A stretch of 64,000 nt of DNA from Methylobacterium sp. DB0501 (GTDB lineage Bacteria; Pseudomonadota; Alphaproteobacteria; Rhizobiales; Beijerinckiaceae), in contig NZ_JAAKGV010000001.1 in the NCBI RefSeq assembly GCF_011043735.1, positions 496,001 through 560,000 of the forward strand. Direction: 5' to 3'. The position numbers were made by a program, and so were the translations under genes. The notes beneath the pieces are model-generated. The model saw only the letters and a program-made list of their open reading frames with translations, was not told where the DNA came from and made no database searches. Below, one piece after another: positions 1 through 64,000 of the stretch (position 1 is its first letter; each line of letters opens with the position of its first letter).

Positions 1-1
1 T

Positions 2-718
2 TCGGCCGAGCTGCCCGAAACAGGAGAGCGGTTCGAAGGGCTGTTGCCCCCGGTGGTTTCCGCGCCGGCCTTCGCGATCCGCAAGCCCGCCGTCGCGGTG
101 TTCACCCTGGACGACTATGTGGCGGCCGGGATCATGTCGGCTGGTCAGGCCGAAACCCTCCGTCAGGCCGTGGCCAACAGGCGCAACATTCTCGTAGCCG
201 GCGGCACCTCGACCGGCAAAACCACGCTCACCAACGCTCTGCTCGCCGAGGTCTCGAAGACCTCGGATCGCGTGGTCCTGATCGAAGATACGCGCGAGCT
301 GCAATGCGCTGCGCCCAATCTGGTGGCGATGCGGACGAAGGACGGCGTCGCCTCGCTCTCCGATCTGGTCCGCTCTTCGCTCCGCCTGCGGCCGGATCGC
401 ATTCCGATCGGCGAGGTCCGCGGCGCCGAAGCACTCGACCTGTTGAAGGCATGGGGCACCGGGCACCCAGGCGGCGTCGGAACGATCCATGCCGGCACCG
501 CGATCGGAGCGCTGCGGCGTCTCGAACAACTAATCCAGGAAGCAGTCGTCACCGTCCCGCGCGCGCTGATCGCCGAGACGATCGATCTGGTGGCCGTGCT
601 CTCCGGCCGCGGCGCCTCGCGTCGCCTGGCCGAACTCGCCCGCGTCGAAGGTCTCGGCCCTGAGGGCGACTACCGCATCACCCCCGCAAGCCAGCCCTCC
701 GCAGGAGACCCGTCATGA
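2..718 (+). CDS. trbB: TrbB, conjugal transfer ATPase (5' end missing)
   Basis: Hexameric secretion ATPase that powers pilus assembly and transfer in the Trb type IV secretion system, acting at the inner face of the inner membrane. The reading frame is open from base 2, so the N-terminus lies outside the window; 238 residues are visible. The P-loop GGTSTGKTT is at about residues 67-75 of the visible part, followed by the acidic IGEVRGAEA segment and the His-box GTGHPGGVGTIHAG, both typical of the VirB11/TrbB family. The family is usually about 320 residues, so roughly 80 are missing. The TGA stop overlaps the trbC start as ATGA, which marks the start of a coupled operon. Confidence 0.95.
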   Translation, partial: SAELPETGERFEGLLPPVVSAPAFAIRKPAVAVFTLDDYVAAGIMSAGQAETLRQAVANRRNILVAGGTSTGKTTLTNALLAEVSKTSDRVVLIEDTRELQCAAPNLVAMRTKDGVASLSDLVRSSLRLRPDRIPIGEVRGAEALDLLKAWGTGHPGGVGTIHAGTAIGALRRLEQLIQEAVVTVPRALIAETIDLVAVLSGRGASRRLAELARVEGLGPEGDYRITPASQPSAGDPS

Positions 719-1047
719 TCAAACCCGCTTTGCGTATCCGTCGGCACATCGCCTCAGCGGTGTGCATGGTTTTTCTTTCGCTCGCTTTGGCACCCGCCGC
801 CCACGCTTCGGGCTCGTCCATGCCCTGGGAGGCGCCGCTTCAAAAAATCCTCGAATCGATCGAGGGGCCGGTCGCGAAAATCATCGCCGTTATGATCATC
901 ATTATCACTGGTCTGACGCTCGCGTTCGGCGACACGTCGGGCGGCGCCCGCAAGCTGATCCAGATCGTGTTCGGCCTGTCGATCGCGTTCGCGGCGTCGA
1001 GCTTCTTCCTGTCGTTCTTCTCGTTTGGCGGCGGGGCGCTCGTCTGA
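715..1047 (+). CDS. trbC: TrbC, conjugative pilin precursor
   Basis: Major pilin subunit of the Trb conjugation apparatus (TrbC/VirB2 family). The 110 residues show the expected plan: a long N-terminal signal sequence of about 35 residues ending near AAHASGS, then two hydrophobic stretches at about residues 55-72 and 84-104 separated by a short loop with GGARK. Length and position directly after trbB fit the family. The start ATG overlaps the trbB stop by four bases, and the stop overlaps the trbD start (TGATG). In RP4 this pilin is cyclised by TraF; no such protease is visible here. Confidence 0.92.
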   Translation: MIKPALRIRRHIASAVCMVFLSLALAPAAHASGSSMPWEAPLQKILESIEGPVAKIIAVMIIIITGLTLAFGDTSGGARKLIQIVFGLSIAFAASSFFLSFFSFGGGALV

Positions 1048-1328
1048 TGGCTGACGGCGCGGATCATGGCGGCGAGCTGCCGGGCTTCTCCGTTCCCGTA
1101 CACCGGGCGCTGACCGAGCACATCCTGCTCGGCGGCGCGCCGCGTTCGCTCGCCATCCTCAACGGCACGCTGGCGGCCGCGCTCGGCCTCGGCCTTCGCC
1201 TATGGCTAGTCGGCCTCGGGCTTTGGGCTGTGGGGCATTTCGCGGCGGTTTGGGCGGCCAAACGCGATCCGCAGTTCGTAGACGTCGTGCGCAAGCATCT
1301 GCGCGTCCCCGGTCACCTGTCGGTCTGA
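1047..1328 (+). CDS. trbD: TrbD, VirB3-like inner-membrane protein
   Basis: Small inner-membrane component of the mating-pair-formation complex (VirB3/TrbD family), thought to assist pilus assembly with TrbE. I place the start at the ATG that shares a base with the trbC stop (TGATG), giving 93 residues. A longer in-frame extension upstream would lie over trbC and is not credible. One or two hydrophobic segments lie at about residues 35-72, and the C-terminal DPQFVDVVRKHLRVP is the tail commonly seen in this family. The gene sits 12 bp before trbE. Confidence 0.9.
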   Translation: MADGADHGGELPGFSVPVHRALTEHILLGGAPRSLAILNGTLAAALGLGLRLWLVGLGLWAVGHFAAVWAAKRDPQFVDVVRKHLRVPGHLSV

Positions 1329-1340
1329 GGGAACGACGCG

Positions 1341-3797
1341 ATGATGAACCTTGCCGAATATCGCAATCGCAATACGCGGCTTGCCGATTTCCTGCCTTGG
1401 GTCGCCCTGGTCGGAGAAGGCGTCGTCCTCAACAAGGATGGTAGCCTGCAGCGTACTGCGCGCTTCCGCGGTCCTGACCTCGACAGCGCCGTGCCGGCCG
1501 AGCTGGTCGCAGTCGCGGGCCGGCTCAACAACGCTTTCCGACGTCTCGGCTCCGGCTGGGCCATCTTCGTCGAAGCGCAACGCCACGACGCCGCGACCTA
1601 TCCCTCCAGCCTGTTCGCCGACAGCGCCTCTGCGCTGGTCGACGCCGAACGCAAGGCCGACTTCGAAGAAGCAGGCGCGCACTTCGAGTCCAGCTATTTC
1701 CTCACCTTCCTCTATCTGCCGCCGGCCGAAGACGCGGCGCGTGCCGAAGCATGGCTATACGAGGGTCGCGACCACGGCGGCGTCAACGCGCGCGAAGTGC
1801 TGCGCGGTTTCGTCGATCGTACCGATCGTATCTTGAATCTGATCGACGCCTTCATGCCGGAATGCGCGTGGCTCGATGACGCCGAAACACTCACCTATCT
1901 ACATTCGACCATCTCGACGAAGCGTCATCGTGTCCGCGTCCCTGAGACGCCGATGTATCTCGACGCTCTTCTGGCCGATCAACCGCTGACCGGCGGACTC
2001 GAACCCCGCCTCGGGCAAACGCACCTGCGCATCCTCACCATCGTCGGTTTCCCGACCGCAACGACGCCCGGCATTCTCGACGAGTTGAACCGGTTGGCCT
2101 TTCCCTATCGCTGGTCGACGCGGGCCATCCTTCTCGACAAGACCGATGCGACCAAGCTGCTGACCAAGATCCGTCGGCAATGGTTCGCCAAGCGCAAGTC
2201 CATCGCCGCCATTCTCAAGGAGGTGATGACCAACGAAGCCTCGGCGCTCGTCGACACAGATGCGGCCAACAAGGCGGCCGACGCCGACATGGCGCTGCAG
2301 GAACTCGGCGCCGACTATGCCGGCCAAGCCTATGTCACCGCCACCATCACCGTATGGGACGACGATCCGCGCATCGCCGCCGAGAAGCTGCGGCTGGTCG
2401 AGAAAGTCGTTCAGGGGCGCGATTTCACCGCGATGGCGGAGACCATCAATGCCGTAGACGCCTGGCTCGGCTCCTTGCCCGGCCATGTCTACGCCAATGT
2501 CCGCCAGCCCCCCATCAGCACACTCAATCTCGCCCACATGATCCCGCTGTCAGCGGTGTGGGCGGGACCGGAACGGGACGAGCACTTCGATGCACCCCCG
2601 CTGCTTTACGGCAGAACCGAAGGCTCGACCCCGTTCCGGCTTTCCATCCATGTCGGCGATGTCGGCCATACGCTGATCGTCGGTCCGACCGGCGCCGGCA
2701 AATCCGTACTGCTCGCGCTCATGGCGCTGCAATTCCGGCGCTATCCGCAGTCCCAGGTTTTCGCCTTCGACTTCGGCGGGTCGATCCGGGCCGCGGCGCT
2801 CGCGATGCGCGGCGACTGGCACGATCTCGGCGGCGGCCTCACCGAAGGCGCCGAAGACAGCGTGTCGCTTCAGCCGCTTGCCCGGATCGACGACGTCGCG
2901 GAGCGCGCATGGGCCTCGGACTGGCTGATCGCAATCCTAGCGCGCGAAAGCGTGTCCGTCACGCCCGAGGTCAAGGAACACCTGTGGTCGGCGCTGTCCT
3001 CGTTGGCGTCGGCGCCGGTCTCCGAGCGCACGTTGACCGGCCTGTCCGTCCTGCTCCAGTCCAACGACCTGAAGCAGGCGTTGCGACCCTACTGCGTCGG
3101 CGGACCCTATGGCCGCCTCCTCGACGCAGAGGCCGAGCATCTCGGCGAGGCCAACGTCCAGGCGTTCGAGACTGAAGGACTGATCGGAACCGGCGCCGCC
3201 GCCGCCGTGCTCGCCTATCTCTTTCACCGCATCGAGGACCGCCTCGACGGACGGCCGACGCTCCTGATCGTCGATGAAGGCTGGCTTGCGCTCGACGATG
3301 AGGGATTCGCCGGCCAGCTCCGCGAATGGCTGAAGACGCTGCGCAAGAAGAACGCCAGCGTCATCTTCGCCACCCAGTCGCTCTCCGACATCGACGGCTC
3401 GGCGATTGCACCGGCGATCATCGAGAGCTGCCAGACACGCATCCTTCTGCCTAACGAGCGCGCGATCGAGCCGCAGATTACCGCCATCTATCGCCGCTTC
3501 GGTCTCAATGACCGGCAGATCGAGATCCTCGCCCGCGCGATGCCAAAGCGCGACTATTACTGCCAGTCGCGGCGCGGCAACCGCCTGTTCGAGCTCGGAC
3601 TATCCGATGTCGCGCTGGCGCTGTGCGCAGCCTCATCCAAGCAGCACCAAGCGCTGATCGCCGAGGTTCACGCGCGAAGCGGCACCGACGGCTTCCTCTC
3701 CGAATGGCTGATCTCGAGCCGGCTCGCCTGGGCTGCCGATCTCATTCCCAACCTCACCAACGTCATCCCCCAAGCCCATCAGGAGGTATTCTCATGA
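1341..3797 (+). CDS. trbE: TrbE, VirB4-like conjugation ATPase
   Basis: Large AAA+ ATPase of the Trb secretion channel (VirB4 family), an inner-membrane-associated energiser of pilus biogenesis and DNA transfer. The 818 residues match the usual family length. The P-loop GPTGAGKS is at residues 448-455, and the Walker B segment LLIVDEGW at about 641-648 is followed by the conserved FATQSLSDI region. The N-terminus (NLAEYRNRNTRLADFLPW) is typical. ATG codons at 1341 and 1344 are adjacent and either could be used. The stop overlaps the trbJ start as ATGA. Confidence 0.96.
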   Translation: MMNLAEYRNRNTRLADFLPWVALVGEGVVLNKDGSLQRTARFRGPDLDSAVPAELVAVAGRLNNAFRRLGSGWAIFVEAQRHDAATYPSSLFADSASALVDAERKADFEEAGAHFESSYFLTFLYLPPAEDAARAEAWLYEGRDHGGVNAREVLRGFVDRTDRILNLIDAFMPECAWLDDAETLTYLHSTISTKRHRVRVPETPMYLDALLADQPLTGGLEPRLGQTHLRILTIVGFPTATTPGILDELNRLAFPYRWSTRAILLDKTDATKLLTKIRRQWFAKRKSIAAILKEVMTNEASALVDTDAANKAADADMALQELGADYAGQAYVTATITVWDDDPRIAAEKLRLVEKVVQGRDFTAMAETINAVDAWLGSLPGHVYANVRQPPISTLNLAHMIPLSAVWAGPERDEHFDAPPLLYGRTEGSTPFRLSIHVGDVGHTLIVGPTGAGKSVLLALMALQFRRYPQSQVFAFDFGGSIRAAALAMRGDWHDLGGGLTEGAEDSVSLQPLARIDDVAERAWASDWLIAILARESVSVTPEVKEHLWSALSSLASAPVSERTLTGLSVLLQSNDLKQALRPYCVGGPYGRLLDAEAEHLGEANVQAFETEGLIGTGAAAAVLAYLFHRIEDRLDGRPTLLIVDEGWLALDDEGFAGQLREWLKTLRKKNASVIFATQSLSDIDGSAIAPAIIESCQTRILLPNERAIEPQITAIYRRFGLNDRQIEILARAMPKRDYYCQSRRGNRLFELGLSDVALALCAASSKQHQALIAEVHARSGTDGFLSEWLISSRLAWAADLIPNLTNVIPQAHQEVFS

Positions 3798-4570
3798 CAC
3801 GCTCATTCCGTTCGCGCTCTCGCGCACTGCGTTTCGCCACGATCATCGCTGCGACACCAGTCGCTATCTCGCTCTTTATCAGCACGCCAGCGGCGGCCCA
3901 ATTCGGCGGCATCGTCTACGATCCGACGAACTACGCGCAGAATGTGCTGACGGCTGCGCGGACGCTCCAGCAGGTCAACCAGCAGATCACGCAGCTTCAG
4001 AACGAAGCGACAATGCTGATCAATCAGGCCCGCAACCTTGCGAGCCTGCCATACTCGTCGCTTCAGCAGCTTCAGCAATCGGTACAGCGCACGCAGCAGC
4101 TCCTGCAACAGGCGCAGGGCATCGCCCTCAACGTCCAGCAAATCGATCGCGCGTTCCAGACCACCTACGGAAATGCATCGATGTCGGCTTCCGATCAAGC
4201 GCTTGTCGCGCAGGCGCGTGAACGCTGGCAGAACACCGTCGGCGGGTTGCAGGACGCCATGCGCGTCCAGGCCGGCGTTGTCGGCAACATCGACACCAAC
4301 CGTAGCGAGATGTCCGCGCTTGTCGGGCAGAGCCAGGGCGCGACCGGTGCGCTGCAGGCGACCCAGGCCGGCAACCAGCTTCTCGCCCTGCAGGCGCAGC
4401 AGCTTGCCGACCTCACCGCGGTCGTGGCCGCCAACGGCCGTGCGCAGAGTCTGTCCGAGGCCGAGCGTGCGGCCGCGGCCGAGCAGGGTCGTGAGCAACG
4501 CCGTCGCTTCCTGACGCCTGGCAACGGCTACCAGCCGGGCAACGCCCGCATGTTCCCGAACGGCAACTGA
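3794..4570 (+). CDS. trbJ: TrbJ, VirB5-like conjugation protein
   Basis: Periplasmic or pilus-associated component (VirB5/TrbJ family) needed for conjugative pilus formation. I chose the ATG that overlaps the trbE stop and follows a strong AGGAGG ribosome site at 3781-3786. The protein has 258 residues with a signal peptide cleaved after ...TPAAA. The mature part begins QFGGIVYDPTNYAQN, a family hallmark, and continues as a long glutamine-rich amphipathic helix region (residues about 55-120) suited to coiled-coil packing. An upstream in-frame extension is only antisense and overlap sequence. Confidence 0.93.
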   Translation: MTRSFRSRSRALRFATIIAATPVAISLFISTPAAAQFGGIVYDPTNYAQNVLTAARTLQQVNQQITQLQNEATMLINQARNLASLPYSSLQQLQQSVQRTQQLLQQAQGIALNVQQIDRAFQTTYGNASMSASDQALVAQARERWQNTVGGLQDAMRVQAGVVGNIDTNRSEMSALVGQSQGATGALQATQAGNQLLALQAQQLADLTAVVAANGRAQSLSEAERAAAAEQGREQRRRFLTPGNGYQPGNARMFPNGN

Positions 4571-4580
4571 GACCGCGGCC

Positions 4581-4970
4581 ATGGACGGCAAGATGCTCGC
4601 TAGGATCGGCGCGGCGGTGTTCGTCGCCGTCGCGATCACCGCGACCGCGATCGAGATGACGCGGAAAGAGGAGGCGCCAGCGTCTTGGTCGTCAGGCCGC
4701 GCCGTTCAAGCGCGGGTCGATCCGCTGCGCGACGCCCTGATCCGCTGCCAGGCGCTCGGCGAAGACGGACCGCGCGATCCGGCGTGTCGCCGCGCATGGG
4801 CCGAGAACCGAAACCGCTTCCTCGCGCCCGGTGCCCGCCCGGCCGAGCGTTTGCCGGACATGCCGTCCGCGCCGCGAGAGAGCCTCACCCCTCAGCCTGA
4901 TGAGCGCAACCCTCCGATGCCGCCGGCCGCCGCGCCAAGCCTCACCCCACAGCTCGACGAGGCTCGGTAA
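4581..4970 (+). CDS. trbK: TrbK-like putative entry exclusion protein
   Basis: Small protein in the slot of trbK, between trbJ and trbL. In related alphaproteobacterial systems this position holds a putative entry exclusion protein (TrbK-alt) thought to block redundant transfer between donor cells. The 129 residues start with a hydrophobic N-terminal segment (about residues 7-23) that could be an anchor or signal, followed by a charged, cysteine-containing segment (IRCQALGED...PACRRAWAENR) and a proline-rich tail. It resembles the alternative TrbK type and lacks an obvious lipobox. Function is inferred mainly from position and that motif. Confidence 0.75.
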   Translation: MDGKMLARIGAAVFVAVAITATAIEMTRKEEAPASWSSGRAVQARVDPLRDALIRCQALGEDGPRDPACRRAWAENRNRFLAPGARPAERLPDMPSAPRESLTPQPDERNPPMPPAAAPSLTPQLDEAR

Positions 4971-4974
4971 CGTC

Positions 4975-6330
4975 ATGGGCAACACCGGCGTTATCGACCA
5001 TTTCCTCGAGGTCTTCACCCGCTACATCGACAGCGGTTTCGGACTGCTCAGCGGCGAGGTCGCTTTCATTGCGACCACGTTGATCGTGATCGACGTGACG
5101 CTGGCCGCGCTGTTCTGGAGCTGGGGCGCCGACGACGACATTTTGGCCAGGCTGGTCAAAAAGACGCTGTTCGTCGGTGTCTTCGCCTACATCATCGGCA
5201 ACTGGAACAACCTCGCCCGCATCATCTTCGAAAGCTTCGCGGGCCTCGGCCTCAAAGCCAGTGGAACAGGCTTCACCACGGCCGATCTCTTGCGTCCGGG
5301 CAAGGTCGCACAGACGGGTCTGGACGCCGGCCGGCCGCTGCTCGATTCCATTTCCAGCTTGATGGGCTACTGGTCGTTCTTCGAGAACTTCATCCAGATC
5401 GCCTGCATGTTCCTGGCCTGGGCGCTGGTGCTTCTCGCCTTCTTCATCCTCGCCATCCAGCTCTTCGTCACGCTCATCGAGTTCAAGCTGACAACGCTCG
5501 CCGGCTTCGTGCTGATCCCGTTCGGCCTGTTCGGCAAATCGGCCTTCATGGCCGAGCGAGTGCTTGGCAACGTGATCTCGTCCGGGATCAAGGTCTTGGT
5601 GCTGGCCGTCATCATCGGCATCGGCTCGACGCTCTTCTCCGAATTCACGTCCGGTTTCGGCGGCCAGAACCCCTCGATTGATGAAGCGATGGCGATCGTG
5701 CTGGCCGCTCTGTCGCTACTCGGTCTTGGCATCTTCGGTCCCGGCATCGCCAGCGGGATCGTCTCAGGCGGTCCTCAACTCAGCGCCGGCGCCGCCGTCG
5801 GGACGGGCCTTGCCGCCGGTGGCATGGTCGCTCTTGGCGCCGGCGCCGTCGGCGCGGCCGCATCCGGCGGTGCCGCACTGGCTGGTGGCGCCGCCGCCGC
5901 CGCTCGGGGCGGCGCCGCGCTCGCGGGTGGCGCATCGACCGCATACAGCCTTGGCGCAGCCGGACAGTCCGGTGCAGCCGGCGTCGCTTCCGGGCTCGGC
6001 GGGGTCGCCCGCGCCGGCGGCAGCGCCGCCGTGTCGCCGCTGCGCCGTGCCGCGTCGCGCGCTGCCGAAAGCATGCGTTCCAGCTTCAGCGCTGGCGGCA
6101 AGGCGGCATTCGAAGCCACAGGCGGAACTTCCACCATGGGCTCGATCGGCGGTGATGCCGCCGGCGACGGAGCAGCGCCCGCGCGCGCTGGCGGCGCTCC
6201 GGCCTGGGCGCAACGCATGCGGCGCTCCCAACACATGACCCACGCCGCGCAGGCCACAGCCCATGCCGTTCGCTCAGGCGACGCACATGGCGGTGGCTCG
6301 TCCGTCAACCTGTCCGAAGGCGATCGCTGA
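4975..6330 (+). CDS. trbL: TrbL, polytopic VirB6-like channel protein
   Basis: Inner-membrane channel component of the Trb system (VirB6/TrbL family). I start at the ATG at 4975, five bases after the trbK stop, giving 451 residues and the family N-terminus MGNTGVIDHFLEVFTRYIDSGF; an upstream extension overlaps trbK and is rejected. Several membrane segments fill residues about 30-280, followed by a long alanine/glycine-rich low-complexity C-terminal region, which is usual for TrbL. The stop shares a base with the trbF start (TGATG). Confidence 0.94.
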   Translation: MGNTGVIDHFLEVFTRYIDSGFGLLSGEVAFIATTLIVIDVTLAALFWSWGADDDILARLVKKTLFVGVFAYIIGNWNNLARIIFESFAGLGLKASGTGFTTADLLRPGKVAQTGLDAGRPLLDSISSLMGYWSFFENFIQIACMFLAWALVLLAFFILAIQLFVTLIEFKLTTLAGFVLIPFGLFGKSAFMAERVLGNVISSGIKVLVLAVIIGIGSTLFSEFTSGFGGQNPSIDEAMAIVLAALSLLGLGIFGPGIASGIVSGGPQLSAGAAVGTGLAAGGMVALGAGAVGAAASGGAALAGGAAAAARGGAALAGGASTAYSLGAAGQSGAAGVASGLGGVARAGGSAAVSPLRRAASRAAESMRSSFSAGGKAAFEATGGTSTMGSIGGDAAGDGAAPARAGGAPAWAQRMRRSQHMTHAAQATAHAVRSGDAHGGGSSVNLSEGDR

Positions 6331-7013
6331 TGTTCAAACGACCCTCTACCCATTACGGCAAGGCTCCCGAGCCGGAGACGCCTTATCAGCGCGCCGCCCA
6401 AGTTTGGGACGAGCGCATCGGCGCATCACGCATCCAGGCCAAAAATTGGCGATTGATGGCGTTTGGCTCGTTGCTCCTGTCAGCCGGATTCGCCACCGCG
6501 CTCGTCGTACAGTCAGCCCGCGGGACCATCGTGCCCTGGGTGGTCCAAGTCGACCGGCTCGGCCAGGCGCAAGCGGTTGCCCCCGCTCAGGCGGACTATC
6601 GTCCGACCGATCCGCAAATCGCCTTTCACCTCGCGCGCTTCATCGAGCAGGTCCGATCGATTCCCGCGGACGCCATCATCGTCCGCCAAAACTGGCTGCG
6701 AGCTTACGATTTCACGACCGACCGCGGCGCTGCAGCCCTGAACGACTACGCGCGGTCGAACGACCCGTTCGCAAAGGTAGGCCGTCAGCAGATCGCCGTC
6801 GATGTCTCCAGCGTCATTCGCGCGTCACCCGACAGCTTTCGCGTTGCCTGGGTCGAGCGCCGCTACGAAAACGGCCAACTCGCCGAGACCACGCGCTGGA
6901 CCGCGATCCTGACGATCGTGGTCCAGATCCCCCGCAACGCCGATCGCCTCCGGGCGAACCCGCTCGGCATCTACGTCAACGCAATAAATTGGTCACGGGA
7001 GCTTGGGCAATGA
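6330..7013 (+). CDS. trbF: TrbF, VirB8-like conjugation protein
   Basis: Bitopic inner-membrane scaffold of the transfer channel (VirB8/TrbF family). The 227 residues begin with a short cytoplasmic tail (FKRPSTHYGKAPEPETPYQRAAQVWDERIG, family-typical), a single transmembrane helix at about 43-60 and a periplasmic VirB8-like domain ending NPLGIYVNAINWSREL. It is coupled on both sides: TGATG with trbL and ATGA with trbG. Confidence 0.94.
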   Translation: MFKRPSTHYGKAPEPETPYQRAAQVWDERIGASRIQAKNWRLMAFGSLLLSAGFATALVVQSARGTIVPWVVQVDRLGQAQAVAPAQADYRPTDPQIAFHLARFIEQVRSIPADAIIVRQNWLRAYDFTTDRGAAALNDYARSNDPFAKVGRQQIAVDVSSVIRASPDSFRVAWVERRYENGQLAETTRWTAILTIVVQIPRNADRLRANPLGIYVNAINWSRELGQ

Positions 7014-8059
7014 AGCCGTCTTTCCGTAAAGCCGGAAACCCGGCTTCACACAGTCTCGCATTTCCGGCTCTCCGCAGAGCCGCAATCCCGGCGATCCTGC
7101 TGGCGACGACTGCCCTCGCTGGCTGCGCCACCACCACGCCGCCGCCCGAGATTTCCTACGACAACGCGGCTCCCGCCGTGCAGACTGTCGATCCGCCTGC
7201 ACCTGTCACCGTGGTCGAGCTGCCGCGCCCGCTGCCGCTGCCCGGCCAGTTGCAGCGCGTCGAGCCATCGCGGCGTCCGGCCGAGCCCGCTGATCCGACG
7301 GCGCGAGTGAACCAGGCCAACGCCGCCGCGCGCATTCAGCCGGTGCGCGATGGCTTCATCAATTCGATGCAGGTCTATCCCTTCACCCAAGGCGCACTCT
7401 ATCAGGTCTATACCGCCGTCGGTCAGATCACCGATATCGCGTTGCAGCCGGGCGAGCAGCTCGTCGGCTCCGGCCCCGTCGCCGCCGGCGACACCGTGCG
7501 CTGGATCATCGGCGACACCGAGAGCGGCGCGGGTGCGACGCGGCAGATCCATATCCTGGTGAAGCCAACGCGCGCCGAACTGATGACCAACCTCGTCATC
7601 AACACCAACATGCGCACGTACCACATGGAGCTTCGGTCGACCGAGCGCACCTATATGGCATCGGTCTCCTGGCAGTACCCGCAGGACCAGCTCATTGCGC
7701 TGCGCCGGCAGAACGCCGAGGCCCAGGCGGCGCAGCCTGTGGCCAGCGGTGTCGATCTTGCCAACGTCAACTTCCGCTATGCGATCGAAGGTGATCGGGC
7801 ACCCTGGCGTCCCTTGCGCGCTTTCGATGATGGTCGCCAGGTCTTCATCGAGTTTCCCCGCGGCATCGGTCAGGGCGAAATGCCGCCTCTCTTCGTCGTT
7901 GGCGCGGAAGGCGACACCTCAGAGTTGGTGAACTACCGCGTGCGCGGGCACCACATGATCGTCGACCGCCTCTTCGCCGCCGCTGAACTGCGGTTTGGTT
8001 CCGGCGATCGGCAGCGGCGCGTTCGCATCACACGCACCGACGGGAGGCCGACTTCGTGA
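7010..8059 (+). CDS. trbG: TrbG, VirB9-like outer-membrane complex protein
   Basis: Periplasmic component of the outer-membrane core complex (VirB9/TrbG family). I take the ATG overlapping the trbF stop, giving 349 residues. The N-terminus carries a lipoprotein-type signal with LAGC at residues 36-39, so this TrbG is probably lipid-anchored at Cys39. A proline-rich linker follows, then the VirB9 domain with the recognisable NTNMRTYHMELRS segment. The stop overlaps the GTG start of trbI. Confidence 0.94.
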   Translation: MKPSFRKAGNPASHSLAFPALRRAAIPAILLATTALAGCATTTPPPEISYDNAAPAVQTVDPPAPVTVVELPRPLPLPGQLQRVEPSRRPAEPADPTARVNQANAAARIQPVRDGFINSMQVYPFTQGALYQVYTAVGQITDIALQPGEQLVGSGPVAAGDTVRWIIGDTESGAGATRQIHILVKPTRAELMTNLVINTNMRTYHMELRSTERTYMASVSWQYPQDQLIALRRQNAEAQAAQPVASGVDLANVNFRYAIEGDRAPWRPLRAFDDGRQVFIEFPRGIGQGEMPPLFVVGAEGDTSELVNYRVRGHHMIVDRLFAAAELRFGSGDRQRRVRITRTDGRPTS

Positions 8060-9276
8060 GCGAGAACCCTCTCCGGAATGAGGATGCGCCCAACGACGAC
8101 GCGCAGCCGTTGACCGGCGAACCGGCCAGCGCGGCGCCGATGCGGCTGCGCGCGGATCCACCCCGCGTCACCCGGCTATCGCGCAAGGTCCTGGCTGGCG
8201 TGGGCCTCGTCGCGAGCCTCGGCCTCGGTGGCGCCTTGATCTACGCGCTTCAAACCCGCGACAGCGGCCGACCCAATGAGGAACTCTACTCGACCGAGAA
8301 TCGCTCGACGGCTGACGGGCTCGCGGGCCTGCCGCGCGATTACAGCGGTGTTCCTCGGCTCGGTCCACCGCTTCCCGGCGATCTCGGCCGGCCGATGCTC
8401 AGCCCGGCGAACGGCGGACAGCCTGTTCCGGCCCCTGGCATCGCGACTCCGAATCCCGGGGTTAGTCAAGAGGAGCAGCGGCGCCTTCAGGAAATCGAAA
8501 CCGCCCGGACCAGCCGGCTGTTCTCCGGGTCGGAGTCCCGCGTCGGTGCCCCCGCAACAACGCCGGCCGTCGTGCCTCCGCCGACGCCAAATCTCGCCAG
8601 CCTCGGGCTCGCGCCGCCGCCGGCAACGCCTTCAGCCCAGGATCGTCAGAACGCCTTCCTCAATGCCGCGCCCGATCGCAGGACGGTGGCGCCCGATCGA
8701 GTCGTCGCGCCGCCGTCTCCAAACGTTCTGCAAGCCGGCGCCGTCATCTCGGCTGCGCTCATCACCGGAATTCGTTCCGATCTACCTGGACAGATCACGG
8801 CGCAGGTCACCGAGAACATCTACGACAGCCCGACCGGGCGAATCCTTCTCGTGCCGCAGGGCACGCGCGTCGTGGGCCAGTACGACAACAGCGTGCAATT
8901 CGGACAGAGCCGCGTGCTCTTGGTCTGGAACCGGCTGATTTTCCCGAACGGTCGTTCGATCGTGCTAGAACGCCAACCCGGAGCTGACTCCCAAGGATTT
9001 GCCGGCCTTCAAGATGGCGTGGACTACCACTGGTGGGATCTCGCCAAGGCCGCTGGTCTGTCCACACTCCTCAACGTCGGTGCTGAACTTGCCGTCGATG
9101 ATCAAGACCGGCTGCTGCGAGCCATCCGCAATGGTGGCCAGGACACGATCAACGATGCCGGTCAGCAGATCGTTCGCCGCCAGCTTAACGTCGCTCCGAC
9201 GCTCACGATCCGGCCGGGCTTCCCGGTCAGGGTGATCGTGACGCGGGATCTGGTACTAGAACCATATGGAGGGTGA
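8056..9276 (+). CDS. trbI: TrbI, VirB10-like core complex protein
   Basis: Energy-sensing core protein that spans inner and outer membranes in the transfer channel (VirB10/TrbI family). It starts at GTG 8056, overlapping the trbG stop (GTGA), and has 406 residues. A cytoplasmic N-terminal tail is followed by a transmembrane helix at about 46-65, a proline-rich periplasmic linker and the C-terminal VirB10 barrel domain (ALITGIRSDLPGQITAQVTENIYDSPTGR...). The C-terminal PGFPVRVIVTRDLVLEPY is typical. It is the last classical trb gene of the operon. Confidence 0.95.
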   Translation: MSENPLRNEDAPNDDAQPLTGEPASAAPMRLRADPPRVTRLSRKVLAGVGLVASLGLGGALIYALQTRDSGRPNEELYSTENRSTADGLAGLPRDYSGVPRLGPPLPGDLGRPMLSPANGGQPVPAPGIATPNPGVSQEEQRRLQEIETARTSRLFSGSESRVGAPATTPAVVPPPTPNLASLGLAPPPATPSAQDRQNAFLNAAPDRRTVAPDRVVAPPSPNVLQAGAVISAALITGIRSDLPGQITAQVTENIYDSPTGRILLVPQGTRVVGQYDNSVQFGQSRVLLVWNRLIFPNGRSIVLERQPGADSQGFAGLQDGVDYHWWDLAKAAGLSTLLNVGAELAVDDQDRLLRAIRNGGQDTINDAGQQIVRRQLNVAPTLTIRPGFPVRVIVTRDLVLEPYGG

Positions 9277-9278
9277 TC

Positions 9279-9503
9279 ATGGCGAAGCTCAAGCTTGGCG
9301 CGCTCTTGGAAGACAAGGCTGTTAAGGTGTCGCTCGAACTGCCGGCCTCGCTGCATCGCGACTTGGTGCTCTACGCCGAGGTCCTGGGGCGCGAACAGGG
9401 GCAAACCATTTCAGATCCGATCAAGCTCATAGCGCCGATGTTGCAGCGTTTCATCGCGACCGATCGCGCGTTCACAGCCGCCAGGAAGTCAGCTCCGGAC
9501 TGA
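9279..9503 (+). CDS. DUF2274 protein, trb operon tail
   Basis: Small protein of 74 residues resembling the DUF2274 family that commonly follows trbI in alphaproteobacterial ICEs. Function is unknown. The sequence MAKLKLGALLEDKAVKVSLELPASLHRDL looks like a ribbon-helix-helix-type opening, so a small DNA-binding or regulatory role is possible but unproven. An alternative GTG start at 9273 would overlap the trbI stop by four bases. I prefer ATG 9279, which keeps the conserved MAKLKLG opening and has GGAGG just upstream. Confidence 0.8.
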   Translation: MAKLKLGALLEDKAVKVSLELPASLHRDLVLYAEVLGREQGQTISDPIKLIAPMLQRFIATDRAFTAARKSAPD

Positions 9504-9517
9504 CGGGGACGACCCCA

Positions 9518-9787
9518 TCAGTATATTCCGTGTATGACGCGAACAGCGGTGCTAACCAAAAGCAGCCACAGCGCCTCGTCCCAATGGTTGAACCCATCAC
9601 GCCTCAGGAATTTCTCACGGAGCGTGATCGCAAAGACGGCGCTACAGATCGAGTAAAGCGAGAGTACGAACGACACCATTGGGAAATAATGCGCCCGGCC
9701 GTATAGCCCAATAATAGAGGAGACGCAGAGTTTTGTAGCGAAGCGTCGAAGCGTCAGGCGCGACTCGGCGTCTAGATGCGGCATCAT
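9518..9787 (-). CDS. Small membrane protein, unknown function
   Basis: Encodes 89 residues with two hydrophobic stretches (about residues 34-54 and 70-86) and a basic N-terminus (SRLTLRRFATKLCVSS). Antisense to the trb operon and convergent with it, with only 14 bp between the two stops. I recognise no family. Its amino-acid make-up is that of a real inner-membrane protein and not an overlap artefact, and nothing better occupies this stretch. The start could be either of the first two methionines. Confidence 0.5.
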   Translation of the reverse strand: MMPHLDAESRLTLRRFATKLCVSSIIGLYGRAHYFPMVSFVLSLYSICSAVFAITLREKFLRRDGFNHWDEALWLLLVSTAVRVIHGIY

Positions 9788-9873
9788 GAATGCTCGCTGC
9801 CATCATCGCGCCGACTATGCGTTCGCGGGTCCCATCGATCAGCTCGCACGTGCGCGATAGCGCGGTGCGGCCT

Positions 9874-11112
9874 TCAAAAAAGTATGCCTGTCTCGATCAG
9901 CGCGCGCACCTGATCGCGTCGATCGAAGTCACGACCGAAGCCAAAGCCCGCCTCGAGGTTCCCGATCCGGGTGTACGACACCTCTCCTCGCGCGAAGAAT
10001 ATGCCTTTCTGATAAGTCGGCGTTAAGGTCAGCGACCAGGCACTGCTTCCGGGACCATAAAGCAAGTTCGTTGGCGCACACGACGCGTCCGATCCGCATC
10101 TTCCCCCGCTAGTCTTCAGATACTCAGCCCGCGCGCCGAGCGACCACTCCTTGTCGATCGCGTATTTAACGAGCAGCGCCCCGCCGTAGGTATCGGCGGA
10201 ACGATTGATGCCGAGCTGATCATCGCGGCCAACGTGGCTGTATTGGAGATACGGCGTCAGCGTGAGCGGACCGCTCGTATGGGTGTAAATGAGATTGAAA
10301 ATGCTGCTATTGTTCTGCGCCAAAGGCGTCGCGAAGGAGGATTTGTCATTACGCGATAGCGCACCAGCGCCGACGAAGCTCAGCGAATTCGAGGAATCAA
10401 ACGCGTAGGAAAGCGTGCCCGAGAGCCAGTTCAGCTTTCCCGAAAAGTAGCCGTCGTTAAGCGAGACCGCCGCACTGACCGCTCCCTTGGCGTAGTTCAC
10501 TTGAACGCCGCGGCTGATGGCCGGCTCCTGATTCCACAGCAAGCCGCGCTCGATATTGACGTTTTGGAAGGTGAACGTCGACTCCGCGCCGACCATCGTC
10601 GGCAGTAATCCGGCAGACACGGATAGTTCGGGCGATATCACCGCTTTCGCGTACGCCACCGGAACCGGACCAAAAAGCTGTTCTGTCGCTTCGGTCGCCT
10701 TCAGGTAAGACGTACCCAGCGAAGGGATGGAGTAAATGCCCGTCTGAACATAGAACTGTAGCGGGCCCCGGGTCGTTTGAAACTGGACTTGCGCGTTGCT
10801 GATATCGACGAAGCCATCGCGGTTGCCGATCCCGCCGGCGTGCGTTGCATTGGTCTGCGCGACGCCAATGCCCGTCACTTGGCCCGACACCAGAACCTGA
10901 CCGAACGGTCCTGCCTCAAGCGCGATGGCGTCAGGATTAGGGACGAGGGGGCCAGCAAAACTGGGTGCCGGAACCGGATCTGCATATGCCGCGCTCGCGC
11001 CGAAGAGCGTAGCGCACGCCACTCCAAGCGCCAGGGTCGAGGGCGATGTCAACCACCGTTTGTGTCGCGGCGTCGACTTGCGAATAGCAGAGAAATCGGC
11101 AGGTCCGGGCAT
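9874..11112 (-). CDS. Outer-membrane beta-barrel (porin-like) protein
   Basis: Porin-like protein of 412 residues from the internal ATG MPGPADFSAIRK; a 13-residue longer form starting at 11151 is possible. A signal peptide with a basic start and an LALGVACATLFGASAAYA core ends near residue 45. The rest alternates polar and hydrophobic residues (LSYAFDSSNSLSFVGAGALSR, LTLTPYLQYSHVG, WSLGARAEYLK) as in a beta-barrel, and it ends in a hydrophobic C-terminal strand. The last residue is Phe (...IETGILF), the classic outer-membrane assembly signal. It probably admits small solutes; substrate unknown. It lies downstream of, and on the same strand as, the LysR gene. Confidence 0.8.
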   Translation of the reverse strand: MPGPADFSAIRKSTPRHKRWLTSPSTLALGVACATLFGASAAYADPVPAPSFAGPLVPNPDAIALEAGPFGQVLVSGQVTGIGVAQTNATHAGGIGNRDGFVDISNAQVQFQTTRGPLQFYVQTGIYSIPSLGTSYLKATEATEQLFGPVPVAYAKAVISPELSVSAGLLPTMVGAESTFTFQNVNIERGLLWNQEPAISRGVQVNYAKGAVSAAVSLNDGYFSGKLNWLSGTLSYAFDSSNSLSFVGAGALSRNDKSSFATPLAQNNSSIFNLIYTHTSGPLTLTPYLQYSHVGRDDQLGINRSADTYGGALLVKYAIDKEWSLGARAEYLKTSGGRCGSDASCAPTNLLYGPGSSAWSLTLTPTYQKGIFFARGEVSYTRIGNLEAGFGFGRDFDRRDQVRALIETGILF

Positions 11113-11291
11113 ATTGCATCCCCATTTGATTGGGCAGATGCAGCGAAGCACTAATTTTACGCGTATAAAGTCGGCGCTTTATCTGACGCTGGGACGTAAG
11201 GATCGCATATATATTTGGGAGGGATCGGCACTGTTTGACGCCGCTTAGACCGCCTGGCGGTAATGGAACTCAGAAACGGCGGCTTCGACCA
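11113..11291. promoter_or_regulatory. Upstream region of the porin-like gene
   Basis: Gap between the porin-like gene and the LysR gene. It contains TAAGGATCGC at 11197-11206 followed by an A/T-rich run (ATATATATTT). The same ten bases recur at 12318-12327 in the region upstream of the LysR gene and kdp. The recurrence in two control regions next to one regulator suggests a shared binding site, but this is inference. Confidence 0.35.
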
Positions 11292-12188
11292 TTATGCAGT
11301 AGCTGCTTGCCCGGACGTCAAGCTCAGCAGCCGACGAAAGGGCGGGTTGTCATTCTCGGTCGACCAAACCGCCGAGAAGGGCACCGCACACCCTTCGAGC
11401 CTCCGATAGGTGATGCCGGGGAACGACGTCTCCGCGACCGATTGGCTTGCTATCGAGATGCCCCTGCCAATCGCAACCAACTGCATCAGGGTCTGTGACG
11501 ACACCCGGTCACGCTGTATCCGTGGCGAATATCCAATAGAGGAGAGGTGCCGGAAAACGAACGCTTCGATATCGCGTCCCGGCGTAGCTTCGGTCACCAG
11601 AAACTGCTTCAGCCGGATGTCACTCCACGCGATTTCGCTCTTCTTCGTGAGTGCATCACTCTCCGGCAAGACGACGAACACATCCTCGCTCCACAGCCGT
11701 TTGGTGGCAAGGCTTCCAGTGTCAAGCGGCGCGGCCATGAACGCGATATCGAGATTGCCGCGCTCCAGGTCCTCGAAGAGCTGTGTATGTGTGCCTTCCA
11801 CAAACTCAAGCTGCACCGCTTCATGCTGCCGACAAAAGCGAATAAGGAGCTCCCCGAGAAACCCGGTTGCGAGCGGAGATGACAGGCCGACGCGAACCGT
11901 ACCGGACCGGCCGCGACCTATCGTGCCGACATCGCCTACCGCGCGATCAATCTCGTTCAGCGCGGCTTGGGCATGCTCGACAAAAATCGAGCCAGCTTGC
12001 GTTAGCGAAACGCCCGACCTCTTGCGAAGAAATAGGCTGGAGCCCAGCCCGTCCTCCAAGTTTCTGACCTGTCGACTGATCGTCGACTCCCGCACCCCAA
12101 GGCGTGAGGATGCCTTGCGAAAGCTTCCAAACCGGGCGGCCGTCACAACGTATCGTATGTGCCTAAGTTCTAGCTCAAATGCCTTCAC
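11292..12188 (-). CDS. LysR-family transcriptional regulator
   Basis: Encodes 298 residues. The N-terminal winged helix-turn-helix is clear at about residues 6-66 (LRHIRYVVTAARFGSFRKASSRLGV, then STISRQVRNLEDGLG). A periplasmic-binding-like effector domain follows (GELLIRFCRQHEAVQLEFVEG ... LMQLVAIGRGISIASQSVAE). It stands divergent to kdpF and upstream of the porin-like gene, so either or both could be its targets. It belongs to the same LysR subtype as the headless effector-domain protein at 23870-24769. Confidence 0.93.
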   Translation of the reverse strand: MKAFELELRHIRYVVTAARFGSFRKASSRLGVRESTISRQVRNLEDGLGSSLFLRKRSGVSLTQAGSIFVEHAQAALNEIDRAVGDVGTIGRGRSGTVRVGLSSPLATGFLGELLIRFCRQHEAVQLEFVEGTHTQLFEDLERGNLDIAFMAAPLDTGSLATKRLWSEDVFVVLPESDALTKKSEIAWSDIRLKQFLVTEATPGRDIEAFVFRHLSSIGYSPRIQRDRVSSQTLMQLVAIGRGISIASQSVAETSFPGITYRRLEGCAVPFSAVWSTENDNPPFRRLLSLTSGQAATA

Positions 12189-12690
12189 CGCCGGAGGGGC
12201 CGAGCTGTGCAGCGATGTCGGCGGCGATGGAAGCTACAGCGCATCTCGGCGTTACCTGTGATTGGAACGCGTCGAGTCGAACGCGATGCTATAGGAAGCT
12301 GCTTACCCCGCGTGACATAAGGATCGCGTAGAGTTTCGGGGGCGACCGCAAAGACCGCGTAAGACGCAGCCCTCATTCGCCAGTTCGAAAGCCTACTCTA
12401 CTTCACTCGCATTCATCTATTCATGACCGGCCAAGAAACGTCGCAGGCGGTAGCTGTGACATGCTCCCTTACGCCATCCTTATACACGGGCGTAAAAACT
12501 CAGCGCCGCCTTTACGTGCAACGTCTTAAAGGCGTCCCGCAGACTGACACTAAACTGGAGCTGCAGCCAAAATGCTCAGCAACTTTCTGGCCGAGAAGCC
12601 GAGATCTGCGCGTCTACTGAGCCGCGTGCGTCCGCGCTCGCGCACGCAGAGACGATCTTTCGGCGTCGTCGCGCTGTTTGGAGAATCCTC
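12189..12690. promoter_or_regulatory. lysR-kdp divergent control region
   Basis: About 500 bp with no credible gene. It holds a second copy of TAAGGATCGC at 12318-12327 and a perfect dyad TTACGCC...GGCGTAA (12469-12495, 13-bp spacer) about 200 bp upstream of kdpF. Around the dyad is the TTATACA/TTTACG-rich composition expected of a kdp promoter. KdpE from the same operon is a natural candidate to bind here. An open frame of 65 codons at 12423-12620 overlaps the dyad and looks random. Confidence 0.4.
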
Positions 12691-12786
12691 GTGACCGAAA
12701 CCCTCATGATTGGTCTGGCCGGCGCCTGCGCGGTCGGCCTCTTCATCTACCTTTTCTACGCCCTCATGAAGCCTGAGCGCTTCTGA
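12691..12786 (+). CDS. kdpF: KdpF, small Kdp stabilising subunit
   Basis: Single-span peptide of 31 residues that starts at GTG 12691, seven bases after a GGAG ribosome site. The end LFIYLFYALMKPERF is the KdpF signature (hydrophobic helix ending in YAL-x-x-PE-x-F). KdpF sits beside KdpA and stabilises the KdpFABC potassium pump. It is the first gene of the kdp operon, divergent from the LysR gene. Confidence 0.88.
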   Translation: MTETLMIGLAGACAVGLFIYLFYALMKPERF

Positions 12787-12822
12787 GCATCAACGATCCA
12801 TTCTAACCGGCAGGTGGCAAAT

Positions 12823-12906
12823 ATGGGCGACCTCATCTTCGTAGCGGTAACGCTCGGATTCTTCGCAATCACAGCAGGGTTCATCGTGGCCCTCGATCGA
12901 ATTTGA
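12823..12906 (+). CDS. 27-residue membrane peptide between kdpF and kdpA
   Basis: Short ORF with a good ribosome site (AGGTGG, seven bases upstream) that encodes [19 protein letters not shown]... and ends in LDRI. It is one hydrophobic helix with charged ends. It is not a second KdpF copy, since the YAL-x-x-PE-x-F end is missing. I recall peptides of this pattern (MDLL..L...FFALS.G....C..L) near kdpF in other bacteria, but this cannot be tested here. It ends ten bases before kdpA. Likely an accessory of the pump; function unknown. Confidence 0.6.
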
Positions 12907-12916
12907 GGGGGCTCTG

Positions 12917-14620
12917 ATGGGATACGATCTGAATCAATTCATCGTCGTTCTGGCGATCATGACGGGCCTCGTCTTTGTGACTGGCCCGTGGCTCACGCGC
13001 ATCTTCACCGCGCCTGGACACAATATTATCGAGCGCGGCACCTACCGGTTGCTGGGCGTCGATCCCGCCGAGCCGATGTCTTGGAAACGCTATGGCGCGG
13101 TGCTGCTCCTCAGCAACGCCGCCATGATGCTGCTCGGCTACCTGATTTTGCGCATCCAGCAACTTCTGCCCGGCGATTCGCTCGGTCGCTCTTCGCAGAC
13201 ACCCGACCTCGCGTTCAACACCGTCGCCTCGTTCATCACCAATACCAACTGGCAGGCCTATTCTGGCGAAACGAGCCTCTCGAACCTGTCGCAGATGGCG
13301 GTCATCACGTTCCTGATGACCGTCAGCGCCGCGACCGGCGTTGCCGCCGCGGGCGGCTTCATCCGGGGCCTTAGCCGCAAGAGCGCCGGCGACATCGGCA
13401 ATTATTGGGTCGACTTCACGCGCGTCACCTACCGCCTGCTGCTCCCGGTCTGCTTCGTCCTTGCGCTCATCTATGTGTGGCAGGGCATGCCGCAGACGCT
13501 GACGGCCGACACGGTGGTCACGACGCTCGAAGGCGCTCGCCAGCAACTCATCATCGGGCCGGTGGCCAGTCTCGAGACCATCAAGCACATCGGCACCAAC
13601 GGCGGTGGCTTCTTCGGCATGAACGCCGCGCATCCTTTTGAAAACCCGACACCGCTCACCAACACGCTGCACATCCTGAGCATGTTGTTGATCCCGTCGG
13701 CCCTGACCTACGTCTTCGGATCGATGATCGCCAACCGCAAGCAGGGTTGGTCGTTCTTCGCCGCCTTCTTCGTCATGTTCCTCGGTTTCCTAGCGCTGGT
13801 CTACGGCGCCGAGCATGCGGGCAATCCGATGCTCTCGCCGCTGGGAATTGATCAGGCGCAGACCGCAACGCTCGGCGGCGGCAACATGGAGGGTAAGGAA
13901 CTTCGCTTCGGCATCGCGCAGACCAGCCTGTTCGTGACCACCACGACGGCGGCGACGACGGGATCGGTCGACTCGATGCACGCCTCGCTGACGCCGCTTG
14001 GCGGCCTCGTCCCGATCGCCCAGATGATGCTCAACAACGTGTTCGGCGGCGATGGCGTCGGCCTCATCAATCTCGTCACCTATGCAATTCTGACCGTCTT
14101 CCTGGTCGGCATGATGATCGGGCGAACGCCCGAATTCCTCGGCAAGAAGGTCGAGGCGCGCGAGATGAAGTTCGTGATGCTGGCTGTTCTGGCCCATGCC
14201 TTCAGCATCCTCGGTTTCACGGCGCTCGCATGCGTCATGCCCTCCACCGTCGACAGTCTGGCCAACATGGGGCCCCACGGTTTCAGCGAAGTGCTCTACG
14301 CCTATACCTCGGGCACCGCCAACAACGGTTCGGCCTTCGCCGGCTTCAACGCCAACACGCCCTTCTTCAACACAACCATTGGGCTCGCGATGCTGGTCGG
14401 GCGCTATCTGACCTTGCTGCCGATGCTGGCGGTCGCGGGCGTGATGGCGGCGAAGACGACGGTGCCGGCTGGCCCAGGGACGCTCTCGACCGCAACGCCG
14501 CTGTTCACAGGGCTTCTCGTGTTCGTGGTGTTGGTGGTCGGGGGTCTGACCTTCCTCCCCGCGCTCGCGCTCGGCCCCATCGTCGAGCATCTGCTGATGC
14601 TGTCTGGCACGACATTCTGA
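12917..14620 (+). CDS. kdpA: KdpA, potassium channel-like subunit
   Basis: Potassium-translocating subunit of the KdpFABC P-type ATPase, an inner-membrane protein with four channel-like repeats that carry the selectivity filter. The 567 residues match the family length. Filter-type segments are visible, such as [29 protein letters not shown] and [20 protein letters not shown]. The gene starts with MGYDLNQF after a GGGGG ribosome site and is followed by kdpC ten bases downstream, not by kdpB. Confidence 0.98.
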
Positions 14621-14630
14621 GGACATCGCC

Positions 14631-15311
14631 ATGCACAACGATCAATCGACATCCGCCGACCTCTCTGCCACCTCCGCCTTCAAGGGCATCGCCCGGCCGG
14701 TGCTTGTTTCAGCCCTGCTATTCATGGTGGTGACAGGTCTGGCCTATCCGCTGGCGACAACCGGCGTCGCCAATCTGCTCTTCCCGAGCCAGGCTCAGGG
14801 AAGCCTGATCGAGAGAAACGGGCAGGCCATCGGGTCTCGCCAGATCGGACAATATTTCGCACGCCCGGAATATTTCCATAGTCGGCCAAGCGCCACGTCG
14901 GGTCCCGACCCGCAGGACCCCTCCAAGACGGTCGACCAGCCGTATAACGCTGGAGCCAGCGCCGCGAGCAACCAGGGTGTTCTCAGCAAGAAGCTCCTCA
15001 CCGCGGTCGAAGAGCGCGCCATCGCCTACCGTCAGGAGAACGGACTGGCGGCCAACGCCGCCGTTCCGGTCGACGCGGTGACCGCGTCCGGCTCAGGTCT
15101 CGACCCGCATATCTCGATCGCCAACGCCAACATCCAGGCGCAGCGGGTCGCTCGCGCCCGAGGGGTGGCGGTGGACCGCGTCCTGGCGCTGATCAATGAG
15201 AATGTCGATCGACCGCAGTTCGGTCTGTTCGGCGACCCACGCGTCAATGTCCTTGCACTCAATCTCGCGCTCGACGCGGCTGCCGCGCCGGCCCGTCCGG
15301 CTGCCCAATAA
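14631..15311 (+). CDS. kdpC: KdpC, potassium-transporting ATPase subunit C
   Basis: Periplasm-facing helper subunit of KdpFABC that raises ATP affinity. It has 226 residues, one transmembrane helix near the N-terminus (about residues 22-45) and the KdpC core: GSRQIGQYFARPEYFHSRPSA, YNAGASAASNQG, then SGSGLDPHIS and VNVLALNLAL at the C-terminus. It lies between kdpA and kdpB, where the usual order is A-B-C. It is slightly longer than typical at both ends. Confidence 0.97.
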   Translation: MHNDQSTSADLSATSAFKGIARPVLVSALLFMVVTGLAYPLATTGVANLLFPSQAQGSLIERNGQAIGSRQIGQYFARPEYFHSRPSATSGPDPQDPSKTVDQPYNAGASAASNQGVLSKKLLTAVEERAIAYRQENGLAANAAVPVDAVTASGSGLDPHISIANANIQAQRVARARGVAVDRVLALINENVDRPQFGLFGDPRVNVLALNLALDAAAAPARPAAQ

Positions 15312-15326
15312 AACCGAGGTGGCATC

Positions 15327-17411
15327 ATGTCCGATCTAGAGACTCCTACGGCGCAGAGCGCCGCCGTCCTCGGCGGAAACGTCAAGCAAGTGCCGTGGGC
15401 ATCAGTGGCCGCGGAAGCCTTCAAGAAGCTGTCACCGCGCGTTCAGATCAAGAACCCGGTGATGTTCGTCGTGTTTCTCGGCAGCATCGTCACAACTTTG
15501 CTTTTCATTCAGGCCGTGACCGGCAAGGGCGAGGCGTCCGCTCCCTTCATCTTCGCGATCGCCGCATGGCTTTGGTTCACGGTCCTTTTCGCCAACGCTG
15601 CCGAGGCCATGGCGGAAGGGCGCGGCAAGGCGCAGGCCGATGCGCTGCGCGCCACCCGCCAGCGCGTTCTCGCTCGGATGCTCAAGGAGCCGCGACGTGA
15701 CGCCGAATCCTGGCCTCAGGCGAGCGACGAACTGGGTGTGGGAGCATACGTGCTTGTCGAGGCTGGCGAGATCATCCCGGCCGACGGCGAAGTGCTGCAA
15801 GGCGCAGCTTCGGTGGATGAGTCCGCAATCACCGGCGAGTCCGCCCCCGTCATCCGCGAGGCAGGCGGCGACTTCGCATCCGTGACGGGCGGCACACGCG
15901 TGCTTTCGGACTGGATTGTTGTCGAGGTCACTGCCAAGCCGGGCGAGGCCTTCCTCGATCGCATGATCGCGATGGTCGAAGGCGCTAAGCGTGGCAAGAC
16001 ACCCAACGAGATCGCACTCACGATCCTATTGGTCGCACTCACGATCATCTTCCTGCTCGTCTGCGTCACCCTCCTGCCGTTCTCTAGCTTCAGCACGATC
16101 ATCAACGGCTCGGGCACGGTGGTGACGATCACGGTGCTCATTGCGCTTCTCGTTTGCCTCATCCCGACGACGATCGGAGCACTGCTCTCAGCCGTGGGCA
16201 TCGCCGGTATGAGCCGGATGATGAAGGCCAATGTGCTGGCCACCTCTGGCCGCGCGATCGAGGCGGCGGGTGATGTCGACGTCCTCCTCCTCGACAAGAC
16301 CGGCACGATCACGCTCGGCAATCGCGAGGCGACGAAGTTTCATCCCGCGCCCGGCATCAAAGAGCCCGCGCTGGCCGACGCGGCGCAGCTCGCATCCCTT
16401 GCCGACGAGACGCCCGAAGGGCGCTCTATCGTGATCCTGGCCAAAAACGCTTTCGGCATCCGCGGCCGCGAGCTTCAGGGCGCGGAGACAATCGGTTTCA
16501 CCGCGCAAACCCGAATGAGCGGCATCAACATCGACGGCCGCCAGATCCGGAAAGGTGCGGCCAGTGCGATCCGCGCCCATGTCGAGGCGATGGGCGGTGT
16601 CTTCCCCAAGGAAGTGACCACGACCGTCGAAGAAGTTTCTCGCCGCGGCAGCACACCGCTCGTCGTTAGCGACGGAACCAATGTCCTGGGCGTGATCGAG
16701 CTCAAGGACATCATCAAAGGCGGGATCAAGGAGCGCTTCGCCGAGCTTCGCGCGATGGGCATCAAGACCGTGATGATCACCGGCGACAACCAGTTGACGG
16801 CAGCGACCATCGCGGCCGAAGCCGGCGTCGACGATTACTTGGCTGAGGCGACGCCGGAGGACAAGCTCCGGCTTATTCGCCAGTACCAGGCTGAGGGACG
16901 GCTCGTCGCGATGACCGGCGACGGCACCAACGACGCGCCCGCGCTCGCCCAAGCCGATGTCGCCGTCGCGATGAACAGCGGTACGCAGGCGGCCAAGGAA
17001 GCCGGCAATATGGTCGATCTCGACAGCAACCCAACCAAGCTGCTGCGCGTCGTCGAAGTCGGCAAGCAGATGATCATGACGCGCGGCGCGCTCACGACCT
17101 TTAGCGTCGCAAACGACCTGGCCAAGTATTTCGCGATCATTCCCGCCGCCTTCGTCGCGACCTATCCGCCGCTCGCCGCGCTCAACGTGATGGGACTGCA
17201 CAGCCCGGCCTCGGCGATTCTCTCTGCGGTCATCTTCAACGCGCTGATCATCGTCGTGCTAATCCCGCTCGCCCTACGCGGGGTGAAGTATCGCGCCGAA
17301 CCGGCGGCGCGGCTTCTCGGTCGGAACCTGCTCATCTACGGATTAGGCGGGATTATCGTGCCATTTATAGGTATAAAGCTCATCGACCTCGTGCTCACGC
17401 CGTTCTTTTAG
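15327..17411 (+). CDS. kdpB: KdpB, catalytic P-type ATPase subunit
   Basis: Catalytic subunit that hydrolyses ATP to drive potassium uptake. The 694 residues hold all P-type landmarks: TGES of the actuator domain at about 169-172, the phosphorylation motif DKTGT with the aspartate at residue 323, the nucleotide-binding region, and [18 protein letters not shown] in the hinge. Serine in the TGESAPVI segment is the kind of site used for inhibitory phosphorylation in other KdpB proteins. It is followed by kdpD after 37 bp. Confidence 0.98.
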
Positions 17412-17448
17412 ACGAACGGCGTGCGGCACTGGCGTGAGGCAGTAGACG

Positions 17449-20139
17449 ATGAACGATCAGCGACCTGATCCGGACGCTCTTCTGGAGGCCGTAAGAGGTA
17501 ACGCAGAGCACTCCAAACGCGGACAGCTCAAGATTTTCTTCGGGGCCTGCGCTGGGGTGGGGAAGACCTTTGCGATGCTTCAAGCGGCGCGGCAGGCTCA
17601 GGCTGAGGGCGTGCGCGTCGGAATCGGCATCGTCGAGACGCACGGCCGCAAGGAAACCGAGGCGCTGATCGACGGCTTTGCCATTCTCCCGCGCAAGACG
17701 TTGCCGGGTAATGGCAGGCCTGTCACCGAGTTCGATCTCGATGGCGCCCTGGCGTCCGACTACAAGCTGCTGGTGGTCGACGAGCTTGCCCACACGAACG
17801 TCGCCGGCAGCCGCCATGCCAAGCGGTGGCAAGATGTCGAAGAGCTGCTCGACGCCGGCGTCGATGTCTACACCGCGCTCAACGTACAGCACCTCGACAG
17901 CCTCAACGACATCGTCGGCGGCATTATCGGCATTCGCGTCCGTGAAACCGTACCCGATCGCATTTTCGATTCCGCGACCGATGTCGTGCTGGTCGATCTG
18001 CCGCCGGACGATCTGCTCGCCCGCATGAACGCCGGCAAGGTCTACTTGCCCGTGTCAATCGAGCGCGCGCGTCAGAACTTCTTCCGCCGCGGCAATCTGA
18101 TCGCGCTACGCGAGCTTGCGCTCCGCCGCGTCGCCGACCGGGTCAACGCCGATGTCCGGACCTACCGCGTCTCGCACGCGATCAAGACGGTCTGGCCGAC
18201 GCAGGAATTGCTCATGGTCTGCGTCAGCGCGGATCGGTCCCAGGAAAAGCTCGTCCGTGAAGCCGGGCGCCTCGCCCAGCGGCTTCAGGCCAAATGGATC
18301 GTCGTCCACGTCGATCAGCCCTATCAAAATAATGACGCGCGATCCCGCGAGGCGCTGCTCGTCATCGCGAAGACGGCCCAATCAGCCGGCGCGGAGTTTG
18401 CAAATGTCCCTGGCCAAGACATTACCGAGGCGATCCTCGACTATGCTCGAAAGCGCAACGCCACCAAGCTCATCATCGGAAACACAGCTCGCCGACGCAT
18501 ATTTACGTTCAAACGTCGATTGCAGGAACGGCTTGCCCGCGCCAATCCGGAAATTGGGCTCCTGCTGCTGAGCGTTGACGAAGTCCGGGCGACCCGCCGA
18601 GTTCGTTGGATACCGGAGGAGCCGCAGACGCAGATCGCGGCGCTTGGCATCGCCACGCTCGCATGCGGCGCGGCGACCTTCCTCGCCTCCCAGCTCGTAG
18701 GCTTTTTCGATCTTTCCAACGTCGTCATGCTTTTCCTGGTGACGACCGTGTTCATCGCCTTGCGACTCGGCCGCCTCGCCGGGGCGTGGGCGTCCCTGCT
18801 TTCGGTAGGCTGCTTTGACTTCTTCTTCGTCGAGCCGAAGCTCTCGTTCGCGGTCACCGACACGCAATACATATTCACTTTCGCGCTTATGATGGTAGTC
18901 GCAGTCGTGATCAGCCAACTCGCGGCGCGCCTCCGATCGGAAGCTCGTGTAGCCCGTGCCGGAGAACGACGGGCGTCGGCCTTGGCCAGGATCGCCCGCG
19001 ACCTCTCAAGCGCGATCAAGATTGACCAAGTTGTCGCGATTTGCCGGGAAGCGCTGACACCACTGTTCGAAGCGCGGATCATCCTCCTGGTTCCCGACAA
19101 GAACGAGCGCTTGATGCCTACCGAGGACCCCGGCCTTGTCGATACATCGACCGCACAATGGGCTTTCGATCATGGACAACAAGCGGGCCTTGGCACTCAG
19201 ACCTTGAGCGCCGCCCACGCCCTGTACCTTCCCCTGAAAGCGTCGATGGCCATGCGCGGAGTGCTGGCGGTCGTGCCGGTCGGCGCGCCGCTGCCCGACG
19301 ATCCGGACGATCGCCGTCTGCTTGATGCCTGCTGCTCGACCATTGGCCTCACGCTCGAGCGCATCCACTTCATGGAAGTCGCACAGGAAACCCTGGTCCG
19401 GATGGAGGGTGAGAAGCTCCGCAACGCGCTGCTGTCGGCCGTATCGCACGACCTCAAGACGCCGCTGACCGCGATCCGCGGCCTGGCCGAGACGCTCGAG
19501 CATCGCAAAGAGCTTCCAGTCGAAGATCGCAGTGACCTGGCGCGCTCGATCCGGGTTCAGGCCGACGAGCTCAAGCGCCTCGTTGCCAACCTGCTCGACC
19601 TGGCACGCATGCAAAGCGAAGGCGTGCGGCTCAACAAGGAATGGAATTCCTTGAGCGAGATCGTCGGCAGCGCCGTGTTACAATCGCGCGCGATCCTCGA
19701 ACCTCGCAAGGTTCGCACCAATCTGCCGGCGGATCTTCCGCTCATAGAGGCCGATGCCACGCTCATCGAGCGCGTTCTTATCAATCTGTTCGACAACGCC
19801 GCCAAGTATACGCCGCGCGATAGCACGATAAACGTTCGGGCCGGTGCTACGGCGGACACCATGTATCTTATCGTTGAAGATAATGGCCCCGGGCTCCCCG
19901 TGCGGGATCCGGAAATGCTCTTCGAGCCGTTCGCGCGCGGGCAGAAGGAGTCGTCGGTCGCCGGCGTTGGATTGGGGCTCGCGCTCTGCCGCAGTATCAT
20001 CACGGCTCACGGCGGAAGCATCCGAGCCGAACAGCGCAAACCAAACGGAGCTGCGTTCGAGATACGACTGCCGCTTGGGACGCCGCCTGCGATCGAAAGT
20101 GAACCGATCCATGATCAAGCCGCGCATTCTGATCGTTGA
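17449..20139 (+). CDS. kdpD: KdpD, potassium/osmotic sensor histidine kinase
   Basis: Membrane sensor kinase of 896 residues that controls kdp expression with KdpE. In order: the KdpD N-terminal domain with Walker motif GACAGVGKT at residues 32-40, a universal-stress-type domain around 250-380, four short transmembrane helices at about 390-500, a GAF-like region, the dimerisation domain with the phospho-accepting histidine in SHDLKTPLTA at residue 667, and an ATPase domain (NLFDNAAKYTP, VEDNGPGLP, GVGLGLALCR). Its 3' end overlaps kdpE by 29 bp. Confidence 0.97.
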   Translation: MNDQRPDPDALLEAVRGNAEHSKRGQLKIFFGACAGVGKTFAMLQAARQAQAEGVRVGIGIVETHGRKETEALIDGFAILPRKTLPGNGRPVTEFDLDGALASDYKLLVVDELAHTNVAGSRHAKRWQDVEELLDAGVDVYTALNVQHLDSLNDIVGGIIGIRVRETVPDRIFDSATDVVLVDLPPDDLLARMNAGKVYLPVSIERARQNFFRRGNLIALRELALRRVADRVNADVRTYRVSHAIKTVWPTQELLMVCVSADRSQEKLVREAGRLAQRLQAKWIVVHVDQPYQNNDARSREALLVIAKTAQSAGAEFANVPGQDITEAILDYARKRNATKLIIGNTARRRIFTFKRRLQERLARANPEIGLLLLSVDEVRATRRVRWIPEEPQTQIAALGIATLACGAATFLASQLVGFFDLSNVVMLFLVTTVFIALRLGRLAGAWASLLSVGCFDFFFVEPKLSFAVTDTQYIFTFALMMVVAVVISQLAARLRSEARVARAGERRASALARIARDLSSAIKIDQVVAICREALTPLFEARIILLVPDKNERLMPTEDPGLVDTSTAQWAFDHGQQAGLGTQTLSAAHALYLPLKASMAMRGVLAVVPVGAPLPDDPDDRRLLDACCSTIGLTLERIHFMEVAQETLVRMEGEKLRNALLSAVSHDLKTPLTAIRGLAETLEHRKELPVEDRSDLARSIRVQADELKRLVANLLDLARMQSEGVRLNKEWNSLSEIVGSAVLQSRAILEPRKVRTNLPADLPLIEADATLIERVLINLFDNAAKYTPRDSTINVRAGATADTMYLIVEDNGPGLPVRDPEMLFEPFARGQKESSVAGVGLGLALCRSIITAHGGSIRAEQRKPNGAAFEIRLPLGTPPAIESEPIHDQAAHSDR

Positions 20140-20830
20140 AGACGAAGCCGATATTCGGCGCTTTATCCGCATGGCGCTGGAAAAAGAGGGCATGAATGTC
20201 TTCGAGACGGCGACGGCCGAAGAGGCGCGGCTGAATGCGGGCAGTCGCAAGCCCGACCTGATGATCGTCGATCTCGGACTACCCGACGGCGACGGCAAGA
20301 CGCTGATCCGGGAAGTGCGCGGCTGGATGTCAGCGCCCGTTCTCGTACTATCCGCGCGCGAGCAGGAAACCGAAAAGGTGGAGGCGCTTGACGCCGGCGC
20401 CGACGACTATCTGGTCAAGCCGTTTGGCGTGCCCGAACTCCTGGCGCGAGTGCGGGCACAACTGCGGCGCGCCGGCACCGTATCGAACGGCGGCGCAGCG
20501 TCGCCCGTAGCCAAGTTCGGGTCGGTCACCATCAATCTTGCCACGCACGAAGTTGCGCGCGCGGGCATACCCGTCCATCTCACGCCCAACGAGTTTCGAC
20601 TTCTGACGGCGTTGGTCCGTGGCCACGGCAAGGTGCTAACCCACCGCCAACTGCTTATGGAGGTGTGGGGTCCCGGATACTCAGAACGCGCCCATTACCT
20701 CCGCATCTACATGGCGCAGCTCAGGCAAAAGCTCGAAGAGGAGCCGTCGCAGCCCCAGCACCTCCTGACGGAATTGCAGGTCGGATACCGCTTGTCCGGC
20801 CTGGAGGCCGCCGAGGCACGTCATAGCTGA
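20111..20830 (+). CDS. kdpE: KdpE, response regulator
   Basis: OmpR-family response regulator of 239 residues. The receiver domain has the acidic pocket ILIVEDEADI and the phospho-accepting aspartate at residue 54 (MIVDLGLPDG). The winged-helix output domain covers the last 100 residues (LTPNEFRLLTALVRGHGKVLTHRQLLMEVWG). I take ATG 20111, which begins with the standard RILIVEDE opening and overlaps the kdpD end; a longer frame upstream is only overlap. It probably activates the kdp promoter. Confidence 0.96.
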   Translation: MIKPRILIVEDEADIRRFIRMALEKEGMNVFETATAEEARLNAGSRKPDLMIVDLGLPDGDGKTLIREVRGWMSAPVLVLSAREQETEKVEALDAGADDYLVKPFGVPELLARVRAQLRRAGTVSNGGAASPVAKFGSVTINLATHEVARAGIPVHLTPNEFRLLTALVRGHGKVLTHRQLLMEVWGPGYSERAHYLRIYMAQLRQKLEEEPSQPQHLLTELQVGYRLSGLEAAEARHS

Positions 20831-20874
20831 GGCTGAACAACCGGATCAATCCGACAATCCGCAAGGACCAGATC

Positions 20875-21627
20875 ATGGCCGAAAATCAGAATGAAACTGT
20901 CATCGAATTGGCCACCGACGGCCGTATCGAGAAAGCTGACGTCGAAACCGCCATGCGGCAGCTTGATACGGCGCTTGAGCGCGGCGACACCGTCCATGTC
21001 TTCGCGGAAGTCCGCAACTTCAAGGGCATGTCCTCGGAGGCGTGGCGTAGCGATCTTGGCAATGCGTTCCGCTACTTGGCACGGCTCAGACAATTCGGAC
21101 GGATCGCCATCGTCAGCGACCAGGCTTGGATCCGTAACGCCGCCCGGATCGAAAACGCCTTGCTGCCCTATGTCAGCTATCAGTCCTATACGCCCGATCG
21201 TCGGGAGCACGCCCTCGCCTGGGTTCGCGGTGACGTCGATTGCGCGCATCCTGAAAGCCTGCGGGTCTTAGAGAACGGTGATTCCGATATTTTCACCTTC
21301 GAGATCGACGGGCGCATCACCAGCGCGGATGCGCGCAATCTCGCCGAGAGGCTTTCGGCCGCGTTCAGCGGCGGGGGCGGTCGCCGTCTCCTCGGCATCG
21401 TCCGTCACTACGACGGCTTCGAGCCGTCGCTGCTCGTTGATACGAGGCTGCTCGAACTGAAGATCGGACTGTTACGCCATATCGAGCGATATGCGCTCGT
21501 CGGCGGGCCCGACTGGATAAGTCGCCTCACCAACCTCTTCGATCCGCTGCTCAAGATGGAAGCCCGTCATTTCGCGGCTGGCGACGAAGAGGCTGCACGG
21601 GCCTGGTTGCGCCGCCATGGCGGCTGA
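20875..21627 (+). CDS. Tandem SpoIIAA/STAS-like protein
   Basis: Protein of 250 residues made of two similar halves of about 120 residues. Each follows the SpoIIAA-like (PF11964-type) plan: a GRI(E/T)-x-AD opening strand, a helix, then a region with FG-R-IAIVSD or YALVGGPDW. First half: IELATDGRIEKADVETAMRQL ... GRIAIVSDQAWIR; second half: FEIDGRITSADARNLAERL ... YALVGGPDWISRL. Such proteins are small, often lipid- or partner-binding stress proteins without known enzymatic role. It lies 44 bp after kdpE, so it may share the kdp transcript. Confidence 0.75.
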   Translation: MAENQNETVIELATDGRIEKADVETAMRQLDTALERGDTVHVFAEVRNFKGMSSEAWRSDLGNAFRYLARLRQFGRIAIVSDQAWIRNAARIENALLPYVSYQSYTPDRREHALAWVRGDVDCAHPESLRVLENGDSDIFTFEIDGRITSADARNLAERLSAAFSGGGGRRLLGIVRHYDGFEPSLLVDTRLLELKIGLLRHIERYALVGGPDWISRLTNLFDPLLKMEARHFAAGDEEAARAWLRRHGG

Positions 21628-21877
21628 AGAAGAGCCCGTCCCCGCCAGCCCATCGGAGACTGCTTCCTCGGTCCGGAGCACCAACGCGAAGAGCGTCGAT
21701 CCGGTATCGGACGAAGCATATTTCGCCCGCCGGGCGGCACAGGAACTGGAGTTAGCGGCCAACGCTTCAGATGTAGCGGTCAAGAGACTTCATCTCGATC
21801 TCGCCGCGCGATATGCAACGCGCCGCGAGTTGGCTGCGCGAGACGTCGAGGCGAGTCATCCAATCGGTCGAACATGA
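21617..21877 (+). CDS. Small hypothetical protein
   Basis: Encodes 86 residues overlapping the preceding gene by 11 bp. The N-terminal third is acidic and serine-rich. The second half forms amphipathic helices (SDEAYFARRAAQELELAANASDVAVKRLHLDLAARYATRRE), a pattern I associate with short stress-linked proteins of sphingomonads and related alphaproteobacteria. No catalytic motif and no membrane segment. Function unknown. Confidence 0.6.
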   Translation: MAAEEEPVPASPSETASSVRSTNAKSVDPVSDEAYFARRAAQELELAANASDVAVKRLHLDLAARYATRRELAARDVEASHPIGRT

Positions 21878-22094
21878 TTTTACCGCCGGCCGCCGAGAGC
21901 GAGGTCAAGCCCCGACCAGAGGTGCTCCCCAAGCCGGCATCGACCGCAATGTCCGCGCCGCTTAGAACCACGGCGAGCCAATCAGCCCGACGTCACAAGC
22001 GCTGTAGCCGCACACAATCGTCGGTCATCGCGATGACGACTGCAGGTCGGGCGACTAAGCTCGGGCCGCACCTCCTCATACAGAAAGAGGACTG

Positions 22095-23063
22095 ATGCCA
22101 GTCATCGCAGCGTATCTCTACCGCGACGGTCGTCGGATTCGCGAGGTCGACATCGGCGAACGGGTTGATTGCCCGACGGATCGCTCCGAGTTCGTTTGGA
22201 TAGGCTTGTCGGACCCATGCGCGGAGGACGTCATGGCATTACAGGCCCTCTACAATCTTCACCCACTCGCGGTAGAAGACTCGCTCAAAGACGGCCAGTT
22301 GCCGAAGGTCGATATCTACGGCGATCAGTTGTTCCTGATCGCGCGCACCGCGCAACTGGACGACGGCGTCATTGCCTACGGACAGACCGCCGTGTTCCTC
22401 GGTCACAGTCACATCATCACGGTGCGGCAAGGCTCAACCCGATCACACCTTCCGCTGCGCAAGCACCTGGAAGAGTCGCCAGATCTCCTCGGCCAAGGCA
22501 CGGACTATGTGTTGCACGCAGTGCTGGATTTCATCGTCGACGGGTACATTCCACTGGTCGAGTCGCTCGAGGAAGAAGTCTCGGCTATGGAGCAGCGCAC
22601 GCTCGACGCCTTCTTGGGTCGAACCGAGATCGCCCGAATATTCACGCTTCGGCGTCAGCTCACTCGCTTTGGACACATCCTGATACCCATGGAGGAGGTG
22701 GCCCGTAAGTTAGCTCAGACCAACCATCCTTGCATCGATGCCGAGGCTCGCCACTATTTCGGCGATGTGCTGGATCACGTGCGGCGGGTGGAGACGATGA
22801 ACACTGGTCTCCGCGAGGTGCTGACTTCCGTTTTCGAGTTCAGCAATCTGATGGAGCAACAACGCACTGGCGCCATCACCCGCCAACTGGCGGCATGGGC
22901 GGCGATCCTGGCCGTGCCGACTGCCTTGGCTGGCATTTACGGGATGAACTTCGAGCATATGCCCGAGTTGCATTCCGTCTATGGCTACCCTGCGGTTATG
23001 TCGATCATCGCCGTGATATGCCTTACACTCTACCGGCGCTTCCGAAAAACTGGATGGCTATAG
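22095..23063 (+). CDS. corA: CorA-family Mg/Co transporter
   Basis: Divalent-cation channel of the CorA family, 322 residues, inner membrane. The large cytoplasmic N-terminal domain contains LYNLHPLAVEDSLKDGQLPKVDIYGDQLFLI, typical of CorA. Two C-terminal transmembrane helices flank the signature YGMNFEHMPEL, with GMN at residues 283-285. The tail YRRFRKTGWL is also family-like. Together with kdp it gives this cargo a cation-homeostasis theme. The gene has its own AGAGGA ribosome site. Confidence 0.95.
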   Translation: MPVIAAYLYRDGRRIREVDIGERVDCPTDRSEFVWIGLSDPCAEDVMALQALYNLHPLAVEDSLKDGQLPKVDIYGDQLFLIARTAQLDDGVIAYGQTAVFLGHSHIITVRQGSTRSHLPLRKHLEESPDLLGQGTDYVLHAVLDFIVDGYIPLVESLEEEVSAMEQRTLDAFLGRTEIARIFTLRRQLTRFGHILIPMEEVARKLAQTNHPCIDAEARHYFGDVLDHVRRVETMNTGLREVLTSVFEFSNLMEQQRTGAITRQLAAWAAILAVPTALAGIYGMNFEHMPELHSVYGYPAVMSIIAVICLTLYRRFRKTGWL

Positions 23064-23221
23064 CCCACACTACTTAAGGCCAAAGACGCGGCATACCTCA
23101 CGGCTGCCGACTTAGGAAGTAAGGCGCATATATACACCATCTTTACGTCTAGCCCGAAAATCTGATCTCGAATCTTTATGATCGTGCCTTTAGTTGGATT
23201 GCCGCCACCATGGAGGGCGGC

Positions 23222-23602
23222 ATGCCAATCGCAGCAACTGATGCAAGGAATGCAGGGTTACGACTAGCGGGCTTGCTGGGCGTGATCATTGCCGCACTTG
23301 CGTTGAGCCGCCTGTACGCACTTGTCCATGTGCTTCCGCTGCATGAAGCCACGCCCTTTGAGATGCTTCTGGCGGCGTTGGGCTTCGTCGGCATGAGCGC
23401 GGGCAGCGCCTTGCTCGTGCTCGGTCGCCACATCTTTGATCAGATCGAGCTACCGAGGCGCTCTCCGGCGAACCCTCTCCACATTCCCTCCGAGAAGGCC
23501 TCGCACGCAATGAGATGGACCGTGGCGCCCGCCAATCCATCATCGGTGTCTCCGCGCCCGCCGCGCGCCAGCAACCATGTTCTGCTGCGGGGAGCACGAT
23601 GA
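23222..23602 (+). CDS. Hypothetical two-helix membrane protein
   Basis: Encodes 126 residues from the ATG after AGGGCGGC (MPIAATDARNAGLRLAG); an upstream in-frame ATG at 23210 would add four. Two transmembrane helices lie at about residues 14-32 and 46-66, then a loop and a proline-rich soluble tail that could end in disorder. I do not recognise a family. It opens a run of small membrane proteins downstream of corA. Confidence 0.55.
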   Translation: MPIAATDARNAGLRLAGLLGVIIAALALSRLYALVHVLPLHEATPFEMLLAALGFVGMSAGSALLVLGRHIFDQIELPRRSPANPLHIPSEKASHAMRWTVAPANPSSVSPRPPRASNHVLLRGAR

Positions 23603-23608
23603 GGCACA

Positions 23609-23761
23609 ATGATGAATCCAGAAGGCCTCCTGATGCTCCTGCTCATCATCGGCGGGTTGCTGTGGTTGAACATCTACCTCCGCGTAAAGCTGTTTCTGGC
23701 GAGCCGCCGGGACAGGCGCAAAGCAACAAAAGACCGCGGATCGGAGGAACGCTCCGCCTGA
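23609..23761 (+). CDS. Small single-pass membrane peptide
   Basis: An ORF of 50 codons shortly after the preceding gene. It reads MMNPEGLLMLLLIIGGLLWLN..., one strongly hydrophobic helix, followed by a basic cytoplasmic-type tail (SRRDRRKATKDRGSEER). Two adjacent ATGs (23609, 23612) could start it. Its composition and tight spacing fit a real short gene, but there is no family evidence. Confidence 0.45.
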   Translation: MMNPEGLLMLLLIIGGLLWLNIYLRVKLFLASRRDRRKATKDRGSEERSA

Positions 23762-23869
23762 AAAAATCGCAAACATGATTGGAGCAGCCGCGATCAACCT
23801 GAGAGCAAGCGAACTTCGATCAACGTCGCGGCTTCGATTGACCGTCCGCTCGGTTTCACGGAATGACCA

Positions 23870-24769
23870 ATGTCTGGCGCGTCCGTCTTCATCATCTTCT
23901 TGGCAGTGCTCTTGATTGCAGCACGCCTGTTGCTTCGCCCGGAGCGCCGACCGCCGGTCCCCGCGAGCGAAAAAGCCGAAGGCATTCCACGTAGCGATAG
24001 ACCAGTTGGAACACGCCCTACAACGTTTGAGCCAAGCAAAAATCGCCGCTTTCTCAAGTTGTCCGCCCCTTCCGGTGGGCCTCAAAAGAGGCTCTCACAT
24101 AGCCTGCGCGACGCTTGCAGTCATTTCACCGGCGGCAGCACATCGGCATCGCTTCGGATCGGACTGGACGCCTCCCTGAGCTATGGCCCACTTCGAAACG
24201 TGCTCGCTCGGCTCCAAAAAACAGAAGCAGCAATAGATGTACGTTTTGTCGAGGGTGACGGCGACGATATCGCCGATCAAGTTGCGCGCGGAACAATTGA
24301 CGTCGCTTTCATACAAGAGCGGGTGGATAAAGCGTCCATCGTGTCCGAGCACTGCTGGAACGAGACGATCGTAGTAGCCTTGCCGGAGGGTCATCGGCTC
24401 GCCGGTCACCACGCCCTTCGTCGCGAAGCACTCAGATGCGAAACGTTTCTGATGGCGATCGATGAAACGCGCGTCATCCGCACGGCGAACGAAATAGCGA
24501 CAATACTCGAAGGCCGGCCACGGTTGATCATTCCAACCCAGGTCCATCGCGACACTCTCATGCATCTCGTAGGATTGGGGTTCGGGATCGCGCTGACACG
24601 CTCTTGCGCACTAGGCGTTTATTACCCCGGCGTCATCTACCGACCGATCAGCGCTCCGGAGCCTCACGCTGCGGTCTACGCAATATGGCGGCCGGAGACC
24701 CTCTCGCCAGAGGCGTCAGTTCTGCTCGCCTATGCCCAGGCCGAAGGCCGTCAAGGAGCGGTGGAGTGA
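23870..24769 (+). pseudogene. LysR-type effector domain lacking its DNA-binding head
   Basis: Open frame of 299 codons. From about residue 92 it is a clear LysR substrate-binding domain (SLRIGLDASLSYGPLRNVLARL, then DVRFVEGDGDDIADQVARGTIDVAFIQERVD, TLMHLVGLGFGIALTRS, YPGVIYRPIS), the same subtype as the regulator at 11292-12188. No helix-turn-helix precedes it. The frame opens instead with a hydrophobic stretch (MSGASVFIIFLAVLLIAARLLL) and a low-complexity linker. In the +1 frame at about 23985-24140 there is a helix-turn-helix-like remnant (AIDQLEHALQRLSQAK ... VGLKRGSH). I think the gene is frame-damaged, but a real membrane-anchored sensor is possible. Confidence 0.55.
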
Positions 24770-24859
24770 TCGCCCCGTCAACCCATGCTGCGCGCCGCCG
24801 CCTGAGCTTCCTTCGGCTCATAAGGGCTTTTGCACCGACCTCGCCCAGGGTGCTATAGG

Positions 24860-25072
24860 ATGCCGCCCCTCAGCATTCTTTCCGCGGCCGTTAAGATCAT
24901 CGGCGTCTCAGGCCTGATCGGCCTGCTCGTGGCGGCTCATCATATACCAGCGGCCGCGACGCCGTTGCGCGCGGTCGCCTTGCTTTGGTTTCTTGCGCTC
25001 GGGATCATCTACGTTCTGATCCCGGGGAAACGAAGCGGGCGCTCCTTCCTTGGTCGCCGTCCATGGCGGTGA
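24860..25072 (+). CDS. Small two-helix membrane protein
   Basis: Encodes 70 residues from ATG 24860 (MPPLSILSAAVKIIG). Two hydrophobic helices lie at about residues 9-28 and 37-55, with a strongly basic C-terminus (PGKRSGRSFLGRRPWR). A longer in-frame start at 24830 adds only non-membrane residues and is less likely. It overlaps the next gene by ten bases. Unknown function; part of the run of small membrane proteins. Confidence 0.5.
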   Translation: MPPLSILSAAVKIIGVSGLIGLLVAAHHIPAAATPLRAVALLWFLALGIIYVLIPGKRSGRSFLGRRPWR

Positions 25073-25317
25073 ACAGCTTTCACGCTGATGTCGGCGACTG
25101 GATCCTCATGCTCGCGCGCTTCGCTTTGCTCGTGTCGCTAGTGGCGTTGTTCGTACGGCGACGCCAAGTCACACGAGGCATAATGGCGAAGCTCGACACG
25201 CTCGCGAAGTCTCGGCTCATCAACAAAGCCAAAGATCGGTCTGTAACCGAGGCTCCACAAGAACCTCTAGCTGGAGATCGAGGTCGGCTTAATGGATCTC
25301 AGGACGAGAAAGACTGA
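25063..25317 (+). CDS. Small single-pass membrane protein
   Basis: Encodes 84 residues from ATG 25063, which overlaps the end of the previous small gene. One transmembrane helix at about residues 13-30 is followed by a basic stretch (RRRQVTRGIMAKLDTLAKSRLINKAKD) and an acidic polar tail. The arrangement suggests an inner-membrane anchor with a cytoplasmic tail. No family recognised. Confidence 0.45.
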   Translation: MAVNSFHADVGDWILMLARFALLVSLVALFVRRRQVTRGIMAKLDTLAKSRLINKAKDRSVTEAPQEPLAGDRGRLNGSQDEKD

Positions 25318-25458
25318 AAGCGAAGATCTTAGACGAAGCTAATCTGCCCTAACGCAATATTTGCGCGGTTTGGCCCGATCATACGCCATCCTGATGTCGG
25401 TCGAGCTACCGTTCGTTGCATTGGCCTCGCGCGGCCGTGACCGGCGAGCCTTGGAGCA

Positions 25459-25809
25459 ATGATAGGGCACTCGCCGACCATGTGGGAAGCGGTCACGCGA
25501 TTCCGGTGGATGAGGTTGTTGCGTGAGCAGGATAGCCGCTCGCGGATACACCTCCGCGCGTTTTGCGGGCAAGTCGGATTGATCCTCCTACTCTGCGCAC
25601 CAACCTTTGCGCTCGATCATCGGCCGCCCTTTCTTTTCCTGTTCTTCGTGCATTTAATGTTTGCTGCATCCGCGCTCGTTCTCGTTGGGGTGGCGCTGGT
25701 CACGCGACAGCCAGTTTCGCGTACGAGCCTCTGCATGTGGGATCACGTCTTCGCCATGTTGCTCCTGATGCTGATCAGCTCCGCGGGACTCAGAATGCTG
25801 GTCAGCTAA
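25459..25809 (+). CDS. Hypothetical membrane protein
   Basis: Encodes 116 residues (start at 25459, or at 25480 with MWEAVTRFRW). A basic amphipathic N-terminus is followed by hydrophobic helices at about 44-58, 61-80 and 95-113. It ends the run of small membrane proteins behind corA. No family recognised; the composition fits a three-helix inner-membrane protein. Confidence 0.5.
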   Translation: MIGHSPTMWEAVTRFRWMRLLREQDSRSRIHLRAFCGQVGLILLLCAPTFALDHRPPFLFLFFVHLMFAASALVLVGVALVTRQPVSRTSLCMWDHVFAMLLLMLISSAGLRMLVS

Positions 25810-26091
25810 GGCCGTGCGCTCGCCGTTCTCAGCCAAATCGGGTTCACCGGGTTACGTAACACATCGCTCTGAGGCTCGCGGGGCGATTGACGGGGCTAGG
25901 GCCGCAGCCCATGGTCGCTTGGTTATGCAAGCGTCGAAGGCTCACGTCCGATTCTGCAATCGCGGGTGCCAGCTCATGTCGGGCTGTTAGCCCCGGGTCC
26001 GGACGTTCGCGTGCTGGGTTCGGGGTAAGGGCATAGCCCGATCCGCCACGCCTCGCCAGCGTTCGCAACCCTCACACTACGAGCCTTCGTC

Positions 26092-26520
26092 ATGACCCTT
26101 GTTAAAGCTGCCGCGCGCCCTCCCATTCATATGATCGACACCGAAGCCGATGCGCTGTCCGATCTCGGAATGCGTGCCCACGCCCGCCAGTCAGATGTTA
26201 GCCGCCTGTTGATGGCCGAGATCGAACGCGCCAGGATTCACACCGCCGAGGACATTCCTCCTGACGTCGTTACCATGCGTTCGACGGTCGAGTTTGTCGA
26301 TCAGGCAACCGGCACCCGTCGTACCGTCGAACTTGTCTACCCTGCCGAGGCCGATATTGCTGCGAACCGGATCTCCGTACTCACTCCTGTCGGCGCCGGG
26401 CTCATCGGCTTGCGCGAAGGTGACTCAATACTCTGGCCAGATCGCGATGGACACGAGCGCACGCTGAGCGTGGTCAAGGTGATACAACCGGTGCGAGGCG
26501 CGAAAGCAAAAGGTCGGTGA
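26092..26520 (+). CDS. rnk: Rnk-like nucleoside diphosphate kinase regulator
   Basis: Encodes 142 residues of the Rnk/GreA C-terminal type. A helical N-terminal segment (LSDLGMRAHARQSDVSRLLMAEIERA) leads into the GreA-like beta domain (VTMRSTVEFVDQATGTRRTVELVYPAEAD, ISVLTPVGAGLIGLREGDSILWP). Rnk proteins bind RNA polymerase's secondary channel region or influence nucleotide pools; they lack the long coiled coil of GreA. About 280 bp of non-coding DNA precede it, so it probably has its own promoter. Confidence 0.88.
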   Translation: MTLVKAAARPPIHMIDTEADALSDLGMRAHARQSDVSRLLMAEIERARIHTAEDIPPDVVTMRSTVEFVDQATGTRRTVELVYPAEADIAANRISVLTPVGAGLIGLREGDSILWPDRDGHERTLSVVKVIQPVRGAKAKGR

Positions 26521-26598
26521 TCGCGACCCCGGCGGCCGATTCGACCGCCTACTTGATGAGCCTAAGGCCGGCTGACGACCGAAGAGCTGCGATTGGCG

Positions 26599-27288
26599 TT
26601 ATTGCGCCGCTAGCTCTACGCGAGATCCAAAGGGTTTCAGCATTTGTTTGGCGGCAGGCCGCGCAGACATACGGTCGTACCAACCGCCCACCGAGGGCCG
26701 TTGCGGCACGTTTAGCCATGGCGTCTCTGGCCCGGCCGCAGCCATAAAGCCGTATAGAATGATATCCGCCATGCTCAAATTCTCGCCCGCAATGAAGGCC
26801 TTTTCCGCCATCTCATCGTCGAGCATGTTGAGCCCGCGTTCGGCGATCAGCCGGTTTGAGTGCATGGCTTCAAGCTGAAGGATTCGGTTGCCCCGATAGG
26901 CTTCGACCGCGATGTCCGACCCTCGGAACCATGCAACGAAATGGGAAATTATCTCCAAGTACATTCGCCGAGTCCACATGTGCACCTCAGCGCGCTCAAT
27001 GGGCGAGTTGCCGCACAGGTGCCGGCCACCTTGAGCGATTTCATCGAAGTAGCCGCAGATCGCCGTTATCTCGGTAATCACACGACCATCATCCAACCGG
27101 AGGGCTGGTAATTCTCCGCGAGCGTTTACGTTCTCGAGATACGGACGACGGCGGTTCTCTAGTGCGGCAAGGTCAATAGTCTCCACATCGAAAGAAAGCC
27201 CTCCACGCTCAAGTACAAAAAGGCGGACAGTGGTCGGGTTCGGTCCAGGTTGCTTGGCGTCATAAAAAATCAAGATCCATCTCCTCAT
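26599..27288 (-). CDS. Glutathione S-transferase family protein
   Basis: Encodes 229 residues from the ATG giving MRRWILIFYDAKQPGPNP; a longer frame to 27396 adds an implausible N-terminus. The thioredoxin-like N-terminal domain has VRLFVLERGGLSFDVETIDL and the glutathione-contact segment GELPALRLDDGRVITEITAICGYFDE. The helical C-terminal domain contains FIAGENLSMADIILYGFM, the usual GST N-capping region. Probable conjugation or detoxification enzyme. It is divergent from the AraC gene, which may control it. Confidence 0.88.
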   Translation of the reverse strand: MRRWILIFYDAKQPGPNPTTVRLFVLERGGLSFDVETIDLAALENRRRPYLENVNARGELPALRLDDGRVITEITAICGYFDEIAQGGRHLCGNSPIERAEVHMWTRRMYLEIISHFVAWFRGSDIAVEAYRGNRILQLEAMHSNRLIAERGLNMLDDEMAEKAFIAGENLSMADIILYGFMAAAGPETPWLNVPQRPSVGGWYDRMSARPAAKQMLKPFGSRVELAAQ

Positions 27289-27514
27289 CAAGACGCGACA
27301 CGGCGGTATGCTCCACCCCCTCGTCCTTGCCTTCCCGCACCCCAGTTTTCCGGAAGGCGACACATCCGTTAGAATGCAGGCCAGCGACAAAATCACCCGA
27401 TGCGCGGGAAAAAGGGCAAGTCCTCGGAAAACTTGAGCAAGATGTCGTATATCGACCTCATGCTCGCTAGCGTTGCGAAGATCAGTCCATTGTTGTCGAT
27501 TGGAAGCTTCGAAG

Positions 27515-28423
27515 ATGTATGATCCAGCTAGCCTGGCGTGTCAGAATGCACTCGGTGGTGTCGTCTTGGAAACGAGCCGGGCCGTAGGATGGCGCTCTCT
27601 GCTGGTCGAACGCCGGCGATGGACTGCGGGTGAGATCGAGCTAAGTGGGACGCCGTCGCCAGATCTCCGTCTCGCAGTAGCGTTAGGCCCGACGCATTAC
27701 GCCGAAGTGTTCTCAGCCGGGAAGTGGCGCGGTTCAAAAGTCCGCCGTGGCACAATCGGCGTTACGGCGCCCGGTGACACGGATCGGCTCCGGTGGAGCG
27801 CCCAAACAGCACTGGAAGCCACCAGCCTCTATATATCTCAAGCAATTCTTGCAGCGGCATCTGACCAGCTGCGAATATCGGGCGCTCATGGCGCGAACAT
27901 CGCAAGCGCGAAGCCTATTTTTGCGGATGCGGCGGTGACGGGCGTGGTAAGCAGCCTAATTTCCGGCATGCGACGCGGTGCTCCGGAAATTTATGCAGAG
28001 TCGTGCGTATGCTGGCTAGCGATGCATCTAATGTTGATGCACGGCAGGATTGATCCTCTGACCCATTTCGCAGGGCAGGAAGGCATCACCGACAAGCGCC
28101 TATTGCGCGCCGTGGACCTAATTCGAATGCGGTATGCCGAGAATCTCACCCTAGACGAGCTTGCGTCGGTAGCTTGTGTGAGCAAGTTCCACTTTTCTCG
28201 ACTGTTTAGGAAGCGGACTGGGCTGTCTCCCCACGCGTTTATCATGGAGGAACGAATGAAGACCGCTCGTGCCCTCCTGCTTGAGACTGATCTGCAGGTA
28301 GCCGAGGTCGCTCGGAGAGTTGGATACGCGCGTGCCTCAGCGTTCAGCGTTGCCTTCCGAAGCATAGTTGGCACTACGCCGTCTGATTTTCGCGTCGAGG
28401 CGCTACAATCAGACGTGACTTAG
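27515..28423 (+). CDS. AraC-family transcriptional regulator
   Basis: Encodes 302 residues from ATG 27515 (MYDPASLACQ); an in-frame start at 27473 would add 14. The N-terminal sensor domain is cupin-like. The C-terminal 100 residues carry two helix-turn-helix motifs (LTLDELASVACVSKFHFSRLFRKRTG and LQVAEVARRVGYARASAFSVAFRSIVGTTPSDFR), diagnostic of AraC/XylS. It is divergent from the GST gene and converges with the small gene at 28409. Confidence 0.93.
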   Translation: MYDPASLACQNALGGVVLETSRAVGWRSLLVERRRWTAGEIELSGTPSPDLRLAVALGPTHYAEVFSAGKWRGSKVRRGTIGVTAPGDTDRLRWSAQTALEATSLYISQAILAAASDQLRISGAHGANIASAKPIFADAAVTGVVSSLISGMRRGAPEIYAESCVCWLAMHLMLMHGRIDPLTHFAGQEGITDKRLLRAVDLIRMRYAENLTLDELASVACVSKFHFSRLFRKRTGLSPHAFIMEERMKTARALLLETDLQVAEVARRVGYARASAFSVAFRSIVGTTPSDFRVEALQSDVT

Positions 28424-28606
28424 AATAGCGACGAACGAGCGGAACGCGCCCTCCGCCTGCAGGCGCCGGCTTTCCGCTTCGAACACGCGGCATGCGCGCT
28501 TAAGCTCCTGCGGCCTAGCATCCGGCAGGGTTGCACGAAGGACATCCTCGACCTTCTCCGACCATTGGACGAGTGTTCGGGAAACATCAAAAGTGGTCGT
28601 TGCCAC
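28409..28606 (-). CDS. Small hypothetical helical protein
   Basis: Encodes 65 residues, mostly amphipathic helix (SRTLVQWSEKVEDVLRATLPDARPQELKRACRVFEAESRRLQAEG) with a hydrophobic end (FRSFVAILSHV). It overlaps the AraC 3' end by 15 bp in a convergent arrangement. The pattern recalls small helical-bundle proteins of the DUF3562 kind, but the match is weak. No catalytic residues. Confidence 0.5.
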   Translation of the reverse strand: MATTTFDVSRTLVQWSEKVEDVLRATLPDARPQELKRACRVFEAESRRLQAEGAFRSFVAILSHV

Positions 28607-28730
28607 GGCCTAAGTCCCTTCGCGACGGTCTTTATAGGCCATACGGTGCCGAGTGGCTCCCCAAGCCAATGTCGACTCCGTCGATCGGCAACTCCAGCGC
28701 ACGGACACGAACCGGAGGGCCCGCCTTGCA

Positions 28731-29471
28731 TCAGGCATTGAAACCGCCATCCGCCGTGATGGCGGACCCAGTCATAAAGCCGGCCGCGGGGCTCGCAAGG
28801 AAGCTCACGACCGATGCGATCTCATGTGGCTGGCCGACACGCTTGAGCGCAGTGAAGTCGATATTGACGTCGTTGAGCGCTCCATCGGCGGGGTTAAGGT
28901 CGGTCCTGATCGGCCCGGGCTGGACGAGGTTGACGGTGATGTTGCGGGTCCCAAGCTCGCGGGAGAGCCCGCGCGTGAGGGCAAGCTGCGCCGACTTGGT
29001 CACCGCGTACATCGTCAGCTGCGGAAACGGAACGCGCTCGGCGATGTTCGAGCCGATGAAGATGATGCGACCGCCCTCGGGCAGGTGCGGGATCACGGTC
29101 TGCGCCACCAGCACGGCGCCGCGGACATTGATATGCAGGAGGGTATCGATGTCGTCGAGGCTTAGCTCGGCAATCGTGCCGGTACGCGCGGTTCCGGCGT
29201 TGTTCACCAGGATGTCCAGACCGCCGAGCTTCGCGACCGCTTCTGCGACGAGACGCTTCACCGCTGCTGGATCAGCATTGTCGGCCTGGACCGCAAAGCC
29301 CCGCCGCCTTTTCGCTTCGATCTGTCGGACGATGTCCGCCGCGCTGTCGGCGTCGTTCTGATAGCTGAAGGCGACATCTGCGCCCTGGTTAGCCAGCTCG
29401 ACCGCGATCGCCGCGCCGATGCCGCGCGAACCGCCCGTCACCAGGGCGCGCTTGCCGTTGAGGTCAGTCAT
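28731..29471 (-). CDS. SDR-family oxidoreductase
   Basis: Classical short-chain dehydrogenase/reductase of 246 residues, NAD(P)-dependent. The cofactor glycine motif TGGSRGIG is at about residues 10-17, the NNAG structural motif is present, and the catalytic serine (IFIGS) and Tyr-x-x-x-Lys (YAVTK) are intact. The C-terminal PGPIRTDLNP and the GSAITADGGF end are typical of 3-oxoacyl-ACP reductase-like members. I start at ATG 29471. It is the promoter-distal gene of a minus-strand run. Substrate unknown. Confidence 0.92.
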   Translation of the reverse strand: MTDLNGKRALVTGGSRGIGAAIAVELANQGADVAFSYQNDADSAADIVRQIEAKRRRGFAVQADNADPAAVKRLVAEAVAKLGGLDILVNNAGTARTGTIAELSLDDIDTLLHINVRGAVLVAQTVIPHLPEGGRIIFIGSNIAERVPFPQLTMYAVTKSAQLALTRGLSRELGTRNITVNLVQPGPIRTDLNPADGALNDVNIDFTALKRVGQPHEIASVVSFLASPAAGFMTGSAITADGGFNA

Positions 29472-29540
29472 GGATGATCTCCGGTATTGGCGGCGTGCGA
29501 GCCGCGAGTGTGTTAGATGAAGCAAGCGCTCGACGGCGGA

Positions 29541-30563
29541 TCAGTCGGCCCGGACAATCAGCTTCTTGCCGCTGTGGCTGCCGTCGAAAAGCTTCAGGAA
29601 GGTTTCGGGCAGGCTCTCGAAGCCTTTGATGAATTCCTCGCCGTAGATGATCCTGCCGCTCGTCACCAACGGCGTCATTTCCGCGAGGAATTCTGGAAAC
29701 GTGTCCAGCACGTAAGGCGTCGCGAACGCCTTGATGCTGACGAAGCGGTAGTGGATCAGCGTGATCATCCGAGGCAGATAGTTGGTGCCCTTAGGCAGCT
29801 CGGTGTCGCTGTAATCGGCGATGGTCCCGCAGAGCGTCATCTTCGCGTCAGTGTTGAAATGCTCCATCAGCACCGGGAAAAGCGGGCCGCCGACATTCTC
29901 GAAAAACGCGTCGATGCCGTTGGGCAGTGCGCGGGCAACCTGCTGCTCAAGGTCGTCGGCCTTGTAGTCGATCGCTTCATCCAGGCCGAGCTCGCGCTTG
30001 AGGAAAGCCACCTTCTCCGGTCCGCCGGCTACACCGACGACGCGAAAGCCCCGCAGCTTGCCGAGCTGCGCCGCGGTCGAGCCCACCGATCCCGCCGCAC
30101 CGGTGACGACCAGCGTGCCGCCGGGCTTGAAGTCGTGGACCTTGGTCATGCCGTACCAGGCGGTGAAACCGGTAAGGCCGAGAGGCCCGAGCGCGGTCGA
30201 GAGGGGCGCGATATTCGGATCGAGCTTGCGAAGGTCGGAGCCGTCCGACACCGCATAGTCCTGCCAGCCCGTCCAGGTCTGGACGTGATCGCCCACCGCG
30301 AAGTCCGGGTTGCGGCTCTCCTCGACCACCGCCACCGTCGGCCCGCCCATCGGATCGCCGATCTCGATGACCGGCCATTCGGACGAGCCGTTGCCCATCA
30401 GGTTGCGCTGATAGGGATCGATCGAGAACAGCGTGTTGCGAAAGAGCACCTCGCCGTCCTTCGGCGACGGGATCGCGCTTTCCACGAGCTCGAAGTCGCT
30501 GAGCCTGGCCTGGCCCTGGGGGCGGGCGGCGAGCGTGAACTGGCGGTTGGTCTTCCTCGTCAT
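29541..30563 (-). CDS. NADP-dependent medium-chain (zinc-free) reductase
   Basis: Medium-chain dehydrogenase/reductase of 340 residues in the leukotriene B4 dehydrogenase/curcumin reductase (CurA-like) group, which reduces alpha,beta-unsaturated ketones or aldehydes with NADPH. Evidence: the opening RQFTLAARPQG, LFSIDPYQRNLM, GLTGFTAWYGM, and the Rossmann motif TGAAGSVGS at about residues 151-159. No zinc ligands are seen, as expected for this group. It shares the minus-strand run with the SDR and NTF2-like genes. Confidence 0.92.
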   Translation of the reverse strand: MTRKTNRQFTLAARPQGQARLSDFELVESAIPSPKDGEVLFRNTLFSIDPYQRNLMGNGSSEWPVIEIGDPMGGPTVAVVEESRNPDFAVGDHVQTWTGWQDYAVSDGSDLRKLDPNIAPLSTALGPLGLTGFTAWYGMTKVHDFKPGGTLVVTGAAGSVGSTAAQLGKLRGFRVVGVAGGPEKVAFLKRELGLDEAIDYKADDLEQQVARALPNGIDAFFENVGGPLFPVLMEHFNTDAKMTLCGTIADYSDTELPKGTNYLPRMITLIHYRFVSIKAFATPYVLDTFPEFLAEMTPLVTSGRIIYGEEFIKGFESLPETFLKLFDGSHSGKKLIVRAD

Positions 30564-30608
30564 GCGAAATTCCTCGTGAAGCTTGATCGTTGAATGGCGT
30601 TACGGCGC

Positions 30609-31058
30609 TCAGCTCAGCGCGGCGATCAGCGCCGTGTCTTTGTTGGTGAAATCCGGGTCGACATAGATGCGCACGGCACGGATCAGGTCGCCGTCGAACT
30701 CGAAGACGTTGCAAAACAAGCCCTGGGAGATCTCGCCGTCCGGGAACGGCGTGCCGTCTGACGTCTCGCCCCACTCGCGCCCCTCGACCGCGATCGTGTC
30801 GCCGGCTTCGATGAAGGACAGGCCGTCGATGTCGTGCTCGAGCCTGCGCAGCACCTTCGCCATGCGGATCGTGAAGGTGCGCACTGCCTCCTTGCCGATC
30901 GCCGTGCCGAACTTGGGATAGGTCAACCGGATATCGTCGGTGTACAGGTCAAGGACGCGGGTATCGGCGGCATCGGCATAGCGGAAGAACTGCCGGATCA
31001 TATCGCGCCGGTCGGTGGAGTCTGGGTTCGCCACTGCGGCTCTCCTGTCGACGCTCAC
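30609..31058 (-). CDS. NTF2/SnoaL-like protein
   Basis: Encodes 149 residues with the NTF2-like alpha+beta cone-fold pattern: an N-terminal helix (MIRQFFRYADAADTRVLDLYTDDIRLTYP), a middle strand region (VEGREWGETSDGTPFP) and the terminal curved sheet (LFCNVFEFDGDLIRAVRIYVDPDF). Family members are isomerases, dehydratases or binding proteins. The function here cannot be set. It is the first of three such genes in this cluster and overlaps the VOC gene by four bases. Confidence 0.82.
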   Translation of the reverse strand: MSVDRRAAVANPDSTDRRDMIRQFFRYADAADTRVLDLYTDDIRLTYPKFGTAIGKEAVRTFTIRMAKVLRRLEHDIDGLSFIEAGDTIAVEGREWGETSDGTPFPDGEISQGLFCNVFEFDGDLIRAVRIYVDPDFTNKDTALIAALS

Positions 31059-31504
31059 GCGTCCTGGATGATCTCGATGAGGTTGCCCCAGGGATCGGCG
31101 AAGAAGCCGCCGCGTCGCCGGATCGGCTCATATTCGAGTGGGCCGGCGACGATCGTCACGCCGCGCCGCCCGAGCTCGGCAAGCGTGTCCTCGATGCTGT
31201 CGACCTTGAGGCAGAGATGGTGCCAGCCCCGCTGACCGAGTGAGGCCTCGATCTCCCCCGCTCCCGGGCGGTCGACGGCGCCGGGGCCAGCCGCGATCTC
31301 GATCTGGAAATCGTCGTCGTCCGGCGGCGCGAGGAAGCCCCACTTCAACCCGACCGCCTCGGTGGTGGCGGTCAGCCGGAAGTCGAGCTTCTCGGTGTAC
31401 CAGGCAACGGCTGCGTCGAAATCGGGCACGCGCACGCCGGCATGGTCGCCGCGCATCGACGCGAGCGGGCTGGACGGCTTTCGGGGCGGTGAGAACAGCG
31501 CCAT
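31055..31504 (-). CDS. VOC-family (glyoxalase/dioxygenase fold) protein
   Basis: Encodes 149 residues of the vicinal oxygen chelate fold. The opening RGDHAGVRVPDFDAAVAWYTEKLDFRL and the closing GGFFADPWGNLIEIIQ are the paired beta-alpha-beta motifs that carry metal ligands: His in DHAGV, Glu in NLIEI, and another His in HHLCLKV. With metal ligands retained, it is probably a metal-dependent lyase, epimerase or dioxygenase acting on a pathway intermediate. It is translationally coupled to the NTF2-like gene downstream. Confidence 0.88.
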   Translation of the reverse strand: MALFSPPRKPSSPLASMRGDHAGVRVPDFDAAVAWYTEKLDFRLTATTEAVGLKWGFLAPPDDDDFQIEIAAGPGAVDRPGAGEIEASLGQRGWHHLCLKVDSIEDTLAELGRRGVTIVAGPLEYEPIRRRGGFFADPWGNLIEIIQDA

Positions 31505-31506
31505 CG

Positions 31507-31899
31507 TCAGGCGCTCAGCTGCCGGGCGACCGCCTCGGCATCATGGATCGCCGCCATGTGCTTGAAGCGGCCGTCGATCACCTGATAGACGGCATATTCG
31601 ACGACCTCGAACGAGGCGCCGGTCGGCTCGACACCAACGAAGGTCTTGGCCGGGGTGCCAGTGTTCACGAGCTGCGCGCCGAGCCGGTCGCCGTCGATGA
31701 TGAGGTTCGTCAGCTCCCAGTGAAGGTCTGGAACCGCGCCGGCCTCTTCCCGCTGCACCGCGAGGATGTCCTCGCGGGTGGCCGGCTTGCCATTGAGGGT
31801 GACCTCGTCATGGATGAATGTGTCCATGACATCGAAGTCCCTGGCATTCAGGGCGGCAATGTAGCGATCGTAGAAATCGCGCAGGTCTGGGTTCGACAT
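31507..31899 (-). CDS. SnoaL-like ester cyclase family protein
   Basis: Encodes 130 residues (start MSNPDLRDF; a start four codons earlier is possible). The sequence follows the SnoaL-like plan: [32 protein letters not shown], then [27 protein letters not shown] and [21 protein letters not shown]. The central [22 protein letters not shown] segment corresponds to the catalytic region of SnoaL-like cyclases. It ends two bases before the VOC gene begins. It is one of three SnoaL/NTF2-type genes here. Confidence 0.85.
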
Positions 31900-31941
31900 T
31901 GTTATCTCCATTGATCGGTCAGGTGGAAGCTTGCTGGATTC

Positions 31942-32598
31942 TCAGCTTGACGGTTGTCCGGGGCGGTGCGCGCGGGCGAGATTGGCGACCAGCTCGGCTC
32001 GGGTCTGAGCACTCTGCTTCCAGGCGGGCTGGCCCGGGCGGGTCCGCCAGGATTCGCTGAGAGGGCTGTTGTCGACGTTGTCGAAGCCGAACTGGTCGTA
32101 GAGCCGCGCGACGATCGCGACGGCCTCGGGAAAGTTGCTGGACGCGGACAGCGCCAGCCGGTCGGGTGCCCCGGAGGGTTTACCCCAGGTCAGAATCCGC
32201 GGCGCCTGGATGTGGGTGAACGCCTTCACCACCTTCGAAGCGGGGAGCTGCTCCTGCCGCAGCTCGTGCTCGGTCTTCTCGCCCGAGTCGACGATTCCGT
32301 AGTTGCCGTCGCGCCACGGCATATAGTTGTTGGTGTCGATCACGACCTTGCCCGCGAGCGCATCAGCCGGCATGTCGTTGACCAGCTTGAGCGGCGCCGC
32401 GACGACGACAAAATCGCCGGCGGCAGCGGCTTCCGCCGCCGTGGCAGCGCGCGCCGCCGGACCGAGTTGTTCGACGAGATCGGCCAACGTCTCGGGCCCG
32501 CGCGAGTTGGCGAGCACGACCTCATAGCCGCTGGCGATCGCCGCACGCGCGATATGACTGCCGACCTCGCCCGCGCCGATGATGCCGATGGTGGTCAT
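31942..32598 (-). CDS. NADP oxidoreductase, coenzyme F420-dependent-like fold
   Basis: Encodes 218 residues starting with a perfect dinucleotide motif (IGIIGAGEVGSHIARAAIASGYEVVLANSRGP). DTNNYMPWRDG and SKVVKAFTHIQAPRI follow, typical of the F420:NADP oxidoreductase-like family that in most bacteria uses other partners. Probably an NADP-linked reductase. It overlaps the next upstream gene by four bases (stop of one, start of the other), so the two are co-translated. Confidence 0.87.
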   Translation of the reverse strand: MTTIGIIGAGEVGSHIARAAIASGYEVVLANSRGPETLADLVEQLGPAARAATAAEAAAAGDFVVVAAPLKLVNDMPADALAGKVVIDTNNYMPWRDGNYGIVDSGEKTEHELRQEQLPASKVVKAFTHIQAPRILTWGKPSGAPDRLALSASSNFPEAVAIVARLYDQFGFDNVDNSPLSESWRTRPGQPAWKQSAQTRAELVANLARAHRPGQPSS

Positions 32599-33560
32599 GC
32601 GGCCCCGACCAGCGCTTCGCTCCTGGCCCAGAGCTGCCGCGCCTTTCCCTCATCGAGCGCATAGGAGCGCACGCCATCGGCGAAGGGGTTGGGCGTGTCG
32701 TCGACTGTCGCAACACGGACATCTTCGAGATACCTACCGCCGATCTCGTCTCCGTCTGCAACGACCGCGGCCCAGACCGTCGTCGCGGCCGCCTGACCGA
32801 CGTCCTTCAGTTCCGCTGGCGGCAGCCCCGCCTCGGCGCGCGCATTGCCCACGGTCTGGAACAGGCCGTTCAGCTCCTCTTCGCTGAAGTTGCGGGGAAG
32901 GTCGGTCAGGCTGTTGCCGGGCATGACCGCGGCCGCGCGGATGCCGCGGGCTCGATGGCGGCGGTCGAACTCGACGGCGAACAGCGCATTGGCCGTTTTC
33001 GACCGGCCATAAGCGACGAACGGCTCGTATTCCTGCCGCTCGAAATTGGGATCGTCCAGATCCACGTCCGCGACGCGATGCGCCTGCGACGACAGCACCA
33101 CGAGGCGGCCGCCGTCGACAAACAACGGCTCGATCCGGGTGACGAGCGCGAAGTGGCCGAGGTGGTTGGTCCCGAACTGCGTCTCGAAGCCGTCGGCGGT
33201 CCTGCCAGCGGGCGTTGCCATTATGCCGGCATTGGCGATGATGGCATCAAACCGGCGGCCGTCGGCGAGCAGCCTGTCCGCGGCGGCCCGAACACTCGCC
33301 AACGACGCAAGGTCGAGCTCGATCAGTTCGAGGCTGCCGCCGGCGGTTTCGGCCTCCTTAAGGACCGGCACCGTCGCCGCCTCCGCCTTTGCGATGTCTC
33401 TCACCGCGCCGACGACGCTGGCGCCGCGCGCGACCAGCGCCCGCGCCGTCTCCAGCCCGATCCCCGACGAGATGCCCGTGATAAGGTAGCGCTTTCCCGA
33501 AAGATCGATACCGGCGAGGACCTCGTCGGCGGTCGACCGGGCGTTGAAATTGTCTGTCAT
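32595..33560 (-). CDS. SDR-family oxidoreductase (retinol dehydrogenase-like)
   Basis: Atypical-length SDR of 321 residues. Cofactor motif TGISSGIGLETAR is near residues 28-40, NAGIM is present, and the active-site pair Tyr-x-x-x-Lys appears in YGRSKTAN. It resembles retinol dehydrogenase/WW-domain-type SDRs. Start ATG 33560 gives MTDNFNARSTADEVLAG; a longer frame is antisense to the control region. It is the first gene of the minus-strand run, divergent from the TetR gene across a shared operator. Confidence 0.9.
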   Translation of the reverse strand: MTDNFNARSTADEVLAGIDLSGKRYLITGISSGIGLETARALVARGASVVGAVRDIAKAEAATVPVLKEAETAGGSLELIELDLASLASVRAAADRLLADGRRFDAIIANAGIMATPAGRTADGFETQFGTNHLGHFALVTRIEPLFVDGGRLVVLSSQAHRVADVDLDDPNFERQEYEPFVAYGRSKTANALFAVEFDRRHRARGIRAAAVMPGNSLTDLPRNFSEEELNGLFQTVGNARAEAGLPPAELKDVGQAAATTVWAAVVADGDEIGGRYLEDVRVATVDDTPNPFADGVRSYALDEGKARQLWARSEALVGAA

Positions 33561-33612
33561 TTTCACTCCTGCTGACCATCGCGCCAGTGAGCCAACCCCG
33601 GCCATCCGATAA

Positions 33613-33688
33613 CATAACGGACATTACGATAATGACTGTTACGGAATCTGGACAAACAGAGTCAAGCGGTTTAGTAATGACCGTTATG
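33613..33688. promoter_or_regulatory. Candidate TetR operator between the SDR and TetR genes
   Basis: Between the divergent genes lies a dyad at 33613-33643: left arm CATAACGGACATTA, spacer CGA, right arm TAATGACTGTTACG. The inner CATTA/TAATG is perfect. The half-site recurs at 33675-33688 as TAATGACCGTTATG, a near-perfect inverse of the first left arm (one mismatch). This clustered arrangement is what is expected of an autoregulated TetR operator controlling both directions. Confidence 0.65.
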
Positions 33689-33708
33689 AAAAGTGGGGAG
33701 CCGACCTG

Positions 33709-34290
33709 ATGGGACGTCGTCGTGAGTTCAATGAGGTGGAAGTGCTCGACGCCGTGCTCCCGGTTTTCTGGCGAAAGGGCTATGAAGGCACGTCCTATGC
33801 CGATCTGGTCGATGCGGCCGGCGTGGAGCGGCCGGCGCTCTATTCGGCGTTCGGAAACAAGGAAGCGCTCTTCCGCAAGGCGCTGGCCCGCTATGAGGAG
33901 CTGTATCTCCACTATATTCCCGAGGCGCTCGAGCTGCCTACGGCGCGTGACGTCGCGGCGCACTTCCTGCGCAGCACGGTCGAGCTCAATACGCGTTTTG
34001 AGGATCGCACCGGCTGTCTGGGCATCAATGGAGCAATGGCGGGCGGCGAAGAGGCCGAGCCGGTGCGCCAAGCGCTGGTTGCGTTTCGCGCAGCCGGCCA
34101 GCAGCGCTTCCGCGAGCGCTTCGAAAGCGCCAAGGCGGAGGGTGATTTGCCCGAGGCCGCGGACCCCGCCGTGCTGGCCGCCTACGTCATGACGGTCAGC
34201 CAGGGGATCGCGGTGCAAGCCAAGGCCGGGGGCTGCCGCGCGCTGCTGCACGCGGTGGCGGAACAGGCGCTGGCGTCCTGGCCGACGTAG
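33709..34290 (+). CDS. TetR-family transcriptional regulator
   Basis: Encodes 193 residues. The N-terminal helix-turn-helix is clear (LDAVLPVFWRKGYEGTSYADLVDAAGVERPALYSAFGNKEALFRKAL). The C-terminal domain (TGCLGINGAMAGG, AAYVMTVSQGIAVQAKAGG) is of the type seen in regulators of oxidoreductase clusters. It is divergent from the SDR gene with the candidate operator between, so local repression of the whole oxidoreductase block is likely. Confidence 0.93.
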   Translation: MGRRREFNEVEVLDAVLPVFWRKGYEGTSYADLVDAAGVERPALYSAFGNKEALFRKALARYEELYLHYIPEALELPTARDVAAHFLRSTVELNTRFEDRTGCLGINGAMAGGEEAEPVRQALVAFRAAGQQRFRERFESAKAEGDLPEAADPAVLAAYVMTVSQGIAVQAKAGGCRALLHAVAEQALASWPT

Positions 34291-34366
34291 GTCGGCACGC
34301 GCGGCGACCCTGCCCGAATGCGCGCGGAACTCACCCTGGGATTGCGTGCGGAGCGGCGTGACTGGA

Positions 34367-34930
34367 TCAGTTCTCGGGAACCGGCACGTCGAACGCGTTC
34401 AGCAGAATGCAGATCACGGTGTAGCTGGCGACCAAGAATGCGAGTTCGCCCACACCTTCGTTGCCAAACAGCGCTCGTGCCTGTTCGTAGGTCGAGGCGG
34501 GCACCGAGCCGCCGCCGGTCGCCGCCGTCACGAAGTCGAAAGCGGCAGCCTGCATCTCGTCGAGATCCGGCGGACGCTGGCCGGCGGCGATCGCCGCGAT
34601 CAACGGTCTCGGCAATCCTGCCTCCACCGCCATCTTCTCGTGGGAATAGAGTTCGTATCGCGCCTTGAAGCGCGCGCCGACCGCCAGGATCACCACCTCC
34701 CGCACCGTCTCCGGCAGGGTCGCGCCTCCGACCAGCGAGTCGAGAAACGCGAACGCCGGCGCGCCGAACCGCGGGAAGTGCAGCAGCGCCGGGAACGGAC
34801 CGATCAGCGCGCCGTCCGCGTCCTGCGAGGCGAAGGCCGACAGGCTTCGTCCCATGCGCTCGACGATCGCGTCGTGCAGGGCACGCACCTCCGGTGAAAG
34901 ATCATTGGGCGGGATCGGCGGCAGGCGCAT
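34367..34930 (-). CDS. Carboxymuconolactone decarboxylase-family protein without CxxC
   Basis: Encodes 187 residues with the CMD/AhpD-like helical fold (LSPEVRALHDAIVERMGRSL, HFPRFGAPAFAFLDSLVGGATLPETVREVVILAVGARFKARYELYSHEKMAVEAGLP). The pair of cysteines that makes AhpD a peroxidase helper is replaced by YELYSHEK. This points to a decarboxylase-like or other non-redox member. It lies between the TetR and LysR genes, six or so bases downstream of the LysR gene on the same strand. Confidence 0.85.
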   Translation of the reverse strand: MRLPPIPPNDLSPEVRALHDAIVERMGRSLSAFASQDADGALIGPFPALLHFPRFGAPAFAFLDSLVGGATLPETVREVVILAVGARFKARYELYSHEKMAVEAGLPRPLIAAIAAGQRPPDLDEMQAAAFDFVTAATGGGSVPASTYEQARALFGNEGVGELAFLVASYTVICILLNAFDVPVPEN

Positions 34931-34939
34931 GGCGGATCC

Positions 34940-35836
34940 TCAGGGCTGACCGGGAAAATGGTCGCGGATCAGCGCTGCGACATGGGCGACGGCGACGTCG
35001 CCCTGCGCGCGATTGGCGACGGCGAGGTGCAGCGGAAAACCCTCGACCGCGATCGGCGGCTCGCAATAGTGCAGCTCGGGTTCGTGATGCATGCACGCGC
35101 GCGGCAGCATGGCGATGAGGTCGCTGGCCAGCAGCAGCGGCGGCACCATCAGGAAACTCGGCACGGTGATCCCGACCCGCCGCCTGCGTCCGAGCAGCGC
35201 GAGCTGGTCGTCGAGCGGCGTGCGGCGGCTCCCGCGCGCCGAAAGGACGACGTGCGGAAAAGCGAGCCAGCGGTCGAGATCGAAGTCCTGCGCCGCCGGA
35301 TGCCCGCGCCGCATGGCGACGCAATAGCGCTCGACATAGAGTTCGGTGCGCACGAATCCGCTGCCGGCCTGCGGCAGAACCGAGATGGCGACGTCGGCCT
35401 GGTCGCGCGCGAGCGCATCGATAACGTCCTCGCTCTCGCGCCAGTGCAGCAGCACCAGGCTGATGCCCGGCGCGGTGCGTCGGGTCTGCTCCCACAGGAT
35501 CTGGAGCAGCGTGAGCGCGGGAATATCGGTGGAAACGATGCGGACCGTGCGCTCCACCGTGGCCAGTTCATCAGGCGGGGCGCCAATCACAGCGCGAGCC
35601 TGTGTCAGCAACGCGCGGATCGGCTCGCGTAGTGCCTGTCCGCGCGCGGTGAGTTCCATCCCCCGGCCGGCGCGCACGAGGAGACGATCACCGAACAGCT
35701 TGCGACACCGGTCGAGCGCGCCCGAGACCGAGGGCTGGGCCATGCCGAGCCGGCGCGCCGCGCTGACGAGCTTGCGCTCCTCGAGCACGACATCCAGCAC
35801 GACCAGAAGATTCAGATCGACATCCCTAAGGTCCAT
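34940..35836 (-). CDS. LysR-family transcriptional regulator
   Basis: Encodes 298 residues. DNA-binding head: MDLRDVDLNLLVVLDVVLEERKLVSAARRLGMAQPSVSGALDRCRKLFGDRLLVR. The effector domain follows (LLQILWEQTRRTAPGISLVLLHWRESEDVIDALARDQADVAIS). The opening resembles NodD/SyrM-like LysR members. It is divergent from the Dabb-hydrolase-SnoaL genes, with a perfect T-N11-A dyad between, and probably responds to their substrate. Confidence 0.93.
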   Translation of the reverse strand: MDLRDVDLNLLVVLDVVLEERKLVSAARRLGMAQPSVSGALDRCRKLFGDRLLVRAGRGMELTARGQALREPIRALLTQARAVIGAPPDELATVERTVRIVSTDIPALTLLQILWEQTRRTAPGISLVLLHWRESEDVIDALARDQADVAISVLPQAGSGFVRTELYVERYCVAMRRGHPAAQDFDLDRWLAFPHVVLSARGSRRTPLDDQLALLGRRRRVGITVPSFLMVPPLLLASDLIAMLPRACMHHEPELHYCEPPIAVEGFPLHLAVANRAQGDVAVAHVAALIRDHFPGQP

Positions 35837-35909
35837 GTGACGAGGCTATCTGCCAATCGGCCGTGACGATAGACGGAACGCGGATCATCGCCGCTGTCGA
35901 TTGTCCGAT

Positions 35910-35924
35910 ATAGGCCACGCCTAT
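35910..35924. promoter_or_regulatory. LysR-type T-N11-A box
   Basis: A perfect dyad ATAGGC-CAC-GCCTAT, with T at position 2 and A at position 14 (T-N11-A), lies in the 147-bp divergent gap, about 74 bp from each start. This is the textbook form and placement of a LysR recognition site. Confidence 0.6.
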
Positions 35925-35983
35925 CGATCCCATCCGCTCTCGCGACGTTTACGGTTCAAGATCAATCGCCGGAGTACGCAGTC

Positions 35984-36388
35984 ATGATTTTTCATTCGAT
36001 CCGCTTCCAGTTGAAGGAGAGCGTGACGCCGGAGCAACTCGATCCCGTGCTCAAGCAGTTACACAAGATGGGCACCGAGATTCCGGTCATTCAGACTTAC
36101 TGCGTCGGCCGCGATATCGGCGGTGACTTCGACTATGGCGCCACCTTCGTCGTCAAGAACATCGACGACTACAAGACCTACATGCATTCGCCGATCCACC
36201 GGAAGGTGGACGAGATCGGCCTGCCGCTGGTGGTCGACATGGTCTCGTTCGACGTCACCGACGAGGAGGACCCAACCATCCCCGACCAGATCAAGGCGAT
36301 CCACAAGGAGCGGTTCGAAAGCGACCCAGCGCTCGCCAAGCTGGTGCAGGGCCTCAAGTCCTACTCCGGTAGCAGCAGGCCGGAGTGA
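35984..36388 (+). CDS. Dabb-family (stress responsive A/B barrel) protein
   Basis: Encodes 134 residues with the dimeric alpha/beta-barrel pattern: HSIRFQLKESVTPEQLDPVLKQL, then GRDIGGDFDYGATFVVKNIDDYKTYMHSPIHRKV, and VDMVSFDVTDE. Some Dabb proteins are cyclases or decarboxylases acting on polyketide-like or aromatic compounds, others have no known activity. It is the first gene of a plus-strand operon; the stop overlaps the next gene's GTG start. Confidence 0.85.
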   Translation: MIFHSIRFQLKESVTPEQLDPVLKQLHKMGTEIPVIQTYCVGRDIGGDFDYGATFVVKNIDDYKTYMHSPIHRKVDEIGLPLVVDMVSFDVTDEEDPTIPDQIKAIHKERFESDPALAKLVQGLKSYSGSSRPE

Positions 36389-37566
36389 ACGCGATGGCGA
36401 AGCCCGTGCTCACCGCCACCGGCGGTGGCTACGCCCCGGACGGCTGGAAGCAGTGGCCCGAAGACGAGGAGTTCTCGGCCCAGTTCGTCCGCATCCTGGC
36501 CGCCGCGCAGGACGGCGCGAGCACGGTCGGCGAGTGCTTCCAGACGGCGGGCCGCATCCAGTCGGGCGATCGCGATGGCTGGCACGAGTCCTGGCTCACG
36601 CCGGCGGAACGCTCCGTTTCGCGCGCCGAAGCGGCCGAGGCCGCCGGTCATCGCCTGACTGCCCGTGCCAACTGGATCCGCGCGGCCAACTATTTTCGAA
36701 CCGCCGAATTCTTCCTCGACCCGGCCGATCCCCGGCGCCTTTCGACATTCGACCGGATCGAGGCCTGCTCGCAGCGCGCGCTCACCTTGTTCGAGCCGGC
36801 CGGCGAGATCGCGCGCATCCCCTATGAAGATGGCACACATCTCGACGCCTATTTCCTGATCGCACCGGGCGAAGGGCGCCGCCCGGCGGTGATCGCCTTC
36901 GGCGGCCTCGACGAATATAAGGACGAGCTGATCCAGGAGATGGAGCGCTATGCGCTCGCCCGCGGCCTCTCGCTGCTGCTGGTCGACCTTCCCGGACAGG
37001 GTGGAACGCTGCGTCGGGAGGGAATCACCGCGCGACCGGACACCGAGGTGCCGGTGGGGGCCTGCATCGATTGGCTGCTTGGCCGCGATGATGTCGATCC
37101 CGGTCGGATCGGGGTCTACGGCGCGAGCCTGGGGGGCTATTACGTCACCCGCGCCGCCGCGCGCGAGCATCGCGTGGCCTGCGCCGTCTCAGACGCGGCG
37201 CAGTGGAAGGTGGCAAAGTCGGCGCAAGCGCTGTTGGCGCAGCCCAACAGCATGACGGCAGTGCTCTCGCGCTGGGTGTTCGGCGCGCGTGACATGGAGG
37301 AGTTGGTCACCGTCACCGAGCCGTTCGATCTCGAAGGCGTGGTCAAGGATATAGCCTGTCCCTTCCTAATCGTGGCGGGTGAGCTCGACAGCTTCGGCAC
37401 CCACAACGCCGAGAGCGTATATGCAGAAGCCAAGGCGGCGGGCGTCGACGTGACGATCAAATGGTTTTCGCCCGAAGAGACCGGGGCCGCGCATTGCCAG
37501 ATCGACAATCCGACCATCGGCATGGAGCTGATCTGCGACTGGCTCGCCGATCGGCTGGGGCGTTGA
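36385..37566 (+). CDS. FrsA/DUF1100-like alpha/beta hydrolase
   Basis: Encodes 393 residues (GTG 36385 or ATG 36394). A helical N-terminal lid domain (residues about 20-140, with ANYFRTAEFFLDPADPRRLSTFDR) precedes the hydrolase core. The core carries the nucleophile motif GASLGG with Ser248, the acid in AGELDSFGTHN and the histidine in TGAAHCQIDNP. This lid-plus-core plan is shared with esterase FrsA and with 2,6-dihydroxypseudooxynicotine hydrolase, a carbon-carbon bond hydrolase, so it may cleave a diketone or ester intermediate. It lies between the Dabb and SnoaL-like genes. Confidence 0.85.
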   Translation: MNAMAKPVLTATGGGYAPDGWKQWPEDEEFSAQFVRILAAAQDGASTVGECFQTAGRIQSGDRDGWHESWLTPAERSVSRAEAAEAAGHRLTARANWIRAANYFRTAEFFLDPADPRRLSTFDRIEACSQRALTLFEPAGEIARIPYEDGTHLDAYFLIAPGEGRRPAVIAFGGLDEYKDELIQEMERYALARGLSLLLVDLPGQGGTLRREGITARPDTEVPVGACIDWLLGRDDVDPGRIGVYGASLGGYYVTRAAAREHRVACAVSDAAQWKVAKSAQALLAQPNSMTAVLSRWVFGARDMEELVTVTEPFDLEGVVKDIACPFLIVAGELDSFGTHNAESVYAEAKAAGVDVTIKWFSPEETGAAHCQIDNPTIGMELICDWLADRLGR

Positions 37567-37571
37567 GCACC

Positions 37572-38015
37572 ATGTCCGAAACCACTCTCGTCACGCTTGC
37601 CGAACGCTGGCGGCTGCTTTGGAACGGGGATCTGGCGCTGGGACGCGAGATCATCGCCGACGACTTCGTCGCCCATGCCGCGCCTATGACCGGATCGGGC
37701 GATGACCTCATTCGGGGACGTACGGCGCTCGAAGCCTGGATCTCAGGCATTCACGAATTGCTCGACGAGCTCGCCTTCACCTACGAGCTGGGGCCGATCA
37801 CCCAGGGCAACCTGATGGCGGTGCGCTGGCGCGCGCGGGGCTGCTATCGTGGCGGCTTTCCCGGCAGTCCACCCGAAGCGATCGGCCGCGCGGTGACCTT
37901 CACCGGCACCGACAGCCTACGCACAGAAGATGGCTGCATCGTCGAATATTGGGGCAACGCAGACAGCCTGCTGTTCGTCCAGCAACTCGGTGTTCAGACG
38001 ATGCCGGGCTACTAG
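37572..38015 (+). CDS. SnoaL-like polyketide cyclase-type protein
   Basis: Encodes 147 residues from ATG 37572, five bases after the hydrolase stop. SnoaL-type plan: LAERWRLLWNGDLALGREIIADDFVAHAAPMTGSG, then MAVRWRARGCYRGGFPGSPPEAIGRAVTFTGTDSLRTEDGCIVEYWGNADSL. The central segment (RWRARG...FTGTDSLR) corresponds to the SnoaL catalytic region. It ends the Dabb-hydrolase-SnoaL operon and is the last gene before the tRNA junction. Confidence 0.87.
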   Translation: MSETTLVTLAERWRLLWNGDLALGREIIADDFVAHAAPMTGSGDDLIRGRTALEAWISGIHELLDELAFTYELGPITQGNLMAVRWRARGCYRGGFPGSPPEAIGRAVTFTGTDSLRTEDGCIVEYWGNADSLLFVQQLGVQTMPGY

Positions 38016-38061
38016 CGACTCGCGCTACCCAATAGGGCCGCCACAGCGATGACTCGAACTG

Positions 38062-38145
38062 CATGCCGCTATCGGCCGCCGTATCCGCTGCGCTGGCGTA
38101 CTCCCGGCGACGTTAGAGCAGGATACGGCGGCGAACGGCGGTATG
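38062..38145. repeat. 25-bp imperfect inverted repeat abutting the tRNA
   Basis: Arms at 38062-38086 and 38121-38145 match at about 20 of 25 bases, with a perfect 12-base core (GCCGCCGTATCC / GGATACGGCGGC) and a 34-base loop. The right arm ends one base before the CCA-complement of the tRNA gene. A repeat in this place is what an ICE terminus or recombinase arm site would look like. Confidence 0.7.
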
Positions 38146-38222
38146 TGGCGCACCCGACACGATTCGAACGTGTGGCCTCCACCTTCGGAGGGTGGCGCTC
38201 TATCCAGCTGAGCTACGGGTGC
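38146..38222 (-). tRNA. tRNA-Arg (anticodon CCG)
   Basis: A complete tRNA gene read on the minus strand, 77 bases with the encoded CCA. Acceptor stem GCACCCG/CGGGTGC, D-arm AGCTCAGCTGGATAGAG, anticodon stem CCACC/GGTGG around the loop CTCCGAA (anticodon CCG, arginine CGG codons), T-arm ACACG-TTCGAAT-CGTGT with the invariant T54, and discriminator G. It is intact, unlike the two broken copies nearby. A typical integration target for ICEs. Confidence 0.95.
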
Positions 38223-38680
38223 ATTATGCTTACGCGGTGCTTACGCGAAAAATCTTAGAGTTGAAAGCGCCAACCTCGGTGCTCTCAAAGTGCTGTATTT
38301 CAAGTGTTTTTCGAACTCCTTCTCACAATCGTTCCGCTTGACATCAGCCTTCGGAGGGCAACGCTCTATCCAGCTGAGCTACGGGTGCTGACCGCGAAGC
38401 CTCTGTAGCCCGGCTCCGCCCGGAGCGCAACAGGGAAAGGGATCGGGCGTCCGCTCAAGGGGATCCGGGCGAAGGCTCCTGCGGCAAAGGTCACACGGTC
38501 GAATCGTGTCGGGTGCGCAGGGGGAGGGGAGGCGAGGGCTGGAAGGGGCCGGCAATGTTCCCCGGTTGTGGACGGCGTGCGGCGCGGCTGACGCCGCGTG
38601 CCGCTGGTGTGCCGGCTGAGCCTGTGCTGATCTGACGTCGCCGTCGTGATGGCCGATGGAATGCGAGGAGCGCAGCAGGC
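38223..38680. other. Non-coding junction between tRNA and cas3 remnant
   Basis: No gene is visible. The first 120 bases (38223-38345) are the less GC-rich upstream side of the tRNA-Arg gene. The rest is repeat copy 1 and 70 bases leading into the cas3 start. Open frames here, including a long minus-strand one ending near 38366, arise from the repeat and reappear at the second copy. Confidence 0.6.
38346..38609. repeat. tRNA-derived direct repeat, copy 1
   Basis: Segment of about 264 bp that recurs at 50107-50362 in the same orientation. At its left end (38346-38388) is a minus-strand tRNA-Arg 5' half that stops at the anticodon loop. About 100 bp later (38492-38519) is a plus-strand tRNA-Arg 3' half with T54 changed to G and no CCA. 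The inner ends carry inverse AGCCTTCG/CGAAGGCT. A GC hairpin closes the right end (about 38575-38605). Neither half can form a tRNA in this arrangement. Confidence 0.8.
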
Positions 38681-39415
38681 GTGACCGGTGTCTTCGCCCA
38701 TTCGGCGCCAGGCCAGCCGACGGCGCAGTGGGAGGCCCTGTCGGACCATCTCGCCCGGGTCGGCGACACGGCTGCGCGCTTTGCCGACGTCTTCGGCTGG
38801 GGCGAGCTGGCGCGACTGGCCGGCACGCTCCACGACATCGGCAAGGTGTCCGAGGCGTTCCAGTCCTACCTTCACGGTCGGGGCTCAAGCTGCGACCACT
38901 CGACGGCGGGCGCCCGCGTGGCGGCAACCGAATATCCTCACCCGGTCGGACGGATGCTCGCCACGATCGTCGCCGGGCATCATGCAGGTCTCGACGATGG
39001 CGACGGGATCGACCGGCGGCTCGATCCGCACCAGGCGGAGATCCCGGCCTTCGAGGGGTGGCGAAGCCATGCAGCGACGCTCGCGCCGGTGGCGGGTCTG
39101 AGACCGACGCGGCGCTTCGCGCAGAGCGTGTTGCCCGGCTTCACCGACGCATTCCTCACGCGAATGCTCTTCTCCTGCCTAGTCGACGCCGATTTCCTGG
39201 AAACCGAGCGCTTCTACGCCGGCGCGCAGCCAGTCCCTCGCGGCGGCTACCCCGAAATCGCCGTTTTCCAGGCACGGCTCCGCGCCCATATGGACGGGCT
39301 TTCGGCGACGGCCCGCCCCGGCCTGGTCAACGTCGTGCGGGCCGAGGTGCTCGCGTCCGTGCGCGAGCGGGCAGCCCTGGCCCCAGGTCTCTTCATACTC
39401 ACGGTCCCAACGTGA
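38681..39415 (+). pseudogene. cas3: Cas3 HD-nuclease domain, truncated before the helicase
   Basis: Starts at GTG 38681 and encodes 244 residues of the Cas3 N-terminal HD nuclease domain: FAHSAPGQP near the start, the HD motif LHDIGKVSEAFQSYLHG, DHSTAGA, AGHHAGL and DADFLETERF. It ends LFILTVPT, where intact Cas3 continues with the helicase P-loop (GGGKT). The stop codon TGA is the first three bases of an IS3-family terminal repeat, so the helicase was cut off by insertion. Best resemblance is to type I-C Cas3. No other cas gene or repeat array is in view; the helicase sequence does not resume after the insertion. Confidence 0.85.
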
Positions 39416-39443
39416 ACCGCTCCGGGTTTCCCGGCAACTGTAA

Positions 39444-39828
39444 TCAGATCGCGGCGGCTGGGGTGTAATCGGTACCGCTGGCGAGCATGGCGTTCAGTGT
39501 AACCAGCAGTTTGCGGGCAGTAGCCGTCAGTGCCGCCTTGGTCGGTTTTCCGGCCAACTGGAGGCGCTGGCGGAAGTCTCGGAATATGGCACACCGCCGG
39601 GAGGCTTGCAGAGCTGCGAGGTAAAGGATCGTTCGGACGATTGGCCGACCACCGCCGACGCTGCGTGGGCCGACACGCTTGCCGCTGTCACGCGCGATCG
39701 GTGCCAAGCCCGCCAGGGCAGCGATGCTGCGGCGATCAAGCTGCCCGAGTTCAGGCAGCTCGGCGATCAATGTCGCGGCAACGATTGGACCTACACCAGG
39801 AGCGGTTTGAAGGCGCTGATTGAGAGGT
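39444..39828 (-). pseudogene. IS110-family transposase, C-terminal part
   Basis: The C-terminal catalytic-associated domain of an IS110 transposase (transposase_20 type), with NQRLQTAPGVGPIVAATLIAELPELGQLDRRSIAALAGLAPIARDSGK near its start and TARKLLVTLNAMLASG near the end. It is separated from its N-terminal part (41632-42190) by the ISL3 element. It has no start of its own here; the frame entering from the ISL3 end gives only a fusion start. Confidence 0.85.
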
Positions 39829-42708
<2,880 letters not shown>

Positions 42709-42712
<4 letters not shown>

Positions 42713-43614
42713 TCAGCTTCATCGACGAGCATCGAGAGGTCTACGGGGTCGAGCCGATCTGCAGGGTGCTGCCGATCGCCCCGTCGACTTACTACGCGCA
42801 TGCCGCCCGGCGCGCCGATCCGGACAAGCAACCGGTTCGTACTCGCAGCGACGCCGCGTTGATGATCGAGATCCAGCGTGTGTTCGAGGCGAACTTCTGC
42901 GTCTACGGCGTGCGCAAGATCTGGCGGCAACTGGCCCGGGAGGGGATCGTGACCGCGCGATGCACGGTGGCGCGGCTGATGCGCCGATTGGGCTTGGCGG
43001 GGGTGGTGCGAGGCAGGACCGTGCGCACCACGATCTCCGACCTGGCCGCTGCCTGTCCGCTTGATCGGGTTAACCGCCACTTCAAGGCTCCCCGGCCGAA
43101 TGCCTTGTGGGTGAGCGACTTCACCTACGTAGCGACGTGGTCGGGCTTCGTGTACGTGGCCTTCGTCATCGATGTGTTCGCTCGGCGCATCGTCGGTTGG
43201 CGAGCCTCACGCAGCGCTCATGCAAGCGTCGTTCTGGATGCTCTGGAGCAGGCATTGCACGAGCGTCGTCCCGTCCAGGGCAGCGGCCTGGTGCACCACT
43301 CGGACCGCGGCTCGCAATACTTAGCTCTACGGTACACCGAGCGCCTGGCCGGAGCGGGCATCGAGCCGTCGGTCGGCAGCGTCGGCGACAGCTACGACAA
43401 CGCCTTGGCCGAAACGATCAACGGCCTGTTCAAGGCGGAGGTCATCCACCGACGCGGACCCTGGCGTTCCTTCGAGGCCGTCGAGTATGCCACCCTGGAG
43501 TGGGTCGACTGGTACAATCATCGCCGCCTGCTCGCGCCGATCGGCAACATCCCTCCCGCCGAGGCCGAAGCGCGCTATCATGCCCACGTCGGTGACCAAG
43601 CCCTGGCCGCCTGA
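42709..43614 (+). CDS. IS3-family transposase OrfB (DDE integrase core)
   Basis: Encodes 301 residues with the retroviral-integrase-like DDE core: first Asp in [24 protein letters not shown], second Asp in HHSDRGSQY, Glu in [16 protein letters not shown]. The N-terminal part ([27 protein letters not shown]) is the usual HTH_21-like region. Complete and apparently functional, though the element's left end is disrupted by the IS110 insertion. Confidence 0.95.
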
Positions 43615-43653
43615 CCCAAGACAAACAGCCTCCCAAAAACCCGGAGCGGTTCA

Positions 43654-43788
43654 CAGATCGATCGGGGTCTGTCGATGACCGGACAGCAGAGAGCCAGGCT
43701 CCGAGCGCCCAGATGGCCACTCCCGGATTAACCTGAGCTTCCTTGTGCGGTCAGGTCAGCAATTTCGATCATTGTGACCTGAGCTTAT
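43654..43788. other. Non-coding gap right of the IS3 element
   Basis: No gene and no continuation of cas3. It contains CCTGAGCTT twice (near 43733 and 43779) around a TGACC-rich stretch. Probably residual sequence from a rearranged cas locus or the 3' region of the flavin oxidoreductase gene; I see nothing firm in it. Confidence 0.4.
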
Positions 43789-44751
43789 TCAGGGATCGAT
43801 TCGCGGCAGCACGCTCTGCCCGAACGCACCAATGAAGGCCTCCTGGCTAGCACCTACCTGATGGACGATGATCTCGGCAAAGCCCAACGTCGCCAACTCC
43901 GTCAACCAGGCTGCGTGCTGCCCGAGATCGTGCGAGATGCGCACGCTAGCATGCATGTCTACGGGGCGCACGAAGCGGGCGGCGGTCTCGAAATCCTCCG
44001 GGCACCGCAGCTCCCAGTTCACGTCGCCCTCGATGGCATTGCTGGCCCACTGGGCGTGGGCCTCCGCGAGTGCCCGCGCTGGGTCGGGGTCCCAACACAC
44101 CTTCGTCTGCAGGAAGATCGGCTTACCCGCGCCGCCACCTTCACGGAACACCTCGATCACGGGGCGCAGCTTGCCCGGCTCGATCCCGACCGTGACCAGC
44201 CCGTCCGCCCAGGCTCCGACCGCGCGGGCGCTCGCGGCAGTCACGGCGCCGCCCAGGAGAAGCGGTGCGCATCTGGGACGTGAGTAGAGGCGGGCATCGA
44301 CCACGGTGACACTGCCATGGTGGGTGACGGTCTCGCCGTCGAACAAGGCGCGGATGATCCCTGCACACTCGGCGAGCCGCGCGTTGCGCGCGGCCTTGTT
44401 CGGCCACGGCAGGCCGGTGATGTCTTCGTTGAGCCGCTGACCGCTGCCGAGCGCCAGCCACAGGCGCTCGGGGAACATTTCGGCGAGCGTCGCAGCGGAT
44501 TGCGCGAGAACGGCCGGGTGATGTCGGTAGCCCGGTGCGGTGATGATGCCGAACGGAATGTGCGTCGTAGCCAGCGCTGCACCGAGCCAGGACCAGGCAT
44601 GGCCCGAATGACCCTGTGCGTTGCTCCACGGCTTGAAGTGCTCTGAAGACATCGCGCAGGCGAAGCCCGCCGCCTCCGCCGCCTGCACGTGGCGGAGGAG
44701 GGCGGAGGGTGCGTGCTGCTCGTGCGAGGCGTGGTAGCCGATGCGTGCCAT
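43789..44751 (-). CDS. LLM-class flavin-dependent oxidoreductase
   Basis: Luciferase-like monooxygenase-fold protein of 320 residues, closest to the non-F420 flavinoid oxidoreductase group (TIGR03885 type). It opens ARIGYHASHEQHAPSALLRHVQAAEAAGFA and continues with the LLM core (LALGSGQRLNEDITG, GGAVTAASARAVGAWADGLVT). Start ATG 44751 follows a GGGAG ribosome site and matches the family start. An in-frame ATG at 44772 overlaps the glucoamylase stop and would add seven residues. Last gene of the SMP-30/GH15 operon. Confidence 0.88.
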   Translation of the reverse strand: MARIGYHASHEQHAPSALLRHVQAAEAAGFACAMSSEHFKPWSNAQGHSGHAWSWLGAALATTHIPFGIITAPGYRHHPAVLAQSAATLAEMFPERLWLALGSGQRLNEDITGLPWPNKAARNARLAECAGIIRALFDGETVTHHGSVTVVDARLYSRPRCAPLLLGGAVTAASARAVGAWADGLVTVGIEPGKLRPVIEVFREGGGAGKPIFLQTKVCWDPDPARALAEAHAQWASNAIEGDVNWELRCPEDFETAARFVRPVDMHASVRISHDLGQHAAWLTELATLGFAEIIVHQVGASQEAFIGAFGQSVLPRIDP

Positions 44752-44768
44752 GCTGGTCTCCCATCTCA

Positions 44769-46598
44769 TCATCGACCGCCCGCGATGCGGGGCGCGCGCC
44801 GGACGTCGGTCTCGCGCAAGGAGCGGTCGGCGTAGGTGCCCTGCACCGCGGCGCGGCCGCCATGCTCGAAGAGGTCGAGCATCAGCGCGCTATGGATGAA
44901 GCCGAGATGGCTGAAGGCCTGCGGGAAGTTCCCGAGGAACGCGCCGTCCTCCGCCGCCTCTTCGCTGTAAAGTCCCACATCGTTCTTCATCGCTCGCAAC
45001 GCTTCGAAGCGCATACGAGCGTCCTCCTCGCGGCCGAGCCAGAGCAGGGCGTCGACGAGCCAGAAGGCGCAGAGGAGGAACGTGCCTTCGTGGCCCGGCA
45101 GTCCATCGTCGTTCTTGTAACGGTAGACGAGGTGTCCGTGCCCGAGCCGCTCGATCACGGCATCGACGGTGCGCGCGAAGACTGTCTCGTCGACAGGAAA
45201 GCCGACCATCGGCGCGATCAGCACGGCCGCGTCGACGGCGTCCGTGCCGAGATATTGCGGGTAGTAGCCGTCGCGGTGAACCGCCCCGCCGTTGACGAAG
45301 GCGACGATCCGGTCGCGCTCGCGGCACCAATCCGGCTTCTCGCCGAACAGGCGGATCGCCCGGTCGAGGGCGACCCAGTTCATGATCGCGGCGTGCAGGT
45401 AGCGCTCTTCCGGCTTGCGCGGCTCCCACAGACCGGCATCCGGCTCGTGCCAATGGGCCGCCGAGATGTCGGCGAGACGGGCGCCGTGCCGGCGCATGTC
45501 ATCCGACAGGGTGCCGCCGAGCCGGACGTAGAGATACAGCAGGTCGAGCACCTGCCCGTAGGCATCGGCCTGATGCTGCTCGGCGGCCTCGTTGCCGTGC
45601 TGCACCGGTGCGCTGCCGCGCCAACCCTCGAAGTGCTCGATCTTCTGCTCCGAGAGATCGCCCTCGCCGGAGATGCTGTAGAGCGGCTTGAGCTGGCCCT
45701 CCTCGCGCTCGCACAGCGCGGACACGAAGCCGAAGAAGGCCTCCGCCTCCCGGGACATGCCGAACTTCTTCAGGACGTAGAAGGACAGGCAGGCGTCGCG
45801 GATCCAGCAGAAGCGGTAATCCCAGTTGCGGATACCGCCGATCTCCTCGGGCAGCGAGGTCGTGGCCGCGGCCACGATCGCGCCGCTCGGCTCGTAGGTC
45901 AGGCCCTTGAGCACGAGGGCCGAACGCATCAACTCGTCCGCCAGGGGGCCGACATAGGCGGCATCACGGGTCCACAGCACCCAGGCTTGGCGCGTGTCCT
46001 CCATCAGGGCGCGGGCATCTGGCGGAGCATGAGGGGCATCGGCCAAGTAGAGCGCGAAGCTCTGCTCCTGCTGGGCTTCGACGGTGAAGCGTGACACCGC
46101 GCGGCGTTCCTCAGCCGCGAAATCCGTGCTCGCGACGAGGCTGGGACAGCCCGGCGCGGAGATGCGTCCTTCCGCGATGGAGAGCGGCGCGAAACTGTCG
46201 GCGAAGCCTGCGAGCGGGCGATAGGTGGCAATCATCGCTACGCGGCCGGAGACACCGGTGACGAGGCGCACGAGGCGCGGCCGATCCGCGCCGCTCTCCG
46301 CCCCGACCATGAAATCGTGCAGGGTGACGAAGCCGTTCTCGGTCGTGAAGGTCGTCTCGAGGACGTTGCTGCGGCTCAGGTATTGCCGCGTCGTCTCGAA
46401 GCGCCCCTCGGGCTGGATGGTGAAGTGGCCGCCGCGCTTACGGTCGAGCAGGCGGGAGAAAGACGGGTTGGCGTCGAAACGCTCCAAGCAGGCCCAGTCG
46501 ATCGCTCCGTCGCGGGCGACGAGGGCGGCCCCTTCGCAGTTGCTCAGGAGAGCGTAGGATTCGATCGGCTGGTAGGGGCGGTCTTCCGCGGCAGGCAT
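44769..46598 (-). CDS. Glycoside hydrolase family 15 (glucoamylase-like)
   Basis: Encodes 609 residues, the usual length of bacterial cytoplasmic GH15 proteins. The N-terminal beta-sandwich (IESYALLSNCEGAALVARDGAIDWACLERFDANPSF) leads to the alpha/alpha-barrel, with GIRNWDYRFCWIRDACLSFYVL as the substrate-binding segment and GYFLLCAFWLVDALLWLGR-like end (EGTFLLCAFWLVDALL). Known members hydrolyse alpha-glucans or trehalose; the substrate here is not set. No signal peptide. It lies between the lactonase and flavin oxidoreductase genes, overlapping the latter's longer start. Confidence 0.92.
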   Translation of the reverse strand: MPAAEDRPYQPIESYALLSNCEGAALVARDGAIDWACLERFDANPSFSRLLDRKRGGHFTIQPEGRFETTRQYLSRSNVLETTFTTENGFVTLHDFMVGAESGADRPRLVRLVTGVSGRVAMIATYRPLAGFADSFAPLSIAEGRISAPGCPSLVASTDFAAEERRAVSRFTVEAQQEQSFALYLADAPHAPPDARALMEDTRQAWVLWTRDAAYVGPLADELMRSALVLKGLTYEPSGAIVAAATTSLPEEIGGIRNWDYRFCWIRDACLSFYVLKKFGMSREAEAFFGFVSALCEREEGQLKPLYSISGEGDLSEQKIEHFEGWRGSAPVQHGNEAAEQHQADAYGQVLDLLYLYVRLGGTLSDDMRRHGARLADISAAHWHEPDAGLWEPRKPEERYLHAAIMNWVALDRAIRLFGEKPDWCRERDRIVAFVNGGAVHRDGYYPQYLGTDAVDAAVLIAPMVGFPVDETVFARTVDAVIERLGHGHLVYRYKNDDGLPGHEGTFLLCAFWLVDALLWLGREEDARMRFEALRAMKNDVGLYSEEAAEDGAFLGNFPQAFSHLGFIHSALMLDLFEHGGRAAVQGTYADRSLRETDVRRAPRIAGGR

Positions 46599-46655
46599 GT
46601 GTGATCCTCTGGCGGCGCGGTCGGCCGCCTTTCGCGTTGTCGGTTCGGCTTGAGA

Positions 46656-47552
46656 TCAGACGTCGAGGCGGAAGGCTGGCTCCAGCAGGCCGCGTGCGCC
46701 GACCTCGACGAGGAGCGTGCGGCCGTGATCCGGGTCCGCGGCGCGCGCCGACGCGTCCATGCCCTCGTAGCCGCTCGTGACCAGCAATCGGTCGAGGTCG
46801 CGTCCGGCGAAGGTGGGGCAGGTCGGCTGACGCACGGGGACTGCCACCGTGCGCACCCGTTCACCCTCCGGGCTGTAGGCGTCGAGGCAGGCCGCGCCGA
46901 AGCGCGCGGTCCAGATCAACCCGTCCACATCCACGGCGGCGCCGTCGATTCCACCCTCGCCGTTGCTGTGATCGTAGTGGGTTTCGGGCTCCGCCACGGG
47001 CAGGCCGGTGGCCGGATCGAGCCTGACGCGCCGCAGGACGCCTTCTTCGGTATCGACGAAGTATCCAGTCGCCCCGTCGGGTGAGAAGGCGATGCCGTTC
47101 GGCGTGGTCAGGCCTCCGTAGAGGCGTGTCACGCGGGTGCCTGCGACGTGATAGATCGCGCCGCGCCCGGTCTCGGCCTCGCGGTTCATCGTGCCGATCC
47201 ACAGGGCACCGGACGGGTGGACGCGGCCGTCATTGGAACGGTTGCCAGCAATTTCCGCCTCAAGCGGACACAGCCGGCTCAAGGAGCCGTCGATGATGGT
47301 GCGGACGTAAAGCCCATCCTCTGCCGAGAGAAGCTGCCGGTGGGTATCGATCGCGGCCACGTCGCTCGCCAGGAAGGGCAGCTTGTGGATCCGGGCTGGG
47401 CTATCTCCCTCGCGCAAGGAACGTTCGAACAGACGCGCTTCGAGGATGTCGACCCACCAAGCGGTATCGGTCACCGGATCGTAGCTGGGACCTTCACCGA
47501 GATGGCATCGGCTCGGGTCGAGAATATGGATCGACGGGGCAGAGGCCAACAT
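46656..47552 (-). CDS. SMP-30/gluconolactonase-family protein
   Basis: Six-bladed beta-propeller lactonase of 298 residues. CHLGEGPSYDPVTDTAWWVDI carries the metal-binding glutamate in the standard place; NRSNDGRVHPSGALWIGTM, LTTPNGIAFSPDGATGYFVDT and GGIDGAAVDVDGLIWTARF are the propeller repeats with the Asn and Asp metal ligands. Members open sugar lactones such as gluconolactone. First gene of a three-gene minus-strand operon, 57 bp before the glucoamylase gene. Confidence 0.93.
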   Translation of the reverse strand: MLASAPSIHILDPSRCHLGEGPSYDPVTDTAWWVDILEARLFERSLREGDSPARIHKLPFLASDVAAIDTHRQLLSAEDGLYVRTIIDGSLSRLCPLEAEIAGNRSNDGRVHPSGALWIGTMNREAETGRGAIYHVAGTRVTRLYGGLTTPNGIAFSPDGATGYFVDTEEGVLRRVRLDPATGLPVAEPETHYDHSNGEGGIDGAAVDVDGLIWTARFGAACLDAYSPEGERVRTVAVPVRQPTCPTFAGRDLDRLLVTSGYEGMDASARAADPDHGRTLLVEVGARGLLEPAFRLDV

Positions 47553-48130
47553 GGGAGCCTTTTGTTAGATTCGCAGGCAACGACGCGCGCTTTGGCGTTT
47601 GGTTCCAGCGAATATTCTACGATTTGTGGATCTGCTTGCTGTGCGACCCTTACGTTTGATCGATAGAATTATTCCTCCCTACGGTGTCAGACTATAGGTG
47701 ATGGTCCCGCCGCTGGAATGCTCGGGCGTGCGAGGGATCGCTCCGCATCGTTCTCAGGGCAGCAGGTTTCGCCTTGTCACGCGCCGCAGCTTCCTCGGTC
47801 TCGCGCAAGGCTGCTAGCGAGGATGGGGATCGGTGTCGTCGAAGGCCAAGGGGGAGCGTCGGCATAGACTATTGGGCGATGCCTGTTGCGATTTGCGGGT
47901 CGGCCGGCCACCGACGACGTAGATGCAGCAGGCGGGCGGCAGCGCGTGCCGCCTGACCCATTCGAAGTGCCTGATCCAGATATCCGGCACGTTTGAGCGG
48001 GTAACTTCATCCCGCCAGAATTTTTCCGCCGTGCGCACGAACACAGTGTTCCCGCCAAGCCGCCAGACGCGAGAAACTTCTTGCGCCCGGCATGGTTGAC
48101 GGTGCGACAAGACAACAGACCGGAGAAGGC
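47553..48130. other. Intergenic region with possible gene remnant
   Basis: About 580 bp without a convincing gene. On the minus strand from about 48080 to 47814 an open frame reads like a protein fragment (GGNTVFVRTAEKFWRDEVTRS, then WIRHFEWVRRHALPPACC), but its would-be start lies over the gene at 48131 and I know no match. It may be a decayed gene. The remainder includes the promoter side of the lactonase operon. Confidence 0.3.
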
Positions 48131-48628
48131 ATGTCCGTATCGCAGCGCCGTGAGCAACGACTTCTCGACACCAGCGAAGCGGAACTGGTCGCTCGTTCTC
48201 GTCGGCCACATCTTTCGGCCGAAGGTGATGCTGAAATCTCCGAGCTGATCAGGCTCTTGCGCGAACGGCGCGATCGCGCTCGCGACGTATCACGCCGCCA
48301 GCGCCGCGAGGTGCGGGGCAAGGCTGCACCGTCCGGCACCCGCCCGGCCTCGGACAATAGCGGCACCCGCGAGAAAGCGGCTCTGCTCGCGGCCGCGGTG
48401 AAGCGTGTCAGCAAGGAGCGCGAGCGGCGGCGCAGCACGACGGCCTCGCACGCCCGTCGGGCGCTCGCGATAAAGCAGGCCGCGGGCGATCCTGCCGCGG
48501 GCCGCCCGGCGTCGCGGGCTTCGAACGACGGCATGCACCCGGTCCCGGACGACACGCGGGCGCCTTCCGGCGCTCTCAACGAGGAAGGCCAGGAGATCGC
48601 AAGGCGTCGTGGCGGCGGCCCGCGCTAG
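48131..48628 (+). CDS. Basic hypothetical protein
   Basis: Encodes 165 residues from ATG 48131 (MSVSQRREQRLLDTSEAELVARSRRPHLSAEGDAEISELIRLLRERRDRARDVSRRQRREVRGKA). Strongly arginine-rich and helical, without membrane segments, ending in a disordered basic tail. The N-terminal half (ETSEAE-x-LVARSR-like) has a pattern I associate with conserved hypothetical proteins of Methylobacterium. It could be nucleic-acid binding. An in-frame ATG 13 codons upstream is less likely. Confidence 0.6.
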   Translation: MSVSQRREQRLLDTSEAELVARSRRPHLSAEGDAEISELIRLLRERRDRARDVSRRQRREVRGKAAPSGTRPASDNSGTREKAALLAAAVKRVSKERERRRSTTASHARRALAIKQAAGDPAAGRPASRASNDGMHPVPDDTRAPSGALNEEGQEIARRRGGGPR

Positions 48629-48847
48629 CAGGTCTGAGCACGCCGACCTGCCCGACGCAGCGTGACAGATCGGTGCCGCGGGACATCTTGATACGCGCGG
48701 CGCTCACCCGCCCCGGCCGATGTCGGAAATCGCGGCGTTCGCGCATGGCCCGCGAGCATCGTCCGGGGACGGCAACGGCCGAGTGATTCCGGTCGGACGC
48801 CGTCGATCCTTAGCCCATCCAGGCGCAGCGCCAGCTGACAGAGCGCC

Positions 48848-49684
48848 CTACGAGCGGACGTGGGCGGCCATCCGCCGGACCGTCTCGCCATCGCCGACGG
48901 TGCCGACACGATAGACGCTGGCGTTGGGGTCCACGACGAAGGCCACCACGAGGGATTCTGAGATGGCGCGCATCCGCACCTCCGCGCCCTCTGGGCACAG
49001 GCCGCTTTCAGCCTCGCTGAACGTCTGCTCCTCGGCTTCAATACAGCCAGAGAAAATGAAGAAGTAGGTGCGCCAGCCTGACCGGGATGGGAGAATCGTG
49101 GTATCGCCCGAATTCATGCGAATGTCGTGACACTCGACGGCATTGCGCACGGTGAAGCGAGCCTCGCTCCCGGTTGGACCGAACACGTGGCGCCATCTGT
49201 TCGTTTCGAGCTTCGGCAAGCGTCCGTGCTGGATATGTGGATCGAGATCGGCGACCTGAGGGCGTACGAAAATCTGAAGCATCCGCAGTGGAGGATCGTC
49301 GTTCCGCGTGCGCTCCTCGTGCTGGAAGCCGCGCCCGGCATTCATGATCATCAGGTGATCGGCATCAAGGGTCAGATGTCCGCCCTGCGGATCATCGTGG
49401 CGCATGATACCGGCCGGAACCCAGGAGATGATCTCGTCCTGCACGTGCTCGTGGAGCTTAATGTGGGTGCCCGGGGCTAAAAACGACTCCATGATTGTCG
49501 CCAATGGGCCGAGGCCGTGGTCGGCGAGGCCGTGCTCAAGATGGCCCGGGAAGTAGGCTCTAGCGACGAACCCAACGCTGGCGATGGCGTTCTCGGTCGT
49601 GCGCTCGGCTTTCGCGATCACGGGACTCCGTGGCGATCCAGGGGTGAGGCATCCGCGCGGGATGCTGCGTTCGACAACGCTCAT
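48848..49684 (-). CDS. Pirin-family cupin protein
   Basis: Encodes 278 residues from the internal ATG (MSVVERSIPRG); a start at 49723 would add 13. The N-terminal cupin has the pirin signature LAPGTHIKLHEHVQDEIISWVPAGIMRHDDPQGG, with histidines (LHEH, RHDD) that bind iron or other metal, and GRGFQHEERTRNDDPPLRMLQIFVRP. Bacterial pirins include quercetinases and regulators of enzymes. Cofactor-binding residues are intact. No partner gene is evident. Confidence 0.88.
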   Translation of the reverse strand: MSVVERSIPRGCLTPGSPRSPVIAKAERTTENAIASVGFVARAYFPGHLEHGLADHGLGPLATIMESFLAPGTHIKLHEHVQDEIISWVPAGIMRHDDPQGGHLTLDADHLMIMNAGRGFQHEERTRNDDPPLRMLQIFVRPQVADLDPHIQHGRLPKLETNRWRHVFGPTGSEARFTVRNAVECHDIRMNSGDTTILPSRSGWRTYFFIFSGCIEAEEQTFSEAESGLCPEGAEVRMRAISESLVVAFVVDPNASVYRVGTVGDGETVRRMAAHVRS

Positions 49685-49723
49685 GGCGGCGTCGGCTGCT
49701 GTCGCCAGCGCGGAAAAATGCAT

Positions 49724-50106
49724 GGCTCCGGGATAGGCATCACGCAGACCATTCGCCGATTAAGCGACTCACGACATCGAAGCTCACCGGGTGCCAAGGA
49801 TCGCACCCGCCAAGGGCTGGGCCAGGAGCGCCATGAGCACATAAGGCACCCCTCACGATGAAGGTCGGATTTCCTTGGACTTCGTAATCCGCGCTGCCGA
49901 ATGCGCCTAAGCGCGAAAGCGGCTCGGCTGGGCTCCGTCGATGGCTCAGCCGGCCGCGAGCCCAAGGTCTGAGCGCCCGGATCGCTCTCCGTGGCCGGAT
50001 GTGGCCCATTTGTGCCGCGGACACGCTTCCAAGAGCTAAAGATGAGCTCACGAAGCGCTAAGTCCTTCATGGATCAGGAGGTCGATCTAGCACCGGCTCT
50101 ACTCGT
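49724..50106. other. Intergenic region left of the second tRNA repeat
   Basis: No gene I can support. Minus-strand open frames at 49681-50070 and 49740-50051 overlap one another and show no family motif. One contains the phrase GSADYEVQGNPTFIVRGAL, which is protein-like but isolated. Probably decayed sequence or upstream DNA of pirin. Confidence 0.4.
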
Positions 50107-50362
<256 letters not shown>

Positions 50363-50993
50363 CGCTGGATGGGCCTCACTTCGGTTGTCTGCGGGCCTGC
50401 CGAGTCCGTGCCACGAGCGTGCTCCGCGGAAAGCCGGCCTGTCGCATCAGGGCTTCGACGACAGCCTCGGGCACTGTTACCTCGTTCGATGACGGGCAGG
50501 CTCCGCGCCTGGATGCCGTCGACGAAGAGCGCAGCCGCCAGCGAGTGGCGGATGGGCAAGCGGTTGCCCCGAGGGGCGGCTTGCGTGCAGAACGCAACCA
50601 GATCTTCGCGGGGCTCGACGATGATGCCGAACCCGGCGTGGAAGGGCCTGGCCTCGACCAGCCGCATGCCGATCGCAAGGCCTCAGTGTGCCGAGGATCT
50701 CGTTGGGAGGGCCAGAGAGACGGCGTCCGACGACGAACGGCTCCGGGGGCTCGGTCCTCCCTGGGCACGACGCGGCCGGCCCGGCGCTCGACCTCCCGCG
50801 AGAGGGACCGGCGCGCCTCCCCGCCCGCCACCGCCGGCGGTCCGTGCCGGGGCGTCGACCGGTTCACGGGAGATAACGCGGGGCGGACCCCAGCTTCAGG
50901 GCCTCACGCGATTGCGGCGCGACGGGTTAATGCTCTAGACAGCTCCCGGAGCCGCGGTTCCGCAATGAGATAACCCAAGGGCAGGAAACGATC
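50363..50993. other. Non-coding or decayed region before the MFS gene
   Basis: No intact gene. On the minus strand, two frames alternate over about 50390-50710: RLVEARPFHAGFGIIVEPREDLVAFC... in one, then EVTVPEAVVEALMRQAGFPRSTLVA in the next. Joined by frameshifts they would make one protein of roughly 100 residues, so this is probably a decayed gene of unknown family. The last 50 bases are the promoter and ribosome site of the MFS gene. Confidence 0.35.
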
Positions 50994-52319
50994 GTGGACG
51001 AGATCGAAACCAGGACGATCCGCAAGGTCATGTGGCGGCTGATGCCGTTCCTCGTCGTATGCTACTTCGTGGCCTACCTCGACCGGGTCAATGTCGGCTT
51101 CGCCAAGCTGCAGATGAATGCGGCCCTCGGGCTGTCGGAGGCCGCCTACGGGTTCGGCGCCGGGCTGTTCTTCATCGCCTACTTCCTGCTCGAGGTGCCG
51201 TCGAACCTCGCGCTCGACAAGTTCGGCGCGCGGCTCTGGATCGCCCGCATCATGTTCAGCTGGGGCCTGATCTCGGCCCTGTTCGCCTTCATCCAGCCGA
51301 TCTCGCGGGCGACCGGGATCTCGAACGAGTGGGTGTTCTTCACCTTACGCTTCCTGCTCGGCATCGCCGAGGCCGGCTTCTTCCCGGGCATCATCTTCTA
51401 CCTGACGCTCTGGTTCCCGTCGGTCTACCGGGCCCGCGTCGTCGCCATGTTCATGCTGGCGATCCCGTTCTCGTCGATCGTCGGCGCGCCGGTCTCGGGC
51501 GCCCTCCTGAACATCACCGGGGGCGGGCTCGACGGCTGGCAGTGGCTGTTCATCCTCGAGGCGCTGCCGTCGATCGCGATGGCCTTCGTGGTGATCTTCT
51601 ACCTCACCGACCGGCCGGGCCAGGCGAAGTGGCTGCGCGACGACGAGAAGTCGTGGCTGGAGACGCGCCTCGAGACCGAGCGCCAGCAGAAGGTCGCCGT
51701 CGAGCACCTGAGCATCGGCAAGGCGCTCTCCGACCCGCGGGTGCTGGCCTGCTCGTTCGTGTATTTCTGCCTCAACGCGGCGAGCTACGGCGTCGCCTTC
51801 TTCCTGCCGACCATCGTCAAGGGCTTCGGCGTCAGCAACTTCCAGACCGGCCTGCTCTCGGCGCTGCCCTTCGTGTTCGGGGCGATCGGGATGGTGCTGC
51901 TCGGCCGCAGCTCCGACCGGACGCTGAAGCGCCGCGAGCACGTCTGCTTCGCGATGATCGTCGCGGCGGTCGGCGTCGCGGGCGCGGGGCTGGTGTCGAG
52001 CCCGGTCCTGATCCTCGGGCTCCTCTGCCTGAGCCAGATCGGCGTCTCGGCGACCCCCCCGCTGCTGTGGCCGATCCCCAGCGCCTTCCTGACCGGCACC
52101 TCGGCCGCCGCCGGCATCGCGGCGATCAACTCGATCGGCAACCTGTCGGGATTCGCCGGGCCCTACGTCATGGGCTACCTCAAGGACCTGACCGGCAATT
52201 TCACCGCCGGCCTGCTGGTGCTGGGCGCCTGCACGCTGGCGGGCGGCATCGTGGCGATGACCCTGAAGGTCAGCAGCGAGCTGGAGACTGCGGCCACCAG
52301 GGCGGCCGCGGCGGAGTGA
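50994..52319 (+). CDS. MFS transporter (anion:cation symporter type)
   Basis: Major facilitator of 441 residues with about twelve transmembrane helices. The opening RKVMWRLMPFLVVCYFVAYLDRVNVGFAKLQMN is the hallmark of the anion:cation symporter (ACS) family, whose members take up organic acids such as galactonate, glucarate, tartrate or phthalate. The internal loop RDDEKSWLETRLETERQ and GIAAINSIGNLSGFAGPYVMGYLKDLTG are also typical. Substrate unknown. Convergent with the xylulokinase gene. Confidence 0.92.
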   Translation: MDEIETRTIRKVMWRLMPFLVVCYFVAYLDRVNVGFAKLQMNAALGLSEAAYGFGAGLFFIAYFLLEVPSNLALDKFGARLWIARIMFSWGLISALFAFIQPISRATGISNEWVFFTLRFLLGIAEAGFFPGIIFYLTLWFPSVYRARVVAMFMLAIPFSSIVGAPVSGALLNITGGGLDGWQWLFILEALPSIAMAFVVIFYLTDRPGQAKWLRDDEKSWLETRLETERQQKVAVEHLSIGKALSDPRVLACSFVYFCLNAASYGVAFFLPTIVKGFGVSNFQTGLLSALPFVFGAIGMVLLGRSSDRTLKRREHVCFAMIVAAVGVAGAGLVSSPVLILGLLCLSQIGVSATPPLLWPIPSAFLTGTSAAAGIAAINSIGNLSGFAGPYVMGYLKDLTGNFTAGLLVLGACTLAGGIVAMTLKVSSELETAATRAAAAE

Positions 52320-52385
52320 CGATACCGCGCGCTGCCGGACGGGCTCGCCCGGCGGCGCGGGACGATGCAAAGGGGTTCGGGGGCG

Positions 52386-53840
52386 TCAGCCCCCGAGCGA
52401 CCGCAGGGCCGGGTACAGGCCGCGATAGCGCCCGAGCCGCTCGGCATAGGCTTGCGTGAGGCCGGGATCCGGCTGCACGGTCTCGCCGCGGGGCGGCTTG
52501 GCGCAGACCGTCGCGGGCGCCTCGCCGGTGGCGGCGAGCCGGGCGAGGCGGGCCGCCCCGAAGGCGCCGCCGTGCTCGCCCTCGGCGAGCGGGCGCAGGG
52601 GCACGTCGAGCACGCTCGCCAGGATGCGGATCCAGGCCTCGGACCGCGCGCCGCCGCCGATCACGTCCGCCGCCTCGATCCGGCTGCCGGAGGCCCGCAC
52701 CGCGTCGAGACAGTCGCGCAGCGAGAACGCCACCCCCTCCATCACCGCCTGCGTCAGGGCCGGACGCTCGGTGCCGGAGGACAGGCCCGCGAAGGCGCCG
52801 CGCACCGCGCCGTCGTTGTGCGGCGTGCGCTCGCCGGCGAGGTAGGGCAGGAACAGGGCCTCGCTCGGGCGCTCGATCCGGCCGACCTCCCCCACCAGGG
52901 TCGCCTCGTCGGCGCCCGTGATCCCGGCCCACCAGGCGAGGGACGCGGCGGCCGAGAGGGTCACGCCCATCTGGTGCCACAGGCCCGGCAGGGCGTGGCA
53001 GAAGGCGTGGACGGCGCCCTCCGGATAGGGCCGCGCGCCGTCGGTGGTGGCGAACAGCACGCCCGAGGTGCCGAGCGACACGAAGGCGTCGCCCGGCCGG
53101 ATCGCCCCGAGCCCGACGGCGCCTGCGGCGTTGTCGCCGGCCCCGCCGGCGAGGATCGGCGGGGTCGCCATGCCCCAGCGTCTCGCGAGGTCGGGGCGCA
53201 GGGTCCCGGCCGGGGCCGAGCCCTCGACGAGGCGCGGCATCGCGGCGGGGTCGAGACCGGTGGCGGCGAGCGCCTCGCCCGACCAGGCCCGGGCGGCGAC
53301 GTCGAGCCAGAGGGTGCCTGAGGCGTCCGACATCTCCTCGATCGCCTCGCCCGTGAGGGCGAGGCGCAACCACGCCTTCGGCAGCAGGACCCGGGCGGTC
53401 TTCGAGAAGATCTCCGGCTCGTGCGTCCGGACCCAGAGCAGCTTCGGGGCCGTGAAGCCCGGCATGGCGATGTTGCCGGCGACCCGGCGCAGGTCCGGGA
53501 ACGCCGCTTCGAGGGCGGCGCATTCGTCCGTCGCCCGGGTGTCGTTCCACAGGATGCAGGGGCGCAGCACCCGGTCGGCCGCGTCGAGCAGGACCGCGCC
53601 GTGCTGCTGGCCCGACAGGCCGATGCCCCTGACCGCCGCGAGTTCGGCGGGGTGGCGGTCCTTGAGGGCGTCGAGGGCCCGCTCCAGGGCGGCCCACCAC
53701 TGGGCCGGGTCCTGCTCGCTCCAGCCCGGATGCGGCCGGCTCACGGTGAGCGGCGCCGTGGCGCTGCCGACGACGCGTTGCGCCGCATCGACCAGGACGG
53801 CCTTGAGGCCGGAGGTGCCGAGATCGAGACCGAGGAACAT
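52386..53840 (-). CDS. xylB: Xylulokinase
   Basis: FGGY-family sugar kinase of 484 residues that phosphorylates D-xylulose to xylulose 5-phosphate. The opening MFLGLDLGTSGLKAVLVDAAQ is the phosphate-binding loop, and GIGLSGQQHGAVLLD, ILWNDTRA and DVIGGGARSEAWIRILASVL are family landmarks. It is the promoter-distal gene of the polyol operon. In polyol pathways D-arabitol oxidation yields xylulose, which fits this kinase beside a mannitol/arabitol-type dehydrogenase and transporter. Confidence 0.95.
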   Translation of the reverse strand: MFLGLDLGTSGLKAVLVDAAQRVVGSATAPLTVSRPHPGWSEQDPAQWWAALERALDALKDRHPAELAAVRGIGLSGQQHGAVLLDAADRVLRPCILWNDTRATDECAALEAAFPDLRRVAGNIAMPGFTAPKLLWVRTHEPEIFSKTARVLLPKAWLRLALTGEAIEEMSDASGTLWLDVAARAWSGEALAATGLDPAAMPRLVEGSAPAGTLRPDLARRWGMATPPILAGGAGDNAAGAVGLGAIRPGDAFVSLGTSGVLFATTDGARPYPEGAVHAFCHALPGLWHQMGVTLSAAASLAWWAGITGADEATLVGEVGRIERPSEALFLPYLAGERTPHNDGAVRGAFAGLSSGTERPALTQAVMEGVAFSLRDCLDAVRASGSRIEAADVIGGGARSEAWIRILASVLDVPLRPLAEGEHGGAFGAARLARLAATGEAPATVCAKPPRGETVQPDPGLTQAYAERLGRYRGLYPALRSLGG

Positions 53841-53854
53841 CGGGAGACCAAGCC

Positions 53855-54811
53855 TCAGGAGAGCGCCGGCAGGAGGTCGTCGCGAGTCGGCAGGTCGGCG
53901 CCGAGGCGGGTGCAGGTGACGCTCGCCGCCGCCACCGCCTCGGACAGGATGTCCCGCAGGGCGTCGGCGTCGAGGCCGAGCAGCGCGTCGCGGGAGAGCC
54001 GGCCGTCGCGGTCGAGGCGGGCGAGCAGGGCGGCGTGGAAGGTGTCGCCGGCCCCCACCGTGTCGATCACCGCGACCTTGCGGCCCGGGACGGTGATGGT
54101 TTCATCGCCATGGTAGGCCCGTGCCCCGTCCGGACCTGCCGTGACGACCACGAGGGCGATGCCGGCGGCGAGCCACCGCCTCACGATCGCCGCCTCGTCG
54201 GCGCCAGGGCCGTAGGCGGCGCGCAGGTCCTCGTCGGAGAGCTTCACGATGTCGGCATGGGCCGCGAGGTCGTCGAACCGGGCGTGCCAGCGGGCGAGAT
54301 CGGGGATCAGGCCGAGGCGCAGGTTCGGGTCGAGGCTGATCACCCGCCGCCGCGCCTCCCGGGCGGCCAAAGCCGCGTAGGCCGTGCCGACGGGCTCGGC
54401 CACCAGCGAGAACGACCCCATGGCGATCGCCCGCACCGCGTCGGGCAGGGCGGCGGGCAGGTCGGCGACCCCGAGGTCGGCATGCGCGCAGGATTCGGCG
54501 TGGAAGCTGTAGGCGGGGTGGCCGTCGGCCCCGGTCGACACGATGGCGAGCGGGGTCGGCCGCGGGCTCTGCTTCGCGAAGGCGAGATCGACGCCCTCCG
54601 CCGCCAGTCGGTCGGCCAGCATCCGCCCGAACGCGTCGGCGGAGAGGCCGGCCAGGAAGGTGCTGTCCGCCCCGAGCCGGCGGATGCCGATCGCCAGGTT
54701 GAACGGCGAGCCGCCCGCCACCGCCAGCGCCGGCAGGCCGCCGCGCTCAGGATTCGGCCTCCCGGTCTCGACGAACAGGTCGATCAGGGCTTCGCCGCAG
54801 ACCAGGATCAT
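53855..54811 (-). CDS. PfkB-family carbohydrate kinase (fructokinase-like)
   Basis: Ribokinase-fold kinase of 318 residues from MILVCGEALIDLF; an ATG five codons earlier is possible. The GGSPFNLAIGIRRLG motif (substrate) and DTVGAGDTFHAALLARL (anion hole and catalytic Asp) mark it as PfkB family, most like fructokinases. In a mannitol or sorbitol pathway, fructose made by the dehydrogenase would be phosphorylated by this enzyme. It lies between the transporter ATPase and the xylulokinase genes. Confidence 0.93.
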   Translation of the reverse strand: MILVCGEALIDLFVETGRPNPERGGLPALAVAGGSPFNLAIGIRRLGADSTFLAGLSADAFGRMLADRLAAEGVDLAFAKQSPRPTPLAIVSTGADGHPAYSFHAESCAHADLGVADLPAALPDAVRAIAMGSFSLVAEPVGTAYAALAAREARRRVISLDPNLRLGLIPDLARWHARFDDLAAHADIVKLSDEDLRAAYGPGADEAAIVRRWLAAGIALVVVTAGPDGARAYHGDETITVPGRKVAVIDTVGAGDTFHAALLARLDRDGRLSRDALLGLDADALRDILSEAVAAASVTCTRLGADLPTRDDLLPALS

Positions 54812-54822
54812 GGGGGGACTCC

Positions 54823-55926
54823 TCACGCCGCCAGCGGGTGGCGCGACCGGTGCGGCAGGGCACGGCCGTCGCCGTCGAACAGGTGCGTCGCCGACGGATC
54901 GATCGTCAGGCGGATCGCCTCGCCGGTGCGCACCGGGGCGCTGCCCTCGATCTGCGCCACCACGGTGGCGCCGTCCGCGACCGCCACGTGCGCCAGCGTC
55001 AGGCCGCCGAGGCGCTCGACGTGGCTGACCTCGCCGGCGAGCGCCCCGTCGGATCCGGGCTTGAGCGCCTCCGGGCGGATGCCGAGCGTCACGCCGGTGC
55101 CCGGCGCGGCGCGGGTGCCGTCCACCGGCACCACCACCTCGCCGCCGCCCGGCAGCGCCACCCGCACGCCGGCCGGATCGGCCCCCGTCGCGCGCACCGG
55201 CAGCAGGTTCATGCGCGGGCTGCCGATGAAGCCGGCCACGAACAGGTTCGCCGGGTGATGGTAGAGTTCGAGGGGCGAGCCGACCTGCTCGATGCGCCCG
55301 GCCTGCAGCACAACGATCTTGTCGGCCATCGTCATCGCCTCGACCTGGTCGTGGGTGACGTAGATCATCGTGGCCTTGAGGTCGCGGTGGAGCCGCGCCA
55401 GCTCGATCCGCATCTGGCCGCGCAAAGCCGCATCGAGGTTCGAGAGCGGCTCGTCGAACAGGAAGATCTTGGGGTGGCGCACGATCGCCCGGCCGATCGC
55501 GACGCGCTGGCGCTGGCCGCCGGACAGGTCCTTCGGCTTGCGGTCGAGATAGGCGTCGAGCTGGAGGATGCGCGAGGCCTCCGCCACCTTGGCGGCGCGC
55601 TCGGCCTTCGAGGCGCCGGCGAGCTTGAGGGCGAAGGCCATGTTGTCGCGCACGCTCATATGCGGATAGAGCGCGTAGGACTGGAACACCATGGCGAGCC
55701 CGCGATCGGCGGGGCCGACATCGTTGATGCGCGTCCCGTCGATGAACAGGTCGCCGTCGGTGATCTCTTCCAGGCCGGCGATCATCCGCAGCAGCGTCGA
55801 CTTCCCGCAGCCCGACGGGCCGACGAAGACCGCGAATTCGCGGTCGGCGATGTCGAGATCGACGCCCTTGATGATCTCGGTGGTGCCGTAGCTCTTGCGC
55901 AATCCGCGCAGGCGAAGGGTTGCCAT
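54823..55926 (-). CDS. smoK: Polyol ABC transporter ATP-binding protein
   Basis: Nucleotide-binding subunit of 367 residues of the MalK/UgpC/SmoK class. Walker A GPSGCGKST, signature LSGGQRQR, Walker B FLFDEPLSNLD and the H-loop YVTHDQ are intact. The C-terminal OB-type regulatory domain (IGSPRMNLLPVRA ... GIRPEALKPG) is present. Start ATG 55926 follows the permease gene by 11 bp; a longer frame upstream is spurious. The symbol follows sorbitol/mannitol transporters and is a best guess. Confidence 0.9.
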   Translation of the reverse strand: MATLRLRGLRKSYGTTEIIKGVDLDIADREFAVFVGPSGCGKSTLLRMIAGLEEITDGDLFIDGTRINDVGPADRGLAMVFQSYALYPHMSVRDNMAFALKLAGASKAERAAKVAEASRILQLDAYLDRKPKDLSGGQRQRVAIGRAIVRHPKIFLFDEPLSNLDAALRGQMRIELARLHRDLKATMIYVTHDQVEAMTMADKIVVLQAGRIEQVGSPLELYHHPANLFVAGFIGSPRMNLLPVRATGADPAGVRVALPGGGEVVVPVDGTRAAPGTGVTLGIRPEALKPGSDGALAGEVSHVERLGGLTLAHVAVADGATVVAQIEGSAPVRTGEAIRLTIDPSATHLFDGDGRALPHRSRHPLAA

Positions 55927-55937
55927 GGCGAAGGCTC

Positions 55938-56756
55938 CTACTTGACGGCGCCGAAGGTGAGGCCGCGCACCAGCTGGCGCTGCGACAGCCAGCCGAAGAC
56001 CAGGATCGGCGCCACCGCCACCGTCGAGGCGGCGGACAGCTTGGCGAAGAACAGCCCCTGTGGGCTCGAGAACGAGGCGATGAAGGCGGTGAGGGGGGCC
56101 GCCGCCGACGAGGTCAGGTTGAGGCTCCAGAACGCCTCGTTCCAGCACAGGATCAGCGAGAGCAGGCCCGTCGAGGCGACCCCCGGGAGGGTCAGCGGCA
56201 GGAGCAGGTGCCAGACCTCGGCGCCGGTGCGCGCCCCGTCCATCCGTCCGGCCTCCAGGATGTCGTGCGGCACCTCCTTGAAGAAGGTGAACAGCATCCA
56301 GACCACGATCGGCAGGTTCATCAGCGTGTAGACGACGATGAGGCCGAACCGGGTATCGAGGAGGCCGAGGGTGCGGAACAGGAGGTAGATCGGCACCAGC
56401 ACGCCCACGGAAGGCAGCATCTTGGTCGAGAGCATCCAGAGCAGCGTCGAGCGGGTGCGCTTCGTCGGGTGGAAGGCCATGACGTAGGCGGCCGGAATCG
56501 CGAGAGCGAGCGCCAATACCGTGCCGCCGACCGAGATGATCACCGAGTTGAGCGCGAAGGACAGGTAATCGGCCCGGGCCAGCACCTCGCCGTAGCTCTG
56601 GAGCGTCGGCGTGAAGGTGAGGGACGGGTTCACCGCCTCCGGCTCGCTCTTGAGGCTGGTGAGCAGCATCCACAAGAGCGGGAAGAACAGCACGAAGGCC
56701 GCGCCCCAGCCGAGAACCGCGATGCCGATGCGCTTCGGCAAGCTCTGCTTCACCAT
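55938..56756 (-). CDS. smoG: Polyol ABC transporter permease (SmoG/MalG type)
   Basis: Inner-membrane permease of 272 residues from MVKQSLPKRIG. Six transmembrane helices, and the cytoplasmic EAA loop is visible as EVPHDILEAGRMDGARTGAEVWHLLLPLTLPG. The end QRQLVRGLTFGAVK is characteristic of MalG-type sugar and polyol permeases. It follows the partner permease by one base. Confidence 0.92.
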   Translation of the reverse strand: MVKQSLPKRIGIAVLGWGAAFVLFFPLLWMLLTSLKSEPEAVNPSLTFTPTLQSYGEVLARADYLSFALNSVIISVGGTVLALALAIPAAYVMAFHPTKRTRSTLLWMLSTKMLPSVGVLVPIYLLFRTLGLLDTRFGLIVVYTLMNLPIVVWMLFTFFKEVPHDILEAGRMDGARTGAEVWHLLLPLTLPGVASTGLLSLILCWNEAFWSLNLTSSAAAPLTAFIASFSSPQGLFFAKLSAASTVAVAPILVFGWLSQRQLVRGLTFGAVK

Positions 56757-56757
56757 C

Positions 56758-57648
56758 CTACACCTCCAGCCGGCGCGCGATGGTGCGCACGAGGAAGAAC
56801 GCCACGATGTTGGCGAGCACGATCGCCACCACGCCGCCGGCCGAAGCGCCGCCGACATCGTATTGCAGGAGGGCGCGGGCGTAGATCAGGAAGGCGAGGT
56901 TGGTGGTGGCGTTGCCGGGCCCGCCCGCCGTCGTCACGTAGATCTCGGCGAAGACGGTGAGCAGGAAGATCGTCTCGATCATCACCACCACGCTGATCGC
57001 CCGGGAGAGGTGCGGCAGCACGATGTAGACGAACTGCGCCACCGCGCCGGCCCCGTCCATCCGGGCGGCCTCCAGCTGCTCGCGGTCGAGGGATTGGACC
57101 GCGGTGAGCAGGATCAGGAGCGCGAAGGGCAGCCACTCCCACGACACGATCAGGATGACCGAGAGCAGGGGATACTCGGCGAACCAGTCGATGGCGGGGA
57201 GGCCCAGCGCCCGGGCCACGGCGCCGAAGACGCCGTAGATCGGGTGCATCATCAGGTTCTTCCAGATCAGCGCTGCCACCGTCGGCATGACGAAGAACGG
57301 CGCGATCGCGAAGAGGCGCGCGATGTTGCGGCCCGGGAACGGCTGGTCGAACAGCACCGCCAGCAGCGTGCCGCCGACCACGGTGATGATCAGCACCGCG
57401 CCGACGAGGACGAGGGTGTTGGTGAGCGAGGCCCAGAAATCCGGATCGGTGACCAGGAACTCGTAATTGTCGAGGCCCGCGAAGCCCGTCACCGTCGGGT
57501 CGAGCAGGTTGTAGCGCTGAAGCGAGAACCACACGGTCATCACCAGCGGCACGATCATCCAGATCAGCAGCACGGTGACCGAGGGGCCGATGAACGGCAG
57601 GCCGTTGAAGCGGCGCCCCTTGGCGGGGGCCGTGGTGGGCGTGGACAT
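56758..57648 (-). CDS. smoF: Polyol ABC transporter permease (SmoF/MalF type)
   Basis: Inner-membrane permease of 296 residues. Six transmembrane helices, and the EAA loop QLEAARMDGAGAVAQFVYIVLPHLSR faces the ATPase. The opening FNGLPFIGPSVTVLLIWMIVPLVMTVWFSLQRYNLL and GGPGNATTNLAFLIYARAL are typical of polyol-type MalF permeases. Start ATG 57648; 72 bp separate it from the binding-protein gene. Confidence 0.92.
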   Translation of the reverse strand: MSTPTTAPAKGRRFNGLPFIGPSVTVLLIWMIVPLVMTVWFSLQRYNLLDPTVTGFAGLDNYEFLVTDPDFWASLTNTLVLVGAVLIITVVGGTLLAVLFDQPFPGRNIARLFAIAPFFVMPTVAALIWKNLMMHPIYGVFGAVARALGLPAIDWFAEYPLLSVILIVSWEWLPFALLILLTAVQSLDREQLEAARMDGAGAVAQFVYIVLPHLSRAISVVVMIETIFLLTVFAEIYVTTAGGPGNATTNLAFLIYARALLQYDVGGASAGGVVAIVLANIVAFFLVRTIARRLEV

Positions 57649-57720
57649 GGCCGTCTCCGCGCGGCGCCGGTCGGGTCGGGGCCGCCTTTGGTCGGCGGCC
57701 CCGGTCTCGCGAAGCGGGTC

Positions 57721-59031
57721 CTATTTCGGGTAGCCGGCCTGCCGCATCGTCCGCTCGGTCGCCGATTGCGCGGCCTTGAGCGCCGCGTCGATCGTCTGCT
57801 GGCCGGTGAGCGTCGCCGCCACGGTCTGGCCGACCTGGGTGCCGATGCCCTGGAATTCGGGGATCGCCACGAATTGCGCGCCGGTATAGGGGCGCGGGTT
57901 CCTGGTCTGGCCGTTCGGGTTGGCGCTGTCGATCGCCTTTAGGACGAAGCCCGCGAAGGGCGCGGCCTTCTGGTAGTCGGGGCTCTTGTAGGTCGATTCG
58001 CGGGTGCCCGGCGGCACCGCGACCCAGCCGTTTTCCTTGGCCACCATCTCGACATACGCCTTGCTGGTCGCCCAGGCGACGAAGGTCTTGGCGGCGTCCT
58101 TCTGCTTGGACGAGGCCGGGATGCCGAGGTTCCAGCTCCACAGCCAGGTCGGGCCGCCCTTGAAGCTGCCGGTCGGCATCGGCGCGAAGGCGACCTTGTC
58201 GGCGACCTGCGACTGCTTCGGGTCGTAGAGCAGGCCGGCCGCGACGGTGGAATCGATCCAGATCGCGCAGCGGCCGCTGGCGAACAGAGCCAGGTTCTCG
58301 TTGAAGCCGTTCGAGGTCGCGCCGGGAGGGCCGTAATTCTTCAGGACATCGGTGTAGTAGGTGAGCGCGTTCTTCCATTCCGGCGTGTCGATCGTGGTCT
58401 TCCAGCCCTCGCCGAACCACTGGCCGCCGAAGGTGTCGACCAGCGTGGTCACGTAGGCCATGTTCTCGCCCCAGCCCGGCTTGCCGCGCAGGCAGAGGCC
58501 GTAGGTCTGGCTGGCCTTGTCGGTGAGCTTGGCGGCGAAGCTCTTGATCTCGTCGTAGGTCGGCGCTGCCGGCATGGTCAGGCCGGCCTTGTCGAACAGG
58601 TCCTTGCGATAATAGGTCATCGCGCTCTCGCCGTAGAACGGCAGCGCGTAGAGCTTGCCGTCCCGGCTCACGCCTTCGCGGACGGTCTTGAGGATGTCGC
58701 CCGCGTCATAGTCGGCCGGCAGGCCGTCCATCGGCTCGAGCCAGTTCTGACGCGCCCAGATCGGCACCTCGTAATTGCCGATGGTCAGCACGTCGAACTG
58801 GCCGGCCCGGGTGGCGATGTCGGTGGTGACGCGCTGGCGCAGCACGTTCTCCTCCAGCACCACCCAGCGCAGCTTGATGTCCGGATGCGCCTTCTCGAAG
58901 GCCGAGGACAGCTTCTGCATCACCACCATGTCGCCGTTGTTGACGGTGGCGATGGTGAGCGTCGACTCGGCGAGCGCCGGGCTGCCGGCAAGGAGGGAAG
59001 CGGCGAGCAGCAGGGTTCGCGTCCGTGTCAC
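57721..59031 (-). CDS. smoE: Polyol ABC transporter substrate-binding protein
   Basis: Periplasmic solute-binding protein of 436 residues. The signal peptide (basic TRTR, hydrophobic core, ALA-ES cut) is followed by a class I-type binding protein opening LTIATVNNGDMVVMQKLSSAFEKAHPDIKLRWVVLEENVLRQRVTTDIATRAGQFDVLTIGNYEVPIWARQNWL. The family is the sorbitol/mannitol-binding group. Further motifs are YYRKDLFDKAG and WSWNLGIPASSKQKDAA. It is the first gene of the transporter set. Confidence 0.92.
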   Translation of the reverse strand: MTRTRTLLLAASLLAGSPALAESTLTIATVNNGDMVVMQKLSSAFEKAHPDIKLRWVVLEENVLRQRVTTDIATRAGQFDVLTIGNYEVPIWARQNWLEPMDGLPADYDAGDILKTVREGVSRDGKLYALPFYGESAMTYYRKDLFDKAGLTMPAAPTYDEIKSFAAKLTDKASQTYGLCLRGKPGWGENMAYVTTLVDTFGGQWFGEGWKTTIDTPEWKNALTYYTDVLKNYGPPGATSNGFNENLALFASGRCAIWIDSTVAAGLLYDPKQSQVADKVAFAPMPTGSFKGGPTWLWSWNLGIPASSKQKDAAKTFVAWATSKAYVEMVAKENGWVAVPPGTRESTYKSPDYQKAAPFAGFVLKAIDSANPNGQTRNPRPYTGAQFVAIPEFQGIGTQVGQTVAATLTGQQTIDAALKAAQSATERTMRQAGYPK

Positions 59032-59194
59032 GTCATGTCCTCCCGTCGTGCCGTTCCTCCCGCAGGGGACGGCCTTGTGCGCAATTGGTGAGGGTCCGGC
59101 GGGGTGGCGTCAAGCACGGAGCGCGGGCGGCCGTGTCGCGGCGTCCAGGGCGCGCGGGAGAGGATTTTGCGTTGTAGAGTTATAGCTCGACGGA

Positions 59195-59386
59195 GTGCCG
59201 AAGGGTAAGCTCTCCGCGGAGAGGTCTTTCGACGGTGAGGCGCGGGATTGTCCGGAGCGGGGGATGTGCCTCGTTTTGGAAATTCGGCGAGTATCGTCGG
59301 GCAAGGATAACCTCGCCGCAAAGCATCTCGCGAATCAGGAGTGGCGACATGCCTCCTGTAACCGTTCCAGGGGACGCCACCGATAG
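59195..59386 (+). pseudogene. Remnant of a RelE/Gp49-type toxin
   Basis: A plus-strand frame of 63 codons overlapping the antitoxin start. Its C-terminal part reads ERGMCLVLEIRRVSSGKDNLAAKHLANQEW, which parallels the end of phage Gp49/HigB-type toxins (RG-x-x-LVLLL-x-GGDKS...DI-x-x-AK-x-LA-x-EW). The N-terminal two thirds of such toxins (about 60 residues) are not seen, and the GGDKS-equivalent is altered. I read it as a decayed toxin. Confidence 0.45.
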
Positions 59387-59714
59387 CCTCGATACGCCGG
59401 AGCGCATCGCCCACGAGCTGAACGCCATTCTCGAGGAAGCGGATCCCGCGCTTCTGGCCGTCGCACGCGGCGGCATTGCCAGGGCGCAGGGCATGACCCG
59501 GATCGCCAAGGCGATCGGCCTGTTGGCGGAAGCCCCGTACCGGACCCCGTCCGACAAGGGGAACCCGCAGCTCGCGACCCTGCTGGCCGTGCTCAACGCG
59601 CTCGGCCTGAGGCTGCCGTCGTGCCGGCGGCCGGGCCGGCCTGACGCGGCCGCCCCGACGGACGGTCACGCCGCCCGCCGCGCCGCCTCGTCCAGCGTCG
59701 CCTGGATGCCCTGA
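59349..59714 (+). CDS. Addiction-module antidote protein (HTH type)
   Basis: Encodes 121 residues from MPPVTVPGDATDSLDTPERIAHELN. The core EDADPALLAVARGG-like segment (ILEEADPALLAVARGGIARAQGMTRIAKAIGLLAEAPYRTPSDKGNPQLATLLAVLNALGLRL) is the HI1420-type antidote, an HTH protein that binds its own operator and neutralises a Gp49-like toxin. The last 40 residues (after GLRL) are GC-driven tail overlapping the end of the dehydrogenase gene by 49 bp. It sits inside the minus-strand polyol operon but runs on the plus strand. An intact toxin is missing. Confidence 0.75.
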   Translation: MPPVTVPGDATDSLDTPERIAHELNAILEEADPALLAVARGGIARAQGMTRIAKAIGLLAEAPYRTPSDKGNPQLATLLAVLNALGLRLPSCRRPGRPDAAAPTDGHAARRAASSSVAWMP

Positions 59715-61156
59715 CCGTAGAGCATCCCGAGCCATGCCGCGACCGGCTCCGCGAGGCGCGGGTCGTCGCCGAGCTCGCCGAAGAGCGGACGGATGCCGAG
59801 GAGCGGACGCGGATCCGGGCCGCCCTCGATCGCCTTCTCGCGCAGGAGCGCCGCCATCGGATGGCGCACCTCGATCGCGCCGCCGTTCTCGTCCTCGCCC
59901 CGCACCCGGCGCAGCCAGGCGGCGAGCGCCAGCGCCAGGAACGCGATGCTGCCGCCCTGCTCCAGCCGGCCGCGGATCGGGTCGACCAGGACGTTGAGCG
60001 GTGCGTCGGTGTTGACCCGTTCCACCGTGTCGCGGATCGCCGGGTTGGCGAAGCGCGCGACGAGGGTGCGCTTGTACTCGGCGAGGTCGATCCCCGGCAC
60101 CGGCGGGACGGTCGGGCCGGTCTCGCGGTCCATCAGCGCCGTCATCACCGCGGCGATGCGCGGATCGGCCATCGCTTCGTCGATGGTGACGTAGCCGGCG
60201 AGCCGGCCGAGCCCCGAGACCGCGAGGTGGCTGCCGTTGAGGAGCCGCAGCTTCATGAACTCGTAGGGCGCCACGTCCTCGACGAACTGCGCCCCCACCG
60301 TCTCCCAGGCCGGACGCCCGGCGGGGAAGCGGTCCTCGATCACCCACTGGGTGAAGGTCTCGCTGAAGACCGGCCAGGCGTCGGCGAGACCGTGGCGCCT
60401 GGCCAGGGCCGCGACATCCGCCGGCGCCGTCACCGGGGTGATGCGGTCGACCATCGTCGAGGGGAAGGCGACCTCGGCGGCGATCCACGCGGCGAGACCG
60501 GGGTCGCGCAGCCGGGCGAGGGCCACCACCGCGTCGCGCAGCACGTCGCCGTTATGCTGGATGTTGTCGCAGGTGAGCGGGGTGAACGGCGCCCGGCCGG
60601 CTGCGCGCCGCCGCCGCAGGGCCTCGACGATGACCCCGACGGCGCTCCTCGGCCGCTCGGGCGCGGCGAGGTCGGCGCGGATCAGCGGGTGGTCGGGATC
60701 GAGCCGCTTCGTCGCCGGATCGAGGCAGTAGCCGTTCTCGGTCACCGTGAGGCTGACGATGCGGATCGCCGGATCGTCGATCGCGTCGAGGATTGCCGCG
60801 GTGGTCTCGCCCGCGAAGGCGATCCCGGCGAGCGACCCGATCACCGTCACGGTCTCGTCCGCGCCCTCGCGCTCGACGAGGGTGTAGAGCGCGTCCTGCG
60901 GCGCCAGCGCGTCGATCATCCGCCGGTCGCCCGGCATCAGCCCGACTCCGAGGATGCCGAAGGCGAGGGCGTCCGGGTCCCGCTCCATCAGGTCGTGGGT
61001 GTAGCGGGCCATGTGCGCCCGGTGGAACCCGCCGAGCCCGAGATGGACGATGCCCGCCCGCACCCGCGCCACGTCGTAGCCGGGCGCCCGGACGCTCGGC
61101 GCGAGGGACGCCAGCGTGGCGCGGCTGAGGGATACGGGGGCGCGGTCTGTGCTCAT
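59666..61156 (-). CDS. Mannitol dehydrogenase-family protein
   Basis: Long-chain polyol dehydrogenase of 496 residues (mannitol 2-dehydrogenase/fructuronate reductase family) that oxidises mannitol, arabitol or related polyols with NAD. Landmarks: GIVHLGLGGFHRAHMARYTHDLM (cofactor-binding strand), TVTENGYCLD, TCDNIQHNGDVLRDAV, PSTMVDRITP, and KLRLLNGSHLAVSGLG with the catalytic Lys and Asn. Start ATG 61156; a much longer frame upstream is overlap of other sequence. It is the first enzyme gene of the polyol operon. Confidence 0.95.
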   Translation of the reverse strand: MSTDRAPVSLSRATLASLAPSVRAPGYDVARVRAGIVHLGLGGFHRAHMARYTHDLMERDPDALAFGILGVGLMPGDRRMIDALAPQDALYTLVEREGADETVTVIGSLAGIAFAGETTAAILDAIDDPAIRIVSLTVTENGYCLDPATKRLDPDHPLIRADLAAPERPRSAVGVIVEALRRRRAAGRAPFTPLTCDNIQHNGDVLRDAVVALARLRDPGLAAWIAAEVAFPSTMVDRITPVTAPADVAALARRHGLADAWPVFSETFTQWVIEDRFPAGRPAWETVGAQFVEDVAPYEFMKLRLLNGSHLAVSGLGRLAGYVTIDEAMADPRIAAVMTALMDRETGPTVPPVPGIDLAEYKRTLVARFANPAIRDTVERVNTDAPLNVLVDPIRGRLEQGGSIAFLALALAAWLRRVRGEDENGGAIEVRHPMAALLREKAIEGGPDPRPLLGIRPLFGELGDDPRLAEPVAAWLGMLYGQGIQATLDEAARRAA

Positions 61157-61572
61157 GGTCTGGCTCGGGCTCGCGTCGGGCGCAGGGCGCCCTCGATGGC
61201 TTCTGATTAGTGCGCGGCTACGGCAGCGTCGATGGTGGGGGCGGCCGATCGAGCTTTTCCGGGCCGTGCGCGACGCCGCGGGGGCGTGGCGTCGGCCTGG
61301 AAGGCGGCGCAGGCCGGATAGCCCGTCACGGCTCATGACCGCCTCGTGGTCCGGGACCGGGAGGCCCCATGCGCGGTGCCGGCGCCCACGCGCCTCGATC
61401 TCCTGTGGCATCCGCCCCCTGGCCCGCGCCCTTGGCCGGGACGTCCGGCGCGGGCGGGCGGACGGGGTCGCCCTGACCGAACTGGGGTTCGTCGCGCGGG
61501 CGGCGGATGGCGGGCTGTCGAGCGAGGCGGACGGGGTCGCCACGACGATCAGGATCGCCGCGTAGGGTGCGC
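61157..61572. other. Intergenic region between dehydrogenase and LysR
   Basis: About 415 bp of very GC-rich DNA. Open frames exist on both strands, but none carries a family motif. It holds the promoter side of the polyol operon and the end of the LysR gene. I see no gene here. Confidence 0.4.
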
Positions 61573-62526
61573 TCATCCTGAACCCGCGTCCTGCCCCGCC
61601 TCCTCCCGCATGGCCGCGAGCCCCAGGCGGACGTGGTCGCGAAACAGCCGCACCCGGGCCGGCAGCTCGCGCCCGGCGAGGCTGACGGCGCGGAGCACCC
61701 CGCCGCGGCTCGCCCAGTCCGGCAGCACCGGCACCAGGGCGCCGTCCTTGAGCGCCCGGGCCGCCACCAGGCTCGGAATGTGGCCGATCCCGGCCCCGGC
61801 CCGGGTCAGCCGCAGCACCGTGGCGTAATCGGTGGCGCGGACCGCAGGCCGGGCGCTGATCTGGCCCTCCCGGCCCTGGCCGTCGGAGAGCCGCACCGGC
61901 GCGGAGCCCAGGCGCTCGCGCGACAGGATCAGGTCGTGGTCGGGGAGGGCGTCGAGGGAGGCCGGCGCGCCCCGCGCGGCGAGGTAGGCCGGGGCGGCGT
62001 AGAGGCCGATCACCAGGCTCGCCAGGACCGGGGCGCGGTAGCCGCCATCCTGCCCCTCGCCGCTGCCGAGGCGGAGCGCCAGGTCGATGCGGTTGGCGGC
62101 GAGGTCGAGCCGCGTGTCGGTGATGAGGAGGTCGATCGTGACCTGCGGGTAGCGCGCCCGGAAGGACGCGACGAGGTCGGGCATCACCTCGATGCCGAAA
62201 TCGATCGAGGTGGTGACCCGCAGATGGCCGCGGGGCAGGGTGCGGGCGTCCCGCGCCGTCTCCAGCGCCCCGTCGAGGAGCGCGAGGCTCTCCTGCGCCT
62301 TGGCGTGGAAGGCCAGCCCCTCGACCGTCGGCGAGACCGCCCGCGGCGTGCGGGCGAGCAGGGTGACGCCGAGTTCCTGTTCCAGCCGCGAGACCCGGCG
62401 GCTGATGCTCCCCTTGGTTTCCCCCAGGATTTCCGCCGCCTGGGTCACAGTTCCGTGATCGACGACGGCACAAAACGCCCGCACATCGGAGAGCGCACCC
62501 CGGAAGGTTTCCGATCCAACAACCAT
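61573..62526 (-). CDS. LysR-family transcriptional regulator
   Basis: Encodes 317 residues. DNA-binding head: ALSDVRAFCAVVDHGTVTQAAEILGETKGSISRRVSRLEQELGVTLLARTPRAVSPTVEG. The effector domain follows (HLRVTTSIDFGIEVMPDLVASFRARYPQVTIDLLITDTRLDLAANRIDLALRLG, the CrgA/AaeR-like subtype). It is 416 bp upstream of, and on the same strand as, the polyol operon and divergent from the YceI genes, so either could be controlled by it. Confidence 0.93.
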   Translation of the reverse strand: MVVGSETFRGALSDVRAFCAVVDHGTVTQAAEILGETKGSISRRVSRLEQELGVTLLARTPRAVSPTVEGLAFHAKAQESLALLDGALETARDARTLPRGHLRVTTSIDFGIEVMPDLVASFRARYPQVTIDLLITDTRLDLAANRIDLALRLGSGEGQDGGYRAPVLASLVIGLYAAPAYLAARGAPASLDALPDHDLILSRERLGSAPVRLSDGQGREGQISARPAVRATDYATVLRLTRAGAGIGHIPSLVAARALKDGALVPVLPDWASRGGVLRAVSLAGRELPARVRLFRDHVRLGLAAMREEAGQDAGSG

Positions 62527-62645
62527 GTGTCCCGGTTTAGCTGTCTTACGCCCGCGACGGAACCGGCTTAATCCGACCGCCGCAAGACGGGTTGCGGATG
62601 CCCTGATCGCAGGCCCGCCCGCCCCCGCCGTTACGGAGTGTTCTC

Positions 62646-63257
62646 GTGAAGCTGTCCGTCCTCGCCCTCGGCCTCGCCGCCGGTCTCGCCCTCGCCGCCC
62701 CGGCCAGCGCCCAGGCGACCCGCGACCCCGCCCAGATCCAGGCGGGCACCTACACGGTCGATCCGGGCCACACCCAGGCGCTGTTCACGGTCAACCATTT
62801 CGGCTTCTCGCCCTATACGGGCATCTTCTCGGACGTCTCGGGCACCCTGGAACTGCAGCCGGCCAAGCCCGCCGAGAGCCGCCTGAAGGTCACCATTCCG
62901 GTGAAGTCGCTCTACGCGCCGAGCCAGCACATGACGGACTCGCTGAAGAGCGACAAGTGGCTCGACGCCACCCAGTTCCCGGAGATGACCTTCACCTCGA
63001 CGAAGATCACGCCCGAGGGCAAGGACAAGGCGAAGGTCGCCGGCGATCTCACCCTCCACGGCGTGACCAAGCCCGTGATCCTCGAGGTGACGCTGGTCGG
63101 GGCCGGCACCAACCCGATCAACAAGAAGGCCACCGTCGGCTTCGAGGCCAAGGGCACGCTCAAGCGCTCGGAATTCGGCGTGAAGACATTCGTGCCGGCC
63201 GTCAGCGACGAGGTCCAGCTGACCCTGCACGGCGCCTTCGAGCGCAAGGACCAGTGA
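62646..63257 (+). CDS. YceI-family periplasmic protein
   Basis: Encodes 203 residues: a signal peptide (cut after ...APASA) and the YceI lipocalin-like barrel that binds isoprenoid-type lipids. Motifs: TYTVDPGHTQALFTVNHFGFSPYTGIF, MTFTSTKITPEGKDKAKVAGDLTLHGVTKPVILEVTL, FEAKGTLKRSEFGVKTFVP. First of a YceI-cytochrome b561-YceI set. Confidence 0.94.
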   Translation: MKLSVLALGLAAGLALAAPASAQATRDPAQIQAGTYTVDPGHTQALFTVNHFGFSPYTGIFSDVSGTLELQPAKPAESRLKVTIPVKSLYAPSQHMTDSLKSDKWLDATQFPEMTFTSTKITPEGKDKAKVAGDLTLHGVTKPVILEVTLVGAGTNPINKKATVGFEAKGTLKRSEFGVKTFVPAVSDEVQLTLHGAFERKDQ

Positions 63258-63283
63258 ACCGGAACGCCGGAGGTTTTTGAACC

Positions 63284-63889
63284 ATGCACACGGTCGCGAC
63301 ACCCCGCCGCTACACCCTCGTGGCGATCGTGCTGCACTGGCTGATCGCTCTCGGCATCCTGGCCCTGCTGGGCCTCGGCCTCGCGATGACGCGGGGCTCC
63401 CTGTCGCCGATGGATCGCTTCGCGTTCTACCAGTGGCACAAGTCGGTCGGCCTCACGGTGCTGGGGCTGATGGTCCTTCGCGTCGCGTGGCGCCTGTTCC
63501 GGGCGCCGCCGCCGTTGCCAGAGACGATGCCGAAGGCCGAGCGGCGGGCGGCGGGCGCGGCGCACCTGGCGCTCTACGGGCTGCTGCTTGCCATGCCGCT
63601 CGTCGGCTGGGCGATGGTCTCGGCCTCGCCCTACAACATCCCCACGGTGCTCTACGGGGTGATCCCGTGGCCGCACCTGCCGGTCCTGCCCGAATTGCCC
63701 AACAAGGCGGCGGTCGAAGGCGTGCTGAAGCTCGTGCACAGCTACGGCGCCTGGCTGCTGATCGCCCTGCTCCTCCTGCATGTCGGCGCGGCCCTGCGCC
63801 ATCACCTCGCGCTGCGCGACGACACCCTGTGGCGGATGCTGCCCCTGGTGCCGCGCCCGGGTGCGAAACCCGAGGTTTCCTCGCGATGA
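63284..63889 (+). CDS. Cytochrome b561 family protein
   Basis: Inner-membrane di-heme cytochrome of 201 residues with four transmembrane helices. Heme-ligand histidines are placed as expected: HWLIALGI in helix 1, QWHKSVGL in helix 2, LAHSYGAWLLIALLLLHVGAALRHH-like in the last helix (VHSYGAWLLIALLLLHVGAALRHH). It probably passes electrons between the quinone pool and periplasmic or lipid-bound partners. Its stop overlaps the next gene's start (ATGA). Confidence 0.94.
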   Translation: MHTVATPRRYTLVAIVLHWLIALGILALLGLGLAMTRGSLSPMDRFAFYQWHKSVGLTVLGLMVLRVAWRLFRAPPPLPETMPKAERRAAGAAHLALYGLLLAMPLVGWAMVSASPYNIPTVLYGVIPWPHLPVLPELPNKAAVEGVLKLVHSYGAWLLIALLLLHVGAALRHHLALRDDTLWRMLPLVPRPGAKPEVSSR

Positions 63890-64000
63890 CCCTCCTTCGC
63901 CTCGCCCTCGCCCTCGGCCTGTCCGCCGCGTCTCTCGCTGCCGCGCCTCGCGCCGCGCAGGCCGCCGACTGGGCCGTCGATCCGGGAAAGAGCCGCATCG
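63886..64000 (+). CDS. Second YceI-family protein (3' end beyond the window)
   Basis: Starts at ATG 63886, overlapping the cytochrome b561 stop by four bases. The visible 38 residues show a signal peptide (MTLLRLALALGLSAASL...) and a YceI-type opening (ADWAVDPGKSRI). The rest lies outside the window. Together with the gene at 62646 it frames the cytochrome. Confidence 0.8.
   Translation, partial: MTLLRLALALGLSAASLAAAPRAAQAADWAVDPGKSRI

Follow-up and report, generated by a model that had tools for sequence, protein, structure and literature searches.

A conjugative element in Methylobacterium that splits a host tRNA-Arg(CCG) gene and carries a complete tRNA-Arg(CCG) of its own

The stretch of 64,000 nucleotides analyzed here (the window; G000:C1:496001-560000 in a draft genome of 7.58 Mb and 86 contigs) contains the right part of a conjugative element (ICE) of about 74.8 kb, which very probably split the tRNA-Arg(CCG) gene of its host at the anticodon loop and carries its own complete replacement tRNA. 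This best explains the observations as a whole, and the sequence tests proposed by an earlier sequence-only reading, which had suggested the same, bore it out. According to the proposed mechanism, a tyrosine integrase would have put the element into the anticodon loop of the host gene and, because the attachment site shares only a 12-bp core, integration has cut the gene and neither end rebuilds it. The lost function would then be replaced by the complete tRNA-Arg(CCG) of the element, the only intact gene with a CCG anticodon that was found in a genome using CGG frequently, while excision should bring the two cut ends together again and so re-create the native gene.

Results

The split host gene and its empty site

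The intact tRNA-Arg(CCG) beside the junction was recovered by both ARAGORN and Rfam, and 166 bp upstream of it, on the same strand, lies a second tRNA-Arg 5' half which stops at the anticodon loop, as had been noticed from the letters of the sequence (Table 1). The two are linked by a 50-nt repeat at spacing 166 with 86% identity, while a 19-nt probe from the 3' part of the tRNA (up to 3 mismatches) gave four matches in the window, three of them exact, against 0.11 expected by chance. Upstream of the broken half a possible host promoter was recognized, with the hexamers TTGCGC (38425-38430) and TACAGA (38402-38407) read by eye and separated by 17 bp.

The matching native 3' half, predicted to lie at the left end of the ICE outside the window, was found by a search with the junction DNA at G000:C1:459539-459585, on the same strand and 74.8 kb to the left. 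It begins at the anticodon loop, includes the core CCCTCCGAAGGC (C1:459574-459585) and continues into a 3' flank similar to the one that follows intact tRNA-Arg(CCG) genes of relatives; its stem is that of the broken half and not that of the intact tRNA in the window. The unoccupied site was present in the relative G012 (L016) as an intact tRNA-Arg(CCG) gene. The two own halves, joined inside the core, were identical to this gene over 77/77 bases, about 90 bp upstream were similar and the downstream gene was the same, so that the empty-site comparison came out as proposed. The 12-bp core thus lies inside the host tRNA gene, which is rebuilt at neither end of the ICE. The anticodon is CCG both in the element tRNA (ARAGORN) and in the native gene (joined halves), while the anticodon stems are CCACC/GGTGG and TTGCC/GGCAA, respectively; since both strands of the stem differ, the element tRNA is not the native gene rebuilt. 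With native halves at both ends and an intact tRNA of a different stem, the structure is not that of a 3'-restoring tDNA island.

Table 1. Features of the element and its right junction (positions in the window)
Feature	Positions	Strand	Remarks
Right part of the ICE	1..38346		Starts left of the window at G000:C1:459574; conjugation genes
VirB4/TrbE-like conjugation ATPase (TraG P-loop, CagE_TrbE_VirB)	1341..3797	+	Pfam
TrbL/VirB6-like protein	4831..6330	+	Pfam
CagX/TrbG/VirB9-like protein	6263..8059	+	Pfam
TrbI/VirB10-like protein	8056..9276	+	Pfam
Imperfect inverted repeat (25 bp), a hairpin adjoining the 3' end of the element tRNA	38062..38145		Arms 38062-38086 / 38121-38145
Intact element-borne tRNA-Arg(CCG)	38146..38222	-	ARAGORN; Rfam 67.1 bits; anticodon stem CCACC/GGTGG
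Compact leader (element end) from the broken half to the intact tRNA	38223..38346	-	Conserved element end
Paired repeat GCGTAAGCA-cc-GCGTAAGCA	38227..38247	-	Probable integrase arm-type sites, ~101 bp from core
Native tRNA-Arg(CCG) 5' half	38346..38388	-	Stem strand TTGCC
12-bp core CCCTCCGAAGGC	38347..38358	-	Anticodon loop and inner stem; common to the left end
Upstream region of the native tRNA gene	38389..38450	-	Resembles upstream flank of the intact G012 tRNA-Arg(CCG)

The inverted repeat beside the tRNA had been taken for a feature of the ICE end. The repeat itself stood up to inspection, its arms being 80% complementary with 34 nt between them and touching the 3' end of the tRNA, but as an ICE end it was rejected: it was kept in only 1 of 16 other aligned related right ends, that of a Brevundimonas (L196). 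A single other match, a 28-nt piece, was obtained for it in the own genome at E <= 0.1.

Gene content of the element

The ends of the ICE are set by the two native tRNA halves. The gene of the tyrosine integrase (G000:C1:459764-461125), with Arm-DNA-bind_3 and Phage_integrase domains (Pfam), starts 178 bp from the left core. Pfam agreed with the earlier placement of conjugation genes to the left of the junction (Table 1), and a relaxase-type protein (Relaxase, DUF3363) and a coupling protein (T4SS-DNA_transf) were also encoded between the ends. The cargo includes KdpA, a KdpB-like ATPase, a KdpD sensor and a CorA transporter at 12917-23063, as well as ImuB-like and DnaE-like polymerases. The 25 element ORFs scanned with Pfam had conjugation and cargo domains and no phage structural domain of the kind that would mark a temperate phage. 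By its gene content the element is best classified as an ICE: it combines a site-specific integrase near one end with a relaxase, a coupling protein and mating-pair genes of a Trb-type T4SS, between defined ends whose empty site occurs in G012.

Need of the host for the element tRNA

Rfam gave 68 tRNA matches in the own genome, 67 of them outside the window, and ARAGORN was run on 49 stretches covering these 67 matches and one further weak place. The only Arg anticodons called outside the window in these 49 loci were ACG (2) and TCT (1). No CCG or TCG anticodon was called elsewhere in the draft assembly, in an inventory in which tRNA-Ile and tRNA-Arg(CCT) were also uncalled and which is thus incomplete, as expected for a draft with collapsed repeats; at the weak places L108 and L109 ARAGORN called no gene. 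In native-like genes of the region (GC3 >= 0.9), 244 of 650 Arg codons were CGG. Because the CCG anticodon of the element is the sole one found in the draft and CGG is frequent, the host likely needs the element tRNA, and it apparently relies on the element to decode one common codon.

Two other explanations were weighed against a split gene replaced by an element-borne tRNA. An ordinary island, in which the ICE ends at the 3' end of the tRNA at 38146-38222 and rebuilds this gene by its own 3' half, with the broken half an unrelated relic, would follow the usual behavior of tyrosine-integrase islands in tRNA genes, which mostly restore the gene (Islander; passages of PMC4383910). The intact tRNA does adjoin the ICE genes, and the related island of genome G008 (see below) looks like this. 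Such an origin is nevertheless extremely improbable, given that the left 3' half agrees with the broken half in its stem and has a native-like flank, that the empty site matches the joined broken halves, and that the DNA to the right of the intact tRNA (38223-38346) is a conserved element end with arm-like sites. An ICE end at the 3' end of the tRNA, which the sequence-only reading had kept as the simpler alternative, was ruled out by the stem and flank of the left half together with the match of the G012 empty site to the joined halves. We consider it quite unlikely, too, that the structure is as described while the element tRNA is dispensable owing to an unassembled second copy or to another tRNA that reads CGG. 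The incomplete inventory of the 86-contig draft and a further intact copy in two related hosts (G080 and G118) would agree with dispensability, whereas the completeness given as 100, the lack of any CCG or TCG call elsewhere and the fact that relatives whose gene is intact had no further host-type copy, among the matches listed, speak against it.

The family of related elements

From 248 integrase relatives in the genome contig database the best 80 were kept, most of them from Alphaproteobacteria; among these best 80, one Brevundimonas, one Roseicella and two Sphingomonas records had 100% integrase identity. The anticodon-loop core was located 178-184 bp before int in 79/80 left ends, and 73/80 ran into a tRNA 3' half readable by eye (partly masked in L174). 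The exceptions were tandem junctions (L142, L158 and L160), a degraded half (L154), positions at a contig edge (L134 and L175) and one left end without core (L183). For the right ends, 77 host genomes (31 + 46) were searched for 5' halves, with L179, L187 and L190 (viral contig) left out. In 61/77 of them and in the own genome, a broken 5' half has an intact tRNA-Arg(CCG) on its strand 166-303 bp further downstream; these family counts are linked by common descent and not independent.

In the remaining 16/77 genomes the arrangement was missed by the script. Five of them (G104, G116, G132, G134 and G135) had an intact host-type gene. Inspection by eye revealed the arrangement on a divergent host half in G112 and the same right end with a partner other than the host half in G110 and G124. 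Apart from the five with an intact host-type gene, the 16 genomes, which also include G068, G069, G085, G088, G111 and G137, had contig ends (as in G089 and G113), tandem junctions, a divergent host half or no usable match. Since G080 and G118 possess, besides the arrangement, a further intact tRNA-Arg(CCG), the copy of the element is not the sole one in every host. Additional pattern matches on other contigs were obtained in G092, G093, G108, G125 and G131. A broken half with an intact tRNA-Arg(CCG) of the host-type CTGCC stem 179 bp downstream was also observed in G057 (L017, G057:C2:369769-370024).

In a class sample of 289 genomes drawn evenly from the class, the exact host-type stem pattern was present in 129 and absent in 160, while the NNACC/GGTNN stem type occurred in three (G000, G179 and G352), in G352 without a close integrase. 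The integrase was detected at E <= 1e-100 in 8/289 genomes. No exact host-type match was found in the genomes with an integrase of at least 70% identity (G000, G179 and G277; 3/289), while it was present in 5/5 of those with 50-63% identity (G008, G219, G297, G399 and G403). The missing host-type match next to a close integrase is support but not proof, because 160/289 genomes lack the pattern anyway. G008, whose integrase is 50% identical, has an intact host-type tRNA and, at a distance of 18 kb and next to the integrase, a 3' copy of 47 bp; we infer that this island, which shares with the ICE both the tRNA and the anticodon-loop site, rebuilt its tRNA. Related integrases thus seem to use the same anticodon-loop site in a restoring way.

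A small element was seen in G179 (L274 and L275; G179:C12:431414-445649), where integrase and intact tRNA-Arg(CCG) are only about 14 kb apart. With its CTACC stem and a 291-bp leader beside a broken half, it has the same design and is probably not self-transmissible.

Changes in the anticodon stem

The loop CTCCGAA and full pairing of the stem were kept in 62/62 element tRNAs, while the inner stem GCC/GGC, which is part of the core, was changed in 54/62 and kept in 8/62. The changed stems were CCACC (30), CTACC (15), TCGGC (6), CACCC (1), TTGGC (1) and ACGGC (1). GCC was present in 62/62 host halves, the search pattern itself favoring C at positions 30-31. The changes affect pair 29-41 or 30-40 in the usual tRNA numbering, with three different base-pair solutions.

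We tentatively propose that the altered but paired stem may keep the integrase of the element from cutting the replacement gene, and that such changes could shield it from this integrase family; shielding would explain why stems in the core region are altered but still paired. A rival cause for part of the changes is descent from few ancestors, and the 8 element tRNAs with a host-type inner stem, like the left end L187 described next, speak against shielding. Retargeting was encountered once in an unshielded element tRNA (G084) and once in a tRNA of the GGTGG type, in which the left end L187 lies. In the G084 case (L208) arm-like sites precede even the broken 5' half. It therefore seems that the insertion target of one element was the replacement tRNA of another, with a stem that had kept the host-type GCC.

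Leaders, arm-type sites and the promoter of the element tRNA

Two main types of leader separate the broken half from the element tRNA: a compact one with a spacing of 166-167 bp (26 genomes) and a long one with 281-303 bp (35 genomes), besides a single one of 209 bp. A paired motif of the GCGTAAGCA kind occurs about 101 bp after the core in 27/27 compact and 34/35 long rows, and was not found in the 209-bp leader. At the other end, paired GCTTAC precedes int in 50/80 left ends, compared to 2 occurrences in 331 kb of other DNA from the same loci. These paired motifs are probable arm sites of the integrase.

TTGAC was located 39-41 bp before the tRNA in 35/35 long leaders and in the 209-bp leader, and at that position in 0/26 compact ones, including the window ICE, whose tRNA follows directly after the arm-like sites. 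As the motif was chosen after viewing the leaders and these (29 distinct long and 17 distinct compact) are related by descent, a Fisher test of TTGAC against leader type overstates the association. Consensus promoter and terminator scans found nothing, not even the promoter of the host gene; the best promoter-consensus score in long leaders was no better than in shuffled sequences, and it failed to separate compact from long leaders, which only the positional TTGAC did.

The nearest evident promoter to the element tRNA is that of the interrupted host gene. Because the compact tRNA follows the arm sites directly and without TTGAC, our preferred reading, at about even chances, is expression by read-through, in which the promoter of the interrupted host gene would drive transcription across the broken half into the element tRNA. 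That compact leaders instead have an own non-consensus promoter and need no host promoter is a fair-sized possibility, although we incline slightly away from it. A TTGcg about 57 nt from the core is conserved in compact leaders and could belong to such a promoter, but the long leaders, which have their separate TTGAC by the tRNA, conserve a TTg at this offset too, and for this reason it looks like a part of the attachment site. The compact-type tRNA of L158 (167 bp), which lies not beside a host half but in a tandem junction, likewise favors an own promoter; its genome (G108), on the other hand, has another element tRNA beside the host half, and the tandem copy therefore need not be expressed.

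In the tandem junctions L158 and L142 the element tRNA, with a TCGCC stem, adjoins the integrase end of another element and not a host half; it is 167 and 197 bp from the core, respectively, with no TTGAC before it.

DNA to the right of the broken half

Two features in this region had been missed earlier: an inverted degenerate tRNA 3' half at ~38486-38520 (+) and, at 50113-50285, another broken 5' half in identical surroundings. They are included in a direct repeat of about 260 bp (38346-38606 and 50113-50370), which comprises the broken 5' half, the upstream region and a degraded antisense tRNA-Arg. An origin of the inverted 3' half by inversion of one tRNA was considered and dropped, as relatives have the degraded antisense copy upstream of an intact gene. 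Since several relatives (G005, G020, G024, G027, G036 and others) have this copy in front of an intact tRNA-Arg(CCG), it looks old in the genus.

Between the repeats lies an 11.8-kb island (38520-50112), and the second 5' half is broken at the same anticodon loop, with the tail GGTGGAGGAC. The DNA to the right of the broken half is another island and not plain chromosome, and probably older than the ICE. Similar broken halves in G036, G019 and G023 suggest elements which bring a new 5' half with promoter, and not a 3' half. Other observations in this region were a Cas3-type HD domain protein (38681-39415; weak Pfam match) near IS transposases, with no cas genes among the four neighboring ORFs scanned with Pfam, and an ALIL pseudoknot (Rfam; 42667-42783) at the start of an rve-type transposase ORF.

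Discussion

The closest known parallel is the tRNA-dependent lysogeny defined for the actinobacteriophages Fionnbharth, LeBron and Gaia (passages of PMC10865867). The ICE shares with it a short core within a host tRNA and a gene which is rebuilt at neither end; judged by the genes scanned, it would work like tRNA-dependent lysogeny but is not a phage. Those systems are phages of Actinobacteria, while the present one is a conjugative element with relatives mostly in Alphaproteobacteria. For Fionnbharth, the same passages describe a tRNA that shares sequence with another phage gene and is served by a promoter of its own, which was tested. Compared to the actinobacteriophages, the tRNA of the ICE sits at an almost fixed position next to the attachment site, shares its strand with the broken half and has a changed anticodon stem.

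Closer by host are prophages of Sinorhizobium meliloti which split tRNA-Leu(UAG): according to the passages of PMC11476347 that describe them, they share with the ICE an alphaproteobacterial host, a disrupted tRNA and a tRNA-like replacement gene, but concern a prophage, another tRNA and two strains. The anticodon-centered islands of Islander (passages of PMC4383910) resemble the ICE in their tyrosine integrase and the crossover at the anticodon loop; they restore the gene from a fragment, while the ICE leaves the split gene as it is and supplies a complete one. No comparable ICE was seen in the open-licence literature searched, among the matches listed, including the passages available from PMC8963497, PMC9262613, PMC8371274, PMC9174649, PMC9513070 and PMC12429752. 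One of these (PMC9174649) names a bipartite symbiosis ICE that Bradyrhizobium NK6 carries at tRNA-Arg, in passages that do not mention splitting of the tRNA. Features that look new are the division of TTGAC between long and compact leaders and the paired stem changes which alter the integrase core.

A wider scheme is conceivable but rather unlikely in all its parts: an ICE family spread across many alphaproteobacterial genera would bind its hosts by owning the tRNA that reads CGG, the compact tRNA would lack an own promoter and be switched on only after correct insertion behind the promoter of the interrupted host gene, and the stem would have been rebuilt several times, through paired changes at 29-41 or 30-40, into a working tRNA that is a poor target for this integrase family.

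The finding extends tRNA-dependent integration from phages to conjugative elements, and 61 further genomes from many genera share this design, while a close integrase is rare in the class sample (3/289). Island finders that look for a restored tRNA and a fragment would misplace such islands. The stem changes offer a testable natural case of a tRNA which must translate and yet not be an attachment site. Where the element tRNA is the only copy, a host in which it is lost or damaged other than by clean excision should die, which would amount to stabilization of the element without a toxin.
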